Notes under the pieces: generated by a model | The model's input: only the letters and a program-made list of their open reading frames with translations | Told to the model about the DNA's origin: nothing | Database searches by the model: none | IMG/VR virus record: IMGVR_UViG_3300032296_003714 | Location: 43,330-107,329 of that record | DNA: 64,000 nucleotides | Source: a virus | Direction: 5' to 3' (one strand) | Shown here: positions 1 through 64,000 of the stretch, piece after piece | How positions within the stretch are numbered: the stretch's first letter is position 1 | How the letters are laid out: the number at the start of each line of letters is the position of its first letter | Translations under genes and position numbers: made by a program

Positions 1-129
1 GCTTATCCGACTAAAGATTTTCCCAACAATACAATTGCCGTCTTACCTGAAATGTTCAATTCTGAAATAAATCAATGTAAAGGAGTGTGTTCTGATTTCA
101 TAAAAGAATATAAAGAAAAGTATGATTAA
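1..129 (+). CDS. 3' end of an upstream gene (partial)
   Basis: An open frame enters from the left edge and ends at a TAA at 127-129, giving the last 42 residues of a protein that ends in a Lys/Glu/Tyr-rich helix-like tail. The next gene's ATG at 122 overlaps this stop, so the two are probably translationally coupled and in the same cluster. Too little is visible to name a function. By context it may belong to the same glycan-enzyme block. Confidence 0.6.
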   Translation, partial: AYPTKDFPNNTIAVLPEMFNSEINQCKGVCSDFIKEYKEKYD

Positions 130-1498
130 GTTAATTATTTTTGATTTGGATGGAGTTTTAGTAGAGGCAAAAAAAATTCACTATGATTGTTTGAATCAAG
201 CTCTCGAAGAAGAAGGAGAACAGTATGTTATAGGATGGGACGAGCATTTAAGTATTTATGATGGATTAAAGACAAACCAAAAACTAGAATTACTTTCTAA
301 CAACAAAGGTCTTCCCGTTAATTCGTATAAAAGAATATGGGAAAAAAAACAAATTCTTACATTAGAATCACTGAATAAATTAAATCCAACAGAGCACATA
401 AGAAACTGTATAAGTAGTTTATCTAAAGAAGGATATAAGATTGTTTGTTGTTCAAATAGTATTAGGAAAACTGTATTAACGGTTTTAAGTAAACTAGATA
501 TAATTCAATATTTTGATTTGATTTTATCAAATGAAGATGTGAAAAACAGCAAACCTCATCCTGAAATATATTGGAATGCAATTTCTCACATGTCTTGTTT
601 TCCAGATGAAACACTAATTATTGAAGATTCACCTTATGGTTTGTTAGCCGCAAGTAGGAGTAATTCTATGGTATATCGTGTTAATTCTCCTAGTGACATA
701 ACATATGATAATATAAAGAATCAAATAAATTTTATTACTAAAAACAGTAAGATGGTTAAACATAAGTGGTCTGACAAAACATTAAATGTACTTGTCCCGA
801 TGGCGGGTGCTGGAAGCAGATTTGAAAAAATGGGATATACTTTTCCAAAACCTTTGATTGATGTTATGGGAAAACCCATGATTCAAGTTGTGGTTGAAAA
901 CCTTAATATAGATGCCAATTTCATTTATATTGTACAAAAATCTCATAGAGAAAAATATAATTTAGATACTCTATTAAATCTTATAACACCAAATTGTAAA
1001 ATTGTGGAAGTAGATGGATTAACTGAAGGTTCAGCTTGCACAACACTATTAGCCAAAGACTTAATTAATAATGATAGTCCATTGATATCAATGAATTCTG
1101 ACCAATTTATTGAATGGGATTCAAGTGAATTTATGTATAAAATGAACGAGTCCAACTGCGATGCAGGTATTTTAACATTCAAAGCAACCCACCCTAAATG
1201 GTCATTTGTTAAAATAAATGATTTGGGTTATGTAACCGAAGTTGCAGAAAAAAAACCAATTTCTGATATTGCAACTGTTGGGATTTATTTTTGGAGAAGG
1301 GGGTCTGATTATGTAAAATATGCGGAACAAATGATTTTAAAAAATATTAGAGTTAACAATGAATTCTACATTTGTCCGGTTTTTAATGAGGCAATTTTAG
1401 ATAATAAAAAAATAAAAATATTCGATGTTGATAAAATGTGGGGTATCGGTACCCCTGAAGATTTGAATTATTTTTTAGAAAATTACATAACTATATAA
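122..1498 (+). CDS. HAD phosphatase - nucleotidyltransferase fusion
   Basis: This is a two-domain enzyme of 458 residues. Residues 1-205 look like a HAD-superfamily hydrolase of the beta-phosphoglucomutase type. Motif I is DLDGVLVE with D8 and D10, followed by CCSNS, the KPHPEIY segment and IIEDSPYG. Residues about 222-458 look like a sugar-phosphate nucleotidyltransferase, with the glycine-rich signature MAGAGSRF, then FPKPLIDVMGKPM, and an acidic MNSDQF site. Family knowledge suggests one domain removes a phosphate and the other activates a sugar phosphate or polyol phosphate as an NDP/CDP derivative. It starts a run of transferase genes, so it plausibly makes the activated donor they use. 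The substrate cannot be read from sequence. Confidence 0.8.
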   Translation: MIKLIIFDLDGVLVEAKKIHYDCLNQALEEEGEQYVIGWDEHLSIYDGLKTNQKLELLSNNKGLPVNSYKRIWEKKQILTLESLNKLNPTEHIRNCISSLSKEGYKIVCCSNSIRKTVLTVLSKLDIIQYFDLILSNEDVKNSKPHPEIYWNAISHMSCFPDETLIIEDSPYGLLAASRSNSMVYRVNSPSDITYDNIKNQINFITKNSKMVKHKWSDKTLNVLVPMAGAGSRFEKMGYTFPKPLIDVMGKPMIQVVVENLNIDANFIYIVQKSHREKYNLDTLLNLITPNCKIVEVDGLTEGSACTTLLAKDLINNDSPLISMNSDQFIEWDSSEFMYKMNESNCDAGILTFKATHPKWSFVKINDLGYVTEVAEKKPISDIATVGIYFWRRGSDYVKYAEQMILKNIRVNNEFYICPVFNEAILDNKKIKIFDVDKMWGIGTPEDLNYFLENYITI

Positions 1499-1499
1499 A

Positions 1500-2348
1500 A
1501 TGAATAATAACTTTTGTTTTCTGGTTTATACTAACGAAACGTATCTCCCAATTGCTAATCTATCCATGTCAGAATTTGATAGATTTAATCCCAATTTCCC
1601 TATAAAAAGATATTTGGTTTCAAATAAAATAGGCGATTTTGAATTTAAAGCACAAAATACAACTTTAATAGATTGTGATATTCCGTTTGATGGTTCAGGA
1701 AATCACTTTTCTAAAACAATGATGAAAGCCATCTCTAATATTAGTGAGGAGTATATTATATTTTTCTGTGATGACTATTTGCCAATAGGCGGAACTAAAT
1801 GGAATTTATTGTCAGAATTAATTGATATGATAAAAAATGAAGATATAGACTTCATATCTTTTTCATACATGCCCCAAGCAAAGCAATGGAAAAAATTTCA
1901 TGCAACGCTTCCTTCAGCACCAGATAAGAATTTATATTATATTCCGGATAACTACATGTATCTGTACAGCGTCCAGCCATGTATTTGGAAAAAATCTTCA
2001 TTGTTAGATATCTTATCTCATAATCCAGAAATGTCCTTACATCATTTTGATACAACAAATTTAAAAAATAGGGAAGGATTTGTTAGAACTATGGATGTTC
2101 ATACTTCGACATGGAATCCATACCCACAAGGCTCACAAACCTATGGATTTAAATGTTTAAGTACGGATTATGGTGGATTTGATGAACAAGAAAATTATGA
2201 TTGTTTTATATTTCCTTACGTTGAGATAGTAAGACATGGGTTTTTTAATATGTGGAGAGAAACAAATACCAAAATATTTTTAGAAAAATATATTGTTGAT
2301 AATAACATTGATGCTGATGAGCGTTTAAAAAGATTTATATACAAATAA
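1500..2348 (+). CDS. putative GT-A type glycosyltransferase
   Basis: A 282-residue protein that begins one base after the previous stop. The centre holds an EEYIIFFCDDYLP segment, a hydrophobic strand ending in an acidic pair, typical of the DxD metal/nucleotide-sugar site of GT-A folds. Conserved-looking aromatic and Gly-rich segments follow toward the C-terminus. No signal peptide or membrane segment is apparent, so it likely acts in the cytoplasm. It lies among other glycan enzymes. The family and the transferred sugar are not recognised. It could also be a WcaK- or capsule-type transferase. Confidence 0.6.
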   Translation: MNNNFCFLVYTNETYLPIANLSMSEFDRFNPNFPIKRYLVSNKIGDFEFKAQNTTLIDCDIPFDGSGNHFSKTMMKAISNISEEYIIFFCDDYLPIGGTKWNLLSELIDMIKNEDIDFISFSYMPQAKQWKKFHATLPSAPDKNLYYIPDNYMYLYSVQPCIWKKSSLLDILSHNPEMSLHHFDTTNLKNREGFVRTMDVHTSTWNPYPQGSQTYGFKCLSTDYGGFDEQENYDCFIFPYVEIVRHGFFNMWRETNTKIFLEKYIVDNNIDADERLKRFIYK

Positions 2349-2364
2349 AAATCCACACCATTTT

Positions 2365-3222
2365 ATGAATATTGAAGTAATGTTTGAAAAACCACATACT
2401 TTGTGGAATGTTGTGTGGGTTTTTGAAAAATTTTTTCACTGGTTTAAAGAAAATTACCCTGAACATAATATTACTTTTAAAAATAGTGACCCAGATAAGA
2501 GAGGAAATCCATGTAGTCCGTATTCACCTCATGTGATGGTTATAAGAAATTTAGATAATTTAAAATATATCATAGTTTCATATTGGGATAGGGCATACGA
2601 ACTTACATGGCCAGGTTGCGGATGGGATATTGAAAATAGAGTTGAAATAATAACATCTTCAGGTGTCCATTCCCCAATGGACTTTACACCCTTTTCTTAT
2701 CTTTGTTATTCAAAGGATTTCGAACAAATTGCGAGTGTTGAAAGAATTCCTTTTGATAAAAAAGAAAAAAATTATTTATTTTTTAGAGGGTATCTGTATC
2801 ATCATAGAAAAATAATGCAAAACCATTTTCCTGAATATTTTACCGAAGAAAGAAAAGTCTCTTTCGATTTATTCAAAGAATTTAATGAGAATAAGATTAA
2901 TCTTAGTATTGATGGTGCAGCTGAAATTTGTCATAGGGATATTGAGATTCTTTCATCTGGTTCTGTTTTATTAAGACCTGAGTTAAATCAAATTTTTCAT
3001 GACCCATTAATTCCTGATTATCATTATATAAGTGTTCCAAAAAGTAATGACCCGGTAACACAATTTAAATTATTATTAGAAAAGTACGAAGAAGTTAAAA
3101 ATAACGATGAATTATTATCCACAATATCAAACAATGGATATGAATGGTATGAAAGAAATGGAACTGTAAAATCAAATGTTGATATTTTAAAAAAAATTAT
3201 AAATTTAGGTAAATTAGAATAA
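2365..3222 (+). CDS. putative glycosyltransferase (GT90/exostosin-like C-terminus)
   Basis: A 285-residue protein. The C-terminal half contains FFRGYLYHHRK and later a run reading INLSIDGAAEICHRDIE followed by LSSGSVLLRPEL. This layout resembles the donor-binding half of GT-B-type enzymes in the KDELC/GT90 and exostosin-like groups, where a conserved Arg/Glu-containing helix follows a small-residue loop. The N-terminus (MFEKPHTLWNVVWVFEKFF) is unfamiliar. It is co-directional with flanking transferases with only a 16-nt gap, so co-expression is likely. The assignment rests on fold-like motif order only. Confidence 0.5.
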   Translation: MNIEVMFEKPHTLWNVVWVFEKFFHWFKENYPEHNITFKNSDPDKRGNPCSPYSPHVMVIRNLDNLKYIIVSYWDRAYELTWPGCGWDIENRVEIITSSGVHSPMDFTPFSYLCYSKDFEQIASVERIPFDKKEKNYLFFRGYLYHHRKIMQNHFPEYFTEERKVSFDLFKEFNENKINLSIDGAAEICHRDIEILSSGSVLLRPELNQIFHDPLIPDYHYISVPKSNDPVTQFKLLLEKYEEVKNNDELLSTISNNGYEWYERNGTVKSNVDILKKIINLGKLE

Positions 3223-3225
3223 ATT

Positions 3226-4617
3226 ATGAATGAAGTTGTTAAATATTGGGATGGGAATCTTATATTACGCCACATCGGTAAAGAGTTAAATTGGTTATTT
3301 AGTTATCTCGATGATAAAAAAATTGAATCTGTTTCTTTCATTGATATTGGAGGTAATGTTGGAAAATTTTATGATGAGGTTTCAAAAAAATATAATATAA
3401 AGAAGTGTGTTATTGTTGAACCTTCTAAAGTTTTATATGACTATATGTCTAATAAATTTGAAAACAACGATTCTGTAGAAATACACAATTTTGCAATTTC
3501 AGATAAAAATGGAAGTTTTCAATTTTACGATAGTGCAAGTATGTTTGTTGACATATTTGAAAAAGAAGAAATAAACGATTCAATAAACTTAGGATTGTCT
3601 AAGTTGTCTCATGATGTACCTGGTGATACTATGTGTTATAGTATGGATTTCTTTATGAGAGAAATTTGTAACATACAACCTAATGAAATAGATTTTATAA
3701 AAATTGACACAGAAAATTCTGATTTACAAATTATTAAAAGCATGACGAATTTTTTTGTGGAGAATAAAATTCGACCTCTAATTCTTTTTGAGAATAACTA
3801 TCATAACTCTATTAGTGAAACTGAAGCTTTGGCTATTATAAATAATTTTTGTAATTTATGTGGGTATGAAAAGATTGATTTATCAATACCAGGTGACAAT
3901 ATCCTAATTCCGCTAAAAAAAGAAAAAACTAATAATTTAACTGAAGTTTATAGAATATTACAAAGTTTTAAAATCGATAAAAAATTTTGGAGATATCAAA
4001 ACTTAACGGGTGAGGATTATGATATTAGAAGGTCTAAACCGGCACCATACATTAAAACCGCAATTGAAATTGCTAAAGCGTTAGACTTAAAAAATGTTGT
4101 TGAAATTGGTTCTTCAAGATATTCAGTAACTGACCCATGTTTGAAATATTTTGATTTGTCTAATAATGCCTTTTTGTCTCCACCTTGTTGTTGTGACGGA
4201 CATGGAGGCTTTTTTTGGTCAAGAGCGGGGTTTGAAGTTTATACTGTAGATATTGACGAAAATTGTAAAAATGGGGTCTTGTGGTCTTATGGTAATCTTA
4301 ATATTCCGGTTCCTGAAAATCTACATGTTGAAATACCTAGAGATGGGATTGAGTTCTTACAATCTTTTGATAAAACTATAGACGTTTTATTCTTAGATGG
4401 TTGGGATATCGGTACTCCTGAATATGCTGAAAAACATTTAGAGGCGTATTTGGCTGCTGAAAATAAATTATCTTCAACCCATTTAGTCTTAATCGATGAT
4501 ACTGATTACATTACCCAAGATGGAGGTAAAGATAAACTATTATCTCCTTATCTAATTGATAAGGGATATATTCCATTATTTAATGGAAGGCAAACATTAT
4601 ACATGAAATATGAGTAA
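3226..4617 (+). CDS. FkbM-type methyltransferase fused to a second methyltransferase-like domain
   Basis: A 463-residue protein with two Rossmann-like halves. Residues about 1-230 match the FkbM pattern: SFIDIGGNVGKFYDE as the SAM loop, VIVEPS at strand 2, and DFIKIDTENSDLQII as the late acidic motif. Residues about 265-463 carry a second SAM-like loop (VVEIGSSRYS), VDIDENC, VLFLDGWDIG and LVLIDDTDY, resembling small class I methyltransferases linked to polysaccharide clusters. A Cys-rich PPCCCDGHGG segment in the second half may bind a metal. It probably O-methylates glycan residues made by its neighbours. Whether both halves are active is unknown. Confidence 0.7.
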   Translation: MNEVVKYWDGNLILRHIGKELNWLFSYLDDKKIESVSFIDIGGNVGKFYDEVSKKYNIKKCVIVEPSKVLYDYMSNKFENNDSVEIHNFAISDKNGSFQFYDSASMFVDIFEKEEINDSINLGLSKLSHDVPGDTMCYSMDFFMREICNIQPNEIDFIKIDTENSDLQIIKSMTNFFVENKIRPLILFENNYHNSISETEALAIINNFCNLCGYEKIDLSIPGDNILIPLKKEKTNNLTEVYRILQSFKIDKKFWRYQNLTGEDYDIRRSKPAPYIKTAIEIAKALDLKNVVEIGSSRYSVTDPCLKYFDLSNNAFLSPPCCCDGHGGFFWSRAGFEVYTVDIDENCKNGVLWSYGNLNIPVPENLHVEIPRDGIEFLQSFDKTIDVLFLDGWDIGTPEYAEKHLEAYLAAENKLSSTHLVLIDDTDYITQDGGKDKLLSPYLIDKGYIPLFNGRQTLYMKYE

Positions 4618-5362
4618 AGTAGTTATAAGTCTTACGACAATACCAAACAGATTAAATCCTGATAGACCAGGTTATGGATTAAAGCCTGCACTAGATAGAT
4701 TAACAACATTATCTTATGGTGATTATGAAGTTCATTTGAATATACCATTTGTGAATAATAAATCTGGTGAATATTATACAATACCTAATTGGTTACAGGA
4801 ATATAATTCGGACAAATTAAAAATTTTTAGAACTGAAGATTATGGTTCAATAACAAAACTGATTCCTACTGTTGATAGGTTATCTGACCCTAATGATATA
4901 ATAATAACAGTTGATGATGACTTGAATTATATGGATGGTTTCATTGAATATCATTTAGAAAAAAGGAAACAATACCCTGACGCTGCAATTGGTTTTGCGG
5001 GTATAGGCTCAATTGGGGGGACCTGCCATTTTTGTACCACAGTAAAAGATGATGTTAGAGTTAAAATTTTAGAAGGATATAAAACTGTATCATATAAAAA
5101 AGGTTTTTTTGGTTCGGATTTTAAAGATTTTGCAATAGGAAATTGGAATGATGATATGATTATATCTGCATACTTAGGTAAAAATTACATCCAAAAAATG
5201 GTTGTTGCTTACGATAAAGACACTGATTATTCTCCAAGAGTTGAGTCATTTCCTGTCATTGGACATCTGCCAAATGAAAGAGGTGGCTGTTGGTGGTTTA
5301 GAAATGAGTCTGTACCTGACAATCATCAGATATACTATAAATTAGGATTTTTAGAAAGATAA
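4610..5362 (+). CDS. GT-A type glycosyltransferase
   Basis: A 250-residue protein that overlaps the previous gene by 8 nt. It opens with VVISLTTIPNRL, typical of the first strand of small transferases that begin with S-L-T-S-x-P-x-R. The acidic metal site IIITVDDDLNY lies near residue 102. The later GNWNDDMIISAYL segment may supply the catalytic base region. There is no membrane anchor. It is probably soluble and works on the same glycan as its neighbours. The family is consistent with known capsule or LPS side-chain transferases, but the sugar is unknown. Confidence 0.65.
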   Translation: MSKVVISLTTIPNRLNPDRPGYGLKPALDRLTTLSYGDYEVHLNIPFVNNKSGEYYTIPNWLQEYNSDKLKIFRTEDYGSITKLIPTVDRLSDPNDIIITVDDDLNYMDGFIEYHLEKRKQYPDAAIGFAGIGSIGGTCHFCTTVKDDVRVKILEGYKTVSYKKGFFGSDFKDFAIGNWNDDMIISAYLGKNYIQKMVVAYDKDTDYSPRVESFPVIGHLPNERGGCWWFRNESVPDNHQIYYKLGFLER

Positions 5363-5363
5363 T

Positions 5364-7034
5364 ATGGAAAAAGTTACTTTAGTCACAGGTTTATGGAATA
5401 TTGGTAGGGATAACCTATCAGAGGGATGGTCTAGGTCATTCCAACATTATTTAGATAGATTTGATAGATTATTGGATGTTGACGCCAATATGATAATATT
5501 TGGAGACGAGGAGTTAGAATCATTTGTCTTCAAAAAAAGAACTAATGAGAATACACAATTCATACTTAGACCTACAAGCTGGTTTGTTCACAATGAATTC
5601 TATGATAAGATTCAAGAAATTAGGACTAAAGAATCTTGGTATAATCAAGTAGGTTGGCTCAAGGATTCAACACAGGCTAAGTTAGGAATGTATAACCCCT
5701 TGGTTATGTCTAAAATGTTTTTATTACATGATGCAAAAATTTTAGATAGGTTTAATTCTGATTATATGTTTTGGATTGATGCTGGTCTTGCAAACACAGT
5801 TCATCCAGGATATTTTACACACGATAAAGTTTTAGATAAATTACCAAAATATATTTCTAAATTTTCATTTGTTTGTTTTCCATATGAGACTTCTGTTGAA
5901 ATACATGGTTTTGAATATTCAAAATTAAAATCTATAGCAAATTCCGATGTTAAAAAAGTTGCGAGAGGCGGATTCTTCGGAGGTCCAAAAAGTACGATAT
6001 CTGAGATAAATTCAATTTATTATTCATTGATGAAATCAACATTGTATGATGGATACATGGGTACTGAAGAGTCACTATTCAGTATTATGTGTTATAAACA
6101 TGCTGATGTTGTGAATTATTTTGAAATAGATGGTAATGGATTAATGGGTAAGTTTTTTGAGGATTTGAAAAACGATAAGTTGGTCGTAAAATCAGAGTCT
6201 TCTATTAATAATTCACACGTATTAGATTTATCAAAAACATCCTTGTACGTTATAGGTTTTAATAGTCCAAAACAATTTAAGACACTTATTGAGTCTATGT
6301 TATCTTATGATAAAAACTTTATAGAAAAACCAAAAAAATATTTATTAGATAATTCTACTGATTTGTCAACTACTGAGGAATACTCGGTAATTTGTAAAGA
6401 GTTTGGTTTTGAACATATTAAGAAAGATAATTTAGGTATTTGTGGTGGTAGACAATTTATTGCAGAACATTTTGAAGAAAGTGATTCTGACTTTATGTTT
6501 TTCTTTGAAGATGATATGTTTTTCTATCCTAAGGATGGTGTATGTAGAAATGGATTCAATAGATATGTTCCTGACCTGTATCAAAAATCATTAGAGATTG
6601 TGAGAAAAGAAGGTTTTGATTTTTTAAAATTAAATTATAGTGAATTTTTTGGCGATAATGGCACACAGTGGACATGGTATAATGTACCACAACATTTGAG
6701 AGAAGAGTTTTGGCCCGAAAAACCCAAACTACCTGAAAGCGGATTAGACCCAAATGCACCTAAAGTTAAGTACGGAAAAATAATTTCACACAAAGGAGTT
6801 CCATATTCTAATGGTGAAATATATTATTGTAACTGGCCACAAATTGTTTCTAAATTAGGTAATAAAAAAATGTTTTTAGATACAACATGGGCACATCCGT
6901 TTGAACAAACTTGGATGAGTCATATGTATCAACTGACAAAAAAAGGTGAATTAAATCCAGGAATTTTATTACTTACACCAACAGAACACAATAGATTTGA
7001 ACATTACGGTCCAGGGTTGCGTAAAGAATCATAA
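5364..7034 (+). CDS. two-headed glycosyltransferase (HtrL/YibB-like N-terminus, GT-A C-terminus)
   Basis: A 556-residue protein. Residues 1-290 resemble the HtrL/YibB/WlaTC family: TLVTGLWNIGR at the start, an internal MYNPLVMSKMFLL segment, the FWIDAGLANT acidic site, and the ARGGFFGG loop. After residue about 295 a second transferase-like unit starts with SLYVIGFNSPKQF and contains the acidic site FFFEDDMFF, then a long aromatic C-terminus. It begins 2 nt after the previous stop. A single polypeptide could add two sugars in sequence, but one half may be non-catalytic. Confidence 0.65.
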   Translation: MEKVTLVTGLWNIGRDNLSEGWSRSFQHYLDRFDRLLDVDANMIIFGDEELESFVFKKRTNENTQFILRPTSWFVHNEFYDKIQEIRTKESWYNQVGWLKDSTQAKLGMYNPLVMSKMFLLHDAKILDRFNSDYMFWIDAGLANTVHPGYFTHDKVLDKLPKYISKFSFVCFPYETSVEIHGFEYSKLKSIANSDVKKVARGGFFGGPKSTISEINSIYYSLMKSTLYDGYMGTEESLFSIMCYKHADVVNYFEIDGNGLMGKFFEDLKNDKLVVKSESSINNSHVLDLSKTSLYVIGFNSPKQFKTLIESMLSYDKNFIEKPKKYLLDNSTDLSTTEEYSVICKEFGFEHIKKDNLGICGGRQFIAEHFEESDSDFMFFFEDDMFFYPKDGVCRNGFNRYVPDLYQKSLEIVRKEGFDFLKLNYSEFFGDNGTQWTWYNVPQHLREEFWPEKPKLPESGLDPNAPKVKYGKIISHKGVPYSNGEIYYCNWPQIVSKLGNKKMFLDTTWAHPFEQTWMSHMYQLTKKGELNPGILLLTPTEHNRFEHYGPGLRKES

Positions 7035-7039
7035 CAATA

Positions 7040-7047
7040 TATTTATT
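7040..7047 (+). promoter_or_regulatory. TATTTATA-type motif (variant TATTTATT)
   Basis: This 8-mer lies between the stop at 7034 and the chosen ATG at 7051, only 3 nt before that ATG. The same box precedes many other genes in the window. Its presence supports 7051 rather than the in-frame ATG at 6997 as the start. Confidence 0.45.
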
Positions 7048-7050
7048 GTT

Positions 7051-7428
7051 ATGGAATTTTTTATAAAAAAGAATGCATCCCTACCGGTTCTAAAAATGCA
7101 AGTAGTTAAAGACGGAAGGTCAGGGTATCAACAATTAATGGAAGATTTAGAAGTTTCTTCAATATACTTCTCTATGATTGATACTGCAAATGGTATACCT
7201 AAAATAATCGATGCCCCATGTGGTATTGTTCCCATAGATTTACCAGCGGGTTCTCCACCCGAATATTATATTTATTTCCAATTTAACGCGAGAGATACAA
7301 ACACGACTGGAAGATATAAAGGTGAGTTTTTAATTAAAAACGATGAAGGCAATCTAATTCTACCTTTAAGGGAGGAAGTGTATATAAATGTTCAAGATAG
7401 TTTTTCCGCAATAGACCCTTGTTGTTAA
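7051..7428 (+). CDS. small Ig-like virion protein, unknown role
   Basis: A 125-residue protein. I place the start at 7051 because the earlier in-frame ATG (6997) lies inside the previous gene, and a TATTTATT box directly precedes 7051. The chain is beta-rich with no catalytic motif. The C-terminal half (TTGRYKGEFLIKNDEG, LPLREEVYINVQ) looks like an immunoglobulin-type or baseplate-upper-protein-like beta sandwich. It sits alone inside the glycan-enzyme block and may be a small decoration or fibre-associated protein. It ends in a Cys pair. Confidence 0.5.
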   Translation: MEFFIKKNASLPVLKMQVVKDGRSGYQQLMEDLEVSSIYFSMIDTANGIPKIIDAPCGIVPIDLPAGSPPEYYIYFQFNARDTNTTGRYKGEFLIKNDEGNLILPLREEVYINVQDSFSAIDPCC

Positions 7429-7452
7429 TTTAATTTCATTTATATTTAAAAA

Positions 7453-8115
7453 ATGATAGAAAATTTTTTAGGTGTAAACATATCTTATCCATATAATATT
7501 TTTACAGAATCAGAACTTTTTTTCTTATATGGTGTAATTTCATCGATTAATCCACAAAATATAGTCGAATTGGGAGGAGGGTCTCAAGGAATTTGTTCTA
7601 GCGTTTTCACAAAAGCACAGAAAAATAATCCTAAAGCTAAGCTTTTTTCCGTAGATATTTTAGAAATGAAAAAAAAATCCAATAATCATTTTTTACTTCA
7701 AAAAGATATAAATGATGTAACACCTGATGATATACATAATGAAAAAATAGATGTTGTTTTTTTTGATTCTCATGGAGTAATTCCGCAATTAAACTTTTAT
7801 AATAAAATGGTTAAATATAATTTAATTGATGACGACACACTTCTTATTTTACACGACACAAATTTATTTTATGAACCAATAACAAGTATGTGTATCAATT
7901 CGAATGGTCACTTTGGTATGTTCACTGAAGAAGGTTATGCTCACCAATGGGTTGAAAGAAATCTTGTTAATTATTTTAAATTAAAAGGTTATGATGTTTT
8001 TAGTTTATCTACAAAACCAGAAAATCATAATGAAAACCATCCATTACTTTTTGGTATTTCCGTTTGTAAAAAATTCAAAGTTTTAAATCCAATTTCTTTG
8101 GTTTATCCCGAATAA
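7453..8115 (+). CDS. class I SAM methyltransferase-like protein
   Basis: A 220-residue protein with the motif order of the cephalosporin-hydroxylase/methyltransferase-24 type fold: IVELGGGSQGICSSVF (SAM loop) near residue 38, LFSVDIL at strand 2, VVFFDSHG, and LLILHDTNLF. It resembles the second half of the fusion at 3226-4617, so the two may be distant paralogues. It is likely part of the same sugar-modifying block. A 70-nt gap containing a TATTTATC box separates it from the polymerase gene. Confidence 0.65.
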   Translation: MIENFLGVNISYPYNIFTESELFFLYGVISSINPQNIVELGGGSQGICSSVFTKAQKNNPKAKLFSVDILEMKKKSNNHFLLQKDINDVTPDDIHNEKIDVVFFDSHGVIPQLNFYNKMVKYNLIDDDTLLILHDTNLFYEPITSMCINSNGHFGMFTEEGYAHQWVERNLVNYFKLKGYDVFSLSTKPENHNENHPLLFGISVCKKFKVLNPISLVYPE

Positions 8116-8121
8116 TTTTTA

Positions 8122-8129
8122 TATTTATC
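8122..8129 (+). promoter_or_regulatory. TATTTATA-type motif (variant TATTTATC)
   Basis: The box lies in the 70-nt leader of the DNA polymerase gene, 56 nt before its ATG. It matches 7 of 8 positions of the recurrent box. Confidence 0.35.
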
Positions 8130-8185
8130 AGAGAAGGTAAATTTCACATTTTGTGAAAGCTAATAGACCACTCTAAAAATATATT

Positions 8186-10963
8186 ATGATATCTAACGAA
8201 GAAATTGAATCGTTTCTGCATGGAAACGACCCCGAAGAATTTATTGTTGCAATTGAATTCGACTACGCATCTAACTCCATCTACAAAATCAAAGAGATTC
8301 CTGGTAAAGGGAAAGAAATAAGGAAGGACACATTCATACCATTCGCATGGGTTGGAGATTTAAAAGGTCTCAAGTTTTATAATGATTCCAAAGGAGCTCA
8401 AAAAGAAGCCATGACCAAATACGGTATCATGATTGAAAAACTTGAAACTGCGGGAAATGAAAGGCTTGAGAAAGGAATGACTTTCATGGTTAAATCTCTA
8501 AAAGGTTATAGAGAGCTTATTCAGTTTTTTAGAGATGGTGGTTGTGACCCTTGGGGTGACAAGACGAAAGATAAAATCACAATTCTACCTCCTGTAGAAC
8601 AATATCTTATTTCAAAAGAGAAAAGACTATTCAAGGGATTTGAAGACTACAATCAAGTTACCAGACTTGTATATGACTTGGAGACAACTTCATTGGAACC
8701 AAAAGATGGTCGTATTTTTATGATTGGAATTAAGACTAACAAGGGTTATCACAGAGTTATTGAGTGTATGGATGAATCCCAAGAAAGAGGTGCAATTATT
8801 GAGTTTTTCAATATAATAGATGAAATAAAACCAAGTATTATTGGTGGTTATAACTCCGCAAACTTCGACTGGCATTGGATATTCGAAAGATGTTCAATTC
8901 TAAAGATTGACCCAAGAAAGGTTTGTAAATCATTACACCCCCAACATTCATTCACAAGAAAAGATAGTATGTTGAAGTTGGCGAATGAGGTAGAATCTTA
9001 TGTTCAAACTTCAATATGGGGTTATAATGTTATTGATATTATTCATGCAGTAAGAAGAGCACAAGCAATTAATTCTAGCATCAAGTCTGCGGGTTTGAAG
9101 TATATTACCAAATATATCAACGCTGAAGCTGCTGACCGTGTATACATTGACCATTTGGATATTGGAAAGATGTATGTAAACAAAGAAGAGTTTTGGTTGA
9201 ACATACAAAACGGTAAATACAGGAAGATTGGTGTTGACCCCAAGATTGATGCAATTTGTGAGAAAAGAACTGATGTTTATATTAAGACCACAGGAGACAA
9301 TCTTGTCGAGAGATATCTTGACGATGACTTGGAAGAAACTTTGAAAGTTGACCAAGAGTTTAACCAAGGTTCATTTCTTCTAGCTGCGATGATTCCAACA
9401 ACATATGAGAGGGTATCGACTATGGGTACCGCAACTTTGTGGAAGATGTTGATGTTGGCGTGGTCTTATAAACACAAACTTGCAATTCCCGCCAAACAGG
9501 ACAAGACAGACTTCGTAGGAGGTCTTTCCCGACTACTTAAGGTTGGTTATAGTAAGAATGTACTGAAGCTCGACTTCTCGTCTCTATACCCCTCAATTCA
9601 GCTCGTACATGATGTTTTTCCTGATTGTGATGTGACGGGTGCAATGAAAGGTATGTTAAAGTGGTTTCGTGATACTCGTATCAAATACAAACAACTTGCT
9701 GAACAATACTATGAGACTGATAAAAAGAAGTCAGAATCATATGGTAATAAACAATTACCGATTAAAATATTCATCAACTCCATGTTCGGTGCTTTGTCCG
9801 CTCCACAAGTATTTGCATGGGGAGATATGTACATGGGTGAACAGATTACTTGCACAGGTAGACAGTATCTTCGTCAGATGATTAGGTTCTTCATGTCAAA
9901 AGGATATACCCCACTTGTGATGGATACAGACGGTGTGAACTTCTCAAGTCCTGATGATGTTAACGAAAGAAAATACATTGGTCGTGGTTTGAATTGGAAA
10001 GTTAAATTGGGTAAGGAATACACAGGACCTGAGGCTGATGTTGCTGAGTATAATGATATATTCATGAGGGGTGAGATGGCTCTTGATACTGACGGTGTTT
10101 GGCCTTCTTGTATTAACCTTGCTCGTAAGAACTATGCGGTTATGGACGCCAAAGGAAAGATTAAACTTACAGGTAATAGTATTAAGTCAAAGAAGCTTCC
10201 GATATACATTGAAGATTTCTTGGACAAAGGAATTAAGATGTTACTTGAGGGTGATGGTAAAGCCTTTGTCGAGTACTACTACGAATACCTACAAAAGATA
10301 TATGACAAGAAGATACCTCTCGCAAAGATTGCACAAAGAGCGAAGGTTAAGTTGACATTAGATGATTATAAAAAGAGGTTGAATCAAAAAACAAAAGCGG
10401 GTAATAGTATGTCAAGAATGGCTCACATGGAACTTGCCTTGAAGGAAAACCTTAATGTTAATTTGGGTGATGTTATCATGTATGTTAATAACGGAACTAA
10501 AGCATCACAAGGAGACGTTCAGAAGATGACGGCAAAACAGATTAAAGATACTAATGCTGTTTTACTTCATGAAAACCCTAGAGCGAAACCGATTACTGAA
10601 GGTGTTATGGTTAATTGTTATATGTTAAATTCTAACATTCTTGAAACAAATCCTGATTTGACGGGTGATTACAATGTACCAAGAGCAATCACAACATTCA
10701 ACAAGCGTATTGAACCACTTCTTGTTGTATTCAAACAAGAAATAAGAGATGGTTTACTTGTTGATAATCCTGATGATAGGGGAATATTCACAACATCACA
10801 ATGTGAACTTATTAATGGACAACCATTTGAAGAAGGGGACCAAGATAGTTTGGATGAAGTTATGTCACTTTCTGAGGGTGAGGTGAAGTATTGGGAAAAA
10901 AGAGGTTTGAATTCTGATTATATGTATGAATTGGCCGAAGAGGGTTGGGAACAAAAATTATGA
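8186..10963 (+). CDS. gp43: family B DNA polymerase (T4 gp43-like) with 3'-5' exonuclease
   Basis: A 925-residue replicative polymerase. The proofreading domain shows Exo I at VYDLETTSL (D164, E166) and Exo II around GGYNSANFDWHW (D228). The polymerase domain shows motif A KLDFSSLYPSI (D463), motif B with KIFINSMFGALS, and motif C VMDTDGVNF (D580, D582). Motif C uses DTDG instead of the common DTDS. Length is close to T4 gp43 (898 residues). It would copy the phage genome with the SSB, helicase and recombinase encoded at 38-43 kb. Its stop overlaps the stop of the convergent minus-strand gene by a few bases. No intein or split is seen. Confidence 0.95.
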   Translation: MISNEEIESFLHGNDPEEFIVAIEFDYASNSIYKIKEIPGKGKEIRKDTFIPFAWVGDLKGLKFYNDSKGAQKEAMTKYGIMIEKLETAGNERLEKGMTFMVKSLKGYRELIQFFRDGGCDPWGDKTKDKITILPPVEQYLISKEKRLFKGFEDYNQVTRLVYDLETTSLEPKDGRIFMIGIKTNKGYHRVIECMDESQERGAIIEFFNIIDEIKPSIIGGYNSANFDWHWIFERCSILKIDPRKVCKSLHPQHSFTRKDSMLKLANEVESYVQTSIWGYNVIDIIHAVRRAQAINSSIKSAGLKYITKYINAEAADRVYIDHLDIGKMYVNKEEFWLNIQNGKYRKIGVDPKIDAICEKRTDVYIKTTGDNLVERYLDDDLEETLKVDQEFNQGSFLLAAMIPTTYERVSTMGTATLWKMLMLAWSYKHKLAIPAKQDKTDFVGGLSRLLKVGYSKNVLKLDFSSLYPSIQLVHDVFPDCDVTGAMKGMLKWFRDTRIKYKQLAEQYYETDKKKSESYGNKQLPIKIFINSMFGALSAPQVFAWGDMYMGEQITCTGRQYLRQMIRFFMSKGYTPLVMDTDGVNFSSPDDVNERKYIGRGLNWKVKLGKEYTGPEADVAEYNDIFMRGEMALDTDGVWPSCINLARKNYAVMDAKGKIKLTGNSIKSKKLPIYIEDFLDKGIKMLLEGDGKAFVEYYYEYLQKIYDKKIPLAKIAQRAKVKLTLDDYKKRLNQKTKAGNSMSRMAHMELALKENLNVNLGDVIMYVNNGTKASQGDVQKMTAKQIKDTNAVLLHENPRAKPITEGVMVNCYMLNSNILETNPDLTGDYNVPRAITTFNKRIEPLLVVFKQEIRDGLLVDNPDDRGIFTTSQCELINGQPFEEGDQDSLDEVMSLSEGEVKYWEKRGLNSDYMYELAEEGWEQKL

Positions 10964-11299
10964 TTGTTTCAACCCGTCAGATGATAAAATGTACCAATTA
11001 CCACCACAAAATCTAAATTCAACACACGCACCACGGTCCATTTCAATCTCATCGAATTCCTCATCAATTCTTCCCACATCTGGTTTTATTACCATATGAG
11101 TTAATGCCTTAACTACTGTGTGGTCTGTTGTTCTTGAATCTAAAGTAATTGTACTTGATGGTACACCTTTTACAATTACACAATCTTCTCCTTGAGTGGA
11201 GTATTCTGATTCTGAAACTATTGATACTTCAGAAGTGTTAAGTATTCTACCGTGAATTATTCTTTGTGATGGGATAGTTTTGATTATTGCCATAAACAA
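10958..11299 (-). CDS. small protein, unknown, neck operon
   Basis: A 113-residue protein, possibly starting two codons later at the second Met (11293). It is the last gene of the minus-strand operon and begins right after the stop of the neck-like gene. The chain is beta-rich: early TIPSQRIIHGRIL, then CVIVKGVPSSTITLDSRTTDHTVVKAL, and a C-terminal FRFCGGNWYILSS segment. That profile fits a small virion decoration, fibre or head-associated protein better than an enzyme. No family was recognised. The convergent polymerase gene ends 4-5 nt inside its stop region. Confidence 0.55.
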   Translation of the reverse strand: MFMAIIKTIPSQRIIHGRILNTSEVSIVSESEYSTQGEDCVIVKGVPSSTITLDSRTTDHTVVKALTHMVIKPDVGRIDEEFDEIEMDRGACVEFRFCGGNWYILSSDGLKQS

Positions 11300-12421
11300 T
11301 TATATTACATAAATTTGTCTTGGGAAAGCGTGAAACTTCAGTTGTTTATTTAAGTTTTCAGCAATTAATGCTTCTTTTTCCATTTGTTTTTCAGGTCTCA
11401 ATCTTTCCAATCTTAATTTAAGTTCTTCCTCAAGTTTTGATTTTTCGTCTTTAGATTCTGTCAACAAACTTGTGTAATCCATTTGTATTTCAGAGTCTGG
11501 TGTTTTGAGATTACCTGAATATTTTCCTCTTACTCTGGCTAATGTTTCTTTAACATAAGCAGTAAACCATCTTCTAACCCATTGTTTTGCTGGGTCATTT
11601 AAATCAGCCCACTCAAGAGTCCCAATAGGAACATCTGTAGGTAGTTTAATTATATCAGGGTTTTGTTTTAAACAGTCGTTTCTATCTTTTCCTGTTGTAT
11701 CGTAATACCAATACCAAACTTGCTTTCCTGCATACATGCTATAATTTGACCAATTAAACCTACCTCCCGGAGTGTTCATCAAATGAACTAATTTCTTTCC
11801 GTCAGGTAAACCTGTTATTCTATAAGTTAAACTACCACCTAAAATTCTATTCAAAATGTTTGCCTCTTGGGCTCTTAACAAATAATCAAAACCTGACATC
11901 ATAAAGTAAGAACCTTGATATCCAAATTGAGCATACCCTGCTTGGTTAGCACCAAGACCAATACCATCGAAACCAAATCCACCACCAACACCACCGAGTC
12001 CAAACATTGTCCAAGGTTGGTTACTGAACCATAATAGTTCGTTCACCTCTCTACCGGCGGGTATTTCATATAATTGTGTGTTTGCACTAAGGGTGAAATA
12101 ATCTTTCTTTAATACCCAAGGACCTACTGTTTGTAGACCTACAATCTTAGAATATGAATATTGAAACTGTTGTTCAAAGTTCATTGTTCTTGTAATCAAC
12201 GCGTTTGCCACGGATTGATTGTTCATATCAAGATTAACAAGATTTACCCACTGTGATTCGATAAGCCAATCCAAAATGTATTGTTGATAATCTCCAATAG
12301 ATAATTCCATTAGAGAATCCATCATTTCGTCTTGTATTTCAACACTCCTAATAGGAGCACCTAACAAGTGTTTAATTCTTGTATAAATCTGACTTCTTTC
12401 TGGTTCTGCTATAACTGACAT
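11300..12421 (-). CDS. neck / head-completion-like structural protein (T4 gp13-type, tentative)
   Basis: A 373-residue protein. The N-terminus has a helical segment with RIKHLLGAPIRSVEIQDEMM. The middle is Gly/Phe-rich (FGLGGVGGGFGFDGIGLG). The C-terminal third reads WFTAYVKETLARVRGKYSG, then SEIQMDYTSLLTESKDEKSKLEEELKLRLE as a charged helix. This combination, with a conserved R-x-R-x-K-Y/F-S-G turn and a long helix, is what I associate with T4-like neck or connector proteins, but identity is inferred by memory of the pattern. A TATTTATA box on the coding strand lies just 3 nt before the ATG. Confidence 0.5.
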   Translation of the reverse strand: MSVIAEPERSQIYTRIKHLLGAPIRSVEIQDEMMDSLMELSIGDYQQYILDWLIESQWVNLVNLDMNNQSVANALITRTMNFEQQFQYSYSKIVGLQTVGPWVLKKDYFTLSANTQLYEIPAGREVNELLWFSNQPWTMFGLGGVGGGFGFDGIGLGANQAGYAQFGYQGSYFMMSGFDYLLRAQEANILNRILGGSLTYRITGLPDGKKLVHLMNTPGGRFNWSNYSMYAGKQVWYWYYDTTGKDRNDCLKQNPDIIKLPTDVPIGTLEWADLNDPAKQWVRRWFTAYVKETLARVRGKYSGNLKTPDSEIQMDYTSLLTESKDEKSKLEEELKLRLERLRPEKQMEKEALIAENLNKQLKFHAFPRQIYVI

Positions 12422-12424
12422 ACC

Positions 12425-12432
12425 TATAAATA
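12425..12432 (-). promoter_or_regulatory. TATTTATA motif on the minus coding strand
   Basis: The coding-strand sequence TATTTATA is 3 nt before the ATG of the neck-like gene. It shows that the box keeps its orientation relative to the gene when the gene is on the minus strand. Confidence 0.5.
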
Positions 12433-12438
12433 TGTTAG

Positions 12439-14187
12439 TTATCTCATTTCATTAATTTTATTCATTATCTCTTCAACGAAGTCTGCATCATTTAAATTGT
12501 CACCCATTACAGTGGCAATAACTTGTTTTTTTGCAATTAAAATATCATAAATTAAACCTTCAATTGTGTTTTCAAATAGTGGGTAATAAACCAAAACATT
12601 ATTTTTTTGACCGATACGATACGCCCTATCCTCAGCTTGTGAGTGGTCTGAAGGTAAAAAAGACAAATCGTTCATTATAACAGCTTCGGCTGCGGTCAAA
12701 GTAATACCAACACCCGCAGCTTTTATATTACCAACAAAAACTTTTACCTTATCGTTTTCTTGAAATTGGTCTACACTATTTTGTCTTTCTATTTTAGACA
12801 TTGACCCATCCACTTTTACAGCTTGTTTACCAAAATGGTTAACAATCTGATTAAGTGAGTCTGTAAAATTACAGAATATGATAACTTTTTTATCTTGTTC
12901 AATAATATTTTCCGATAACTCTATAGTCTGTTGTATTTTTTCATTTGCAATTACTTGTCTAACTTTAGTCAGTTTTGTAAATTGAACAGTTAAAGATTTT
13001 GATTCTTCAGGGTTGCTTCTATACCATTCAAAATATTCCCCCATTAATTCTTCGTAAGCTTTAGATTTTAATCTCAAGTAAACAGGAGTAATGATTTTAT
13101 CAGGTAAATCCAAAACATCTTCTTTCAATCTTCTTAGTATTGTACCTGATGTTCTGTCTCTTAATTCCTCTAAGTTTGATGAACCCATCACATTCCAAAC
13201 TTTTCTTGGTCCTACTTTAAATTGATATCCTGAACAATATCGTATTACGTAAGCCATCCAATTTTTTGCAACAGGAGAATCAACTAAACTAAGAAGGTTA
13301 TAGTAATCAATAGGTCGTGATGTCATCGGTGTTCCTGTCAACAACCACAATCTTTCAATATCTTTAACAATATCATTAATTAATTTTGTTCTTTGGGCTT
13401 GAGCATTTTTTATGTAATGAGCTTCGTCAACAATAACCAAATCAAAATCCGCTTTCAAAATTTGAGAATCGGTTTTCTTTTTTGTATCGTGAAAGTTTTT
13501 GATGATATCATAATTGATAATTACAAAATCATGTTCAGTACTAAAATTTTTACTCTCCGCAATATAGACAGGTCTGTCAGTGTAGTTTTCTATCTCCCTT
13601 TTCCAGTTTATTTTCAGAGTTGCAGGACAAATGATTAGTATTTTTTTTGCCTTCGTTTCCAAAGCAGCAATAATGGTACTTGTAGTTTTACCAAGGCCCA
13701 TATCGTCAGCGAGAATAAATTTTTTATTCTCAACCAACTTTTGAATAGACTCTTTTTGATGTTCCATTGGAGGTCTGTTCTTATACTTTGAATAATCAAT
13801 AACAACATTTTTAACGGTGTTATCTTTAATCAAAGATGCTTTCGGAACCCAAAAATCACTTAGTTCTCCATCTTGAAAAAATTTTCCCCAAACATGATAA
13901 GCTTTATCACTCTCGGCCAATAATTTTTCTATCCATATTTTTTCGGGAACTACTGTTAGAAGTTTATCATTAGCAAATTTCTGTGCAAAGTAAGCGTCAA
14001 GAACAACCCATTTTTTTGCAACTTTGGGGTTCTTATTATGGTTATTTAAAATGTATTCGGATTGACTTCTAGTCGGATAAAACTTTCGGTTTATCTGTGA
14101 TTTTCTTTTTAGTTCTATAATATAATTGTTAGAACCTTCGTAAGATTCAAGTATGTCTAATGCCTTTGACTCTAACGTTTGTTCCAT
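12439..14187 (-). CDS. SNF2-family DNA translocase/helicase
   Basis: A 582-residue superfamily 2 ATPase. Residues 143-151 carry the Q-like HQKESI entry, DDMGLGKT is at 161-168 (Walker A), DEAH at 254-257, LTGTP at 283-287, and the C-terminal QAEDRAYRIGQ arginine-finger motif at about 517-527. The order and the RIGQ motif are diagnostic of the SNF2/SMARCAL1 group. In T4-like phages SF2 helicases (UvsW, Dda) remodel forks and R-loops, and this gene may serve that role. The N-terminal 130 residues lack known motifs. It starts 2 nt after the SET gene's stop, forming a tight operon. Confidence 0.9.
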   Translation of the reverse strand: MEQTLESKALDILESYEGSNNYIIELKRKSQINRKFYPTRSQSEYILNNHNKNPKVAKKWVVLDAYFAQKFANDKLLTVVPEKIWIEKLLAESDKAYHVWGKFFQDGELSDFWVPKASLIKDNTVKNVVIDYSKYKNRPPMEHQKESIQKLVENKKFILADDMGLGKTTSTIIAALETKAKKILIICPATLKINWKREIENYTDRPVYIAESKNFSTEHDFVIINYDIIKNFHDTKKKTDSQILKADFDLVIVDEAHYIKNAQAQRTKLINDIVKDIERLWLLTGTPMTSRPIDYYNLLSLVDSPVAKNWMAYVIRYCSGYQFKVGPRKVWNVMGSSNLEELRDRTSGTILRRLKEDVLDLPDKIITPVYLRLKSKAYEELMGEYFEWYRSNPEESKSLTVQFTKLTKVRQVIANEKIQQTIELSENIIEQDKKVIIFCNFTDSLNQIVNHFGKQAVKVDGSMSKIERQNSVDQFQENDKVKVFVGNIKAAGVGITLTAAEAVIMNDLSFLPSDHSQAEDRAYRIGQKNNVLVYYPLFENTIEGLIYDILIAKKQVIATVMGDNLNDADFVEEIMNKINEMR

Positions 14188-14189
14188 AA

Positions 14190-14588
14190 TTACTTAACCT
14201 CAGTATGAGTTCTCCCATCGAGCCAATATCCATCACCACCATAATATGTTAATATTTCTTCATATGGGTTTATGTTTTTGAGGGCAAAAAATTCAAAAGT
14301 TTCATTTGTTAAATTTGACCTCCATCCGGCATTTGGTGTATTAGAATGATTATACAAGGAACCCCAACCCCAAGCAATAACTTGTTTATCCCAAAAATCA
14401 GTACCTTGTGGCCAGTTAAATCTATAATCGATGAGAATATCACTAACTTGACCCTTAGGTATTTTTAGGTCATGAATTGGACACTCCTCGATAATCTCAC
14501 CCTCAATTATAAAAGTATTTGCAAAAACACCTAGTCCATGTATTTTACTTTTAGATATAAAAATTTTTGTGGGGGGAAATATTCTCAT
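14190..14588 (-). CDS. SET-domain protein (putative lysine methyltransferase)
   Basis: A 132-residue stand-alone SET domain. It has the N-terminal KIHGLGVFA signature (HGLG at 17-20), the central SLYNHSNTPNA motif (77-87) that forms the SAM-binding pseudoknot, and the C-terminal EEILTYYG motif (110-117) with candidate catalytic tyrosines. There is no pre-SET or post-SET Cys cluster. Small SET proteins of this size occur in bacteria, giant viruses and some phages. The target could be a phage or host protein. It is the first gene of the minus-strand operon and shares a 49-nt divergent promoter region with the 14638 gene. Confidence 0.85.
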   Translation of the reverse strand: MRIFPPTKIFISKSKIHGLGVFANTFIIEGEIIEECPIHDLKIPKGQVSDILIDYRFNWPQGTDFWDKQVIAWGWGSLYNHSNTPNAGWRSNLTNETFEFFALKNINPYEEILTYYGGDGYWLDGRTHTEVK

Positions 14589-14637
14589 AGTTTTTGTGTT
14601 AAATATATAAAGAAATTAAGTATTTATCAAATATACT
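14589..14637. promoter_or_regulatory. divergent promoter region
   Basis: This 49-nt A/T-rich gap separates the minus-strand SET operon from the plus-strand structural operon, so it must hold both starts of transcription. On the plus strand there is TATTTATC at 14621-14628. On the minus strand there is TATATTTG at 14635-14628, which fits the Bacteroidota -7 consensus TAnnTTTG, although no clear TTG element at the right spacing was found. The two boxes overlap by one base. Confidence 0.45.
14621..14628 (+). promoter_or_regulatory. TATTTATA-type motif (variant TATTTATC)
   Basis: The box is 9 nt before the ATG at 14638 and matches 7 of 8 positions. It lies inside the divergent promoter region. 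Confidence 0.4.
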
Positions 14638-15153
14638 ATGCAAGAAAAATTAGTTCCAATAACAAGGTTAGGTAGATTCTTCGGAGGAGAAGACTATGCT
14701 TTGGACATTGATATGGGTCAGGAATGGCTTGAGGGTGATATGAACTTCACGGTTGTATTATACCGTGTTGATAGATATAAAACCAAAACAGATGATGTTT
14801 ATGGTGAGGCTGTTTCCGATGGGATACAGTTCCTTCCTCCAGTAGAACTTAAAGGGTATGTTCAAATTTTAGCTCCAACAAATCAAAGAGTTGGTCAAAG
14901 TAAAGTTGAATTGGATGAACCGGGTAACATGAGGTTTTCCATATATCAAAAGTATTTGGATGACTTACAGGTCGATATTGCTTTTGGTGATTATGTAGGA
15001 TATTACGAAACTGAAACTAGAGTTAGATATTACAGTGTTGCGGATGATGGAAGGGTTGTTTCAGATAATAAACATACTTACGGTGGATATAGACCATTCT
15101 ATAGAACAATAGTCGCCACACCAGTAAGTCAAAATGAATTCAGAGGTTTATGA
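14638..15153 (+). CDS. connector/head-closure-like structural protein
   Basis: A 171-residue protein. A notable motif is ITRLGRFFGGEDYALD at the start, and the C-terminal half reads FGDYVGYYETETRVRYY and DNKHTYGGYRPFYRTI, which suggests a beta-barrel of the neck or tail-completion type. It lies just upstream of tail terminator-like and sheath genes, the position where head-tail joining proteins are encoded in myoviruses. Its stop overlaps the next ATG (ATGA), pointing to coupling. The exact T4 counterpart (gp14 or gp3?) is not clear. Confidence 0.5.
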   Translation: MQEKLVPITRLGRFFGGEDYALDIDMGQEWLEGDMNFTVVLYRVDRYKTKTDDVYGEAVSDGIQFLPPVELKGYVQILAPTNQRVGQSKVELDEPGNMRFSIYQKYLDDLQVDIAFGDYVGYYETETRVRYYSVADDGRVVSDNKHTYGGYRPFYRTIVATPVSQNEFRGL

Positions 15154-15569
15154 TTATTCTAATATCAGAATCACAAAAAGATGTTTTGAGGAAAAACATA
15201 ATTGGACAAAAAGTTATGGTATATTACAATCTACATAAACATACTTTTTCTGTGCAAAAAAATGGAATAGTTGTTTTACATGCCGATTTTTTGAAATTAT
15301 CTGATGTTGAATTCAGAGTTAGAAAGGGTGGGTTAGAAAAAGTAAGAAAAGAAAAAGTTAAGAATGTTCATGCGTTTGTTATTGGAACATTAGAAGATTT
15401 TTGTGAGTTCCCATGTCCTGATATTCCACAAGACATGGAAGGAGAGATTATATCATATAATCCATATAAACATGATAGCTTTGTTGTTAAGTCAACACAA
15501 GAACCAATATTTCATGGTGATGAGGTAAATATGGTTAATAGTCATAATAAAATTTATTTATTAAAATAA
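15150..15569 (+). CDS. unknown small protein, ISES-type N-terminus
   Basis: A 139-residue protein that overlaps the previous stop by ATGA. The first residues, MIILISESQ, resemble the N-termini of the proteins at 20165 and 20562. The rest is beta-rich with many Val/Lys and an FPCPDIP segment, and ends in NKIYLLK. No enzyme motif is visible. By position it may be a structural or assembly factor of the neck and tail. Confidence 0.5.
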   Translation: MIILISESQKDVLRKNIIGQKVMVYYNLHKHTFSVQKNGIVVLHADFLKLSDVEFRVRKGGLEKVRKEKVKNVHAFVIGTLEDFCEFPCPDIPQDMEGEIISYNPYKHDSFVVKSTQEPIFHGDEVNMVNSHNKIYLLK

Positions 15570-15570
15570 C

Positions 15571-16614
15571 ATGGCGTTTCCTGTACAAATAAAAAAATCA
15601 CTCCCTTTAGTTCCCAACAAAACTTTATACGCAAGAAGGGAACAACTTAAGGATTACATTAACAAAGACGGTACGTACTTACCTCAATCTGTTTTGCATG
15701 CAGATTTAGATAGAGGCATGTTAGATTTTGTTAAGAATGATTTGAAGTTGGTTACCTCAGGAAAGATTGTTCCAATGATTGATACAATCATAACAACTCA
15801 AAACTGGTCACAATTTGCAGAAACGTGGAGTTTTGTTGACCAAGATTTCAATGTCAGTGTTCCATTCATTACAGTTGTTAGACAACCTGAAGTTAAATAT
15901 GGTACAAACCCATCACTACAATGGACTATCCCAAATAGAAAAGAATTTTACTATGCCTCCGTACCAACATGGAACGGTAATCAAGAAGGCATGGACATTT
16001 ATAAAATACCACAACCAGTTCCTGTTGATATCACATATAATGTGAGAATTGTTTGTAACAGAATGAGGGAATTAAATGGGTTTAATAAAACTGTTCTTCA
16101 GAAATTTTCTTCAAGGCAAGCATATACTTTTATCAAAGGTCAATATGTTCCAATTATAATGAATTCAGTAAGTGATGAAAGTATATCAGATTTGGATAAG
16201 AGAAAATATTATGTTCAAAATTATGATTTCACTATGCTTGGTTATCTTATTGATGAAGATGAGTTCGAAGTTAAACCGGCAATATCCAGAATTTTACAAG
16301 TTATGGAAATAGAGGGGTACACCCCTGTCGGAAAAAAGAATGAACTATATCCAAAAAACCCTGATTTGTTTACCCAAGAATTTTTGTTTGTTACCGGTAA
16401 TACTATGTTAAGTGATATAATGGACTATATGGTAAACATGACTGTAGACTCAACTACAAACGTATCAAGTTATGATGTTTATATTAACAACCAATATTAT
16501 GGTACCGATGTTAATGAAATATTAATTAACACGAACGATGTACTTAGGGTTGAGGTTGTAAAAACAGACAACTCTTTGGAGTCAAAAATTTTATTTACAA
16601 ACAAGTTACTTTAA
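15571..16614 (+). CDS. tail terminator / tail completion-like protein (gp15-type, tentative)
   Basis: A 347-residue protein directly upstream of the sheath gene. The central part reads IPQPVPVDITYNVRIVCN, then NKTVLQKFSSRQAYT, GQYVPIIMNSVSDES, and VQNYDFTMLGYLIDEDEF. This order (beta strand, helix, Y-x-P-I-I loop, then beta-rich core) is what I recall from tail-terminator proteins of marine and environmental T4-like phages. The C-terminal 90 residues are an extra beta-rich domain (MVNMTVDSTTNVSSYDVYINN). It caps and stabilises the contracted/extended tail if the assignment is right. The gene ends tail-to-tail with a small minus-strand gene. Confidence 0.55.
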   Translation: MAFPVQIKKSLPLVPNKTLYARREQLKDYINKDGTYLPQSVLHADLDRGMLDFVKNDLKLVTSGKIVPMIDTIITTQNWSQFAETWSFVDQDFNVSVPFITVVRQPEVKYGTNPSLQWTIPNRKEFYYASVPTWNGNQEGMDIYKIPQPVPVDITYNVRIVCNRMRELNGFNKTVLQKFSSRQAYTFIKGQYVPIIMNSVSDESISDLDKRKYYVQNYDFTMLGYLIDEDEFEVKPAISRILQVMEIEGYTPVGKKNELYPKNPDLFTQEFLFVTGNTMLSDIMDYMVNMTVDSTTNVSSYDVYINNQYYGTDVNEILINTNDVLRVEVVKTDNSLESKILFTNKLL

Positions 16615-16778
16615 TTTTCTCCGTAGATATCTTTCTTCTCTTTACACTTTTCAAGAATTAATTGTTCAAGAAATTTATAAATTTTTATACCTTTCTTGTC
16701 ACAATATTTTTTCAGTACTTTGTGTACATCCTCAGATATTTTAATGTTTTTTATTTTGTTGTCGTATAGTTTACCCAT
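16611..16778 (-). CDS. small ribbon-helix-helix-like DNA-binding protein
   Basis: A 55-codon minus-strand frame: ATG at 16778, TAA at 16611-16613. The protein begins MGKLYDNKIKNIKISED, with the strand NIKIS followed by helix SEDVHKVLKKYCDKKG and helix KIYKFLEQLILEKCKEKK. The beta-helix-helix pattern and charged surfaces match Arc/MetJ-type ribbon-helix-helix proteins of phages. The stop overlaps the stop of the convergent gene by 2-3 bases. It may regulate genes or sheath expression nearby. The gene is below the size used in many ORF screens. Confidence 0.6.
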   Translation of the reverse strand: MGKLYDNKIKNIKISEDVHKVLKKYCDKKGIKIYKFLEQLILEKCKEKKDIYGEN

Positions 16779-16858
16779 AAAAGATAAAAAAGGCAGAATA
16801 TATTCATACTAAATACAAATAGATTATAAAAAGTAAAGTTTTTTCATTCGTTATCTAA

Positions 16859-16866
16859 TATTTATG
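16859..16866 (+). promoter_or_regulatory. TATTTATA-type motif (variant TATTTATG)
   Basis: The box lies in the 122-nt gap between the small minus-strand gene and the sheath gene, 34 nt before the sheath ATG. It matches 7 of 8 positions. Confidence 0.4.
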
Positions 16867-16900
16867 AATAAAAATAAATCTTTTTTAGAAACCAATAATA

Positions 16901-19900
16901 ATGGCAACAGTACAAACTAATCAGAAAGTGTTTGTTTCTCCAGGTGTCTATACCTCAGAAACAGATTTGTCTTTTGTGGCTCAGAGTGTGGGTGTAACTA
17001 CACTTGGTTTGGTTGGTGAGACTCTTAAGGGTCCAGCATTCGAACCTATTTTCATAACAAATTACGACGAGTTCCAAGCGTTCTTCGGAGGCTCAGAACC
17101 AACAAAATTTGTGAATACACAAATACCAAAATATGAAGCTTCATATATAGCTAAATCATATTTACAACAATCTAACCAACTTTTCGTAACAAGAGTTTTA
17201 GGTTTATCAGGATACGACGCGGGTCCTTCTTGGACTTTAAAAGTCACGGCTAATGTTGACCCTGGAACAATCGGGCTTGACCCAGCTGTAGGAACTCCGT
17301 GGACAATCAACTTTTCTGGTGTTGCTTCTGCAGATACGGTAACTCTAATAGGTTCTCTCCCTGATGAAATTAATAACTTGTTGAATACTCAGTATAGATT
17401 AAGTGATGGAAGTACTTCATCATTCAATCAAGACTTTAGTAATACACTCGATGCTTTTGCAACAACACCTAGTACAACAGGAACAACCGCAATAGTGTAC
17501 GGTTCTATACCAAGTGCAGATTATGTAAGTCTAACATCTTTTCGTTCAACATTAACAAATGTATTTGGTGTTGATTCACTAAACTTAGATAATAATGATT
17601 TGTCTAGTAGTGACAATTACTCTTGGTTATATTCTAATTTCTCTAACTATAGTGGAAATGATTATTCAGGTTTCTCATTTGACTATATAGTGACAAGTTT
17701 TACAACAGGTGCTTCATCAACATATTCAGGTACCCTATCAGGTAATGTATATACATATTCAGGAAGTGCTTACTCACAATATAATAATTTAGTTATCGCT
17801 ACATTACGTTCTAGAGGTATTTCACTATATGATAGTAATAATCATGGACCACAGTATGAAGTTTCAGGAACAACAGATTTGGAAATGGTTTGTACTGGTT
17901 CTTATTCGGGAGTATCAAGCAATCCATATTCAACATTCTTACTTTCAGGTGTGACAAAAGATGGTGACGATTTCTCATTTGAAACATCATTGTCAAGTGT
18001 TAGTAGTAAGTTCTTACCAAAAGTTTTAGGATATGATAACTTCGGTAAATCAAGAAATGAAGTTCCAGTTTTCGTTGAGGAGATTTATCCTGTAGCTTTA
18101 GATTACCTTTACGACAAAGGTTATATCCGTGGTTTAAGTTGTGATTTAATTGCATTACCTGCAGCTAGTACATATAACGCAGATTCAATAGCTTGGAATC
18201 TTGAAAAATATACGACCCCTACTTCACCTTTTATTGTTTCAGAATTGAGAGGTAATAAAGTTTACAAATTATTCAGATTTATTTCTATATCTGATGGTAC
18301 TTCTGCAAACACTGAAATAAAGGTATCAATAGCAAATATTTCTTTTGCTAACTTATCTTTTGATGTATTAGTAAGAAGTTTCTTTGACACAGACCAAAAC
18401 CCTGTGGTTATCGAGAAATATACAAATTGTACTATGGACCCAGCATCTAATAGTTTCGTAGGTAAGAAAATAGGTTCTTTTGATGGAGAATACCCATTGG
18501 TTTCAAAATATATCATGGTTGAAATGTCCAAAGAAGCTCCTATAGATGCTTTACCTTGTGGATTCTATGGATATGACCAAAGAATTTATGATACAACATC
18601 TAACTTATCACCTGTACCAGTGTATAAAACAAAATACGATTATCCTGGTGAACCAGTGTTTAACCCTCCTTTCGGTATTACCGCTTACGGAGCTAGTGTT
18701 AACGATTCTCCTGGTGATAATGTAAGAAGAACTTATTTAGGATTTTCAACTGTAGTAGGTGTTGATGAATCTTTCTTACAATATAAAGGTAAACAAAACC
18801 CTTCAGCTGCAACATGGGGAGTAGCATATGATTCTGTACCTTGGAATTATCTTACTCAAGGTTTCCATATGGACTCAGGAGCAACTGTTGTATCAATAGG
18901 TTCAGAATACGTGACTAGCGGAACTGCAGCATTCCAATGCGGAAGTGCGGAGTTCAGAGCAGAACCTGATACTCAAGAAAATCCATACTATTATATCTAC
19001 TCAAGAAAATACACAGTATGTTTTGCGGGTGGATTTGACGGATGGGATATCTATAGAGAATATAGGACAAACCAAGATAGATTTAGACTTGGAGCGGCAG
19101 GTTACTTAGCAGGTGCTGCACCATCAACAAGATACCCAACAGCAACTGGTCAAGGTATGTTTAAGAGAATTGTGGTAGCCAAAAATACTCAAGACTTTGC
19201 AAACACTGACTACTACGCTTACCTATTAGGTATTCTATCTTTCTCAAACCCTGAATCTACAAACATCAATGTTTTTGCAACATCAAGTATTGATTATGTA
19301 AACAATGGTAAACTTGTGGAACAGGCGGTTAACATGGTACAGTTCTCAAGAGCGGACTCTGTGTACATCGCAACAACTCCTGACTACCCAATGTATCAGC
19401 CAGATTCAACTGACCCTGAATTGATTATTCAACCTCAAGAGGCGGTAGATAACTTAGATAACACAGGTCTTGATTCAAACTATACAGCTACTTACTATCC
19501 ATGGATTTTGGTTAGGGATACTGTTAACAATACACAATTATATCTTCCACCAACAGGTGAGGTTTGTAGAAACTTGGCTCTTACAGATAACATCGCATTC
19601 CCTTGGTTCGCATCGGCGGGTTACACAAGAGGTCTTGTAAACTCTGTTAAGGCAAGAGTTAAACTAACTCAAGAAGGTAGAGATATTCTTTATCAAGGTA
19701 GAATCAACCCAATCGCAACTTTCTCTGATGTAGGAACTGTAATTTGGGGTAACAAAACTCTACAAGTTGCTGACTCAGCACTTAACAGATTGAATGTTAG
19801 AAGATTACTACTTCAGGCTCGTAAGTTGATTTCAGCGGTAGCAGTTAGATTGTTGTTCGAACAAAACGACCAAATCGTTAGACAACAGTTCTTGGATAGT

Positions 19901-20095
19901 GTTAACCCAATCCTTGATTCAATCAGAAGAGACAGAGGTCTTTATGACTTCAGAGTAACGGTTTCTTCTTCACCTGAAGATTTGGATAGAAACACACTAA
20001 CAGGTAGAATTTATCTAAAACCAACGAAAGCACTTGAATTCATTGAGATTGAGTTCTTGATTACACCAACAGGTGCTTCGTTTGAAAATATCTAA
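16901..20095 (+). CDS. gp18: tail sheath protein (gp18-like)
   Basis: A 1064-residue sheath subunit, well above T4 gp18 (659 residues). The N-terminus FVSPGVYTSETDLSF is the sheath hallmark, followed by GLVGETLKGPAFEPIFI. The C-terminus has NVRRLLLQARKLISAVAVRL, then VTVSSSPEDLDRNTL and GRIYLKPTKALEFIEI, the classic sheath core that locks subunits and contacts the tube. Residues about 100-370 form an inserted Ser/Thr/Tyr/Gly-rich region, probably exposed on the outside. The gene appears more G/C rich in its 3' part than its neighbours, as expected for a highly expressed gene. A strong terminator follows. Confidence 0.95.
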   Translation: MATVQTNQKVFVSPGVYTSETDLSFVAQSVGVTTLGLVGETLKGPAFEPIFITNYDEFQAFFGGSEPTKFVNTQIPKYEASYIAKSYLQQSNQLFVTRVLGLSGYDAGPSWTLKVTANVDPGTIGLDPAVGTPWTINFSGVASADTVTLIGSLPDEINNLLNTQYRLSDGSTSSFNQDFSNTLDAFATTPSTTGTTAIVYGSIPSADYVSLTSFRSTLTNVFGVDSLNLDNNDLSSSDNYSWLYSNFSNYSGNDYSGFSFDYIVTSFTTGASSTYSGTLSGNVYTYSGSAYSQYNNLVIATLRSRGISLYDSNNHGPQYEVSGTTDLEMVCTGSYSGVSSNPYSTFLLSGVTKDGDDFSFETSLSSVSSKFLPKVLGYDNFGKSRNEVPVFVEEIYPVALDYLYDKGYIRGLSCDLIALPAASTYNADSIAWNLEKYTTPTSPFIVSELRGNKVYKLFRFISISDGTSANTEIKVSIANISFANLSFDVLVRSFFDTDQNPVVIEKYTNCTMDPASNSFVGKKIGSFDGEYPLVSKYIMVEMSKEAPIDALPCGFYGYDQRIYDTTSNLSPVPVYKTKYDYPGEPVFNPPFGITAYGASVNDSPGDNVRRTYLGFSTVVGVDESFLQYKGKQNPSAATWGVAYDSVPWNYLTQGFHMDSGATVVSIGSEYVTSGTAAFQCGSAEFRAEPDTQENPYYYIYSRKYTVCFAGGFDGWDIYREYRTNQDRFRLGAAGYLAGAAPSTRYPTATGQGMFKRIVVAKNTQDFANTDYYAYLLGILSFSNPESTNINVFATSSIDYVNNGKLVEQAVNMVQFSRADSVYIATTPDYPMYQPDSTDPELIIQPQEAVDNLDNTGLDSNYTATYYPWILVRDTVNNTQLYLPPTGEVCRNLALTDNIAFPWFASAGYTRGLVNSVKARVKLTQEGRDILYQGRINPIATFSDVGTVIWGNKTLQVADSALNRLNVRRLLLQARKLISAVAVRLLFEQNDQIVRQQFLDSVNPILDSIRRDRGLYDFRVTVSSSPEDLDRNTLTGRIYLKPTKALEFIEIEFLITPTGASFENI

Positions 20096-20114
20096 TAACA
20101 ATTTAGATTATAGT

Positions 20115-20140
20115 AAAACCCCTCCATAGTGAGGGGTTTT
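20115..20140 (+). terminator. intrinsic terminator after sheath gene
   Basis: A perfect 10-bp stem, AAAACCCCTC with GAGGGGTTTT, has a 6-nt loop CATAGT. It is followed by a T-rich tail TATTTTATTT. It sits 20 nt past the sheath stop and just upstream of the next TATTTATA box. Confidence 0.9.
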
Positions 20141-20152
20141 TATTTTATTTAA

Positions 20153-20160
20153 TATTTATA
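20153..20160 (+). promoter_or_regulatory. TATTTATA motif
   Basis: An exact copy of the box, 13 nt after the terminator stem and 4 nt before the ATG at 20165. Confidence 0.55.
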
Positions 20161-20164
20161 AATC

Positions 20165-20542
20165 ATGAGATATATTATTTCTGAATCAAGATTGGAGGGA
20201 GCTCTGGAAAAAGTTTTTAATCAATATATAAATCTTGATGAGTTAAAATACTATCATCCTGTTGAGGAAACAGAAGATGGTGAAGAATACGATGATACAA
20301 ATAGAACTGCATTTTATTTAGGGGAAGACCCTTTGGATGGTGAACAGATTTTATGGTATTATGAGTGTGATTATTTTGATGAAAATGCGGTAGATATAAG
20401 GAGAAACTGTCCATTGTTAAGAATAGAATCAAACATAAAAGATACATTTGACGGTATTTTTGGAGATTTTTGGGTTGAACCATTTAAGAAATGGATTAAC
20501 TATTATTTGGATTTGAATGTCAAAAAAATTGATTATTTATAA
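20165..20542 (+). CDS. unknown acidic small protein, ISES-type N-terminus
   Basis: A 125-residue protein, very acidic in the middle (EETEDGEEYDD). It starts MRYIISESRLEGALEKVF, a short hydrophobic/ISES run followed by an amphipathic helix. That N-terminal style is shared with 15150 and, more loosely, 20562. No enzyme motif is visible. It lies between the sheath and the tube genes. It might be an internal head or tail-assembly factor. Confidence 0.5.
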   Translation: MRYIISESRLEGALEKVFNQYINLDELKYYHPVEETEDGEEYDDTNRTAFYLGEDPLDGEQILWYYECDYFDENAVDIRRNCPLLRIESNIKDTFDGIFGDFWVEPFKKWINYYLDLNVKKIDYL

Positions 20543-20549
20543 GTTTTAA

Positions 20550-20557
20550 TATTTATA
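20550..20557 (+). promoter_or_regulatory. TATTTATA motif
   Basis: An exact copy of the box in the short gap, 4 nt before the ATG at 20562. Confidence 0.5.
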
Positions 20558-20561
20558 TCAT

Positions 20562-21386
20562 ATGGTTTACATTATTAAAGAAGGTTTTAAGGATGAGGCA
20601 ACACCAATAATGAAATATTATGCCTTTGATTGGGATGATAATATTGTTCACATGCCGACAAAGATTATGTTGAAAACTGAAAATGGTGATGAGATTGGTA
20701 TGAGTACGGACGATTTTGCAAAGTACAGACATGATATTGGAAAAAAACCTGTTCAATACAACGGTGAAAAAATTGTTGGTTTTTCGGATAATGCGTTCAG
20801 AAATTTCAAAACTGCGGGAGACAAACAATTTATTATTGATTCAATGAAAGCTAAATTAGGTCCTGCGTTTGATGATTTTAGAGAAGCGATAAACAACGGG
20901 TCAATTTTTGCGATAATCACGGCTAGAGGTCACAACCCTAACACACTAAAACAAGCGATTTATAATTATATCGTTAGTGGTTTCGGCGGGATAGACAAAG
21001 ATGAATTATTAAAAAACTTAAGAAAGTATAGAACTTTTGTGGATGAAGAGGATATGTCAGACAATGAATTGATTAAAAGTTATTTGGAGTTGAACAAATA
21101 TCACCCTGTAACTTTTGGTCAAGGTGGGGCTGAAAATCCTGAAGAATTAAAAGTTATGGCAATGGATGATTTTGTATCTTATATTAAAGGAATGTCCGCA
21201 GTTCTCAATAAGAAGGCGTATATAAAAAAAGATATAGGAAATAAATTTATACCATCTAAACCAACTATAGGGTTTTCAGATGATGACCCTAGAAATGTAG
21301 AAGTAATGAAAAAGCATTTTGAAGATAAACCGGATAAAATGGTAAAGACTTATTCTACTGCAACTGGAACTAAAAAAGAAGTATAA
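20562..21386 (+). CDS. HAD-superfamily phosphatase-like protein
   Basis: A 274-residue protein. After an N-terminal 17-residue extension (MVYIIKEGFKD) it has motif I AFDWDDN (D23, D25), the motif II IITARGHN, and the late GFSDDDPRNVE acidic motif (motif IV). A middle segment forms a probable cap (KSYLELNKYHPVT). The DxD plus TARG combination resembles the polynucleotide kinase-phosphatase and trehalose-phosphatase type HADs. The substrate is unknown, and it may be a 3'-phosphatase or protein phosphatase. It lies between tail genes rather than nucleic-acid genes. Confidence 0.7.
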   Translation: MVYIIKEGFKDEATPIMKYYAFDWDDNIVHMPTKIMLKTENGDEIGMSTDDFAKYRHDIGKKPVQYNGEKIVGFSDNAFRNFKTAGDKQFIIDSMKAKLGPAFDDFREAINNGSIFAIITARGHNPNTLKQAIYNYIVSGFGGIDKDELLKNLRKYRTFVDEEDMSDNELIKSYLELNKYHPVTFGQGGAENPEELKVMAMDDFVSYIKGMSAVLNKKAYIKKDIGNKFIPSKPTIGFSDDDPRNVEVMKKHFEDKPDKMVKTYSTATGTKKEV

Positions 21387-21441
21387 TTAATAATAATTTT
21401 TTGAAAAACGAAAGTAAATAGAAAAATTTTTAAACTGATTA

Positions 21442-21449
21442 TATTTATA
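21442..21449 (+). promoter_or_regulatory. TATTTATA motif
   Basis: An exact copy of the box in the gap before the tube gene, 32 nt before the ATG at 21482. Confidence 0.5.
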
Positions 21450-21481
21450 ACATATAAACAAAGAAATTAAAAAATTATTAT

Positions 21482-21970
21482 ATGGCTGATTTATTAATGA
21501 AAATGCCTCTACCTTATGAACCGAAAAGACAAAATCGTTTCATTTTAAGGTTCCCTAGTACACTAGGTATAAATGAGTGGTTTGTAGAGACATCTAAGAG
21601 ACCTAGTATTAAAATCAAAGAAACTGAAATTCCTTTTTTAAATACATCAACATTCGTTGCGGGCAGATTCAACTGGGATGCAATTCCTGTTACATTCAGA
21701 GACCCAATCGGACCTTCTGCAGCTCAAGCTCTTATGGAGTGGGTTCGTTTACATGCTGAGTCTGTTACAGGTCGTATGGGTTATGCTGCGGGTTACAAAA
21801 AAGACATCGACATTGAAATGTTGGACCCGACAGGTGTGGTAGTTGAAAAGTGGATTCTATACGGAACTTTCTTAACGGGAGTAGACTTTGGTGTATTAAA
21901 CTACGCTCAAGACGGACTTTCAACTATAAGTGCAACACTTAGAATGGATAGATGTGTGTTAGTTTACTAA
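21482..21970 (+). CDS. gp19: tail tube protein (gp19-like)
   Basis: A 162-residue tube subunit, the same size as T4 gp19 (163). The N-terminus PYEPKRQNRFILRFPS and the internal KIKETEIPFLN and FNWDAIPVTFRDPIGPSAAQALMEWVRLH are characteristic of tube proteins. The end CVLVY closes the beta barrel. The gene is preceded by a TATTTATA box and followed by a terminator. The tube assembles in register with the sheath at 16901 and is length-controlled by the tape measure at 22969. Confidence 0.93.
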   Translation: MADLLMKMPLPYEPKRQNRFILRFPSTLGINEWFVETSKRPSIKIKETEIPFLNTSTFVAGRFNWDAIPVTFRDPIGPSAAQALMEWVRLHAESVTGRMGYAAGYKKDIDIEMLDPTGVVVEKWILYGTFLTGVDFGVLNYAQDGLSTISATLRMDRCVLVY

Positions 21971-21973
21971 TAC

Positions 21974-21981
21974 TATTTATA
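21974..21981 (+). promoter_or_regulatory. TATTTATA motif preceding a terminator
   Basis: An exact copy of the box, 3 nt after the tube gene's stop, 63 nt before the chaperone ATG. It is unusual in that a strong hairpin lies between the box and the gene. Confidence 0.45.
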
Positions 21982-22002
21982 AAAAATCAATACTAATTAT
22001 AT

Positions 22003-22042
22003 TTAACCCTAAAGGTAATAAACTTTTAGGGTTAATTTTTTT
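22003..22042 (+). terminator. intrinsic terminator or attenuator before the tail chaperone gene
   Basis: An 11-bp perfect stem, TTAACCCTAAA (22003-22013) with TTTAGGGTTAA (22025-22035), 11-nt loop, followed by seven Ts at 22036-22042. The T tract ends 2 nt before the next ATG, so it would act as terminator of the tube mRNA and possibly as an attenuator or RBS-masking element of the downstream gene. Confidence 0.85.
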
Positions 22043-22044
22043 AT

Positions 22045-22788
22045 ATGGATGAACAATCAAGAATATATGGTCAACAAAATTTGACACTACCACACGATGT
22101 GGTTCCTTTACCATCAGAAGGTGTTTTTTATAAAAACAAGAAAAAATCATTAAAGGTCGGATATTTGACTGCCTCTGACGAAAATATACTTTTGGCTGGT
22201 GGCATGGATATTACAACAAATTTATTAAGAAACAAAATTTACGAACCTGATATTAGGGTTGATGATTTATTGGAAGGTGATGTTGAAGCAATATTAATCT
22301 TCTTGAGAAATACCGCTTTCGGTCCGGAAATGGAGTTAACATTAACAGACCCAAAAACATCCAAAAAGTTTAATGCATCTGTAATGTTAGATTCACTATC
22401 TGTAATTAAAGGGCAAGAGCCATCACCTGATGGAACTTTCACAACCACACTTCCAAAAAGTGAAAGTGTTATTAAATTGAAACCCTTAACGTATGGTGAG
22501 ATTATTGAAATTAACAGAATGGCTGAATCATACCCACAAGGTAGAGTATATCCAAAAGTCACGAATAAATTACAAAAACAAATCGTTGAAATAAATGGTG
22601 TTTCTGATAAAATAGAAATTGCTAAATTTGTGGAACAGATGCCAATTATGGACTCAAAGTTCATTCAAAAATTTATTAATGAAAACGAACCTAAATTGGA
22701 TATGGCTAAATATGTTACAACCCCATCAGGAGAAAAACTACAAGTTAATGTAGGTTTTGGGGTAGACTTTTTTCGCCCTTTCTTCTGA
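22045..22788 (+). CDS. tail assembly chaperone, gp26/T4-type (frame 0 product)
   Basis: A 247-residue protein. It starts MDEQSRIYGQQNL and then shows VPLPSEGVFYKNKKKSLKVGYLTASDENILL, the pattern of the T4 'base plate' gp26-type family. Helical segments ILIFLRNTAFGP and EIIEINRMAESYP follow, and the end is GVDFFRPFF. Such proteins lie just before the tape measure and chaperone its assembly, as G does in lambda. The slip-prone UUUUUUC (22768-22774) near its 3' end may allow a minor fraction of ribosomes to reach the frame of the next feature. Confidence 0.75.
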   Translation: MDEQSRIYGQQNLTLPHDVVPLPSEGVFYKNKKKSLKVGYLTASDENILLAGGMDITTNLLRNKIYEPDIRVDDLLEGDVEAILIFLRNTAFGPEMELTLTDPKTSKKFNASVMLDSLSVIKGQEPSPDGTFTTTLPKSESVIKLKPLTYGEIIEINRMAESYPQGRVYPKVTNKLQKQIVEINGVSDKIEIAKFVEQMPIMDSKFIQKFINENEPKLDMAKYVTTPSGEKLQVNVGFGVDFFRPFF

Positions 22789-22927
22789 GTATAGAAAGGG
22801 GCAAATAGATGAGTTCTATTATCTATCAACTTTATTCCATGTTAGTTGGTCTGATTTTGAAAAAATGCCTCTTTTTGTGAGAAAATATTTGTTAGATAAA
22901 TGGTACGAAGTCAATAAGAAGGACTGA
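22772..22927 (+). CDS. frameshift extension of the tail chaperone (gpGT-like)
   Basis: Frame +1 relative to 22045-22788 is open for 51 codons with TGA at 22925-22927. The previous stop in this frame is at 22762-22764 (TAG), and no ATG, GTG or TTG precedes the conserved-looking part. The only internal ATG is late (22865-22867). Its sequence has FYYLSTLFHVSWSDFEKMPLF, a compact helical segment of the sort seen in tail-chaperone C-termini. Joining by +1 shift at UUU-UUU-C (or -2 on the U run) would give a 293-residue product. No start explains it otherwise. Confidence 0.65.
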   Translation, partial: FALSSEYRKGQIDEFYYLSTLFHVSWSDFEKMPLFVRKYLLDKWYEVNKKD

Positions 22928-22943
22928 ATTTTCAGTCCTTCTT
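22916..22943 (+). terminator. strong hairpin ending the chaperone transcript
   Basis: A perfect 12-bp stem, AAGAAGGACTGA (22916-22927) with TCAGTCCTTCTT (22932-22943), with loop ATTT. It includes the stop codon of the frameshift extension in its left arm and is followed by a TATTTATA box rather than a T run, so termination may be weak. It may also pause ribosomes. Confidence 0.7.
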
Positions 22944-22944
22944 C

Positions 22945-22952
22945 TATTTATA
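22945..22952 (+). promoter_or_regulatory. TATTTATA motif
   Basis: An exact copy directly after the hairpin and 16 nt before the tape measure ATG. Confidence 0.55.
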
Positions 22953-22968
22953 ATATAAATAATTTTTA

Positions 22969-24930
22969 ATGCCAGGAATCTTTGATGATATAGTAAAACT
23001 TTTTGCACCCCTCGGAGAAGTATTACCAACAGGAGCAAGAGTTGGGGAAATATTCAAAACTGTAATTGGCGGTACAGACGAGATAAATTCTAGGTTTACC
23101 CAAGGTAGACAAAGAGTAACTGAATTTAGTGCGGCAATTGGTGATAGTATTCCGATGGTAGAGCGATTGGGTGGTACTGCAAAAGATGCTGTTGGTGTCA
23201 TTGATGATGTTGCAGCTGCGACAAAAAGAAATGTGGTTGCAAGTGCTGAGGAAGTGTCAAAATTATATTCTGTACAACAATTAACAGGAACAGACGCTAA
23301 AAGACTTGTTGAAACATTCCAAAATGTAGGTATTCAGTTTTCACAAATAAGTGACCATGTAGGTGAATCGATAAAATATATACAAAGTGTTGGTGGTAAT
23401 GCTAGAGATATAATGAGGGAAGTTAATGGGTATGTTGAAAAAATTAACCAATATAATTTTCAGGATGGTGTATTAGGTCTTACTAGAATGGCAACACAAG
23501 CACAGCTATTGAAGTTTGATATGGGTAGTACTTTGGGTTTTGCTGAAAAAGTTATGGACCCCGAAGGCGCAATTAAAATGGCATCTGCCTTTCAAAGACT
23601 TGGAGTTGCTGCTGGAGATTTAACTGACCCATTCCAATTGATGTATAAGTCATTAAATGACCCCGAAGGATTACAAAATAGTATTGTCAACATGACAAAA
23701 CAATTTACCTATTTTGATGAGAAGGCAAATGCTTTCAAAATAAATCCGCAGGGTATGTTAATGTTAAGACAAATAGGTACTGAAGCGGGAATAAGTAGTA
23801 CTGAACTATCTAAGATGGCATTAAATGCTGCAGATTTAGATAAAAAAATCTCACAAATATCACCATCTTTCGATTTCGAAAACGAAGAAGACAAACAATA
23901 TATTGCTAATATTGCTAAGATGGGTAAAGGTGGTGAATATGAAATAACTGTTAAAGATGAAAAAACGGGAAAAGATAAGACTATCCTTTTACAAGAAGCA
24001 ACAAATGAACAATTACAAGAATTAATAGATAGGCAAAAGGAAGGTAGAGAAGACCAAACAGTAGAAGATATACAAAAATTACAAATAGATGCTTTGAGTG
24101 CTGTTGTTAATGAATTGAAAGCGACAAGGGATGAATATATTGCAGGTGCTGCATCATCTAGAGAACTTACAAAAGCTCTAAACGGAATGGAACTCAGACT
24201 TTCGGCTTTGAATGCAATACAAGAATTTAAAGAAAAAAAAGGGATTGATAAAACAACAACAACAACTATTAGAGATGAGGTAGATAAAAATGTACCTCTT
24301 GTCATGAAGATGATTACGGACTTTTTTACTCAGGATAAAGAAAAGATGAAAGAAGATTTAAAAGTTCTTATTGAGCAGATAAAAGTTTTTAGTAAAGAAT
24401 CTTTGAAAGAAGTTGCGGAAGGAATTAAAAAGGCTTTGGAAATTTTAAAGGATAAGGCTCAGGGTAAGGCTTCAGGTGGATATGTCTATGGTAAAGGGAC
24501 ACAAACCTCAGATTCAATACCTACTTTATTAAGTAATGGTGAGTTTGTTGTTAACGCAGCGTCAACAGCTGCTTTTGGACCACTATTAGAAACTATCAAC
24601 GAAAACCCTAACTATGATTTGAAACCGTTTGCAAATCAAGGATTGGAGCTCAAAAACACCAACGATATTGCAGCTTCAACCATAACCAACAGAAGTATAA
24701 CGGAACAAATATCCAATTTGAACACATCTACATCTAATACTGAAACAAAAACGAGTAAAATTGAATTTGGAGAAATTTCACCGCTTAAAGTGATTTTTGA
24801 AAAAGGACCAGGATTTTCAGACAGTGATATGGCAATGCTCGAATATAATCTTGGTAAGAGTAATATTACAGAACAACTAACTAAGAGCATATCGGAAAAA
24901 CTAAAGGTTTTACAAGTTAAAGAGGCATAA
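22969..24930 (+). CDS. tail tape measure protein (gp29-like)
   Basis: A 653-residue protein located after the tail chaperone, the invariant position of tape measures. The N-terminal half is helical with repeated heptad-like segments (GGTAKDAVGVIDDVAAAT, VNGYVEKINQY). The middle (LQELIDRQKEG, TRDEYIAGAASSREL) is long alpha helix. The C-terminal region has the typical glycine-rich GGYVYGKGTQTSDSIPT and LLSNGEFVVNAAS motif. T4 gp29 has 590 residues, so the tail should be similar or a little longer, about 100 nm if the usual residue-to-length rule holds. No membrane span is evident. Confidence 0.85.
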   Translation: MPGIFDDIVKLFAPLGEVLPTGARVGEIFKTVIGGTDEINSRFTQGRQRVTEFSAAIGDSIPMVERLGGTAKDAVGVIDDVAAATKRNVVASAEEVSKLYSVQQLTGTDAKRLVETFQNVGIQFSQISDHVGESIKYIQSVGGNARDIMREVNGYVEKINQYNFQDGVLGLTRMATQAQLLKFDMGSTLGFAEKVMDPEGAIKMASAFQRLGVAAGDLTDPFQLMYKSLNDPEGLQNSIVNMTKQFTYFDEKANAFKINPQGMLMLRQIGTEAGISSTELSKMALNAADLDKKISQISPSFDFENEEDKQYIANIAKMGKGGEYEITVKDEKTGKDKTILLQEATNEQLQELIDRQKEGREDQTVEDIQKLQIDALSAVVNELKATRDEYIAGAASSRELTKALNGMELRLSALNAIQEFKEKKGIDKTTTTTIRDEVDKNVPLVMKMITDFFTQDKEKMKEDLKVLIEQIKVFSKESLKEVAEGIKKALEILKDKAQGKASGGYVYGKGTQTSDSIPTLLSNGEFVVNAASTAAFGPLLETINENPNYDLKPFANQGLELKNTNDIAASTITNRSITEQISNLNTSTSNTETKTSKIEFGEISPLKVIFEKGPGFSDSDMAMLEYNLGKSNITEQLTKSISEKLKVLQVKEA

Positions 24931-24948
24931 TAAAAAATGTTAGTTAGC

Positions 24949-24956
24949 TATTTATT
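24949..24956 (+). promoter_or_regulatory. TATTTATA-type motif (variant TATTTATT)
   Basis: The box is 13 nt before the ATG of the 1656-residue gene at 24970. Confidence 0.45.
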
Positions 24957-24969
24957 ATAAAATAATTAA

Positions 24970-27900
24970 ATGGCAAGTCCATTACTAGTCACATCAGAGG
25001 TTTTTAGAAAGAAAATTCTTGTTAAAAATTTGACCCCTTATAACAAGTCGCCTAGGAAAATTGTGCCTCCTGTAGACTACCCTACAAATATATCTGATTT
25101 AGCGGTTAAAGATTCCCCTGACGATTTAATTGACACACCAATCTTTGCGAAAGAACTTTATACTAAAAACCAATATGGTGCTGAGGGAGGTTATAAACAA
25201 GTGCCTGACCCAGGAGCTTTGCTTAATACTAAATCTAATGAAGGCGAGTATGGACCAGGCCAACAAGATGCTAAAATTTTAGACCAAGGATTTTCTGAAT
25301 CAAAAAAATGGAAACCATTAAACGCTTATGCTAACGGACCAACAGTTGTCGACTCAGCAGAAGCATTTTCAACTTTAGACATTGTTTATCCAAACGGAGG
25401 CAGAACCCCAAACGGTCAACCATACCCAACAACATTTAACCCTTCATCATATAGTCCTGTATCAATATTACTAACATCTGACCCACAGGGTAGTAATGGT
25501 TTGTTGAGTGCTGACTCGTATATTGCTAGATTAGGTGCCACAGTATTAAGAAAAGAATTTGAAACTAGAATTGGTAATGAGATTAGACAAAACACAATTG
25601 CACGAGCAAACATATTCAATGTTAGAAGTGGTACCGACCTATTGAACATTGTTACAGGTAGAGTTCCTTTGATACAGCCTGATTATAGAATTACAGTACC
25701 TGCAAATCCTATATTAGCGGCAACTGATTTTGCTTTAAGGTTGGCTGGTAGTATATTACCCGTATCACCTATTGTTGGTTCATATTGGGATACTAGCATT
25801 AATTCAGGGCAACCAACAACAATACAACAATTAACAAATGCTTTCAAAAGGAGCGGAACAGGTAAGTTCTTCTCAAGGGTACTTGGTTTTAACAAAACAG
25901 GCTCACAACTTTTTTTGAATAACACAGGTGGAGGACAAAAATCAAGATTATTTGATAACCTTGACTATAACAAATACAAACCAAACTATACAAGAACTAT
26001 ATTAGATAGACTCGGTGGCGCAATAGTAGGAACAACATCAACTGTTAGTAACTATTATATTGGTTCAATAACATCAGACCCATCAAGAATACTTTCTCCT
26101 GGTGGTGATGTCCCTGTGGATAGTTTCGCTAGAGAAGTTAGTACACCTGTATATGGACCAACCGAGTTGGCTCAACTATACGAAGGACCTTCAAGAAGTA
26201 GTAGATTAGGTGCTAACGGACCATCATATGGTAATGGTGGTGGTGTTGAAGGTGGATTTACTTGGGTCTCACCAAAATATAAAGGAAATGCGGGTAAGAA
26301 AGTCGGTATTGGTGGAGAAATTATACAACAAGACGAAGACTTTAAACCCTCTTCATATAACTCAACTGAATCTACAAATTCAGAATTTAGAGACGGTTCA
26401 ATACTTGATGACACACAAAGATTGATTGATAGTCAACCATCTGGAGGTAGAAGACTACAACATGTGGGAAATGCTATAGACCAAGTAAGTAAAGTTTTCC
26501 ATGATGGATATAAAGAAATAACTAAAGGTTCACAGGTTATAAAATACACAGGTGCAATAGGACAAGAGGTTGGTTATGAATACTGTAGAGTTTTTACTAA
26601 AGACGTACCATACCTCCAATACAATGATTTACAAAAAGTTGATGGTATCACGACCTCAGGTAGAAAAATATCATATTCAGTGTTGGATAATACATACAAT
26701 CTAAACATATTTCCAAATAAAAAAGATAGTGCTGGTAATTCGACTAATTTAGTCGGTGACAATGAGAACACTTATTATGCTAAGAAATATATGTTTTCTT
26801 TGGAAAATTTGGCGTGGAGAACATCAAGTACACCTGGATATACTGTATCAGATTTGCCTGTTTGTGAGAGAGGACCTAATGGTGGTAGGGTAATGTGGTT
26901 TCCACCTTACGACCTAAAGTTTTCAGAAACTAATACCGCTTCATGGAAAGATTCCTCTTTCATAGGAAGACCCGAACCAGTCTATACTTATTCAAACACA
27001 AGAAGAACAGGTTCACTGTCTTGGAAAATTGTTGTAGACCATCCATCAGTTCTAAATCTGATTGTAAATAAAGTTCTAAATAATGAAACAAACAATTCAA
27101 GAATTGATAATATGATTAATTCTTTCTTTGCGGGTTGTTTAAAATATGACTTATATGAGTTGGCGGAAAAATATCCGTTGGCGAATCCCAATGAGTTATA
27201 TAATATCCAAAGAGAACTTGATGCTGGTAAATTAAGTAAAGAACAAGTACAAACAGTAAAGAATACTTTGACAACTGGTAATGAATCACCAACAGGTCAA
27301 GAAATGAGTGTTAAAAGTAATGTTGATTTAAATACAAATAATATTCAAACAGCGTTAACAGGTATAGGTTTTTATTTTGAAAATGAAGAACCTGATAATA
27401 GTTCATCATCGTTTTCATCTTTATACGATACATATATTTTAAGAAAACCTGTAATTATTGACCAGTCCCCAACAGTTACAGACCCATATAATAGTGGACC
27501 ACAACAGGTATCGACATTTTTCAATAATGTTGTTCAGTGGAATTACGAACAGTTCAATAAAAATTTGACTGACATATACAATGGATTTAATAGTGGTAAT
27601 ATAGAAAAGGTCATATTTAATTTAGCAGGAACCACAAGTAGTTCAACTAATAGACAATATAACAATAGAGTTAACTCAAACAGGATAGAATCTATTAAAA
27701 CGTATATTAAAAATTATAAACCTGGAGGAGCCCAAAAAACTTTGGGTCAAATTTCCGAAAGCAGAATAACTTATGTTACGGCAGCTTCAGAATCTTCAGT
27801 AAGAACAAAATCAAGTTCGGGATACGGAGAGTCTTATAATTGTGGTGAAAAAGATACAAAAAAAACAGACTCAACTAATGTGAATACGGTAAACGCGATG

Positions 27901-29940
27901 GCGTGTAGAAGGATTGTGATATCATCAATAAATGTTCAACAAAAAACACCTGTTGCTCAAAATCCGGCAAATTCTAACCAACCAATAGTTACCTCTCAAA
28001 ATGGAACCACTAATGTTGTACAGAATACAAATTCCAATAGAAGTCTACCAACAAAGAACCTTTCAAAAAAAGTCTTAAGGTTGTTGTTGTCTGAGTGTGA
28101 TTACTTTGAAAGTATTAAGGAGTATACACCAATGGTTTATGATAACCTTAAAGAAAAATTAAAATTTTTCAATCCCGCATTCCACTCAACAACCCCAGAA
28201 GGGCTAAACTCAAGATTAACTTTTTTAAATCAATGTTTAAGGCCTGGTGAAACTATACCAGTTGTTAAAAGTGTTAATGGGAAGGAAACATTACAATATA
28301 ACAATTCGGTAAATACCGCATTTGGTGCACCTCCTGTTTTAGTTTTGAGAGTTGGTGATTTTTATAATACAAAAATAATACCCGACAATTTGGCAATAAC
28401 ATATGAAGGATTGGATTTGAACCCTGAAGGTATTGGTGTACAACCCATGATTGCCAATATCACATTGAGCTTCAAGTTTGTCGGAGGTAGCGGAATAAAA
28501 GACGCTGTGGACAGATTACAAAACGCTCTTTCATTCAACTACTATGCAAATACTGAAGTTTATGATGATAGGGCAGATGTTACTGATAAGAGTTTAGAAG
28601 ATTTAGATACTCTGTTTGCTTCAATATATAATCCAACACAACCACCACCAACAACAAATGAGGTTCAAAATAATGACGGTCAGAAGAACGGAGGAACCAT
28701 CGGAGAAGTTTTATCAACTACAACAACAGAATCAGGAACTACAGGACAAATATCATACACCAAGTTTTTCTCTACTTTGTCTGATAAAACACAAGAATAT
28801 TTCAGAAATGTTTTAAATAAAAATAAAGAAGTTTTATCACAATATAATGAAGGGGTTAGACAAATGTTCACCTTCACAAGAAATTATACAAAGGGTCAGA
28901 TACTAGGTTTAGGTAATGCGGAATATGGGTATATTTTTGGAAAACCCGCAAATTACCAATCTAACATGGATAGTGTTTTTTCTGGTTTGTTATCAGATAT
29001 ACAACAAGATGACGATGAATTTATAGATTTTATGTCTAAAAAAGGATTTTCAAATAAAGCTATGAGGGCGTTAAAGACTAATTATAAAAATTATGTAAGT
29101 CAAAAACAATCAACTTATTTGAATGCTCTAAGTAAAACAATACAAGATTTTACACTATTACAACAAAACTATGTTATGGAAATTGCTAAATTAAATGCAA
29201 TAACATTTGGTAGAGTCGTGGGTCTTAATACTAAAGTTTCAGGAACTGACGGTTATCAAGAGAAAAATAATAATACTGTTACTTATTTTACAACTGGGGA
29301 CTCATTTTCAAATCTTACTAAAGACGGGGTTACACTTAGAACTTCATTAGGTCAATTTGCAATTGAGTGTGAAAAAACAATTTCTTTTGGAAAAGAAAAC
29401 TATAGAAATCAATTAGTCAGACCGAACAATGAAAAATTCGTTAAAGACAACATTTTCAAACAAGTAAGTGGTAATGGGAAGTTCGCTAGTGCAAATTTCC
29501 AAAGAGAGTATGTAATATTGAGTAATGAAGTTGTTGATATAAACAAATATAGTGCATTCAAAAGTTTTTTAATTAATGATATATTGAATACAAAATCACT
29601 TATGGAAAATGGAAATACTAATATAAGCGAAATGTTTGATGAATATTGGACTGGTCAAGTAAGACCAATTTTTGAAAAAGAAAACAAAGCGGCTTTAGAA
29701 TTTCTTGATTATTTAGAAACCAATACACTTAAAGATTATATTAACTATACTGCTTTAAAGGGACAGAGTGACAAAACTCTTTTCTATAGTAATCAACAAG
29801 ACGCTAATGAAGACTCTCTGAAAAATAAAAGAAAAGATGTTATTAATTCATTAGGAAAGTCAAGTAATAGTAATACAATTAAAAGTACTTTTAACGACGT
29901 GGAAGGTTCGATAAACATAACTAAAGTGAAACTAAACTAA
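24970..29940 (+). CDS. giant baseplate-associated protein, 1656 residues
   Basis: The largest visible unit is around residues 595-715: FSLENLAWRTSSTPG, GRVMWFPPYDLKFSE, IGRPEPVYTYSNTRRTG and SLSWKIVVDHPSVL, followed by a helical NKVLNNETNNSR segment. I associate this core with baseplate/hub proteins encoded near gp53/gp27-type genes, but the function is not proven. Linkers rich in Ser/Thr/Asn (DNSSSSFSS, STTTTESGTTG) separate domains, and the C-terminal 300 residues are helical. Its stop overlaps the next ATG by 1 nt. Together with the 2257-residue protein downstream, it probably forms the central baseplate. Confidence 0.6.
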   Translation: MASPLLVTSEVFRKKILVKNLTPYNKSPRKIVPPVDYPTNISDLAVKDSPDDLIDTPIFAKELYTKNQYGAEGGYKQVPDPGALLNTKSNEGEYGPGQQDAKILDQGFSESKKWKPLNAYANGPTVVDSAEAFSTLDIVYPNGGRTPNGQPYPTTFNPSSYSPVSILLTSDPQGSNGLLSADSYIARLGATVLRKEFETRIGNEIRQNTIARANIFNVRSGTDLLNIVTGRVPLIQPDYRITVPANPILAATDFALRLAGSILPVSPIVGSYWDTSINSGQPTTIQQLTNAFKRSGTGKFFSRVLGFNKTGSQLFLNNTGGGQKSRLFDNLDYNKYKPNYTRTILDRLGGAIVGTTSTVSNYYIGSITSDPSRILSPGGDVPVDSFAREVSTPVYGPTELAQLYEGPSRSSRLGANGPSYGNGGGVEGGFTWVSPKYKGNAGKKVGIGGEIIQQDEDFKPSSYNSTESTNSEFRDGSILDDTQRLIDSQPSGGRRLQHVGNAIDQVSKVFHDGYKEITKGSQVIKYTGAIGQEVGYEYCRVFTKDVPYLQYNDLQKVDGITTSGRKISYSVLDNTYNLNIFPNKKDSAGNSTNLVGDNENTYYAKKYMFSLENLAWRTSSTPGYTVSDLPVCERGPNGGRVMWFPPYDLKFSETNTASWKDSSFIGRPEPVYTYSNTRRTGSLSWKIVVDHPSVLNLIVNKVLNNETNNSRIDNMINSFFAGCLKYDLYELAEKYPLANPNELYNIQRELDAGKLSKEQVQTVKNTLTTGNESPTGQEMSVKSNVDLNTNNIQTALTGIGFYFENEEPDNSSSSFSSLYDTYILRKPVIIDQSPTVTDPYNSGPQQVSTFFNNVVQWNYEQFNKNLTDIYNGFNSGNIEKVIFNLAGTTSSSTNRQYNNRVNSNRIESIKTYIKNYKPGGAQKTLGQISESRITYVTAASESSVRTKSSSGYGESYNCGEKDTKKTDSTNVNTVNAMACRRIVISSINVQQKTPVAQNPANSNQPIVTSQNGTTNVVQNTNSNRSLPTKNLSKKVLRLLLSECDYFESIKEYTPMVYDNLKEKLKFFNPAFHSTTPEGLNSRLTFLNQCLRPGETIPVVKSVNGKETLQYNNSVNTAFGAPPVLVLRVGDFYNTKIIPDNLAITYEGLDLNPEGIGVQPMIANITLSFKFVGGSGIKDAVDRLQNALSFNYYANTEVYDDRADVTDKSLEDLDTLFASIYNPTQPPPTTNEVQNNDGQKNGGTIGEVLSTTTTESGTTGQISYTKFFSTLSDKTQEYFRNVLNKNKEVLSQYNEGVRQMFTFTRNYTKGQILGLGNAEYGYIFGKPANYQSNMDSVFSGLLSDIQQDDDEFIDFMSKKGFSNKAMRALKTNYKNYVSQKQSTYLNALSKTIQDFTLLQQNYVMEIAKLNAITFGRVVGLNTKVSGTDGYQEKNNNTVTYFTTGDSFSNLTKDGVTLRTSLGQFAIECEKTISFGKENYRNQLVRPNNEKFVKDNIFKQVSGNGKFASANFQREYVILSNEVVDINKYSAFKSFLINDILNTKSLMENGNTNISEMFDEYWTGQVRPIFEKENKAALEFLDYLETNTLKDYINYTALKGQSDKTLFYSNQQDANEDSLKNKRKDVINSLGKSSNSNTIKSTFNDVEGSINITKVKLN

Positions 29941-30263
29941 TGGGATTTCCTTATTATAATAGATATTCGACCTTCTTAATAAATGGAGAACAGACAGTGG
30001 TTCCCTATGTTCCAGTACCCAATAAAACGAGCGATAAGACTTATATATATAAAGTAGGTAAAAGTAGGTTGGATAAAGTCTCACAAGAATTTTATGGTAC
30101 ACCGTATTTCGGATGGTTGATATTACAGGCAAACCCACAATATGGTGGTTTAGAAAATTATATTTATGACGGTGCTATATTGACAATCCCATTTCCTCTC
30201 ATACCATCTTTACAAGATTATAAAGGAGCATTAGAAAACTATTTCTATTATTATGGCAGATAA
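29940..30263 (+). CDS. gp53: LysM-like baseplate wedge protein (gp53-like)
   Basis: A 107-residue protein. It carries the LysM-type pattern KTYIYKVGKSRLDKVSQEFY and GTPYFGWLILQANPQYGG, then DGAILTIPFPL. T4 gp53 and the tail protein X family use this fold to join wedges to the hub. The gene overlaps its neighbours on both sides (1 nt at 29940, 11 nt at 30253-30263), showing a tightly coupled baseplate operon. Confidence 0.75.
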   Translation: MGFPYYNRYSTFLINGEQTVVPYVPVPNKTSDKTYIYKVGKSRLDKVSQEFYGTPYFGWLILQANPQYGGLENYIYDGAILTIPFPLIPSLQDYKGALENYFYYYGR

Positions 30264-33200
30264 TTTTTTATCGGACAACAGTGGTAACATATTGGTCGAG
30301 TTTGATTATAACAATATTATTATTGTTGACCCAAACAAAACAATAGACAGCCAAGGTAAAACTCAGGAAAGACTGGTTGACCATGAAAATTTGGTTATGT
30401 TTGTCAACTTAGAGGCTGAGGTGTTACCTAGAACAAAATTGGCGGTTGGGGGTAGTCCTCAAAATGTTGCTACAACAGTATCGATTGCAAAAATTAATTT
30501 TTTAGCACCAAATAAGGATAATTATTTTTCTACACAATATTATGATGAGTTAACAGGTTTGAATACAAATAATGGTACGGGACAAAATCAAACAACTGAA
30601 ACACTAGAAAATAATCCAAACAACAAACGACCTTACATTAAGACATCCGTTGTAACTAATGGTGTTGATGGTACGATAGACAATGGGTTATTGGGTATTA
30701 CAAGTATAAATGTAAGATTAGGAACATCTTTTATACCGACAGTAGATGTAGAATTGGAGGATGTACAAGGAAGGGCGTTGTTCCAACTTGGAGATAATTC
30801 ACCATATGCTGCATTTTTCAATTTACCATATCCACCATTTTATTTAACAATAAAAGGGTATTATGGGCAAGCGGTAAGATACCAACTTAATCTTGAAAAA
30901 TTTAATGCAAGGTTCAACTCTTTTAGTGGGAACTACCAAGTGTCATTAAAGTTTCAAGGATATAAGTTCAATATTTTGAATGAAATTGAGATGGGGAGCT
31001 TGTTTGCAACCCCACACATGTATTCAACAAGATATGATATCTCAAGTGGTTCTAATCCAAGAGTTAATACTTCGATAAATTCACAATCAACAGGAACAAC
31101 ACCTATTTTAAATTCAAATGATACTCAAGTTAATGTTGAGTCAATTGTAACTGAAAGGGGATATGAAAAAATACTTGAGGTATACAGTGAATATAAGGCT
31201 AAAGGTATATTGGCTGCTGATTTTCCTGAGTTAACATTGGCTCAGTTTATGTATAAGATAGATTTGTTTGAAACAAATGTATTGGAAACATATCCAAAGG
31301 CAAATGTCCAACCATTGACTGATTGTAGAAAATACAAGGCATTATTGAAAGAATATTATGGGAAGGTTTACCAAGATTCAAATTCTTGGTTTAATAAATG
31401 GATGAATCCAAAACCACTAATAGGAAATCAGGACCAAATGTATTATGTGTTCAAAGACTTTACAGCGGCAGAAAAAACTACGGCACAGGCAGAACTAAAA
31501 AATATTCTTAACACATACAGAATAAAACTTGACGAGTCAGGTGTATTAGGAAGTGGAGGAAGGTCACCCGTTGAAAACAGTATACAAATTACAGATATCA
31601 TCTTAAATAATTTCAACTTTCAGGCAAATATAAACGAACAAAAAACTATACAATCAATTACAGGGATTGTTAGACCTAGTCCCGATTCTGAAGCATTTAT
31701 TAAGGCAAGAGAAATCATATCACAATTATATAAAGTTACATTTGTTACTGACCAGACAAATTCTGTAAGTGTACAATCAGTGAGCAAATTAGATTTTTTA
31801 TTAGAACCCATTTTTCAGTTTAGTGAGTTTACAAATAAAATACAAACGATGGAGGCCGAGGCTAATAGAAAATTAGGTGAGTATGAGACTTTAATTACTG
31901 AAGATTTAGCAAAAAAACTCGAAGACGACAGGTTAGGTATTGGATTTCTACCAACGGTAAGAAATGTTAGTGCAATAATAATGGCTTCAGCTGAAGGTTT
32001 CATTAGACTAATGGACGAGGTACATACGAAGGCTTGGAATAAAAGAAATGATGATGTAAGAAGGAGGGTTATTCTACAAAATACTTCTTCGGCGCCTGCT
32101 TCAGATGCAAAAAACCTTGCACAAAAAATTCCGTCAGAGCAAACCACACAATCACAAATACCGGTGTACCCGTGGCCACAATTCTTTGTTGAAACACCTG
32201 ATGATAAAAAAGGTAGATTCCAACTCAGATATTTGGCGGACCCGTCTGTTGTTTCACTAACTGCAGGAAATAGATATGATGTGTGGCCTGAGGTTGAGTT
32301 TGTTGAAGAATATTTAAAAGGACTGACTCAAAAATTTGACCCTCCAATATCGCAACCACCATCAAATAGCTCAAGTATAACTAACTTAATTAATATTAAC
32401 GCTATTGAATTTCCGCAAAACAATTTAGCATATAGAAATAAAGAAGAAATTAAATTCTTCTATGAAATATATGAAAGACAATTTGTTACTGCTCATTATT
32501 CGGGACTTAGTAGAATTAAAGATGATAATCCATATTTAACTGCGTTATTAGATTCGATAAAAGATTATGAGAGTCAAAATATTGTAAGTAGCTTAAGTAT
32601 CAATAACCCAACACTAACCAGCAACTTAAAAAATTATGTATTCAATTCTACAAATTATGTAGAAAGACTTAGAGAATTTTCTAACAACGGAACAGGAAGA
32701 AGTTACCAAGACTTTATTAGAGATTTCTTTGTCACACCTTATCTTAGAACATTGACGGATAAATCATTTTCAATTCTAAATTTAGAAAATGAAGGGGCGA
32801 TACCGCAAAATAATTTAGCTAAAGTTGCAACTCAAATCCAAGAAGTTTTGGATAAAGCTCCTAATACAACGACGGTAATGGATACATATCCATTTACAGA
32901 TAATTCTTGGGTTTCTAAAAACATGGTACAAATTGATAAAAACCAAGGAGGACTGGTTTTTAATACAAACAAAACATTAAAGGTTTACAAACCAAGAAAT
33001 GTAATATCTAATTTTACGGGTATGACGGATTATAAATCCGCAAGACCAGTTACAAATTTCAATTATACTTTACCAATATCAACATTAGTTGACCCAACCG
33101 CTTTTGATTATAAAAGAAGTGCCTCACAACTTATACCAACAGAGGGTTATATGAGAACAATAGTCCCTGCGGTTAACAACCTGAATGTACCTCAGATACC

Positions 33201-36200
33201 CGAACTAACAACAACATCTATTTTTAATACACCGTTTTTTATAAATGCAATTAGTGAAGGTGTTGATAACAATAAAAAAGATAGTAAGTATCCTTATAAA
33301 TCTGCGGCATATCTTTTCTTGAACTCATTACCTTTAATTTCGCTAAGAGAATTGTTGAAAACTAAAGGTGATAATGGTTCTTATCTTGAAAACGATTATA
33401 TGTTTGCATCACTTAAAAAATTTGGTGCAATTCACAAACTTCCTTACGCATGGATACTAAAGATGGGCTCAATTTGGCACAGATATAAAACATATAAACA
33501 AGAAAATGTAGATATATTGGGCGGTGTTTGGGGTGATTTTAATTATATCAATAGTTATGACCCGATAACAAACAACCCATCTAAAATATATTCATATATT
33601 GATTCTTCAGGAAAAATACAAGAAATACAATTAGCAAATACTGTTAACAATGTCAGTACAACAAACGTTGGATTTTATCCAAAACTAATTAACGATTTTA
33701 ATTATTTCTATAATGGGTTTAATTTATTTAGTGGATACACAAATGAGGAGTTACAATCGGCCGTAGAAAAGAAAGGATTAAAAATTTTCAATATAACTAA
33801 TTCTAATATTAGTAATGTTAAAGGAGGTAATAACACTTTCAATCTTACCACATGGTCAGTTATGGTACCTGTTACGGATATCACTGTAAATATTGAAGAT
33901 TGTAAACCAACTACAACAACTACAACATCTAATTTATTAATAATCCCATCTTTCGGTTCAACAATTAATGAAACTAAAACCGCTTTGGTTTATAACTCAG
34001 AAATGGCAGAAGGAAAGGCGTTTAACGGAAACCCTTCAGTGTTTAATGGTTCTTGTAGACTTTTTTGGAAATCACCAAACTACGGATATTTTGATTCAAC
34101 ATTGGCAAGAAAACCTGAACCTGATGAATACATGAATCAAATCAGACAAGATATTAACGAATTGTCTCCATTTAGATTCTTAGGCGACGGTCAATATAGC
34201 AAAATAGATGATATATTTTCTGTTTTCAATAAAAGAATATTAGACTTGTTTGAGGAAGAGTTTTTGTATTTTTGTAAACCCTTAACTGATATAGAATTAG
34301 GACCAAAGACAGTTGTTTCATATAACGGCGTAAGGTCAAATAAAGACGATGTTTTCAGGAATTTCCAATATTTTATGAGAAACATGATGAAAGTACCGGC
34401 ACAGGGTACTCAGTCACTTCAAGATGTTTTCTTAAATAATATAAACAATCAAGCGGATGTGATACAAAATCAAATTGCATCCTTTTTAGAATATGATGTT
34501 TTATTTAGATTTGGAAATCCGTCAAATTATAATGAAAGAATATTTAATTCATTTGCGTCGTACACCACTCCTTTTCCTGTGGTAGTTGACCCAATACAAT
34601 TTGAACCATATGAAATTGATAGTTTACCATCTTCTTCTGGTGGGATAACACTTACACAATCAAAACAAAAATATTCTAAGGCTTGGAGAGAATTAGAGTT
34701 GCAAGTTGGTTTTTCTACAATAGAACAATTAAGATATAAAGATAGTGGTTCTTATATTACTGACTTTTTCATTGACAATAATATCAAATTTACCGTTGAT
34801 AACATTACCATATTAGCACCAATAATAAAAATATATGCCACACAAAAATTAATAAATCCAACAATAACTAGGTCACAGTTCACTACTCTTTTGGGACAAA
34901 ACGAGGCAGTTGCAAAGGCGTTACAAGATAAGATTTTGAATGGTGTTATGGATAAAGTTAGAACAAACCTACCAAATCAAAGCCAAGTTATACAAACTAC
35001 AAATCAAAGTGCTTTTGATGGAGAACAAGGTAAGGTAGAAACTTATGAAAAATTCAAAGCGTTAAATGATAAATGGATTGCTGGTGGTGATTTTACAAAT
35101 AAAACTTATTTTGAAGACATATTGTTTCTAGACAGAGCTTCAAGAAATATTGGAAATACATTACTCATTGATGTTTTTGAATTAAAGAAAATGTTGAATA
35201 AAAAAGCTGCCGAAAGTAGTTTAACCATGAGTGTATATACATTCTTGTCGGGGCTTTTAATAAATAGTAATTTTGTCGTTATGAACCTTCCAGCTTATGT
35301 GAATTTTTATAATGTGCAAGATGTAGACGGTGTTCAATTGAGAAAACCCGAAGGAACATTAGAATTTGCAAATAATTTATGGGGTACTTTCTTAAGTGTG
35401 GATTATAAGACATCGGGACCTAAAATGGTTTGTTTTTTCACAGGTAAACCCTCTCAATACTTAGATTTACCCGATAACAAATATTATGGATTCAGGAATG
35501 ATGGTTTTGATATGAGGAGAACTTCTGAAGTCCCTCTATTAGAAAATTTGGAAAATAAACAAGATTGGGCAATATCAAACAGATGTGTTGGTTTTGCTGT
35601 GGATATTGGCATAAGAAATCAAAATATATTTTATTCATTTACAGTAGGTCAAGAAAATGGTAAAGCAACTGCAGAATCTTTGAATGCACAATATAATATG
35701 TCTACACAAGCGGCAGGTGTAAATGTTGCAACACAGAATGTAGGATTATATAATATGTATAAACAAAGGAGTTATCCATGTACTGTTACTGCTTTAGGAA
35801 ATGCAATGATACAACCAACAATGTATTTCAACCTTAGACATGTGCCTATGTTTAATGGTCCATATCTGATACAAGATGTAGTACATTCGATATCACCAGG
35901 AAATTTCCAAACTCAATTTACAGGAACAAGACAAGGTATATTTGACCTACCACAAATCGACAAATATCTACAGAGTATTAATAGAAATCTACTTACCAAG
36001 TTGGAGGCTATTGTTAAGAATAGAAAAGAGCAGGTAGATAATATAGCAATAACTGACGCACAAAAAGCTGCTAATACACAAAGTAATGCTAACAATTCGG
36101 CTTCCACGGAAAATTCATGTGCCGCAATTACATCGTATCTCAATGAAGGATTTGAGAGTGTTAAAGTAACTGCAACAACTGAAAACCCACAAACCATGTA

Positions 36201-37026
36201 TAATGAGATTGTTAAGGTTCTTAAGCAAAATAGTCCTGTAGCTACGATTGACAATCAAATGCTTAAAGTGATGTACTCAATATGTTACGTAACAAATTAT
36301 AAAGATAATGTATTCAATGGTTACTCTAATAACTATTCAACACCAATTAATCTTAAAAATAATTTTTCACCAACATATAAAACACCTAGTGGAGGAATTC
36401 AGTATTTCAACAAAACATATAGTTGTGTTAAAGTTAGTGACAAGGAACAATTGCCTGTTGCAAACTTTGATACCTTGAATGATTTCGTATCTTTCTTATA
36501 TGCTAGATTAAAACCTAACCAAAAGTTAATAACTAAAGAAGGTTTATGGAAATATTATAATTGTGATTATCCAAGGGTTGGTTACGTTTCTAAATCAGCC
36601 TTTGAAAGTACAAAATTAACTAGTACGAATTATCAAAACACATTAGTAAGATTAACTGAAGGGGTTGAGAGTCTTAGAAAATTTGGTGTTGATGTTACAG
36701 ACATAAAAGAATTAATAAGTGGAACAACTGTAACTGCGGAACTGGCTAAAAATGCAAAATGTCCACCACCTACAATTATTGACTTTTATCCTAAATCAGC
36801 GTTCACGGGGGATACTGCACCACTAATTACAATAACAGGAACTTCACTTTACGGTAGCACTCAGGTATTCTTAAGTGGAATTACAGGTACAGTTAACTCA
36901 AAAACAAATACAGATACCGTTGTTCAGTTTGTACCGAGACAAAAAGTAACAGGTAAAATTAAAGTTAAAACTCAATACGGTGAAGTAGAAAGTAAAGAAG
37001 ATTTTGTATTTAGGTCTACTCAGTAA
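30253..37026 (+). CDS. giant baseplate hub-like protein with C-terminal IPT/TIG domain, 2257 residues
   Basis: The N-terminal section has ITSINVRLGTSFIPTVDVEL and GDNSPYAAFFNLPYPPFYLTIKGYYG, resembling tail-hub beta-barrels. At about residues 1845-1910, LGNAMIQPTMYFNLRHVPMF and GPYLIQDVVHSISPGNFQ are typical of the gp27/gpD-type hub end. The chain then continues about 350 residues more, with a domain containing NKTYSCVKVSDKEQL, and ends in an IPT/TIG-type beta sandwich (about residues 2170-2255: IIDFYPKSAFTGDTAPLITI, then KIKVKTQYGEVES). T4 gp27 is 391 residues, so this is enormously expanded. It probably binds the spike and glycan or surface ligands. Confidence 0.6.
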   Translation: MADNFLSDNSGNILVEFDYNNIIIVDPNKTIDSQGKTQERLVDHENLVMFVNLEAEVLPRTKLAVGGSPQNVATTVSIAKINFLAPNKDNYFSTQYYDELTGLNTNNGTGQNQTTETLENNPNNKRPYIKTSVVTNGVDGTIDNGLLGITSINVRLGTSFIPTVDVELEDVQGRALFQLGDNSPYAAFFNLPYPPFYLTIKGYYGQAVRYQLNLEKFNARFNSFSGNYQVSLKFQGYKFNILNEIEMGSLFATPHMYSTRYDISSGSNPRVNTSINSQSTGTTPILNSNDTQVNVESIVTERGYEKILEVYSEYKAKGILAADFPELTLAQFMYKIDLFETNVLETYPKANVQPLTDCRKYKALLKEYYGKVYQDSNSWFNKWMNPKPLIGNQDQMYYVFKDFTAAEKTTAQAELKNILNTYRIKLDESGVLGSGGRSPVENSIQITDIILNNFNFQANINEQKTIQSITGIVRPSPDSEAFIKAREIISQLYKVTFVTDQTNSVSVQSVSKLDFLLEPIFQFSEFTNKIQTMEAEANRKLGEYETLITEDLAKKLEDDRLGIGFLPTVRNVSAIIMASAEGFIRLMDEVHTKAWNKRNDDVRRRVILQNTSSAPASDAKNLAQKIPSEQTTQSQIPVYPWPQFFVETPDDKKGRFQLRYLADPSVVSLTAGNRYDVWPEVEFVEEYLKGLTQKFDPPISQPPSNSSSITNLININAIEFPQNNLAYRNKEEIKFFYEIYERQFVTAHYSGLSRIKDDNPYLTALLDSIKDYESQNIVSSLSINNPTLTSNLKNYVFNSTNYVERLREFSNNGTGRSYQDFIRDFFVTPYLRTLTDKSFSILNLENEGAIPQNNLAKVATQIQEVLDKAPNTTTVMDTYPFTDNSWVSKNMVQIDKNQGGLVFNTNKTLKVYKPRNVISNFTGMTDYKSARPVTNFNYTLPISTLVDPTAFDYKRSASQLIPTEGYMRTIVPAVNNLNVPQIPELTTTSIFNTPFFINAISEGVDNNKKDSKYPYKSAAYLFLNSLPLISLRELLKTKGDNGSYLENDYMFASLKKFGAIHKLPYAWILKMGSIWHRYKTYKQENVDILGGVWGDFNYINSYDPITNNPSKIYSYIDSSGKIQEIQLANTVNNVSTTNVGFYPKLINDFNYFYNGFNLFSGYTNEELQSAVEKKGLKIFNITNSNISNVKGGNNTFNLTTWSVMVPVTDITVNIEDCKPTTTTTTSNLLIIPSFGSTINETKTALVYNSEMAEGKAFNGNPSVFNGSCRLFWKSPNYGYFDSTLARKPEPDEYMNQIRQDINELSPFRFLGDGQYSKIDDIFSVFNKRILDLFEEEFLYFCKPLTDIELGPKTVVSYNGVRSNKDDVFRNFQYFMRNMMKVPAQGTQSLQDVFLNNINNQADVIQNQIASFLEYDVLFRFGNPSNYNERIFNSFASYTTPFPVVVDPIQFEPYEIDSLPSSSGGITLTQSKQKYSKAWRELELQVGFSTIEQLRYKDSGSYITDFFIDNNIKFTVDNITILAPIIKIYATQKLINPTITRSQFTTLLGQNEAVAKALQDKILNGVMDKVRTNLPNQSQVIQTTNQSAFDGEQGKVETYEKFKALNDKWIAGGDFTNKTYFEDILFLDRASRNIGNTLLIDVFELKKMLNKKAAESSLTMSVYTFLSGLLINSNFVVMNLPAYVNFYNVQDVDGVQLRKPEGTLEFANNLWGTFLSVDYKTSGPKMVCFFTGKPSQYLDLPDNKYYGFRNDGFDMRRTSEVPLLENLENKQDWAISNRCVGFAVDIGIRNQNIFYSFTVGQENGKATAESLNAQYNMSTQAAGVNVATQNVGLYNMYKQRSYPCTVTALGNAMIQPTMYFNLRHVPMFNGPYLIQDVVHSISPGNFQTQFTGTRQGIFDLPQIDKYLQSINRNLLTKLEAIVKNRKEQVDNIAITDAQKAANTQSNANNSASTENSCAAITSYLNEGFESVKVTATTENPQTMYNEIVKVLKQNSPVATIDNQMLKVMYSICYVTNYKDNVFNGYSNNYSTPINLKNNFSPTYKTPSGGIQYFNKTYSCVKVSDKEQLPVANFDTLNDFVSFLYARLKPNQKLITKEGLWKYYNCDYPRVGYVSKSAFESTKLTSTNYQNTLVRLTEGVESLRKFGVDVTDIKELISGTTVTAELAKNAKCPPPTIIDFYPKSAFTGDTAPLITITGTSLYGSTQVFLSGITGTVNSKTNTDTVVQFVPRQKVTGKIKVKTQYGEVESKEDFVFRSTQ

Positions 37027-37046
37027 TAATATCTACAGTAACGATA

Positions 37047-37054
37047 TATTTATA
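37047..37054 (+). promoter_or_regulatory. TATTTATA motif
   Basis: An exact copy in the gap after the giant hub gene, 13 nt before the ATG at 37068. Confidence 0.5.
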
Positions 37055-37067
37055 TAAAAACTATTTT

Positions 37068-37292
37068 ATGGATTTAACAAATACTTTGAACGCTTACTTA
37101 GGAAAAAAAGTAAGATATAGCGAACAAGATAACGGTGATGGAACAAGAGAAGTGTGTGATTTAGATACTGGTGATTGTTATGTTGTAAGGGAAAAAGATG
37201 GTCTTATTGAAAGAGCCGGACACCAAGTCTATACAAACAGAAAAGTTAAAGTAGAAACTTCAAGAGGAATAAAACAACTATTAAACGGATAA
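37068..37292 (+). CDS. small protein, unknown
   Basis: A 74-residue protein with a TATTTATA box 13 nt upstream. It has a compact beta-like middle: VRYSEQDNGDGTREVCDLDTG then DCYVVREKDGLIER, and two Cys that could pair or bind metal. No family was recognised. It is followed 2 nt later by the Pro-rich protein at 37295, so they are probably co-translated. Confidence 0.5.
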   Translation: MDLTNTLNAYLGKKVRYSEQDNGDGTREVCDLDTGDCYVVREKDGLIERAGHQVYTNRKVKVETSRGIKQLLNG

Positions 37293-37294
37293 AA

Positions 37295-37942
37295 ATGGCA
37301 ATAGATAAAAAAATTATAAGTGAGATACAAAGGTATCATTTTATTAACAATTATTTGAATGAGCAAGACGCTCCTCCACCTCCACCGGTTCCTGGTGAAG
37401 AAGCTGCCGTTCCTCCACCACCAGCTCCTGGTACAGAACCAGCACCTGTTGGAGACACCCCACCTCAAATCATAGATGTGGAGGCTGATAGTGAAGTAGA
37501 AAAAATAGATGATTCAGGGGAGTCCGAAGAAGCTGGTTCAGATAGTGGAACAGAAGAATTGGAAATTACAGACTTAGTAAAATCACAAGAAAACATTGAA
37601 ACTAAGCAAGAAGAGTATTTCAATAACTTGTTTTCACAAGTTTCAAGTTTAGAATCTAAATTAGGTGAAATGGATGCAATTTTAAATAAATTGAATTCAT
37701 TGGAAGCTAAGATAGAAAAATACAGAGAAAAAACACCACAAGAAAAATTAGAACTAAGAACATATGATTCATATCCTTTTAATCAGAAGCTAACAGATTT
37801 CTTTGATGATAAAAAAGAGGAGATGGAAAAAACAGGAAAACATGACTATGTTTTAACAAGTGATGATGTAACTGACATCAATGACAGGGATATAAAAGAT
37901 AGTTTTCATTTAAATCCTAATGATGAAGAAGAAAATTATTAA
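37295..37942 (+). CDS. Pro-rich, acidic coiled-coil protein, unknown
   Basis: A 215-residue protein. It starts MAIDKKIISEIQRYHFINNY, has a poly-Pro linker (APPPPPVPG and AVPPPPAPGTEPAPVG) at residues about 26-55, then a very acidic stretch (EVEKIDDSGESEEAGSDSGTEE). A coiled-coil segment about 95-145 (QEEYFNNLFSQVSSLESKLGE, then AILNKLNSLEAKIEKYREK) follows. It looks like a scaffold-like or internal virion factor. Similarity to T4 capsid-targeted proteins is possible but unproven. A terminator-like hairpin follows. Confidence 0.5.
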   Translation: MAIDKKIISEIQRYHFINNYLNEQDAPPPPPVPGEEAAVPPPPAPGTEPAPVGDTPPQIIDVEADSEVEKIDDSGESEEAGSDSGTEELEITDLVKSQENIETKQEEYFNNLFSQVSSLESKLGEMDAILNKLNSLEAKIEKYREKTPQEKLELRTYDSYPFNQKLTDFFDDKKEEMEKTGKHDYVLTSDDVTDINDRDIKDSFHLNPNDEEENY

Positions 37943-37945
37943 AAT

Positions 37946-37972
37946 AAAGGTCTCTCAGGAGACCTTTATAAT
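37946..37972 (+). terminator. intrinsic terminator between baseplate and replication blocks
   Basis: A perfect 9-bp stem, AAAGGTCTC with GAGACCTTT, tetraloop TCAG, followed by ATAATTT. It lies 3 nt after the stop at 37942 and separates the structural block from the SSB gene. Confidence 0.8.
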
Positions 37973-38022
37973 TTGACTGAAGTCGAACTTTCAACTATAT
38001 TTAAACTATAAATTTTATAAAC

Positions 38023-38874
38023 ATGAACACATTAGACGCCGTATTGGCACAGTACGAAAAAAATCAAACATCGGGCGGGGCCCAAAACAGAATGTCGCAA
38101 GACGAAAGAATGAAAAAGTATTTCGCCCTTATCTTGGGTGATAAAGAAAAAACGGGACAAAGAAGAGTTAGGATTCTCCCAACTCAAGACGGCTCCTCAC
38201 CATTCAAAGAAGCTTGGTATCATGAAATCCAAGTAGGTGGTCAATGGCAAAAATTCTATGACCCAGGAAAGAATGACAACGAACGTTCACCTTTGAACGA
38301 AGTTTATGAAGAACTTATGTCCACAGGAAAAGAGTCAGACAAAGAACTTGCAAAACAGTACAAATCTCGTAAGTTTTATATCGTTAAGGTTATTGACCGT
38401 GATAACGAACAAGACGGACCAAAGTTTTGGAGATTCAAACACAACTATAAGAACGACGGTATCTTGGATAAGGTAATTCCAATTTGGAGAAACAAGGGTG
38501 ATATCACCGACCCTGAAAAAGGTAGAGACCTCATCATCGAGCTCAGCAAATCCAAAACGCCAAAGGGTAAAGAATATACAACAGTATCAACCATCATGTA
38601 TGATGACCCATCTCCTGTACATGAAGAAAAAGACCAGGCTAAAGCTTGGATTAACGACGAACTAACTTGGCTCGACGTTTATTCCAAAAAACCTGTCGAG
38701 TATCTCGAAGCAATTGCAAGAGGTGAGACCCCGAAATGGGATTCTGATAAAGGTGGATATGTTTATGGTGATAGCACCGTTTCTGAAACATCTATGGGTG
38801 GCAGCAAATCAACTAAGTCATCTTATGTTGACCCACAAGCTGAAGACGAACCAGACGGAGACTTACCATTCTAA
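38023..38874 (+). CDS. gp32: single-stranded DNA-binding protein (gp32-like)
   Basis: A 283-residue SSB that heads the replication block. The N-terminal LAST-like segment (MNTLDAVLAQYEKNQ), an OB-type core (RRVRILPTQDGSSPF, then SRKFYIVKVIDRDNE) and the acidic C-terminal tail ending DEPDGDLPF all match the gp32 layout. The C-tail of gp32 recruits helicase and polymerase. T4 gp32 binds zinc through one His and three Cys; here there is no cysteine at all, so the zinc site is absent. The gene is followed by a strong terminator. Confidence 0.85.
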   Translation: MNTLDAVLAQYEKNQTSGGAQNRMSQDERMKKYFALILGDKEKTGQRRVRILPTQDGSSPFKEAWYHEIQVGGQWQKFYDPGKNDNERSPLNEVYEELMSTGKESDKELAKQYKSRKFYIVKVIDRDNEQDGPKFWRFKHNYKNDGILDKVIPIWRNKGDITDPEKGRDLIIELSKSKTPKGKEYTTVSTIMYDDPSPVHEEKDQAKAWINDELTWLDVYSKKPVEYLEAIARGETPKWDSDKGGYVYGDSTVSETSMGGSKSTKSSYVDPQAEDEPDGDLPF

Positions 38875-38880
38875 CTTAAT

Positions 38881-38913
38881 GGGTGGGGGACTAACCCCAC
38901 CCTTAATTTTATT
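38881..38913 (+). terminator. intrinsic terminator after SSB gene
   Basis: An all-G/C-rich 8-bp stem, GGGTGGGG (38881-38888) with CCCCACCC (38895-38902), 6-nt loop, and a T-rich tail TTAATTTTATT. It would end the SSB transcript, allowing much higher SSB levels than the genes behind. Confidence 0.85.
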
Positions 38914-38915
38914 AT

Positions 38916-39206
38916 ATGACATTTAAAGAAGAAATTGAATTACAATCAAGAGATAATAAAGTATTATCTTACGAAATATTGACTAACCTAAAAGACAAGT
39001 TCTATTGGTCCGGTAGACCTAAAGAAGTTGGTGATACCGTTTTATTCGGGATGGTTGAGTTGGAAGAACAAGGGGAAAAGTCTTTAAGATTAATAACTTT
39101 TCATGAAGAGGAGGTAGGTGTTTTGTACGAAGAAAATACCAAGTTCTATTCTAAAGAAAAACAAGATAAATTTCCACGACTTAAAAAAATAGAAAATGGC
39201 AATTAA
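38916..39206 (+). CDS. small unknown protein upstream of uvsX
   Basis: A 96-residue acidic protein that overlaps the uvsX start by 11 nt. It has an N-terminal helix (FKEEIELQSRDNKVLSYEI), then a beta-rich unit (DTVLFGMVELEEQGEKSLRL). No family was recognised. The overlap and position suggest that it is a small DNA-metabolism accessory such as a recombinase helper. It could be a UvsY analogue, but there is no direct evidence. Confidence 0.45.
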   Translation: MTFKEEIELQSRDNKVLSYEILTNLKDKFYWSGRPKEVGDTVLFGMVELEEQGEKSLRLITFHEEEVGVLYEENTKFYSKEKQDKFPRLKKIENGN

Positions 39207-40200
39207 GAAAAACGAATTCAGTGACATTAAAAAGAAGTTCTCGACTTCCGCAAAATATAAACCGCAAAGGTTCTTTGATTTGGGTGAAGACTTCTTGGAT
39301 GCTGTTGGACTACCCGGCCCTGCGATTGGACACTTGAATATGTTCTTGGGTCACTCAGATACAGGTAAAACAACTGCGGCAATCAAAACCGCGGTAGATG
39401 CACAGAAGAAAGGTATTCTTCCTGTGTTCATTATCACTGAACAAAAATGGTCTTTTGAACATGCAAGACTCATGGGTTTTGAATGTGAAGAAACTGTTGA
39501 CCAAGATACTGGAGAATTGGATTGGGACGGATTCTTTATCTTCAATAATAATTTCAACTATATTGAACAAATCACTGATTATATCAACTCACTTATTGAT
39601 GCGCAAGAGAAGGGCGAACTTGAATATAGTTTGTGTTTCATTTGGGATTCTGTTGGTTCTGTACCTTGTAAAATGACTTATGAGGGTAAGGGTGGTAAAC
39701 AACACAATGCTTCCACACTCGCTGATAAGATTGGTATGGGAATCAACCAAAGAATTTCAGGTTCAAGAAAGGCGGATTCAAAGTTTGAGAACACTTTGAT
39801 TATCATCAATCAACCTTGGGTTGAACTTCCTGATAATCCATTCGGACAACCTAAGATTAAAGCTAAAGGTGGTGAATCAATTTGGTTGAATTCATCTTTG
39901 GTATTTTTGTTTGGTAATCAAAAAGGTGCTGGTACAAATAAAATAACTGCAACAAAAGACAAAAGAAGTGTTAAGTTTGCAACGAGAACGAAAGTATCAG
40001 TGTTGAAAAATCACATCAACGGTCTTGGATATGAGGATGGGAAGATTATTGTCACACCACATGGATTTTTGGCAGGAAAAGAAGCAGCAGAAGAAAAAGC
40101 ATCTATCGAAGCGTATAAGAAAGAATATGCTGACTATTGGAAAGAGATTATCGGAACCGATGGTGATTTTACATTGAAAGAAGAAAAAGAAGATTCGTAA
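39196..40200 (+). CDS. uvsX: UvsX/RecA-type recombinase
   Basis: A 334-residue RecA-fold protein. Walker A is GHSDTGKT at 52-59, the strand-2 acidic segment is IITEQKWSFEH, and Walker B is CFIWDSVGS with D151. The segment KGGKQHNASTLADKIGMGIN resembles loop L1 of UvsX, and the LIIINQPWVELPDNP region matches its loop L2 area. T4 UvsX has 391 residues. It promotes strand exchange and recombination-dependent replication together with SSB. The gene begins in the tail of the previous gene. Confidence 0.9.
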   Translation: MAIKKNEFSDIKKKFSTSAKYKPQRFFDLGEDFLDAVGLPGPAIGHLNMFLGHSDTGKTTAAIKTAVDAQKKGILPVFIITEQKWSFEHARLMGFECEETVDQDTGELDWDGFFIFNNNFNYIEQITDYINSLIDAQEKGELEYSLCFIWDSVGSVPCKMTYEGKGGKQHNASTLADKIGMGINQRISGSRKADSKFENTLIIINQPWVELPDNPFGQPKIKAKGGESIWLNSSLVFLFGNQKGAGTNKITATKDKRSVKFATRTKVSVLKNHINGLGYEDGKIIVTPHGFLAGKEAAEEKASIEAYKKEYADYWKEIIGTDGDFTLKEEKEDS

Positions 40201-40217
40201 CCCTATAAAAATTAAAT

Positions 40218-41219
40218 GTGGGAAAGACTTTGTTGGTAGATGGTGATAACTTATTTAAAATAGGTTTTCACGGAGCTAAGGACCTCTTTAACGACGGTTC
40301 ACATGTTGGTGGGGTGTATCACTTCATTAACACCTTGAGACGATTCTTGGAGGAGCACAATCACGATAAGGTGGTTGTATTTTGGGATGGAGATTCTAAT
40401 TCATCCGCAAGAAAAAAATTATACCCTCAATATAAAGAGAACAGAAGGTTAGGTATGAATGAGTTTAAGTACGAATCATACTTAACCCAAAAGTCTCGTG
40501 TTAAACAATACATTGAAGAAGTATTTGTTAGACAAGTTGAAATGCACGATAACGAGGCGGACGACCTCATTGCATATTACTGTAAAATTGCTATAGACGA
40601 GAACATAATAATCTTCTCAGCAGATAAAGACCTCACACAACTAATCAATGAAAGGGTAACAATCTATTCACCCGTATCAAAAAGTTATTTCAAGAAAGGA
40701 GATAAGATAACAATCAATAAGGTTGAAATACCGCATGAGAATGTTTTGCTCTGTAAAGTTTTTACAGGAGACAAATCAGATAACATTGATGGTATTGAAG
40801 GTTTGGGAGAAAAGACTTTGGTTAAATACTTTCCTGAATTGCAGGAAAAATCATGCACTATCGAAGAAATATTGGATAATGCACGAAATATCCCGCAAAC
40901 AAAACCTATTAAAAGTTTATCTAATATTTTGACAGGTAAGACAAAAAGTGGTATACTTGGTGAAGAGTTCTATAATATGAACAAGAAAATTGTGGATTTA
41001 TCGAACCCACTAATTACCGATGAGGGTAAAGAGTTGGTGGAACAAATTCATAAAGACACAATAGACCCAACAGATAGGGGGTATAAAAATCTGATGAGAA
41101 TGATGGTACAAGACGGGATGTTCAAGTTTCTTCCAAAGAACGACGAAGCTTGGGTAGATTTCCTGAGACCATTCATGAAACTAATAAGAAAAGAAAAAAG
41201 AAACACAAATAAAAATTAA
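40218..41219 (+). CDS. rnh: FEN-type 5'-3' exonuclease / RNase H (T4 rnh-like)
   Basis: A 333-residue flap nuclease. The N-terminal acidic pair is LLVDGDNLFKI (D8, D10), followed by VVFWDGDSNSSARKKLYPQYK, HDNEADDLIAYY, and FSADKDLTQLI. The H3TH-type motif FTGDKSDNIDGIEGLGEKT binds DNA. The only in-frame start is GTG at 40218; the ATG at 40216 is in another frame and an in-frame TAA precedes. Its job is removing RNA primers from lagging-strand fragments. Confidence 0.88.
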   Translation: MGKTLLVDGDNLFKIGFHGAKDLFNDGSHVGGVYHFINTLRRFLEEHNHDKVVVFWDGDSNSSARKKLYPQYKENRRLGMNEFKYESYLTQKSRVKQYIEEVFVRQVEMHDNEADDLIAYYCKIAIDENIIIFSADKDLTQLINERVTIYSPVSKSYFKKGDKITINKVEIPHENVLLCKVFTGDKSDNIDGIEGLGEKTLVKYFPELQEKSCTIEEILDNARNIPQTKPIKSLSNILTGKTKSGILGEEFYNMNKKIVDLSNPLITDEGKELVEQIHKDTIDPTDRGYKNLMRMMVQDGMFKFLPKNDEAWVDFLRPFMKLIRKEKRNTNKN

Positions 41220-41222
41220 ATT

Positions 41223-41675
41223 ATGAAAGAGCAAGACATTACGAAGCTAGAGTTCCTTTTGACACTTAACGACAACATCGTGGTTCAAAGATTCTTCAAT
41301 GTAAAAGGGTTCAACCCAAAGGCAAAAAACTCTGTTGACTTGTATGAGTTTATGAGAGATGTTGCTGACACATTGAAGTATGACATGAAAATGAAAACTG
41401 TTATCTACATGTTGGATAATAAGGAGTCAATTATGCACGATGCGAGTGTGATGGAAACATCCTTCACTGAAGGACCAGAAAATTTTAACATGTATATCAA
41501 ACTCGGAGAACAGACAATTTGTCATAGAATTTTCGATGGAAAAATGTTCCCGCCAAAAGTTCGTTATACCGTGGACGTAAGACCATATCTTAAAGATTTG
41601 TTAAAGGGATTGACTGACATTTTTTCAGCACAGAAATTAAATTTCAAATTTTTAGGATACGACTTCAGTAAGTAA
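41223..41675 (+). CDS. unknown replication-block protein
   Basis: A 150-residue protein. The chain begins MKEQDITKLEFLLTLNDNIV and has basic/helical segments (VDLYEFMRDVADTLKYDMK) and a late VRYTVDVRPYLKDLLKGLTD. It lies between the flap nuclease and the helicase, spaced only a few nt from each. It may be a helicase-loader analogue (T4 gp59 has 217 residues), but no similarity is visible. Confidence 0.5.
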   Translation: MKEQDITKLEFLLTLNDNIVVQRFFNVKGFNPKAKNSVDLYEFMRDVADTLKYDMKMKTVIYMLDNKESIMHDASVMETSFTEGPENFNMYIKLGEQTICHRIFDGKMFPPKVRYTVDVRPYLKDLLKGLTDIFSAQKLNFKFLGYDFSK

Positions 41676-41704
41676 GTATTTAATTAATAGAGAGGTCTAA
41701 AATT

Positions 41705-43090
41705 ATGATGAAAAATTTTGAGTATTTAGGTAACACCTTTCAGCTACAGCTGATAAATCAAATAGTTCTCGACAAGACCTTTTCTGCAGCAATCTTAGAT
41801 GTTTTAGAGAGTTCATATTTTGATAATAAGTACTTCAAGACTATCATACAGATGATTAAGGAGTATCACAAAAAATATGAATCATCACCATCTTTCGATA
41901 CTCTCGAACAAATCGTAAAGGCTGAAATTTCACAAGAGCTTTTGGCTAAAATTGTTTTGGATACACTAAAACAAATCAAGGACGCTCCTCTTGAGGGTTC
42001 AGTTTTTGTACAGGAAAGAGGTCTGAAGTTTTGTAAACAACAAGAACTTCAGAAGGCAATGGAGAAGGCACAGAAAATTATCAACGAAGGAGACTTTGAA
42101 TCGTATGATAAAGTTGAAGGGTTGATTAGAGATGCCTTACAGGTTGGGCAAATTGAGACAGGAACTGAAGATGTGTTTCAGAATCTTGACACAGTTTTGG
42201 ACGAAGACTACAGACACCCAATACCGATGGGTATTCACGGAATCGATAACCTACTTAAGGGTGGGTTGGCTAAGGGTGAGATTGGTGTAATATTGGCACC
42301 AACAGGTGTGGGTAAAACTACTATCTTAACTAAGATTGCAAATACTGCTTTTAACATGGGGTATAATGTTCTTCAAATATTCTTTGAAGACAATCCAAAA
42401 ATCGTACAAAGAAAACACTTTACGATATGGACTGGAATTGAACCTGATAATTTGGCTAACCATAAAGAAGAGGTTATTACTAAAATAACCGAGATTCAAG
42501 AGACAATGAGTAATAAGTTAATTCTAAAAAAATTGGCTTCTGATACAATGACTATGAATCAGATTAAAAATCAGGTTAGAAAGATGATAGCTGATGGTAT
42601 TAAAATAGATATGATTCTATTAGATTACATTGATTGTGTTCTACCTGAACAATCATCTAAAGATGAGTGGAAAGCTGAGGGTTCAGTAATGAGAGGGTTT
42701 GAAGCAATGTGTCACGAATTGAGTATTGCGGGTTGGACAGCGACCCAAGGGAACAGAAGTTCTATTTCATCTGAAGTTGTAACCACAGACCAAATGGGTG
42801 GTTCTATCAAGAAGGCACAAGTGGGACATGTGATTATCACAGTAGCTAAAACTCTTCAACAAAAAGAGATGAACTTGGCAACAATTGCAATTACCAAATC
42901 AAGGTTGGGAAAAGATGGGGTTGTATTTGAGAATTGTAAGTTCAACAATGAACTTCTTGAAATAGATACAGAAAGTTCTGTAACATTCTTAGGTTTTGAA
43001 GAACAGAAAGAAGAAAAGAATAGAGATAGAGTAAGGGAACTCTTGGAGAAGAGAAAACAAAAAGAAGAGGCAAAAAAACAAACAAACTAA
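41705..43090 (+). CDS. gp41: DnaB-type replicative helicase (gp41-like)
   Basis: A 461-residue helicase. The N-terminal 150 residues are helical, as in the primase-interacting domain. The RecA-type core has Walker A APTGVGKTT (Walker 199-206), FFEDNP, Walker B MILLDYIDC with D307, and QMGGSIKKAQVGHVII as the H4-type motif. T4 gp41 is 475 residues. It unwinds the fork ahead of the polymerase. The end (EEQKEEKNRDRVRELLEKR) is strongly charged. No partner primase gene was seen in the window. Confidence 0.9.
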   Translation: MMKNFEYLGNTFQLQLINQIVLDKTFSAAILDVLESSYFDNKYFKTIIQMIKEYHKKYESSPSFDTLEQIVKAEISQELLAKIVLDTLKQIKDAPLEGSVFVQERGLKFCKQQELQKAMEKAQKIINEGDFESYDKVEGLIRDALQVGQIETGTEDVFQNLDTVLDEDYRHPIPMGIHGIDNLLKGGLAKGEIGVILAPTGVGKTTILTKIANTAFNMGYNVLQIFFEDNPKIVQRKHFTIWTGIEPDNLANHKEEVITKITEIQETMSNKLILKKLASDTMTMNQIKNQVRKMIADGIKIDMILLDYIDCVLPEQSSKDEWKAEGSVMRGFEAMCHELSIAGWTATQGNRSSISSEVVTTDQMGGSIKKAQVGHVIITVAKTLQQKEMNLATIAITKSRLGKDGVVFENCKFNNELLEIDTESSVTFLGFEEQKEEKNRDRVRELLEKRKQKEEAKKQTN

Positions 43091-43138
43091 ATATCTACTT
43101 TTTGTGAAAAAAACTTATTATTTTTAATGAAAATTATG

Positions 43139-43157
43139 GGTCGCATATCATGCGACC
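43139..43157 (+). terminator. hairpin after helicase gene
   Basis: A perfect 8-bp stem, GGTCGCAT with ATGCGACC, 3-nt loop ATC, lies in the 128-nt gap. It is followed at once by TATTTATA rather than a T run. The rest of the gap is A/T-rich and holds no gene I can see. Confidence 0.6.
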
Positions 43158-43160
43158 TTA

Positions 43161-43168
43161 TATTTATA
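43161..43168 (+). promoter_or_regulatory. TATTTATA motif
   Basis: An exact copy 3 nt after the hairpin and 50 nt before the ribonucleotide reductase ATG. Confidence 0.5.
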
Positions 43169-43218
43169 ACTAAAATCAACGATTTTTTATAAAAAAAACA
43201 AATTACAAAAATTAAAGT

Positions 43219-45075
43219 ATGGACATTTCGAACAGAATCCTCAGTGATATTACAGTATACATGAAGTATGCGAAGTTTATCCCTGAGTTGAACAGAAGAG
43301 AGACGTGGCAAGAACTAGTCACAAGAAACATGGAGATGCATATTAAGCAGTATCCAAATTTAGAAAAGGAAATCAGAGAGAACTACATGTATGTATTCAA
43401 AAAGCAAGTTCTCCCATCAATGAGGTCAATGCAGTTTGCAGGAAAACCTATTGAAATTTCTCCGAACAGAATCTATAACTGTGCTTTTGCACCAATTGAT
43501 GATTGGAGAGTATTTTCTGAAATCATGTTTTTGTTATTAGGTGGAACAGGTGTTGGCTATTCTGTACAAAAACATCACGTTGAAACATTACCTGAAATCA
43601 TGAAACCAAATAAAGAAAGAAGTAGAAGATGGTTGGTTGCTGACTCAATTGAAGGATGGGCAGACGCTGTAAAAATTTTGGTAAAATCATATTTTTATGG
43701 TGGTTCGCATATCGAGTTCGATTTCAGTGACATCAGGCCAAAAGGTGCAAGATTGGTAACTTCAGGAGGAAAGGCACCTGGACCTCAACCATTGAAAGAA
43801 TGTCTTATCAAACTTGAAGGTATTCTTGATTCCAAAGAAAATGGAGAAAAGTTAAGACCAATTGAAGTTCATGATATGGTTTGTCATATTGCGGATGCGG
43901 TATTGGCTGGCGGTATCAGAAGAGCCGCACTTATCTCATTGTTCTCAGCAACTGATGATGAAATGATTGGATGTAAGTCAGGTGCTTGGTGGGAAACAAA
44001 TCCACAAAGAGGTAGAGCAAATAACTCAGCTGTGTTGCTCCGACACAAAATCACAAAAGATTACTTCATGGACCTTTGGAAGAGAATTGAAGCAAGCGGA
44101 GCTGGTGAACCCGGTATTTACTTGACTAATGATAAAGATTGGGGAACAAACCCTTGTTGTGAAATTGCCTTGAGACCATTCCAATTCTGTAACTTAACAG
44201 AGGTGAATGTGTCAAATGTGGTATCACAAGAAGATTTTGAAGACAGAGTTAGAGCCGCGGCTTTCTGTGGTACACTTCAGGCTGGTTATACAAACTTCCA
44301 TTACCTAAGACCTATTTGGCAAAGAACAACTGAGAAAGACGCTTTGATTGGTGTATCCATGACAGGTATTGGTTCAGGTGCGGTATTGAAATTGGATATG
44401 AAATCCGCCGCAAAAATTGTTAAAGAAGAGAACAAAAGAGTTGCTGAATTACTTGGCATAAATCCTGCGGCGAGAAGTACAACTGTTAAACCAGCAGGTA
44501 CAACTTCATTGACTCTCGGTACATCATCAGGAATCCATGCTTGGCACAATGATTATTATGTCAGAAGAGTTAGAGTTGGAAAGAATGAAGCAATTTACAC
44601 TTACTTAAAAGAAAATCATCCTGAGTTGGTTGAAGATGAATACTTCAGACCACACGATACTGCGGTAATTGGTATTCCACAAAAAGCACCAGAAGGTTCT
44701 ATTTTGAGAAATGAATCACCAATTCAACTACTCGAAAGAGTTAAGAAAGTTCATGTCGATTGGATTAAACCAGGTCACAGAAGTGGTAGTAACTCTCACA
44801 ACGTATCTGCAACAGTTTCTATTCGTGAACACGAATGGCCTGCGGTAGGTGAGTGGATGTGGGAAAATAGAGACCACTATAACGGACTTTCAGTTCTACC
44901 ATATGACGGAGGTACTTACATTCAAGCACCGTTCGAAGATTGTACAAAAGAAAGATATGAAGAATTGATGCAGACATTGCATGAAGTTGACCTATCTAAA
45001 ATTGTAGAGTTGGAAGACGAAACAGATTTGAGTGGTGAGTTGGCTTGTGCTGGTGGAGCTTGTGTATTAGTATAA
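43219..45075 (+). CDS. nrdJ: adenosylcobalamin-dependent ribonucleotide reductase (class II)
   Basis: A 618-residue monomeric RTPR of the Lactobacillus leichmannii type. Catalytic signatures: NRIYNCAF with C88; GTNPCCEIALRPFQFC with N311, C313, E315 and C324; and a C-terminal CAGGACVLV with the redox-active Cys pair. The spacing C313 to C324 equals that of C408 to C419 in the reference enzyme. It supplies dNTPs for phage DNA and needs vitamin B12 from the host, unlike class I. No separate small subunit is required and none is seen. The 'NPCCE' instead of 'NPCGE' adds one extra Cys next to the thiyl-radical Cys. Confidence 0.92.
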   Translation: MDISNRILSDITVYMKYAKFIPELNRRETWQELVTRNMEMHIKQYPNLEKEIRENYMYVFKKQVLPSMRSMQFAGKPIEISPNRIYNCAFAPIDDWRVFSEIMFLLLGGTGVGYSVQKHHVETLPEIMKPNKERSRRWLVADSIEGWADAVKILVKSYFYGGSHIEFDFSDIRPKGARLVTSGGKAPGPQPLKECLIKLEGILDSKENGEKLRPIEVHDMVCHIADAVLAGGIRRAALISLFSATDDEMIGCKSGAWWETNPQRGRANNSAVLLRHKITKDYFMDLWKRIEASGAGEPGIYLTNDKDWGTNPCCEIALRPFQFCNLTEVNVSNVVSQEDFEDRVRAAAFCGTLQAGYTNFHYLRPIWQRTTEKDALIGVSMTGIGSGAVLKLDMKSAAKIVKEENKRVAELLGINPAARSTTVKPAGTTSLTLGTSSGIHAWHNDYYVRRVRVGKNEAIYTYLKENHPELVEDEYFRPHDTAVIGIPQKAPEGSILRNESPIQLLERVKKVHVDWIKPGHRSGSNSHNVSATVSIREHEWPAVGEWMWENRDHYNGLSVLPYDGGTYIQAPFEDCTKERYEELMQTLHEVDLSKIVELEDETDLSGELACAGGACVLV

Positions 45076-45080
45076 AACCT

Positions 45081-45278
45081 ATGGAAAATACAAACAATAA
45101 GAGGGAGAATCAAAATGAGATTCTCCCTTCTGATTATTATATAGATAATGGTAGAGTCGTCTTCACAGAAAGTTATCATGTGAGGAGAGGACATTGCTGT
45201 GGTTCTTATAATGGATGTAGACATTGTCCTTATGAACCGAAAGGAATAAAAGGTAATACTACTTTAGTTGAAAAATAG
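45081..45278 (+). CDS. DUF5522-like Cys-rich small protein
   Basis: A 65-residue protein. I start it at the ATG at 45081 rather than the earlier frame start 45045, which lies within the reductase gene. The core YYIDNGRVVFTESYHVRRGH followed by CCGSYNGCRHCPY is the DUF5522 signature I know from Bacteroidota chromosomes. The four Cys likely bind metal. A strong hairpin at 45102-45128 lies within its first codons. It is probably host-derived. Confidence 0.65.
   Translation: MENTNNKRENQNEILPSDYYIDNGRVVFTESYHVRRGHCCGSYNGCRHCPYEPKGIKGNTTLVEK
45102..45128 (+). terminator. hairpin inside the start of the small Cys-rich gene
   Basis: A perfect 10-bp stem AGGGAGAATC (45102-45111) with GATTCTCCCT (45119-45128), 7-nt loop. 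It lies 26 nt past the reductase stop and could end that transcript. It also sits in codons 8-16 of the downstream ORF, so it may reduce its translation. The following bases TCTGATTATTAT are T-rich but broken. Confidence 0.55.
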
Positions 45279-45286
45279 TCTGTGTA

Positions 45287-45294
45287 TATTTATT
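45287..45294 (+). promoter_or_regulatory. TATTTATA-type motif (variant TATTTATT)
   Basis: The box lies in the gap after the Cys-rich gene and 4 nt before the ATG of the gp25 gene, at the return to the structural block. Confidence 0.5.
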
Positions 45295-45298
45295 TAAT

Positions 45299-45769
45299 AT
45301 GGCAGATGGTACTACATATGGTTTATTTTTTCCATTTCAAGACTCAAGAAGAGGAGATTACCTAGCGCTTACAGAATTTGAACAAGAAGAAGTAAGGTCA
45401 GATTTAATTCATTTGTTATTAACAAGAAAAGGAACAAGGTATTTTTTACCTGACTTTGGAACAAAACTTTACGATTACATATTTGAACCGTTTGACGGAT
45501 TGACATTCAATGCAATCGAATCTGATATCAGAGATTCTATTTCAAGGTATATGCCTAATTTAATAGTAAACAATATATCTATTGAACCAATAACACCTGA
45601 AGAAGAATTTGATGGTACTGTTACAGGTACAATTGGAAGTGTCAGAGTTTACGACATCTATAGAGTACCAGGAAAAAACACATACGAATATACTGCAAAA
45701 GTAAGAATTGATTATTCAATCAATGATTTGACTTTTTCGCAAAGTGATTTCGTTATTATAAATATTTAA
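45299..45769 (+). CDS. gp25: baseplate wedge protein gp25-like
   Basis: A 156-residue protein. The core shows LIHLLLTRKGTRYFLPDFGT, which matches the gp25/lysozyme-like W family where a conserved polar loop packs against the sheath ring. T4 gp25 has 132 residues. It connects the baseplate to the first sheath ring. It sits just before a gp6-like gene, as in T4-type phages, and begins the second baseplate block of the window. Confidence 0.85.
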   Translation: MADGTTYGLFFPFQDSRRGDYLALTEFEQEEVRSDLIHLLLTRKGTRYFLPDFGTKLYDYIFEPFDGLTFNAIESDIRDSISRYMPNLIVNNISIEPITPEEEFDGTVTGTIGSVRVYDIYRVPGKNTYEYTAKVRIDYSINDLTFSQSDFVIINI

Positions 45770-45775
45770 TACAAT

Positions 45776-47614
45776 ATGGCTAACAATAAAATATCATATA
45801 CAGTTAGGGATTACCAAGGAATTAGAGCGGAACTACTTAACTATGTCAAAACTTATTATCCCGAATTAATTCAAGACTTCAACGACGCTTCTGTTTTTTC
45901 TGTGTTTTTGGATTTAAATGCTGCTGTTGCCGATAACCTACATTACCATATTGATAGAAGTATTCAAGAAACAGTATTACAATATGCACAACAAAGGTCA
46001 TCAATATATAATATAGCTAGAACTTATGGATTAAAAATCCCTGGTCAAAGACCTTCAGTATCTTTGGTAGATTTTTCTATAACAGTTCCTGCATTTGGTG
46101 ACAAAGAAGATGAAAGATATTTGGGCACATTAATTAGAGGTTCACAAGTAAGCGGTGCGGGTATTGTTTTTGAAAACATATATGATATTGATTTTACTTC
46201 ACCATACAATGCTCAAGGGTTTCCAAATAGACTTAAGATACCAAATTTTAATACAAATGGGGTCTTACTAAATTATACAATAACTAAAAGAGAACTTGTT
46301 GTTAATGGTATAACAAAAGTATTCAAAAGAGTTATTTCACCAAATGATGTTAGACCATTTTTTGAATTGTTCTTACCTGAAAAAAATGTTTTAGGCATAA
46401 CAAGTGTATTGTTAAAGAATGGTACAGATTATACAAATATACCACCGGCATCTGAATTTGTTGGTTTAGCTAACAGGTGGTATGAAGTTGACGCGCTTGC
46501 CGAAGATAGGGTTTTTATTGAAGACCCAACAAAAGTTGCAGACCAACCAGGAATTAAGGTTGGTAGATATATTCAAACTAGTGACAGATTCATTTCTGAA
46601 TATACTCCTGAAGGTTTTAAAAAAATGACTTTTGGTGGAGGAACAACATCTGCTCAAGACCAGCTTAATTTATTTACTAACTTAGGAGGTCCTTTGAATA
46701 TACAAAATTATTTAAATAATTTTTCATTAGGTTCTGCTTTAGTTCCAAACTCTACATTGTTTGTTCAGTATAGAGTTGGAGGTGGATTAGCAACTAATTT
46801 AGGTACTAATGTAATTAATCAAGTCGGTACTGTTTCATTTTTTGTTAATGGTCCTTCAGAAGTTACAAATCAATCAGTTATAAATTCATTAAGATGTAAT
46901 AACGTAACTGCAGCAATAGGTGGTGCAAACCAACCAAATATAGAGGAGGTTAGAAACTTTGTTTCTTTTAATTTCTCAGCACAAAAAAGAGCTGTTACTG
47001 TTAATGATTATGAGGCGATTATTAGAAATATGCCTTCACAATTTGGAGCACCTGCTAAAGTTGCAATCACAGAAAACGATAATAAGGTTAAAGTACAAAT
47101 ATTATCATATGATACCCAAGGTAAATTAACAAGTGTTGTTTCCAATACTTTAAAACAAAACCTTGCAACATATCTTTCAAACTATAGAATGTTAAATGAT
47201 TATATCTCAATATTAACTGCTGAGGTTATTGATTTAAGTGTTGAAGTTTCTATTGTACTTACTTCAGCACAAAATTCAGGTCAGATTATTACAGATGTTG
47301 TAAGTAGAATCTCAAATTATTTTAATCCGCAATTTAGAGAACTAGGACAAAATGTTAATATCTCCGAGTTGAGAAGTATTATACAAAATCAGACAGGTGT
47401 TTTGAATGTCACATCTATAGATATTTTCAATTTGGTCGGAGGGCAATACTCATCAGCACAAACATCTATGTTATATGCCGACGAAGAAACAAGAAAAATA
47501 CAACCTGTAGATGATACTTTATTTGCAGAACCAAATCAAATTTACCAAGTAAGATTTCCAACAAAAGACATTAAAGTTAGTGTAAAGAACTATCAAACAA
47601 CTACATTATCTTAA
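45776..47614 (+). CDS. gp6: baseplate wedge protein gp6/J-like
   Basis: A 612-residue protein. The N-terminal SYTVRDYQGIRAELLNYVKT and DASVFSVFLDLNAAVADNLHYHIDRS are gp6/Baseplate_J hallmarks, followed by YGLKIPGQRPSVSLV. A later segment KRAVTVNDYEAIIRNMPSQF matches the C-terminal J-type domain. T4 gp6 is 660 residues. It forms the iris-like ring of the baseplate that triggers sheath contraction. It is 6 nt from gp25 and probably co-translated. Confidence 0.88.
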   Translation: MANNKISYTVRDYQGIRAELLNYVKTYYPELIQDFNDASVFSVFLDLNAAVADNLHYHIDRSIQETVLQYAQQRSSIYNIARTYGLKIPGQRPSVSLVDFSITVPAFGDKEDERYLGTLIRGSQVSGAGIVFENIYDIDFTSPYNAQGFPNRLKIPNFNTNGVLLNYTITKRELVVNGITKVFKRVISPNDVRPFFELFLPEKNVLGITSVLLKNGTDYTNIPPASEFVGLANRWYEVDALAEDRVFIEDPTKVADQPGIKVGRYIQTSDRFISEYTPEGFKKMTFGGGTTSAQDQLNLFTNLGGPLNIQNYLNNFSLGSALVPNSTLFVQYRVGGGLATNLGTNVINQVGTVSFFVNGPSEVTNQSVINSLRCNNVTAAIGGANQPNIEEVRNFVSFNFSAQKRAVTVNDYEAIIRNMPSQFGAPAKVAITENDNKVKVQILSYDTQGKLTSVVSNTLKQNLATYLSNYRMLNDYISILTAEVIDLSVEVSIVLTSAQNSGQIITDVVSRISNYFNPQFRELGQNVNISELRSIIQNQTGVLNVTSIDIFNLVGGQYSSAQTSMLYADEETRKIQPVDDTLFAEPNQIYQVRFPTKDIKVSVKNYQTTTLS

Positions 47615-47645
47615 TTCGTTTATTTATTTCATTAAAGTCTTAACT

Positions 47646-47673
47646 TTTAGGGTGGGTAAAAATTTACCCTAAA
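47646..47673 (+). terminator. hairpin after gp6 gene
   Basis: An 8-bp stem TTTAGGGT with ACCCTAAA encloses GGGTAAAAATTT. No T tract follows; TATTTATA starts 2 nt after. It probably separates the gp6 transcript from that of the giant gene. Confidence 0.55.
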
Positions 47674-47674
47674 C

Positions 47675-47682
47675 TATTTATA
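47675..47682 (+). promoter_or_regulatory. TATTTATA motif
   Basis: An exact copy right after the hairpin, 13 nt before the ATG at 47696. Confidence 0.55.
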
Positions 47683-47695
47683 GATTAAAGATTAC

Positions 47696-50600
47696 ATGGG
47701 TCAAAGCCTGAGAATTAGAAGTAAGCTTGGAATTAATCAAACATTAAACGTACCTCTTGACCAAGAATATGAATTTTTGGAGATTTTATCTTTAAAAATT
47801 CTACAGGCAGACATATATACTCGTTCATGTGCAGAATATGGCGTTATTGTTGGTAGGGTAACTGCAAACAATGGATTTGGAGTACCTAACGCAAAAGTTT
47901 CAGTTTTTATACCAATTCAGAATGAAGATTTAGATAATCCATTAATTACAAGTGTATATCCGTATACGGTACCTACAGATAAGAATGAGGACGGATATAG
48001 ATATAACTTGTTACCATATGAGAAATCATATTCTAAACATGCGGCGACAGGAACTTTCCCAACAAGATTAGATGCGTTAACAGATTCAACGGTAATAGAA
48101 CTTGTTGACAAGTATTATAAATTTACTGTCAAAACAAATGATAGTGGTGACTATATGATAATGGGAGTACCTACAGGGTTTCAAACTCTTGTTATGGATG
48201 TAGACCTTTCAGATATAGGTGAGTTCTCACTTACACCACAAGATTTGATAAGGATGGGTTTAGCTACAGAATCACAAGTTGCGGGTAATAAATTCAAAAG
48301 CTCACAAGATTTAGAATCACTTCCTCAAATTATCAGTATAACAAAAACTGTTGAAGTATCTCCATTGTGGGGAGAGCCAGATATATGTCAAATTGCTATC
48401 AACAGAGTTGATTTTGATTTAAGAGACGATGCGAATGTTGATATACAACCAACAGCTGTTTTCATTGGGTCAATGTTTTCAACTGCAGAAAATTTAAGAC
48501 TTAGAAAAAATTGCAAACCAAGAGATAATATGGGAAACCTTTGTAACTTAGTTGCAGGACCTGGACAAATTCTAGCGATAAGACAGACAATTAATCAAGA
48601 TAGTGAGGGTAATCCAATATTAGAGCAATATGAATTAGAACAATCGGGTAATGTAATTGATGAAGATGGTACATGGTTAGTAGAATTACCTATGAATTTG
48701 GATTACATTATAACAAATGAGTTCGGTGAAAGAGTTATATCACCTGACTCTAGCGTTGGTATACCATCAAAAGGAAATTATAGATTTAAGATAAAGTGGC
48801 AACAACCTAAAGATTTAACACAACAAACAAGGAGAGCATATTTTCTTGTTCCGAATGTTAGGGAATTCGGATGGACTTCAAACTCAGACCCTAATTATCT
48901 ACCAACAACTTCATTACAGGGAAAACAGTTGGCTAGTTCATATTATTTTGGATTAGATTGGAGTGGTTATACTGATGGACTAACAACCATATCAGATAAA
49001 AATGCTAAGATAGATGAGATAGTTAAATGTGAAGACACATTTTATTCTTTTGGTTTTAATAAAGTGTATACGGTTTCGGGATTAATTGATGAATATAAAA
49101 ATGGTTTAACTAGAGGGAGATTTATAGGGATAAAAGAAATTGATGATAATGATTGCTCGTCCACAGTAAATAAATTTCCTGTAAACGACGGAGTGAGAAA
49201 TTTCGATTCAATATTTTTTGTTGTGTCTATTTTATTACAAATAATTCAATTAATCGGAGTTCCAATATTAATTGTTCTTCACTTTGTTGCTTGGATATGG
49301 AATAACATATTGGTACCATACAAACTATTATTTACGCTTCTAATGTCATTTCAAGTTGGATGGTATTTATTTGGTTTTTTTTCTAAGTTTATCAGGGCAA
49401 AGGCAATGGCTATTGCGTCAATACTTAATCCTGCTCTTACCGCCGAAGCTGCTGGTTTAGAAACTGCCGCTTGGCAAGACTTGGCAAATTCTGGAAAATG
49501 GGCATTAACTCTTGGACTATTTGAATCTGCAATGAGGGCTACGAAAAAGAGAAACTTTCCACCAATTAAATTAACTAGTATAACCTATCCTAATTGTCAA
49601 ACTTGTCAATGTTCTGGATTTGATTCAAACTCTGAGTTTGGATTAAACGCTGGAGGAGGTACTTTAACAAATTTTGATAATAATGCTGATTATTTGGATA
49701 ATATATCAACAAAAACCGTAATTAGTACATATAATTCTGATGATATCGAAATAGCGACAATTGCGTTTTCTCAAGCAGTTGGGACAAGAACTGACGGTAT
49801 TACTGACAGAACAGTGTATAAAACAATGGAATCACAAGAATTTGTTTATGGAAGTAATACAAATAAGTTTTTTAATTACTCTTTAGATTTACCTTTTGCA
49901 GAAAGAATTAATGTATTTAACCTAAGAAAAAAATATTTTGACGGAGTTAATAAAATAAGTGTAACATTTAATTCGCCTGATAATTCTGTAAATCACTTTG
50001 ATAATACAATAACAATAATATCTAAAACTCCTTTTGAAACAGGAACATTATTTACTTTTGTTGACCCGGCAACAACACAAGATGTTAATTATAGAAATTT
50101 GGGTATAAGTGGAATAACTTTAAACGCCGGACCATCCACATACAATGTTGAATATGCAATTTCTCAAACAACAAATGGCACGGTTTCTTATATCCTTAAT
50201 ACCGGTTCAACGGTTTCTAATTATAAATTTCCATCTGATGTGGAATATTATCAGGTTTTAACTGCAATGACAATATCTGATGCATCCAAAATATGGGAAA
50301 ATACCAATGAATCTTTATTACCTGGATTACTTAATTCCTCAACGGTTGTTAGATATAACGAAAGAACTGATTTTTTATCAGGTTGGGGGTCTGTCAAACA
50401 ATATCCTTCATATAAAATAAGAGAATTATTTGCAGATTTTGATAATCAATATATTTTGATATTACAAAGAGGGGTTGACCCATACTCACCAACTTATACA
50501 AACAAATATGGTATTGGAAAACTTTTAGGATTTCCTACCGAAGATTCTGTTATTATAACAGGAAATACAAGATTGAATATCCCAATTCAAAAATTGACAA

Positions 50601-52537
50601 ATACAAGTGCTTCAGTCCAACTATTTAATAATCAAAATAATATTTTTTACCCTTCTCACTTTTTTAGGGCTGGAGATGATTTTTCTGCTTTTACAACTAA
50701 CAGAGTAGGTTATTATGGTGGATTAGATGCGACAAACACAGTTATTACATATTCTTTTTCTTTAAACACACCAACAATAAATTCAGTAAGAACCACAGTT
50801 TCCTCTTCTAGTAATGGGGCTTTTGATGTTTTTAGTAATCAAGCAAGATATGATTTATCTGAAGATTTATCTGGAGGTGGTTATTATTATGTAAATGCTG
50901 GTAATAAGCCAAGCAACACAACAATATTCTACTACACATCTACATTACTACCAAGTTTAACGGCTAACCCAATGAATATTTCTTCAAAAGTTAATAATGT
51001 TCTAAGAACAGATAGATTACCATCATCAGATTATTTGGATGGTAGCTCATGGAATTATAATCCAAGTTTATTACAACAAAATATAGGTTTCACATTTTAT
51101 GAAATTAATACCGAAAGTGATACCATTACAGTTCAGGGGTACGGTAGCGGTGCTGATATTGTTCCACCTGATATTAGTGGATTAACCGCTAGTCAAAATG
51201 TATTTAATACTTTCGAATGTGAAAATATGGTTAGCCTAAGTTGTTATAGCGGTAATAGTACAAGTTTTGGTGTAAAGAAAGGTTGTTCTGATGAAGATTC
51301 AGTAGAAAACGGATGTTATGTTTTAATGAAAAAACCTCTTACCGATTTGTTTAATGGTAAAGATTTGAAGACTTGGAGTGAATGGGGTTATAGATTCAGG
51401 TTTTTTTATGGGTTATGTAGAGGAGTACTCTCACAAACTTTTGTGAATAACTGGGTTAACGGAACATTATATGCTTATCCAATACAGGTAGATACATACT
51501 ATAATAAACAAAACAAACCAACAACACCTATCTTCTGTAAAGACACCATATATTTTGACAGTAAGACAAATAATTTTTATTACAGAAGTAGTCCATATAA
51601 TAATACATCAGACAAGTTTATAGGAAAAAGTGTCTCAACACAAGCGAGACCTATAAATCAACGATTGTTACAATACCCAACCACAATAATGAATTTAGGA
51701 TGGAAAGATTCTTTTTATTCTGAAATAAGTTTTGACCCAAGCACAAGGGGTTATGTGGTTAATCAACTGAACCCAACAAGTTATTCAGATACATCTGATT
51801 TGGTGAATTTGTTTGTTATCTCAAGAATAACTGATGAAAACTTTATACAGAGATTAACATCAGGATTTAATCCTGATAATTCATTGAATCAATTATTTTC
51901 AAGACCCGAAAGAAGAATTGATGGTGATTTAGCTCAATTAATGTCAATAAATTCAGAAGAAGGTGTTATAAAATTCTCACCCGAATATTATTCTTTGACT
52001 GGGTCTCAGTATGAGCCAGTTATTATTGATAACCCTATTTCAGGGAATCCAACAATCGGAGTTTTCTTTTCTTCAACTACAGAAAATTTACAATTCAAAG
52101 ATTTCTTGTCACCAGGTAGAATTGATTTCAGAGCAACACCAACAGAGAATTTTAAACCATTTAGCTATGGTATCAAATCACAAGAAGTACCTTACTATAA
52201 ATGGGGATTAGAAAGTTCTCAAACAATATTTGGTACCGAACGTAATAACTGGGTAACAAGCCAGGCTCAAATTGGACAATCAAGATATCAGTCTTTGGAC
52301 CGAACAACCGCAACATATTATCAAGGAGATGGAATTGTTAACGACCAAAATAAAAGAGGTTATATTTTTAAAGTAAGTAATGATTCAACTTTGGTTGCTG
52401 GAACACAATATGATAAAGTTAGAGCAAATGAAAATAGTGTATTCTTAGTTGGCGCACCATTTCATTTTTATTTCGGACTAACACAAGGCGCAACCGCACT
52501 AAATAAATTTAAAACAAAGTATGCTTTAGATGAGTAA
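47696..52537 (+). CDS. giant virion-type protein with transmembrane hairpin and Cys cluster, 1613 residues
   Basis: Residues about 40-150 look like a carboxypeptidase-regulatory-type beta sandwich (YGVIVGRVTANNGFGVPNAK, then TNDSGDYMIMGVPTG). Residues about 503-565 form a long hydrophobic hairpin: IFFVVSILLQIIQLIGVPIL, VLHFVAWIWNN, LLFTLLMSFQVGWYLFGFF. A Cys cluster CQTCQC is at 634-639 (C634, C637, C639). Beta-rich adhesin-like domains follow to the C-terminus. In gene order it stands where T4 puts gp7/gp8-type wedge genes, but I see no similarity. The hydrophobic hairpin could insert in a host membrane. Function is inferred only from position. Confidence 0.55.
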   Translation: MGQSLRIRSKLGINQTLNVPLDQEYEFLEILSLKILQADIYTRSCAEYGVIVGRVTANNGFGVPNAKVSVFIPIQNEDLDNPLITSVYPYTVPTDKNEDGYRYNLLPYEKSYSKHAATGTFPTRLDALTDSTVIELVDKYYKFTVKTNDSGDYMIMGVPTGFQTLVMDVDLSDIGEFSLTPQDLIRMGLATESQVAGNKFKSSQDLESLPQIISITKTVEVSPLWGEPDICQIAINRVDFDLRDDANVDIQPTAVFIGSMFSTAENLRLRKNCKPRDNMGNLCNLVAGPGQILAIRQTINQDSEGNPILEQYELEQSGNVIDEDGTWLVELPMNLDYIITNEFGERVISPDSSVGIPSKGNYRFKIKWQQPKDLTQQTRRAYFLVPNVREFGWTSNSDPNYLPTTSLQGKQLASSYYFGLDWSGYTDGLTTISDKNAKIDEIVKCEDTFYSFGFNKVYTVSGLIDEYKNGLTRGRFIGIKEIDDNDCSSTVNKFPVNDGVRNFDSIFFVVSILLQIIQLIGVPILIVLHFVAWIWNNILVPYKLLFTLLMSFQVGWYLFGFFSKFIRAKAMAIASILNPALTAEAAGLETAAWQDLANSGKWALTLGLFESAMRATKKRNFPPIKLTSITYPNCQTCQCSGFDSNSEFGLNAGGGTLTNFDNNADYLDNISTKTVISTYNSDDIEIATIAFSQAVGTRTDGITDRTVYKTMESQEFVYGSNTNKFFNYSLDLPFAERINVFNLRKKYFDGVNKISVTFNSPDNSVNHFDNTITIISKTPFETGTLFTFVDPATTQDVNYRNLGISGITLNAGPSTYNVEYAISQTTNGTVSYILNTGSTVSNYKFPSDVEYYQVLTAMTISDASKIWENTNESLLPGLLNSSTVVRYNERTDFLSGWGSVKQYPSYKIRELFADFDNQYILILQRGVDPYSPTYTNKYGIGKLLGFPTEDSVIITGNTRLNIPIQKLTNTSASVQLFNNQNNIFYPSHFFRAGDDFSAFTTNRVGYYGGLDATNTVITYSFSLNTPTINSVRTTVSSSSNGAFDVFSNQARYDLSEDLSGGGYYYVNAGNKPSNTTIFYYTSTLLPSLTANPMNISSKVNNVLRTDRLPSSDYLDGSSWNYNPSLLQQNIGFTFYEINTESDTITVQGYGSGADIVPPDISGLTASQNVFNTFECENMVSLSCYSGNSTSFGVKKGCSDEDSVENGCYVLMKKPLTDLFNGKDLKTWSEWGYRFRFFYGLCRGVLSQTFVNNWVNGTLYAYPIQVDTYYNKQNKPTTPIFCKDTIYFDSKTNNFYYRSSPYNNTSDKFIGKSVSTQARPINQRLLQYPTTIMNLGWKDSFYSEISFDPSTRGYVVNQLNPTSYSDTSDLVNLFVISRITDENFIQRLTSGFNPDNSLNQLFSRPERRIDGDLAQLMSINSEEGVIKFSPEYYSLTGSQYEPVIIDNPISGNPTIGVFFSSTTENLQFKDFLSPGRIDFRATPTENFKPFSYGIKSQEVPYYKWGLESSQTIFGTERNNWVTSQAQIGQSRYQSLDRTTATYYQGDGIVNDQNKRGYIFKVSNDSTLVAGTQYDKVRANENSVFLVGAPFHFYFGLTQGATALNKFKTKYALDE

Positions 52538-54248
52538 CTTATATTCAATCATACCAAGCGTACAACAATATAAGTCGGCACCTGCTGATGACCAGCAGTT
52601 GTCTGTTGTTTTGGAAGAACAAAGTCAAAATCTTGTTGAGTATGATAGAAGTACGACCGTTAGCCTTGCCCAAGTTTATGATGACGAAAGACAAGAATCT
52701 ACAGTATTCAGACCAACATTTAAAGTAAGTTATTTGTACTCAAATGTTTTTACGGGAACAACAAATTATTTACCATTCCAATATAATTTATTTTATGTCG
52801 ACCCTGAGGGTTCGTTATTTAATAATACATGGAAAGGTTATCCGCAATATTATGAATTTGATTTTTTTAGAAACGATGTTGATGATGGGCATATTAATTA
52901 TTACGCGAAAAGTGCTTACACATATAATTGGACATACAACATAACATATGCATATGATAATGATTACAAAAAACAAATGTTTGCAGTGTTAAACAACAAT
53001 TCATTTAACTGGATTGCTGAAGATGGTATACCTTTTATAATTAAAAAAAGTACTGAAAACGGCAGCGGTATCATATCATTTGAATGTATTTGTCCACATG
53101 GTTTAACTGTCGGAGAATCTGTTGAATTATTAATCAATGGAGTTGTTTACAATTATAGACAACAAAGCTTATTTGAAGTGTATTCGTTAGGCAACGGATT
53201 ATTTGATAGTGATTTATATATCTTTAATATATATGATATAGGATTTACCGGAACAACTCTAAATGATAATGTAAAAGGTACCTTCAAAAGAGTTACCAAT
53301 TCCGATAATCCATTAGAAACAAAGTCAAAGTATTATGTTAGAAGGCACAAAGTACTTCAAGATGTTAATAATATAATAGTAACAAAGGCGGGTTTTGAAA
53401 AATTGCCATTTGGGGAAGAAAGAAAATTAGAATTAAGTTCTATAACACCAAATCAAGTAACTAGGATTTCTCAAAAAACAAGTTCTAATGTTTATACATT
53501 TACTCCTAAGAGAGATATTGATTTAGGTAAACTTATCGATAATCAAAAAAGACCTGTAACTGAATTATTTTTAACTATTATAAATCGAGGATATTCAGGG
53601 TATTTCAATAAACCAACTAATGGAGTTGGATTAAAACAAGGATGGTTATTCAATATAACTAATTTTAATAATTCTTGGTGGAGTGATAATAACACTGTTT
53701 CCAACTCAAACATAGGTGTGAGCTCTTATACACAAACTAATGGTGCAACAAAGACATTTTATTACAACCAATCTTTAAAAATTGGAGATATAATAGATGG
53801 TGATTTTTGTGAATGGAATGATTATGCACAAGTTGAAAGAGTTGTTTCACCATATTATCATAAGATAAGATACAATCAGGATGTGTTTCAAACGGTGTCT
53901 TCACCAAGTTCAAATACTGCCGGTTATTACTATAACCCCCACACATCAATTACAGTACAAGTTTTTTCTGATTATATTGAAACTGCAGATACGGACCAAG
54001 TAGATAACATACCAACATATGCTTATTACTCAAACACTGACCAACAATTTAGGTGGAGAGATTTATATACATATGGGTTCTTTGACCAAGAAGGTAGAGG
54101 AGTGGATTATCCATTCTTCAACAAAACACACTATCCATATAAAAATACGATATTTAGATTAACTCCTGATGATAAAGGATTTAACATAAACGATACAATT
54201 AAAGGAACCGATGTTCCAGTGAAACCACTTGTAGATGGATGTGAATAA
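52530..54248 (+). CDS. unknown virion protein, 572 residues
   Basis: A beta-rich, Tyr/Asn-rich chain. It overlaps the giant gene by 8 nt and the next gene by 14 nt, so it is part of one translational unit. Distinct segments are YNLFYVDPEGSLFNNTWKGY, VQVFSDYIETADTDQVDN and an Asn/Thr-rich middle (NNSWWSDNNTVSNSNIGVSS). No signal peptide or catalytic motif is visible. By place and composition it may be a baseplate side arm or a fibre part. Confidence 0.5.
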   Translation: MSNLYSIIPSVQQYKSAPADDQQLSVVLEEQSQNLVEYDRSTTVSLAQVYDDERQESTVFRPTFKVSYLYSNVFTGTTNYLPFQYNLFYVDPEGSLFNNTWKGYPQYYEFDFFRNDVDDGHINYYAKSAYTYNWTYNITYAYDNDYKKQMFAVLNNNSFNWIAEDGIPFIIKKSTENGSGIISFECICPHGLTVGESVELLINGVVYNYRQQSLFEVYSLGNGLFDSDLYIFNIYDIGFTGTTLNDNVKGTFKRVTNSDNPLETKSKYYVRRHKVLQDVNNIIVTKAGFEKLPFGEERKLELSSITPNQVTRISQKTSSNVYTFTPKRDIDLGKLIDNQKRPVTELFLTIINRGYSGYFNKPTNGVGLKQGWLFNITNFNNSWWSDNNTVSNSNIGVSSYTQTNGATKTFYYNQSLKIGDIIDGDFCEWNDYAQVERVVSPYYHKIRYNQDVFQTVSSPSSNTAGYYYNPHTSITVQVFSDYIETADTDQVDNIPTYAYYSNTDQQFRWRDLYTYGFFDQEGRGVDYPFFNKTHYPYKNTIFRLTPDDKGFNINDTIKGTDVPVKPLVDGCE

Positions 54249-55032
54249 ATTTGTATTAAGACAAGGGTTCTTTACTGATAAAGAACTGACAATTCCTATT
54301 GAGGCTAAATGGGACTATGAGGGTATTGATGACGCTATTGACCAATACGAAGAAAATGCTATTGCTGAAGTTTTAGGTAAGGGTTATGACTTTGAGGTAG
54401 ATAGATTCCCACATGCTCAACACAGTGGTAGTAGTAGAACAGATATAAATTATGAGTTTTATTTTTTCTCAGGAGGAAGTCTATCAGCATCCTCTGAATG
54501 GAGAAATTCTTATATAAGTGAATCATTCACGGTCCAAGATGTTTTTTATTATTCAAACAGTTTTACCAAATCCTTTTTCAAACTTGATTTCTACGACACT
54601 GTGGATGAGAAAAATCAGAAGAATTATTTTACGGTAATAATACCAACACAACAGGGTGAGTTTATGGATATTAACATGGCGAGAACCCCTGTTAAAATAA
54701 GGAAACCAAAATTCAAGTTAGATTATATTGGAGATAAAGAAGGTTTCTTTATTTATTGGTTAAAGAGTTTGGAGTTTATTCCCTTGAATACTTTTTATAT
54801 GACTGCCAAGTTTTATAATGCAAAAACAGGGGCTTTTACAAAGATGTTAAATAAACCACAATCAACAATAAACAACAACAATAAATTCATATTCGATAAT
54901 ATAAATTATTTTTATTATAGAGTGGTGTTAGATTATGTGAATGTTCAATATACAGTCTATGACTTACAGGGTAATAGAGTGGGTACAACAAGTACCATAA
55001 AATGGTATGAATATGTTAATCCACCGCAATAA
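54235..55032 (+). CDS. unknown virion protein, 265 residues
   Basis: Beta-rich chain with clusters of aromatic residues (FFIYWLKSLEFIPLNTFYMTA, then YYRVVLDYVNVQYTVYDLQG). It begins within the 3' end of the previous gene and ends by sharing the final base of its stop with the next ATG (TAATG). This tight coupling suggests a fixed ratio of the products. No family was recognised. Confidence 0.5.
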   Translation: MDVNKFVLRQGFFTDKELTIPIEAKWDYEGIDDAIDQYEENAIAEVLGKGYDFEVDRFPHAQHSGSSRTDINYEFYFFSGGSLSASSEWRNSYISESFTVQDVFYYSNSFTKSFFKLDFYDTVDEKNQKNYFTVIIPTQQGEFMDINMARTPVKIRKPKFKLDYIGDKEGFFIYWLKSLEFIPLNTFYMTAKFYNAKTGAFTKMLNKPQSTINNNNKFIFDNINYFYYRVVLDYVNVQYTVYDLQGNRVGTTSTIKWYEYVNPPQ

Positions 55033-56111
55033 TGAGCGACATATATAAAATAAGAATATCGCCAGAAACCATAGTGGGTGATTTGTCCTATGTTACTTAT
55101 AGTGGACAAACCTTTGGGGTTTATTCTGCAATGACACAAGTTGTTAGTGCTGGACCTAATGGTAGTTCTACACTTACAGGATTAACAATCCCTATACTAT
55201 TAAATCAGACATCATATGACGCGGGTTATTATAGTCCATTTGATGGTGCAATATACCAAAAGGATGTCGTAACTAATTTTTTAGTTTCGGCTAATACAGT
55301 AAATCCGTACACATTTAACTTATATAATACATCAGAACAGTATCAGAAATTTATTGAGTTATCATCATACAGTGTTGATTGGGGTGATGGAACAAAACAG
55401 TTAGTTACTGCTTTCACACCTAACTATATATCACACACTTACCCAACCGCAAATCAAGAATATACCATAACATTATCACAGATTAATCCTTGGGGTAAAG
55501 TGATAGTACAAAAACCAATACGAACTCCATTTAAAACACCTGTAATATATAATCCAAAGGGTAGAGTATTTTTCCAATCTAATGTTGGTAGTTGGTCGGC
55601 AACTCCTGTTAGTTATGATTATATATTCTCAGGAGACCAGTATAATCAAGTTTCGTCACAAATATCATCAAACTTTGTGACAGTACCTTATATGGTTTCA
55701 GGTGAAACTAAATCAAGAATAACTGAGCTGTTTCAGTACGGACCTGTCCCATATAAGATAGGGGTTCCTGTTATTAAAAACCAACAAATTTTTGGAGTGG
55801 TAAATTCTATGACTCCAATATTCACAGCATATACAATACAAAACATAGACTATTACGATTATAAGGGAGGTCTGACAATATTTTTTATTGAATCTTCAGG
55901 GTTCACACAAGAAAATCTTACAGCGGTTCCGATTACAAAAGATGAACTTCTTTTAAAAATAACTGACCAAGGACAGATACAAACGGATGTTTTTGTGGAA
56001 AGAGGAAAGAATAGTGCGTTTGAAAGAATACAAAGATTGGGTGAGGTAGATAACCTTGGAGATTTAATTAATTACGGATACGGATTTTTTAATGTTGAAA
56101 AAAAGACATAA
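55032..56111 (+). CDS. virion protein with PKD-like domain
   Basis: A 359-residue protein. Residues about 110-160 read YSVDWGDGTKQLVTAF and ISHTYPTANQEYTITL, which is the typical PKD/immunoglobulin-like repeat (WGDG...HTY). PKD domains bind surface glycans or act as spacers. The rest is beta-rich with SGETKSRITEL. It likely belongs to the tail-tip or fibre assembly. Its stop is followed by a TATTTATA box for the next gene. Confidence 0.6.
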   Translation: MSDIYKIRISPETIVGDLSYVTYSGQTFGVYSAMTQVVSAGPNGSSTLTGLTIPILLNQTSYDAGYYSPFDGAIYQKDVVTNFLVSANTVNPYTFNLYNTSEQYQKFIELSSYSVDWGDGTKQLVTAFTPNYISHTYPTANQEYTITLSQINPWGKVIVQKPIRTPFKTPVIYNPKGRVFFQSNVGSWSATPVSYDYIFSGDQYNQVSSQISSNFVTVPYMVSGETKSRITELFQYGPVPYKIGVPVIKNQQIFGVVNSMTPIFTAYTIQNIDYYDYKGGLTIFFIESSGFTQENLTAVPITKDELLLKITDQGQIQTDVFVERGKNSAFERIQRLGEVDNLGDLINYGYGFFNVEKKT

Positions 56112-56113
56112 AC

Positions 56114-56121
56114 TATTTATA
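56114..56121 (+). promoter_or_regulatory. TATTTATA motif
   Basis: An exact copy 2 nt after the stop of the PKD-like gene and 15 nt before the ATG at 56137. Confidence 0.5.
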
Positions 56122-56136
56122 GAAATAATATAAATT

Positions 56137-57045
56137 ATGGCAATTGGAACATACGGTACGGTAAGACCAAGTGATGTATCTCCCGAAGATGTGGAGATAA
56201 TCCTAAACTATACCCCATCGAGAGATGTGACTACAGAATTTGTACTTAAAAAGTTAAGTGCGACAACATTATTGAGACCATACTTTAACAATGATTCGAC
56301 AGGTGGAAACTCCGGTGTTGAGGTTTTGGGTGGCCTTTATAATTTAACATTACCTGCGGAAGAGTTTAATGCTTTGGGGTTTTATACATTATACCTAAGA
56401 CCGGCACAGATAAGAACAAGTATCACAGATTGTGGTGTTTTAAGTGCATTGCCTAATGTGAAAGGTATTGTTATTGATTTAGCGAATGTACCAACTAACG
56501 CAATAAATAAATTTGTACCACAAGGTTTAGTTGGATATAGAATAGAATATCTAAATCCTGATGGTTCTAAGATACCAAACTTTTTTAGAATTGTGACATC
56601 TTGTTTCTATTGTGAACCTGTGTTAACAAATCAAACAAATACAAATCAAAAGTCTATCAGATATAGATATGTTGACGGACAATCAAACTTATTGTTTTTG
56701 ACTGTATCACCTTCATCATCACCAACGAACAAACCAAACGCAACTCCTTTCATTGGACAACCTGACCAAGATATTATTATAACAAACACATTCTTCAATC
56801 CAGTTACTATCGATATTGAAATGGTTGAATACGACATATCATCACTTGCAATTGCATTGTATGGTAATCAAACTAAGTCTATTGATGATGGTATCTATAC
56901 AATTTACGATTCTAATAATAACATCTACAGACAATACAACTTATACGAAATAAGAAATCAGTTTAATGAACTTCTGTATGAAGTTAGACAGAACAGAGGA
57001 AATGACATTGATTTCAGTAAAAACTTTAACACTATAATAACCTAA
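56137..57045 (+). CDS. unknown virion protein, 302 residues
   Basis: Starts MAIGTYGTVRPSDVSPEDVE, and has LVGYRIEYLNPDGSKIPNFF and a C-terminal SIDDGIYTIYDSNNNIYRQY segment followed by a helical tail. A CFYC pair might bind a metal. The stop overlaps the next ATG by one base (TAATG), and the next gene is a gpI-like tail protein. Likely a partner in the same assembly. No family was recognised. Confidence 0.5.
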   Translation: MAIGTYGTVRPSDVSPEDVEIILNYTPSRDVTTEFVLKKLSATTLLRPYFNNDSTGGNSGVEVLGGLYNLTLPAEEFNALGFYTLYLRPAQIRTSITDCGVLSALPNVKGIVIDLANVPTNAINKFVPQGLVGYRIEYLNPDGSKIPNFFRIVTSCFYCEPVLTNQTNTNQKSIRYRYVDGQSNLLFLTVSPSSSPTNKPNATPFIGQPDQDIIITNTFFNPVTIDIEMVEYDISSLAIALYGNQTKSIDDGIYTIYDSNNNIYRQYNLYEIRNQFNELLYEVRQNRGNDIDFSKNFNTIIT

Positions 57046-60020
57046 TGGCGAAGACCAGAAGTAAATATTTTTATCCCCCAAGACCAGGTAATGGTGCGGG
57101 AACATTCTCCGATGAAATTGTTGGATTACAAACAGTAACGGGGGGTGGACTTACGCAAGGTAATTTTGAATTCACGACAAATGTTGTTGAAAAGGTTAAT
57201 CGTACATTTAATGTGGGTGCTTTTTCGAGCCCAATTAGTTTGGAGGACCTTAATGTTGATAGTTTATTACAAGGAAACGCAATACTTGAAACACAATTTA
57301 GAGTATACCCAAATTATGATGTTTCACAAGTTTTGAACTTTTCGATGTATGGTTCTTTAGTGAAGAGATTTAGTGTTTCGGTTACAAAAATCATCAATTA
57401 TTTTCCAGCTGCGTTAGATGTTCTAAGTACTCAGTTAAATTTAACCACAGGGGCTACGGCAGTAAATATTGCGTTTGATTCAGTTGCAAATGAAACTTAT
57501 TTTGAGGTTAATGTTGATAGATTACACAATCCTTTCGACATTGATTATACGGTTAGTGCAACAACTAATTTAAATGTAAGAGAATTAGAGGTTTCCAAAT
57601 ATAGGAATTTATATAATACATATTTGGATTATGCTGTTACGGTAAATGGTATCGATTATAAAGTAGAATCTTTTTCACCTTCACAATCGTTTAATACAGG
57701 TACTATTGCTTTCTATGTCTCAGGTTCACCTTTTGGTGTTACCGCAACAACTTGGTATGATGATTTCATTATTAAACCAAATGACTACATAACTGACAAA
57801 GTTTTTGAAGAAGATTTTGATGAAGTTGAAAAATTCTTAATTAATAGATTAGTAAACCCAATATATACAGCAATATTCCAAGTCCCACAACAAAATGATG
57901 ACGGGCAATTCTATATTGATAACAGACAAATTACATGGCCAAAAGATGGTATGTGGAATTTGGATATAAGGTCAATTGAGTTTGATTCTTATTTAACGCA
58001 ACTGCAATCTATTGCTGAAAATTTAGATGAGTTCAAAACAAACTTGGTATCAAGATTTTTGGTTTCAGGTTCGTTGAAAGATTTTGATACATTAGGTCAG
58101 AAAGTAGAAAAGATATTTCAAATATATGGTAGAAGCTTCGACCAAATAAAACAATTTATTGATGCTCTTGCATATATTAATTCAGTACACTACAATCCAG
58201 GAAATGATATACCCTCACAGTTATTATTTAACTTAAGTCAAACTTTAGGTTGGAGTACTAACTTCTCACCAATAACACAAGAAAATTTTTTAGAGAGTGT
58301 TTTCGGTAATCAAGCGGTTAACGAGTACCCTGGGTATTCTAGGTCGTTAACACCAACCGAACTCAACTATGCATACTATAGAAATCTCATTATAAACTCC
58401 GCATATCTTTTCAAATCAAAAGGAACTAGAAGGTCTATTGAATTTTTATTAAGATTGATAGGTGCTCCCGAATCATTAATTGAATTCAATGAGCATATCT
58501 ATTTGGCTGACCAAAAGATTAACATGGAGAGTTTCGATACTCAATATGCTCAAATATCTGGTGGTACATATAACCAAGAGTTACCGGCTTTATTGGCGGG
58601 GGACACATACAAAATTAAAGGACAGACATTTACAGCATTCACAACAACAGATATTTTCCAACCTGTAGTTGTTACAAGGGGAGAATATCCTGTGGATGAT
58701 GAGGGATATCCTAAAGCTCCTGATGAAACAGAAGAAATGTTTTTTCAAAAGGGTGCTGGTTGGTATGAATGTACCCCACAACATAGAAGTCCCGATGAAG
58801 TACAAATTACAGGTTTAGTATATACAGGTCAAAATTATAATATCCAAACTCAACTTGAACCATTCACTTACGGAGAAAAGTATTTGGATGTTTACAGACA
58901 ATTCCCGTACATGAGGGAAGGTTTCAAAATAAGAAGAATTGTTGATAATAATAAGTCGTGGTTGGAGACAGATGATAAAATCAGAATCTCGAACCAAGCT
59001 GATTATAATGCATACTATTTTGTTGAAAATGAAAAATTGGTTATCAATGTAAAAAACATTGACCTTAATTTAAATCCTGGACAAGGGTTGGCGTATGATG
59101 TTTGGGATGAGTCTGTTAAGTATGATTATCCAATACCTGAGTCAGGTCTGACTATTAATTTTCCAGTTCCTGGTGGTGTAGATTCTACATTCGTTAATCC
59201 ACAACCAAAAAAGAAAACATTTTTTGAGTTCCTCCAAACATTTTGGTTGAACATGGTTAATACAAGAAATAGACAATTCATTACAGACGGTAAGACAGGT
59301 GGTTATCCGAACCTACAATCTATTTTTTGGAAATATATTGAATCGGAACAAACTGTCGGTATTCCAAATAACAAGTATACGTATCAGAAACTTATAGATT
59401 ATGTTGAGGGTATGGGTCCTTATTGGATGAAGTTGATTGACCAAATGATACCTGCAACAACAATATGGACAACAGGAATCAAATATGAAAATTCAATTTT
59501 ACATAAACAAAAATTTGTATATAGGAGACAAAGAGGGTGTCAATTTGTACCTGTCGTTGTTCCTCCATGTTCAATAATAACAAACATATTTGATTATACA
59601 TGTAGTACCGAATATGTAGACTTTTTCATTTATCCGTGGCTTAATGGTGATGTTGATGTATCTAATTTTAGTACTATTTTAAACAATAGACTCAATTATT
59701 ATTTACAACAACAGGGGCTTACAATCTCTGACTGTCTACTAAATTCTTTGAAAACCACATGGTATGTTGATTTGAGATTAGATGGTAACATCTTAATACA
59801 AGTTCCATTCTATACTGGTTATGGACAAACTGATGTACCAACAAATACTCAGTGGAAAAACGCATTGATTAATAGTTTACCACAGCTTACACAATATAGT
59901 TTGGGTTATTTTTTAAATGGTACAATGTTAACAATATCTAATTTAACTATGACACCTATGAATTTGGGAGAACTACTTTCTCTGAATGTTGGTATAAACA
60001 TTGAAATAAATTGCGTTTAA
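57045..60020 (+). CDS. large tail protein with gpI-like module
   Basis: A 991-residue protein. Residues about 325-500 carry a helical unit typical of tail protein I (P2 gpI-type): LQSIAENLDEFKTNLVSRFL, FDQIKQFIDALAYINSVHY, then AYLFKSKGTRRSIEFLLRLIG with the conserved KS-K-G-T-(R/K)-x-S/A-I-E pattern. The N-terminus is beta-rich. The C-terminal 200 residues carry CSIITNIFDYTCS and helical/beta mix. In known tails this type connects the baseplate rim to fibres. Here it lies right before the SprB-like fibre gene. Confidence 0.65.
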   Translation: MAKTRSKYFYPPRPGNGAGTFSDEIVGLQTVTGGGLTQGNFEFTTNVVEKVNRTFNVGAFSSPISLEDLNVDSLLQGNAILETQFRVYPNYDVSQVLNFSMYGSLVKRFSVSVTKIINYFPAALDVLSTQLNLTTGATAVNIAFDSVANETYFEVNVDRLHNPFDIDYTVSATTNLNVRELEVSKYRNLYNTYLDYAVTVNGIDYKVESFSPSQSFNTGTIAFYVSGSPFGVTATTWYDDFIIKPNDYITDKVFEEDFDEVEKFLINRLVNPIYTAIFQVPQQNDDGQFYIDNRQITWPKDGMWNLDIRSIEFDSYLTQLQSIAENLDEFKTNLVSRFLVSGSLKDFDTLGQKVEKIFQIYGRSFDQIKQFIDALAYINSVHYNPGNDIPSQLLFNLSQTLGWSTNFSPITQENFLESVFGNQAVNEYPGYSRSLTPTELNYAYYRNLIINSAYLFKSKGTRRSIEFLLRLIGAPESLIEFNEHIYLADQKINMESFDTQYAQISGGTYNQELPALLAGDTYKIKGQTFTAFTTTDIFQPVVVTRGEYPVDDEGYPKAPDETEEMFFQKGAGWYECTPQHRSPDEVQITGLVYTGQNYNIQTQLEPFTYGEKYLDVYRQFPYMREGFKIRRIVDNNKSWLETDDKIRISNQADYNAYYFVENEKLVINVKNIDLNLNPGQGLAYDVWDESVKYDYPIPESGLTINFPVPGGVDSTFVNPQPKKKTFFEFLQTFWLNMVNTRNRQFITDGKTGGYPNLQSIFWKYIESEQTVGIPNNKYTYQKLIDYVEGMGPYWMKLIDQMIPATTIWTTGIKYENSILHKQKFVYRRQRGCQFVPVVVPPCSIITNIFDYTCSTEYVDFFIYPWLNGDVDVSNFSTILNNRLNYYLQQQGLTISDCLLNSLKTTWYVDLRLDGNILIQVPFYTGYGQTDVPTNTQWKNALINSLPQLTQYSLGYFLNGTMLTISNLTMTPMNLGELLSLNVGINIEINCV

Positions 60021-62152
60021 TGGCACAGTTTGATTATACCATATTAGTAACTGGAGATTGTCAGAGTAATTCTACAGGCTCCATAAGTATATTACCGTTT
60101 GGTGGAACACCACCATACACAGTTCAATGGGTGGACCCCAACTTAGGTGTTGATATAATAACAACACAACCTACGATTAGAACAGGTCTTTCAAATGGTG
60201 TATATGCTGTAAGATTAAATGATTCTACTCTCCCTACAAATCTTGAGTTTTATGTTAACATACCTGTTTCAAACGGGGTTTGCGTTTTTATTGACGATTC
60301 AGCGGGTACTACTTGCGGTTTAAATAACGGCTCAATAACAGGAAGTTCATCTACAGATTATTCATCGGCATCTTTTTATTTGTATAGTGGTAATGGGCAG
60401 TTTATAACATCCGCAGTTACAAATACAAATAATGTTGTTTTTGGTAGTTTAACTGCAGGAACATACAATGTTGGTGTTTTAGATTTAGGTGGATGTTCAG
60501 GATTGAGTGAAACTATAGTTATCGAGGATTCTTCAGAATTTGATTTTGGTTTTTATGTTGTTCCTAATTCTAGTTGCGGTGGGAATGCTATTGGTAAAAT
60601 ATATGTGACAGGAGAAACAGGACCATCACCGTATACGTATCTATGGAATAATTTAGAGACAACAAGTAGTATAACGGGATTAACTGAAGGAAGTTATTCA
60701 GTTACAGTGACAAATGCCGATGGATGCTCAATTACAAAGAATACTACAGTATCTACAGTAGACCCCGTAGGGTTTGGTAATTTTGTTGTTACCCAACCAA
60801 CATGTTTTTCAAATGATGGGGTTTTAGTCATGACAATTACAGGAGGAACGGCACCTTTCTATTATTCTGCATCAACAGGTGATTTTGAAATATCTTACGC
60901 TAGAACATATACAGTAACAGGACTGACTGCGGGGCAAATAAGTGTTAAGGTGACTGATTCTGGATTCTGTACATTCACAGAAACTACTCAGTTATTAACA
61001 CCGAATGGGATTAGTTCAATATCAATAACTGGAACAAATTCTACCTGTTCTCAGACAAATGGTGCGATATTAGTTTCATTACAAGGAGGAACTACCCCCT
61101 ATACTTATACATTGGTATATCCTACAGGTAATACTAATGTAATTGCAACATCAAATACAACACAAGAATTCATAAATCTAACTGCTGGTACATATACTGT
61201 TTTTGTTGAAGACAGTTCTGGATGTTCATATAATGATGACATTACAATAATAACTGAAAATAAGTTTACAATATCAACACAAATAACAGGGTCTACATGT
61301 GGATTAAATAATGCAACTGTCCAAGTTATTAAAACAACTGGTGGAACATCTCCATATGATTATAAGTTGGATACTACAAGTCAAATTATAGATACCACTC
61401 AGTCTGCAGTGACATTTACAAATGTCAGTCAGGGATTTCATACTGTCTCTGTTGTCGATGCTGATGGGTGTACACAGAATTTAAATTTTTATGTAAATTA
61501 TTCTGAACCAATCTCATATAGTTTATATTCAACTTCTTGCGGTTCAGGTAATGAAGGTAGTATTACTGCATTTATATCATCAGGAACTCCTCCATTCACA
61601 TTCAATTGGTCAAGTAATGTACCTGGTAATCCACAATCAATAACTGCTACAGGGTTAACTGCGGGTACCTATAGCTTAACGGTTGTTGATAGTACAGGTT
61701 GTTCATTGAAAAGAACAACAGAGATTATCTGTAGTCAAAGTTTTATTTCGTATCAGTTATATGTAATGGGAGATGAAGAATTTCAATTAAAATCTGGTAC
61801 TAAGTGTGGTCTCTTACAAATGCTCAATGAGGGTTTTGTGGATTTAACATCTAGTAATACTGGATGTACATTGGATTCTGCGGTATTTGTTGCTAAAGTA
61901 AGTGTAGACCCAACAGGTACGACTTATACAAGTACTTTCTTCACTGCGACAACATTGAACCAAGCACCTTCAGATAATTTGTGGTACAATACAATAAAAA
62001 CACTTTTATTATCAGTACCTGGAATACAAAAAGTTACTATAGATGCTTTAAATAATCAAATAACTATACAAACAACTGTGGACGGACCACTAAACAATCA
62101 AATCATAACCGTTGATGTCTTAATAGAGTATGACATTACATGTAAACAATGA
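60020..62152 (+). CDS. SprB-repeat tail-tip / fibre protein
   Basis: Start is at the TAATG overlap (60020) and gives a 710-residue protein; an earlier TTG is less likely. About seven repeats of 70-90 residues each share the plan S-x-C-G/x-x-N-G-x-I, then TPPYTVQW or TPPFTFNW, then LTAGTYxLTVVDSTGCS with a late Cys. That is the SprB repeat, best known from the gliding adhesin of Flavobacterium johnsoniae. The last 140 residues form a different domain (FISYQLYVMGDEEFQLKSGT) that may be the knob. A phage using the same fold may bind the same surface or mimic the adhesin. No RGD or catalytic motif is present. Confidence 0.75.
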   Translation: MAQFDYTILVTGDCQSNSTGSISILPFGGTPPYTVQWVDPNLGVDIITTQPTIRTGLSNGVYAVRLNDSTLPTNLEFYVNIPVSNGVCVFIDDSAGTTCGLNNGSITGSSSTDYSSASFYLYSGNGQFITSAVTNTNNVVFGSLTAGTYNVGVLDLGGCSGLSETIVIEDSSEFDFGFYVVPNSSCGGNAIGKIYVTGETGPSPYTYLWNNLETTSSITGLTEGSYSVTVTNADGCSITKNTTVSTVDPVGFGNFVVTQPTCFSNDGVLVMTITGGTAPFYYSASTGDFEISYARTYTVTGLTAGQISVKVTDSGFCTFTETTQLLTPNGISSISITGTNSTCSQTNGAILVSLQGGTTPYTYTLVYPTGNTNVIATSNTTQEFINLTAGTYTVFVEDSSGCSYNDDITIITENKFTISTQITGSTCGLNNATVQVIKTTGGTSPYDYKLDTTSQIIDTTQSAVTFTNVSQGFHTVSVVDADGCTQNLNFYVNYSEPISYSLYSTSCGSGNEGSITAFISSGTPPFTFNWSSNVPGNPQSITATGLTAGTYSLTVVDSTGCSLKRTTEIICSQSFISYQLYVMGDEEFQLKSGTKCGLLQMLNEGFVDLTSSNTGCTLDSAVFVAKVSVDPTGTTYTSTFFTATTLNQAPSDNLWYNTIKTLLLSVPGIQKVTIDALNNQITIQTTVDGPLNNQIITVDVLIEYDITCKQ

Positions 62153-62376
62153 CAAAGGTAGAAATATCTCAAATAACAGGAACAACTCCTATTGAAGTAT
62201 ATGTGTCAGATTATTATGACAACTATAGAACTTATTTGGGTATTATAAATTCATCATTACCACCGTCAGTATTCTTTGATTTACCGTCAACATTCAATGA
62301 TGTACCGATGGTTAAATTAATTCTTATCGATAGCAATGGATGTGAATATAACCATAATATTGAATGCACAATATGA
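62149..62376 (+). CDS. small fibre-associated protein, paralogue A
   Basis: A 75-residue protein that starts within the stop of the SprB-like gene (ATGA). It reads TGTTPIEVYVSDYYDNYRTY and ends near LILIDSNGCEYNHNIECTI. The next gene repeats this plan. It may fit the SprB-like fibre as a cap or a chaperone. Confidence 0.55.
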   Translation: MTKVEISQITGTTPIEVYVSDYYDNYRTYLGIINSSLPPSVFFDLPSTFNDVPMVKLILIDSNGCEYNHNIECTI

Positions 62377-62684
62377 CACAGATTGTAATTACAAACGCCA
62401 CGGGACTAACACCAATAGATGTATTTGTTGCCGATTATAATGGAAATTATAGAACATATCTCGGTTCAATTACAGGAACAACAATAGTACCTGTACCACC
62501 ACAAGAAAGTTTTTTACCAGGACCATTTTTTGATACTATTTCAACAATCATGTTAATCCTTAGGGATAACAATGGGTGTGAGAAATTTAAGTTGATAAAT
62601 TGTGAGGCATGTGAAATACAAATAATTATAACAGAAAATAATATACCAATAGCATCTGAATGTGGAATTATTTTTATTGCTTAA
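62373..62684 (+). CDS. small fibre-associated protein, paralogue B
   Basis: I take the ATG at 62373, which overlaps the previous stop (ATGA), giving 103 residues; 62364 is also possible. It shares TGLTPIDVFVADYNGNYRTY and LILRDNNGCEKFKL with paralogue A, and carries a C-terminal extension (CEACEIQIIITENN). The pair looks like a recent duplication with added C-terminal domain. It may bind the tail fibre tip. Confidence 0.55.
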   Translation: MTQIVITNATGLTPIDVFVADYNGNYRTYLGSITGTTIVPVPPQESFLPGPFFDTISTIMLILRDNNGCEKFKLINCEACEIQIIITENNIPIASECGIIFIA

Positions 62685-62706
62685 TTTATAAAGTTTGCCG
62701 AAAGTA

Positions 62707-62714
62707 TATTTATA
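62707..62714 (+). promoter_or_regulatory. TATTTATA motif
   Basis: An exact copy 6 nt before the ATG at 62721 of the Gly-X-Y fibre gene. Confidence 0.5.
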
Positions 62715-62720
62715 AGAACG

Positions 62721-64000
62721 ATGGCTACTTACGTTAAAATTTCCGAATTACCTTTAGTACCTTCAGGGTCACCTGATAGTTTACTCGTAATAGTAAATCC
62801 AGGAGGAGACTGCTCTGGAACAACAAATTCTATTTATTTTTCTTCAATAACCGCACAATTAAGTGGCACCACAGGTAGTAGTGGTAGTTCAGGTTCATCA
62901 GGAACCAGTGGGACTTCAGGAACAAGTGGTAGCTCTGGTTCTAGTGGTTCTTCAGGAACAAGTGGTAGCTCTGGTTCTAGTGGTACATCAGGTACTTCAG
63001 GAACAGGTGCAAGTATATCAATATATGACGAGGGTTCGTTAATAACAACAGGAGTAACATCTATTGATTTCGTAGGTTCTGGAGTTACGGTAACATCAAC
63101 AGGCTCGAGTATAACAGTTAACGTTACGGCGACAGGAAGCGGGTCTGGTTCTTCAGGAACAAGTGGTACAAATGGTTCATCTGGAAGTTCTGGTTCTAGT
63201 GGAACTTCAGGAACAGATGGTTCTTCAGGAACTAACGGTAGCTCTGGAACTTCAGGAACAGATGGTTCTTCAGGAACTAGCGGTAGCTCTGGTACATCAG
63301 GAACAGATGGTTCTTCAGGAACTAGCGGTAGCTCTGGTACATCAGGAACAGATGGTTCTTCAGGAACTAGTGGTACAGATGGTAGTTCTGGTTCTAGTGG
63401 AACTTCAGGTACAGATGGTTCGTCTGGAACTAGTGGTACAGATGGTTCGTCTGGAAGTTCTGGTTCTTCAGGAACTAGTGGTACAGATGGTAGTTCTGGT
63501 TCTAGTGGAACTTCAGGTACAGATGGTTCGTCTGGAAGTTCTGGTTCTTCAGGAACTAGTGGTGTTGATGGTGTTTCAGGAACAAGCGGCACATCAGGTA
63601 CTTCAGGAACTGGACAAAGTGTATCGATTTATGATGAAGGAGTTTTAGTTACATCAGGAGTCACCGCAATTGATTTTGTTGGTTCAGGGGTTACAATAAC
63701 TTCCACAGGGTCTAGTATAACTGTGAATGTTACAGCAACAGGAAGTGGTTCTGGTTCTTCAGGTACAAGTGGTTCTAGTGGAACTTCAGGAACTGATGGT
63801 TCTTCAGGAACTAGTGGTGTTGATGGTGTTTCAGGAACAAGTGGTACATCAGGAAGTTCTGGTTCTTCAGGAACTAGCGGTACGGATGGTAGTTCTGGTA
63901 CATCAGGTACGGATGGTAGTTCTGGTACATCAGGTTCTTCAGGAACTAGCGGTACGGATGGTAGTTCTGGTACATCAGGTTCTTCAGGAACTAGCGGTAC
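62721..64000 (+). CDS. Gly-X-Y repeat (collagen-like) fibre protein, 3' end outside the window
   Basis: ATG at 62721 opens a frame without a stop to the right edge (426 codons shown). The N-terminal 50 residues (MATYVKISELPLVP) are a non-repetitive cap. After this, Gly occurs at every third residue (for example GTSGTDGSSGTS), with Ser/Thr/Asp at the other positions and no Pro. Two copies of a 44-residue module interrupt the tracts. Low-proline collagen-like fibres are known from phages; here Ser/Thr may be glycan targets. The true length cannot be seen. Confidence 0.7.
   Translation, partial: MATYVKISELPLVPSGSPDSLLVIVNPGGDCSGTTNSIYFSSITAQLSGTTGSSGSSGSSGTSGTSGTSGSSGSSGSSGTSGSSGSSGTSGTSGTGASISIYDEGSLITTGVTSIDFVGSGVTVTSTGSSITVNVTATGSGSGSSGTSGTNGSSGSSGSSGTSGTDGSSGTNGSSGTSGTDGSSGTSGSSGTSGTDGSSGTSGSSGTSGTDGSSGTSGTDGSSGSSGTSGTDGSSGTSGTDGSSGSSGSSGTSGTDGSSGSSGTSGTDGSSGSSGSSGTSGVDGVSGTSGTSGTSGTGQSVSIYDEGVLVTSGVTAIDFVGSGVTITSTGSSITVNVTATGSGSGSSGTSGSSGTSGTDGSSGTSGVDGVSGTSGTSGSSGSSGTSGTDGSSGTSGTDGSSGTSGSSGTSGTDGSSGTSGSSGTSG
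62874..63002 (+). repeat. Gly-X-Y tract 1
   Basis: First tract of 43 codons, with Gly at every third position and Ser/Thr between; the codons themselves are variants of GGT/GGA-AGT/TCA. It sits between the N-terminal cap and the first 44-residue module. Confidence 0.7.
63009..63140 (+). repeat. 44-residue module, copy 1
   Basis: A beta-rich unit starting ASISIYDEGSLITTGVTSID and ending TVNVTATGS. It is 37 of 44 residues identical to copy 2 at 63615-63746. It interrupts the Gly-X-Y tract and may form a small globular trimer joint. Confidence 0.7.
63147..63608 (+). repeat. Gly-X-Y tract 2
   Basis: The longest tract, 154 codons, built from GTSGTDGSSG-like units. Longer DNA blocks within it are repeated near perfectly (63352-63450 against 63470-63560 are visibly alike), so replication slippage could change the fibre length. 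Confidence 0.65.
63615..63746 (+). repeat. 44-residue module, copy 2
   Basis: A unit beginning QSVSIYDEGVLVTSGVTAID and ending TVNVTATGS. It has the same length and, apart from seven positions, the same residues as copy 1. Confidence 0.7.
63747..64000 (+). repeat. Gly-X-Y tract 3 (continues beyond the window)
   Basis: Third tract of the same type, still open at the right edge. The last 120 nt repeat a GGTACGGATGGTAGTTCTGG-like block three times. Confidence 0.65.

Follow-up and report, generated by a model that had tools for sequence, protein, structure and literature searches.

We describe a virus gene for a predicted tail assembly chaperone of the T4 type in which a programmed +1 frameshift, at a UUU codon followed by the rare arginine codon CGC, very probably (at roughly 0.9 by our estimate) gives rise to a long form of the protein in addition to the short one. 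The gene lies within a window of 64,000 nucleotides, the whole stretch of DNA analyzed here, which is a piece of a 107,329-base IMG/VR virus contig. The argument draws on sequence comparison and combines the conservation of the extension and of the shift site, the rarity of the codon that waits at this site, the position of the gene, and its family membership. The system is of a known kind; its polarity and its site are unusual for the T4-type chaperone family.

The gene starts with an ATG at 22045 and stops with a TGA at 22786-22788, and its product terminates in ...GVDFFRPFF (Table 1). The +1 frame contains a TAG at 22762-22764 and is then open up to a TGA at 22925-22927, with the junction GAC TTT TTT CGC at 22765-22776; the original prediction had placed all these elements correctly. 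When TTTC is read as one step, translation of the window yields an unbroken fusion of 293 amino acids with the junction peptide VDFFALSSEYR; the +1 junction peptide expected for phage immuto is GVSFFGLTPEYR. The -1 frame of the window gene closes about six codons past the stop, and the gene has no long -1 frame with a canonical -1 heptamer. The 247-aa ORF matches the Pfam family PF12322 (T4_baseplate; T4 base plate protein) with E=1.3e-7 and 31.9 bits, which exceeds the curated cut-off of 24.5 bits, and, in a PHROG profile search, phrog_150 (baseplate hub) with E=2.1e-14. The location between the genes for the tail tube and the tape measure is the usual place of a tail assembly chaperone, and the product is assigned this predicted function by homology and gene position only. 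For the large ORF of 1656 aa on the 3' side of the tape measure gene (24970-29940), no PHROG profile gave a significant match.

Table 1. Positions of the chaperone gene, its neighbors and the proposed frameshifting elements in the window
Feature	Position	Strand	Basis
Tail tube protein, directly 5' of the chaperone gene	21482..21970	+	phrog_4542, E=4.5e-24
Short form, predicted tail assembly chaperone (PF12322/phrog_150, T4 gp26/gp51 family), 247 aa	22045..22788	+	Pfam, PHROG, AF2/Foldseek
Candidate upstream RNA helix, ACCCCA 22720-22725 with UGGGGU 22758-22763	22720..22763	+	Pairing, compensatory change
Possible second RNA helix (tentative), UCAGGAGAAA 22726-22735 with UUUCUUCUGA 22779-22788	22726..22788	+	Pairing
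Predicted shift site, TTT TTT CGC	22768..22776	+	TTT-Y conservation, CGC rarity, TTT synonymously invariant
Predicted +1-frame extension, 50 aa past the slip and TGA (long form, 293 aa)	22775..22927	+	dN/dS, no stops, AF2
Alternative downstream RNA hairpin from the A-site codon (tentative)	22775..22802	+	RNAalifold consensus only
Tail tape measure protein, directly 3' of the chaperone gene	22969..24930	+	phrog_25241, E=8.2e-18

The core and the extension were modelled separately, with the rows from the phages collection left out of the input. In Foldseek searches, the AF2 model of the core (pLDDT 85.6) matches the baseplate hub protein of phage SP-15 (E=2.4e-16) and gp26 of Aeromonas phage 25 (E=2.1e-5); as modelled, the core shares the fold of PF12322/phrog_150 family members, the matches being T4-type baseplate hub proteins. 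Among the 50 PDB matches listed, the top probability, that of the HK97 chaperone gp13 (2ob9), is just 0.35 with E=2.1, which is not significant. The extension is predicted by AF2 to consist of three helices (7-24, 28-33 and 36-50; mean pLDDT 89.4), and a Foldseek search with this model gave no significant match. Searches of PHROG and Pfam with the extension alone matched no family.

The +1 extension is open in all 183 assessable loci, the window included, and every one of these loci has UUU-Y (UUU-C or UUU-U) at the junction. The core of this set is formed by 80 relatives with 71-90% identity, all of which have the same junction and a +1 frame open to residue 291 or 293; more divergent relative sets were added to these to reach the 183 loci, which reduce to about 50 once near-duplicates are removed, and outside the 183 are two loci with a split arrangement (see below) and loci cut by a contig end. 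Among 31 non-redundant window-clade genes, the dN/dS is 0.085 for the extension and 0.123 for the core, compared with 0.97 and 1.5 for the same extension DNA read in the other two frames, which shows purifying selection on the extension, a point for which a dN/dS test had been suggested. Stops in the extension DNA number 0 per sequence in the +1 frame versus 4.7 and 6.2 in the other frames. With stretches of 43-45 open +1 codons past the stop in two other window ORFs, an open +1 tail of such length is not significant on its own; it is the conservation in 183 of 183 loci, together with the dN/dS, that lifts the extension above chance. The extension is also carried by isolated phages, namely, immuto (Flavobacterium), Mel-JY01 (Microcystis), SP-15 (Bacillus), LIS04 (Listeria), GXN1 (Streptococcus) and RM378 (Rhodothermus), which excludes an assembly indel. 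The fusion is annotated in none of these six isolate records; in several of them, part of the extension figures as a small hypothetical gene. Searching the phages collection with DNA in distant mode gave no match, and a single scan of the genome collection with one query identified one relative, within a MAG, and thus gave no evidence of cellular homologues. In one subgroup of loci (L011-L021), the usual 0-frame stop is lost by a T-to-G change and the short form ends two codons later, after FFGL; the extension is unaltered despite the loss of this stop.

The junctions in the window clade have the form TTT TTT CGY or TTC TTT CGY, and those in the immuto clade TTT CTT/CTA TGG, TTT TTT TGG or TTC TTT TGG, such that the only re-pairing possible in every +1 member is that from UUU to UUC or UUU. 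A +1 slip from UUU to UUC had been predicted at exactly this site, in agreement with the ubiquitous UUU-Y and the constraint on the extension. Alignment of homologues had been suggested as a check on both the +1 frame and the run of six U's: the frame is conserved throughout, whereas the run is not. The waiting A-site codon is CGC or CGT in every window-clade locus. As suspected from the AT-rich composition, CGC is rare in the contig, accounting for 3 of the 33,995 codons including the one at the shift site, and AGA and AGG together make up 1,052 of the 1,130 Arg codons (93%). ARAGORN found no phage tRNA genes in the window or in the rest of the contig. Given its computed rarity, CGC would probably be slow in the A site, with a low supply of the respective tRNA presumed in the host. 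In the window clade, most of the codons just 5' of codon 243 vary synonymously at normal rates, and TTT 243, CCT 245 and TTC 246-247 show zero synonymous variation; in the immuto clade, the strongest constraint on any seven consecutive codons of the gene falls on codons 239-245, with an observed/expected ratio of 0.10. The invariance of the shift codons is partly forced by dual coding and by itself does not prove the position of the slip.

Under the mechanism that we propose, most ribosomes probably terminate at the TGA of the short form, and some would pause with peptidyl-tRNA-Phe on the P-site UUU at 22771-22773 and CGC waiting in the A site. The tRNA-Phe would then slip one base, onto UUC at 22772-22774, and translation would run on to 22927, yielding the long form with a helical C-terminal domain. 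The slip itself, as well as its efficiency, we infer from the sequence features outlined above.

Slippage of another tRNA in the +1 direction, either at CUU-U in the immuto clade, in a manner resembling prfB, or at the CCU codon, appears improbable. CCU is invariant in most of the +1 relatives, and CUU-UGG does look like the prfB site; however, there is no CUU in the window clade and some relatives have CUA instead, tRNA-Pro re-pairs poorly from CCU to CUN, and UUU-Y is the sole good re-pairing that is common to all. Less probable still is the possibility that the extension is an independent small protein initiated at an internal ATG, TTG or GTG of the +1 frame. The relatives lend some substance to this idea: an ATG preceded by a conserved AGGAG is located eight codons 5' of the slip codon in 47 of the 81 window-clade loci, and 49 of the 81 have a +1-frame ATG at or before slip+8; moreover, a CDS covering part of the extension is annotated in Mel-JY01 (from a TTG), in immuto and SP-15 (from internal ATGs) and in RM378 (from a GTG), and the two split loci do encode the extension in a gene with its own ATG. 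In the window, however, the shared ATG runs straight into the TAG, and this pair apart, there is, as originally noted, no usable +1 start before the protein-like sequence: the next ATG, GTG or TTG lies 31 codons past the slip, within the conserved domain. Furthermore, 32 of the 81 window-clade loci lack an ATG at or before slip+8 and all have the extension, and the +1 frame can vary freely 5' of the slip codon. In the relatives, though not in the window, internal initiation could contribute some additional product.

A -2 slip along the six U's would reach the same frame and had initially been offered as an alternative to the +1 slip; the window does have the UUUUUU run, and Mu-type chaperone genes are known to use -2 shifts. 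We nevertheless consider it even less likely than internal initiation: at least eight window-clade relatives have TTC TTT C instead of TTT TTT C, and neither UUC UUU C nor the UUU CUU/CUA UGG sites permit -2 re-pairing although the extension is retained, whereas +1 re-pairing at UUU-Y is present in all. Finally, the probability that the extension is a chance open frame, a pseudogene or a sequencing error is negligible because, for all the comparable open +1 tails of other window ORFs, this explanation is refuted by the universal conservation, the low dN/dS, and the recurrence of the extension in independent isolates and assemblies.

The region surrounding the site of the proposed +1 slip contains candidate RNA elements that might stimulate the shift. 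The putative upstream helix, just 5' of the shift site, is paired in 98% of the cells over 26 sequences, with a compensatory change in one pair, and codons 226, 228, 229 and 239 show no synonymous variation in the window clade even though they are located 5' of the shift. The possible second helix, between UCAGGAGAAA and UUUCUUCUGA, is likewise paired in 98% of the cells and is nearly invariant, with little covariation; the two helices together would, tentatively, make an H-type pseudoknot around the shift site. The alternative downstream hairpin and the second helix compete for the same bases, and because of this competition and the lack of covariation, we claim neither the pseudoknot nor the hairpin. 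A Shine-Dalgarno sequence about 3 nt 5' of the slip codon is absent in the window, where 8 nt separate the end of a GGGG from the P-site UUU and an AGGAG is found about 40 nt 5' of it. Both clades have synonymously frozen AGGAG-like motifs some 27-40 nt 5' of the shift site, at 22726-22735 in the window and, for the immuto clade, as GGA GGG at codons 229-230; this distance is too great for the usual Shine-Dalgarno stimulator.

Several relatives show other arrangements of the same parts. In two divergent contigs that lack UUU-Y and have the site codons TTC TTG TAT or TTC CTT TGG (L098, 1501-3696, also L193; L104, 1501-2505, also L194), the extension forms a separate gene that begins with an ATG right after the stop (MENIDNLL..., MNIDRFL...). 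These two split loci appear to use their own start, and the fact that the loci without UUU-Y have a separate ATG gene counts in favor of the +1 slip at UUU-Y. All 8 loci of the clade of Xanthomonas phage XacN1 combine a -1-frame extension with the heptamer U-UUU-UUU, and the -1 extension of Atu_ph07 and PA5oct goes with U-UUU-UUC (the -1 group consists of L088, L215-L221, L230 and L231); the -1 extensions of the relatives of XacN1, Atu_ph07 and PA5oct are unannotated. The +1 and -1 extensions are related by sequence, with an hhalign score of 40.2 versus a shuffled maximum of 17.5. A 595-kb phage (L087, LR756511.1) has a long -1-frame extension, and in L190 and L191, CCC-A might serve as the slip codon for a +1 extension.

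As a tentative evolutionary scenario, to which we give somewhat less than even odds, frameshifting, mostly of the +1 type at UUU before a slow codon and, in the window clade, with an RNA fold wrapping the site, could be ancestral in T4-type chaperones, with different lineages having replaced it by a -1 shift, by a separate ATG gene, or by the duplication that produced T4 gp26 and gp51. The T4-type chaperone family reaches the same pair of products by +1, -1, split-gene and two-gene routes, and the presence of four routes in one family makes the gain, flip or loss of frameshifting directly testable. The position of UUU before a nearly absent Arg codon makes the site simple to assay. The +1 sites on a sense codon are seldom caught by prediction tools; PRFect, for instance, predicted none of the 481 forward shifts of the RECODE set (PMC10885494). 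Re-annotation is needed for immuto, SP-15, PA5oct, XacN1 and RM378, among the isolates.

In one review, T4 is treated as the exception to the general use of frameshifting for the tail chaperones of long-tailed phages (PMC5009743), and a review of T4 lists gp26 and gp51 as hub assembly chaperones (PMC3004832). According to Vladimirov, Gautam & Davidson 2022, as represented in the papers that cite this work (PMC10885494, PMC12846349), T4-like phages have two chaperone genes, one short and one long (via PMC10885494). Separately, PMC12846349 mentions poly-T signals for a -1 shift in T4-like chaperones. Since the T4 short/long pair is already published, what may be new is the widespread +1 form rather than the equivalence with T4. 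T4 gp26 covers positions 14-235 of phrog_150 and gp51 covers positions 13-280, both being PF12322 proteins, which suggests gp26 as the counterpart of the short form and gp51 as that of the core with the extension. For the +1 extension, the similarity to the C-terminus of gp51 is modest (hhalign score 19.8 versus a shuffled maximum of 19.3), and for the -1 extension it is clearer (25.0 versus 16.0), with all 150 column-shuffled controls scoring lower; the full-length alignment is collinear. The original prediction had set T4 apart as a system with separate genes, gp26 and gp51; the genes are indeed separate, but the contrast is not a simple one, as gp26 and gp51 are paralogues within the family of the window gene and gp51 carries a C-terminal extension. 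In T4, each of the two lengths has a gene of its own, the two being paralogues, whereas the window would make both lengths from one gene with a shift site, located between the tube and the tape measure.

Like lambda gpG/gpGT and other frameshifted tail assembly chaperones, reportedly described by Xu and colleagues in 2004, the window gene is located 5' of the tape measure gene and is predicted to produce a short and a C-terminally extended form by a shift near its 3' end; unlike the -1 slip of lambda, the shift in the window would be +1, and no sequence similarity was detected between the lambda gpG/gpGT family and the window chaperone family. By analogy with lambda, the role of the short form would be to coat the tape measure protein, and that of the extension to recruit the tail tube protein. 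As in prfB (RF2) and in the +1 shift of Listeria phage PSA, the P-site tRNA would shift its pairing forward by one base during a delay at a slow A-site codon. The prfB site is CUU-UGA with a Shine-Dalgarno sequence 3 nt upstream, and the PSA shift involves proline codons; the window differs from both in having UUU-CGY, with a rare sense codon, no Shine-Dalgarno sequence at 3 nt, and the stop several codons after the shift. The conserved shift, the unannotated extension and the occurrence in large myoviruses are shared with the Vandenendeviridae (phage Adele, PMC12846349), in which, unlike the +1 shift predicted here, a -1 shift occurs at GTTTTT.

Follow-up and report, generated by a model that had tools for sequence, protein, structure and literature searches.

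The window, that is, the whole 64,000-nucleotide stretch of DNA analysed here, forms the end of a virus record of 107,329 bases, and it contains a gene for a protein with SprB-type repeats inside a conserved baseplate and fibre cluster of a contractile phage (Table 1). Two baseplate wedge genes open the cluster and are followed by seven more genes, from 47696 to 62152. Elsewhere, the record encodes a tape-measure-like protein, a DnaB-like helicase, a DNA polymerase and a ribonucleotide reductase. The SprB-type gene starts at an ATG that overlaps the stop codon of the upstream gene by 1 nt (TAATG); a longer alternative start, TTG, is present at 60011, but orthologues use the ATG. An original prediction, made from the sequence letters, had placed the protein at the tail tip, and the position of its gene is consistent with this, the genome encoding a contractile sheath and the cluster including gp25-like and gp6-like genes. 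The motif [AC]TATTTATA occurs 12 times in this DNA against 5.5 expected, a count reached in 0 of 100 shuffles. Its copies (at 20152, 20549, 22944, 47674, 56113, 62706 and other positions) mostly lie shortly upstream of the starts of structural genes, and the motif, which is the reverse complement of T4's TATAAATA, is a candidate late promoter.

The protein is divided into seven repeats of 78-91 aa each and a C-terminal part. Pairwise comparisons of the repeats score above shuffles (z 3.4-13) in every combination but that of repeats 1 and 2, which show no similarity against shuffles. The Pfam SprB family (PF13573) matches the whole protein with E 2.7e-19 and 69 bits, against a curated cut-off of 28, in six stretches, and has no further match elsewhere in the 107-kb record. 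The original prediction of about seven repeats of 70-90 residues is therefore borne out, with exact coordinates for the open reading frame, and the motifs that it named are present, GTPPYT in repeat 1 and GTPPFT together with LTAGTYSLTVVDSTGC in repeat 7. The paired cysteines that it described hold for repeats 2-7, but not for repeat 1. The separate domain at aa 573-710 was absent from it.

Table 1. Features of the baseplate and fibre region and of the SprB-type protein (coordinates are those of the window).
Feature	Coordinates	Strand	Description and basis
Contractile sheath	16901-20095
gp25-like and gp6-like baseplate wedge genes	45299..47614	+	First genes of the cluster
991-aa protein	57045..60020	+	Baseplate cluster, upstream; SprB-type gene is next in nearly all relatives
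C-terminal domain of 991-aa protein	59577..60017	+	aa 845-991; looks like a paralogue of aa 573-710 in the SprB-type protein
SprB-type repeat protein	60020..62152	+	710 aa; seven Ig-like repeats and a C-terminal domain; open reading frame, Pfam SprB, orthologues, AlphaFold model
Repeat 1	60023..60292	+	aa 2-91; cysteines C14 and C88 in place of the usual pair; segmentation, model, Cys count
Repeat 2	60293..60532	+	aa 92-171; C99/C159; segmentation, model
Repeat 3	60533..60772	+	aa 172-251; C186/C236; top score against host-repeat HMM (63 bits)
Repeat 4	60773..61012	+	aa 252-331; C262/C317; segmentation, model
Repeat 5	61013..61255	+	aa 332-412; C343/C402; segmentation, model
Repeat 6	61256..61501	+	aa 413-494; C427/C484; segmentation, model
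Repeat 7	61502..61735	+	aa 495-572; C507/C561; highest conservation among the repeats
C-terminal domain of SprB-type protein	61736..62149	+	aa 573-710; putative docking domain; model, similarity to the upstream C-terminus
Two overlapping small paralogues	62149-62376 and 62364-62684	+	Mostly a single gene in relatives, where a PT-linker protein that bears a variable head is encoded next or fused to it
GTSG/GSSG collagen-like open reading frame	62721..64000	+	Conserved downstream partner; runs off the contig

An AlphaFold2 model, run on 47 sequences, shows a string of seven beta-sandwiches that ends in an alpha/beta domain (mean pLDDT 83.7, with a pTM of 0.34, at which the spatial arrangement of the domains is not fixed by the model). 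Among solved structures, Foldseek ranks the grappling hook GhpA of Aureispira, a Bacteroidota adhesin, first (E 7.7e-20). GhpA of Aureispira sp. CCB-QB1 (PDB 9flp, 9fly, 9flw) is likewise a tandem beta-sandwich rod, but shares only 16-18% identity with the phage protein and is a far longer bacterial surface protein. In VIA-align, chains of fibronectin type III rank equal to or above GhpA, so that the resemblance is one of a common Ig/FnIII-like sandwich fold.

The sequences of the repeats distinguish between Bacteroidota and other Ig-like types. When scored with an HMM made from 300 repeats of Bacteroidota, the repeats of the window reach 34-63 bits in six cases and 15.6 bits in the seventh (repeat 2), whereas the best Ig repeats of enterophage Wac and Hoc proteins reach 26-32 bits. 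A pair of cysteines frames the repeat of ~75-80 aa in 87% of 1542 host repeats and, for repeats 2-7, in 46-49 of 49 phages, but in none of eight enterophage Ig repeats. The SprB type claimed at the outset is upheld by this pair, by the HMM scores and by the match to GhpA. The Pfam label alone carries little information and is not specific to Bacteroidota adhesins, because domains of Slopekvirus Hoc proteins and of the Wac proteins of enterophages RB16 and KKP_3664 also exceed the Pfam cut-off. These Straboviridae proteins (RB16, KKP_3664, PSKm4DII) also carry tandem Ig-like domains, but they lack the Cys pair, are Ig_3/I-set-like, form a separate clade and are encoded in a neck or head context. 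SprB-repeat proteins secreted by the type IX system (T9SS) of Bacteroidota, such as one of Paenimyroides viscosum, resemble the phage protein in repeat length, Cys pair and motifs, with ~26-35% identity across the repeats; they differ in being longer, in starting with what resembles a signal peptide and in carrying T9SS sorting domains, of which the P. viscosum protein is an example.

An IMG/VR profile search found relatives encoded in 544 stretches, and the 80 top-scoring ones were retained. Across 97 related loci, the SprB-type protein is mostly 708-715 aa long, and a gene for a protein of ~991 aa abuts it in 94. Each of the 96 complete copies contains seven repeats, and the sole six-repeat copy is cut by the contig end. 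A search centred on the 991-aa gene gives the same picture: the next gene has seven repeats in 75 of 80 cases, the other five are cut by the contig end, and nearly every uncut next gene also has the C-terminal domain. In the repeat tree, repeats at the same position of different phages cluster together, with starred support for repeats 1-4 and 6 (repeat 6 without the most distant phage). Given the constant number of repeats and these position-wise clades, fixation of the array predates the divergence of most of these phages, and its age in the phage lineage is compatible with a single acquisition or birth. The free tree, of only 80 columns, mixes phage and host clades weakly. Several independent captures were considered and set aside, as holding all phage repeats together gives a tree of higher likelihood, with a p-AU of 0.66 by which neither one origin nor several is shown.

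A scan of 84,980 genomes gave 374 matches, and the full phage architecture occurs in none of the best 80, among which identity to the phage protein is about 35% at most; recent transfer from a host was rejected on these grounds. The proposal that the phage gained the fold from a host adhesin is not supported as a recent event, in view of this low identity, the invariant seven repeats and the clades that the phage repeats form across phages, while the Bacteroidota type of the repeats stands. A 642-kb record named 'uncultured phage' (LR756502.1; 4474-9486 of locus L186) encodes a T9SS protein of host-like appearance, 1670 aa long, that contains SprB repeats. It was rejected as a phage orthologue for what are, by eye, a signal-peptide-like start and a CHU_C-like end, and may be either a captured gene or part of a mis-assembled contig.

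The C-terminal domain has the predicted order alpha-beta-beta-alpha-beta-beta-beta, which follows a low-confidence stretch (aa 573-593). The same order is found in two independent models, at aa 598-707 of the SprB-type protein and at aa 875-987 of the 991-aa protein. Profiles of the two C-termini align with an hhalign score of 32.8 (P 1e-4, probability 58%, 17% identity); the highest score was 25.6 in 39 column shuffles and 18.5 with the cluster's other profiles. Model and profile together are suggestive of two paralogous domains, for which a shared docking function would be the simplest reading. The T7-type nozzle gp12 was rejected as the fold of this domain, the matches (Z about 5) lying within noise. 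Outside its C-terminal domain, the 991-aa protein is modelled poorly (mean pLDDT 44.7), but a region at ~aa 300-485 has matches in large proteins of Flavobacterium phage vB_FspM_immuto and Microcystis phage Mel-JY01; from this weak similarity and the position of the gene, we infer a role in the baseplate region.

These two phages are also the nearest cultured relatives, judged by the helicase, the sheath and the gp6-like protein, at about 25-37% identity (27-34% in the comparison with immuto). Few genes of the window have a Shine-Dalgarno motif (3 of 41), and the same is true of immuto (1 of 31), while such motifs precede 7 of 17 genes in Mel-JY01 and 11 of 19 in enterophages. The near-absence shared with immuto points to a Bacteroidota host, and the host of the window phage is probably a member of that phylum. 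In immuto, tail fibre and tail spike genes lie downstream of the baseplate genes; none of its proteins tested has SprB-type repeats.

The protein is probably a structural component of the tail, namely a baseplate-docked, disulfide-stiffened stalk of seven domains that holds or spaces adhesive parts. The repeats, the predicted fold, the fixed copy number, the gene linkage and the C-terminal similarity are direct results of computation, and the following arrangement is proposed for them. The seven SprB-type Ig-like domains would form a rod on the tail, in which each of domains 2-7 would acquire one disulfide once the virion leaves the reducing cytoplasm. The C-terminal domain would dock this rod on the baseplate or the fibre base, near the 991-aa protein, and the rod would set the distance from the baseplate at which adhesive parts are held. 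These parts may be the variable heads that belong to the PT-linker and collagen-like proteins encoded downstream or, in certain relatives, fusions to the ends of the rod itself. Such fusions, mostly behind (PT)n linkers, are C-terminal in five relatives, N-terminal in two and present at both ends in one; the C-terminal parts look beta-propeller-like by eye in two of the five. In relatives, the downstream order is the small gene, the PT-linker protein with its variable head and the GTSG collagen-like gene, whose length is very variable (up to about 2100 aa), whereas in the window the PT-linker gene is absent and the small gene doubled. Pfam has no match in the variable heads and PT-linker proteins tested.

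The original prediction saw instead a receptor-binding protein, the repeats of which contact a glycan or protein of the host surface by descent from the host adhesin. Such a role is unlikely, even though SprB-type repeats belong to surface adhesins of the probable host phylum and extra heads occur on some orthologues. Divergence is even over the seven repeats, with no hypervariable site; mean pairwise identity is 59% in the repeats and 59% in the C-terminal domain, near the 61.5% of the C-terminus of the 991-aa protein, the main part of which is at 76% (a 302-aa gene and a 359-aa gene are at 86% and 66%), and the most variable genes are those downstream. Moreover, SprB repeats occur in many T9SS-secreted proteins, for example beside TANFOR toxins (PMC7073777). 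As generic T9SS modules that have weaker versions in enterophage Wac and Hoc proteins, they give no pointer to gliding, and a specific connection with the gliding machinery, with SprB itself or with its glycan finds no support for a protein with no T9SS features. Some part in host recognition is plausible for the protein but would be indirect; the variable adhesive heads are mostly encoded by neighbouring genes.

Very unlikely is a neck whisker or capsid decoration built of Ig-like domains in the manner of Wac or Hoc. The sole clear match in PHROG is phrog_3945, a Hoc-like head decoration family (E 4.2e-9), the nearest solved sequences are the neck whisker protein 9occ and phage decoration proteins, and the Wac and Hoc proteins above the Pfam SprB cut-off point the same way. 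However, the gene is placed after the baseplate cluster, the C-terminal domain is common to the adjacent 991-aa protein, and the Cys pairs are absent from Wac and Hoc proteins. In addition, Pfam finds neither Ig_3/I-set nor Fibritin_C in the SprB-type protein up to E 1, whereas such matches are present in RB16 and KKP_3664. That the gene is cargo, encoding a host-type surface protein made during infection and kept out of the virion, is hardly credible: homologous repeats are found chiefly in T9SS-secreted host proteins, but the phage protein has no signal peptide by simple hydropathy (10-residue maximum 1.12 against a host median of 2.68) and no T9SS C-terminal sorting domain in Pfam or NCBIfam (TIGR04183 and PF18962 were found in the P. 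viscosum protein, the positive control), and its gene is strictly linked to, and overlaps by 1 nt, a gene of the baseplate cluster.

Ig-like domains are common on phage tails, and the structural stalk favoured here files as an Ig-like tail protein, in this case of the Bacteroidota SprB type and with a fixed copy number; what is new is a variant, not a kind. Phage homologues are already auto-annotated as 'SprB repeat' in UniProt, among them A0A6J5LD72 of an uncultured Caudovirales phage (BFVD), a full-length match of 714 aa with 36% identity and E 1.5e-62, in which the term is a database name only. Among the openly available papers searched, none has SprB repeats in phages as its topic, and the TANFOR toxin paper (PMC7073777), the single one in which both terms occur, mentions phage only in the title of a reference.

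A Pfam 'SprB' label in a phage implies neither gliding nor T9SS. A wider and quite unlikely scenario is that an abundant clade of Bacteroidota phages carries a disulfide-locked tail stalk of fixed length, derived from an adhesin module of the host phylum. After a single acquisition, the number of domains would have stayed at exactly seven because it sets the length of the rod, and the heads on the rod's ends and on neighbouring proteins would be exchangeable; likeness to host fibres might then matter for contact with them or passage among them. A repeat of the Bacteroidota adhesin type is, in any case, a fixed part of the tail cluster, constant in number, in a large group of uncultured phages. 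The SprB-type gene is thereby a conserved marker for this group, and it offers a starting point for understanding how bacteria that possess a T9SS may be contacted by these phages at their surface.
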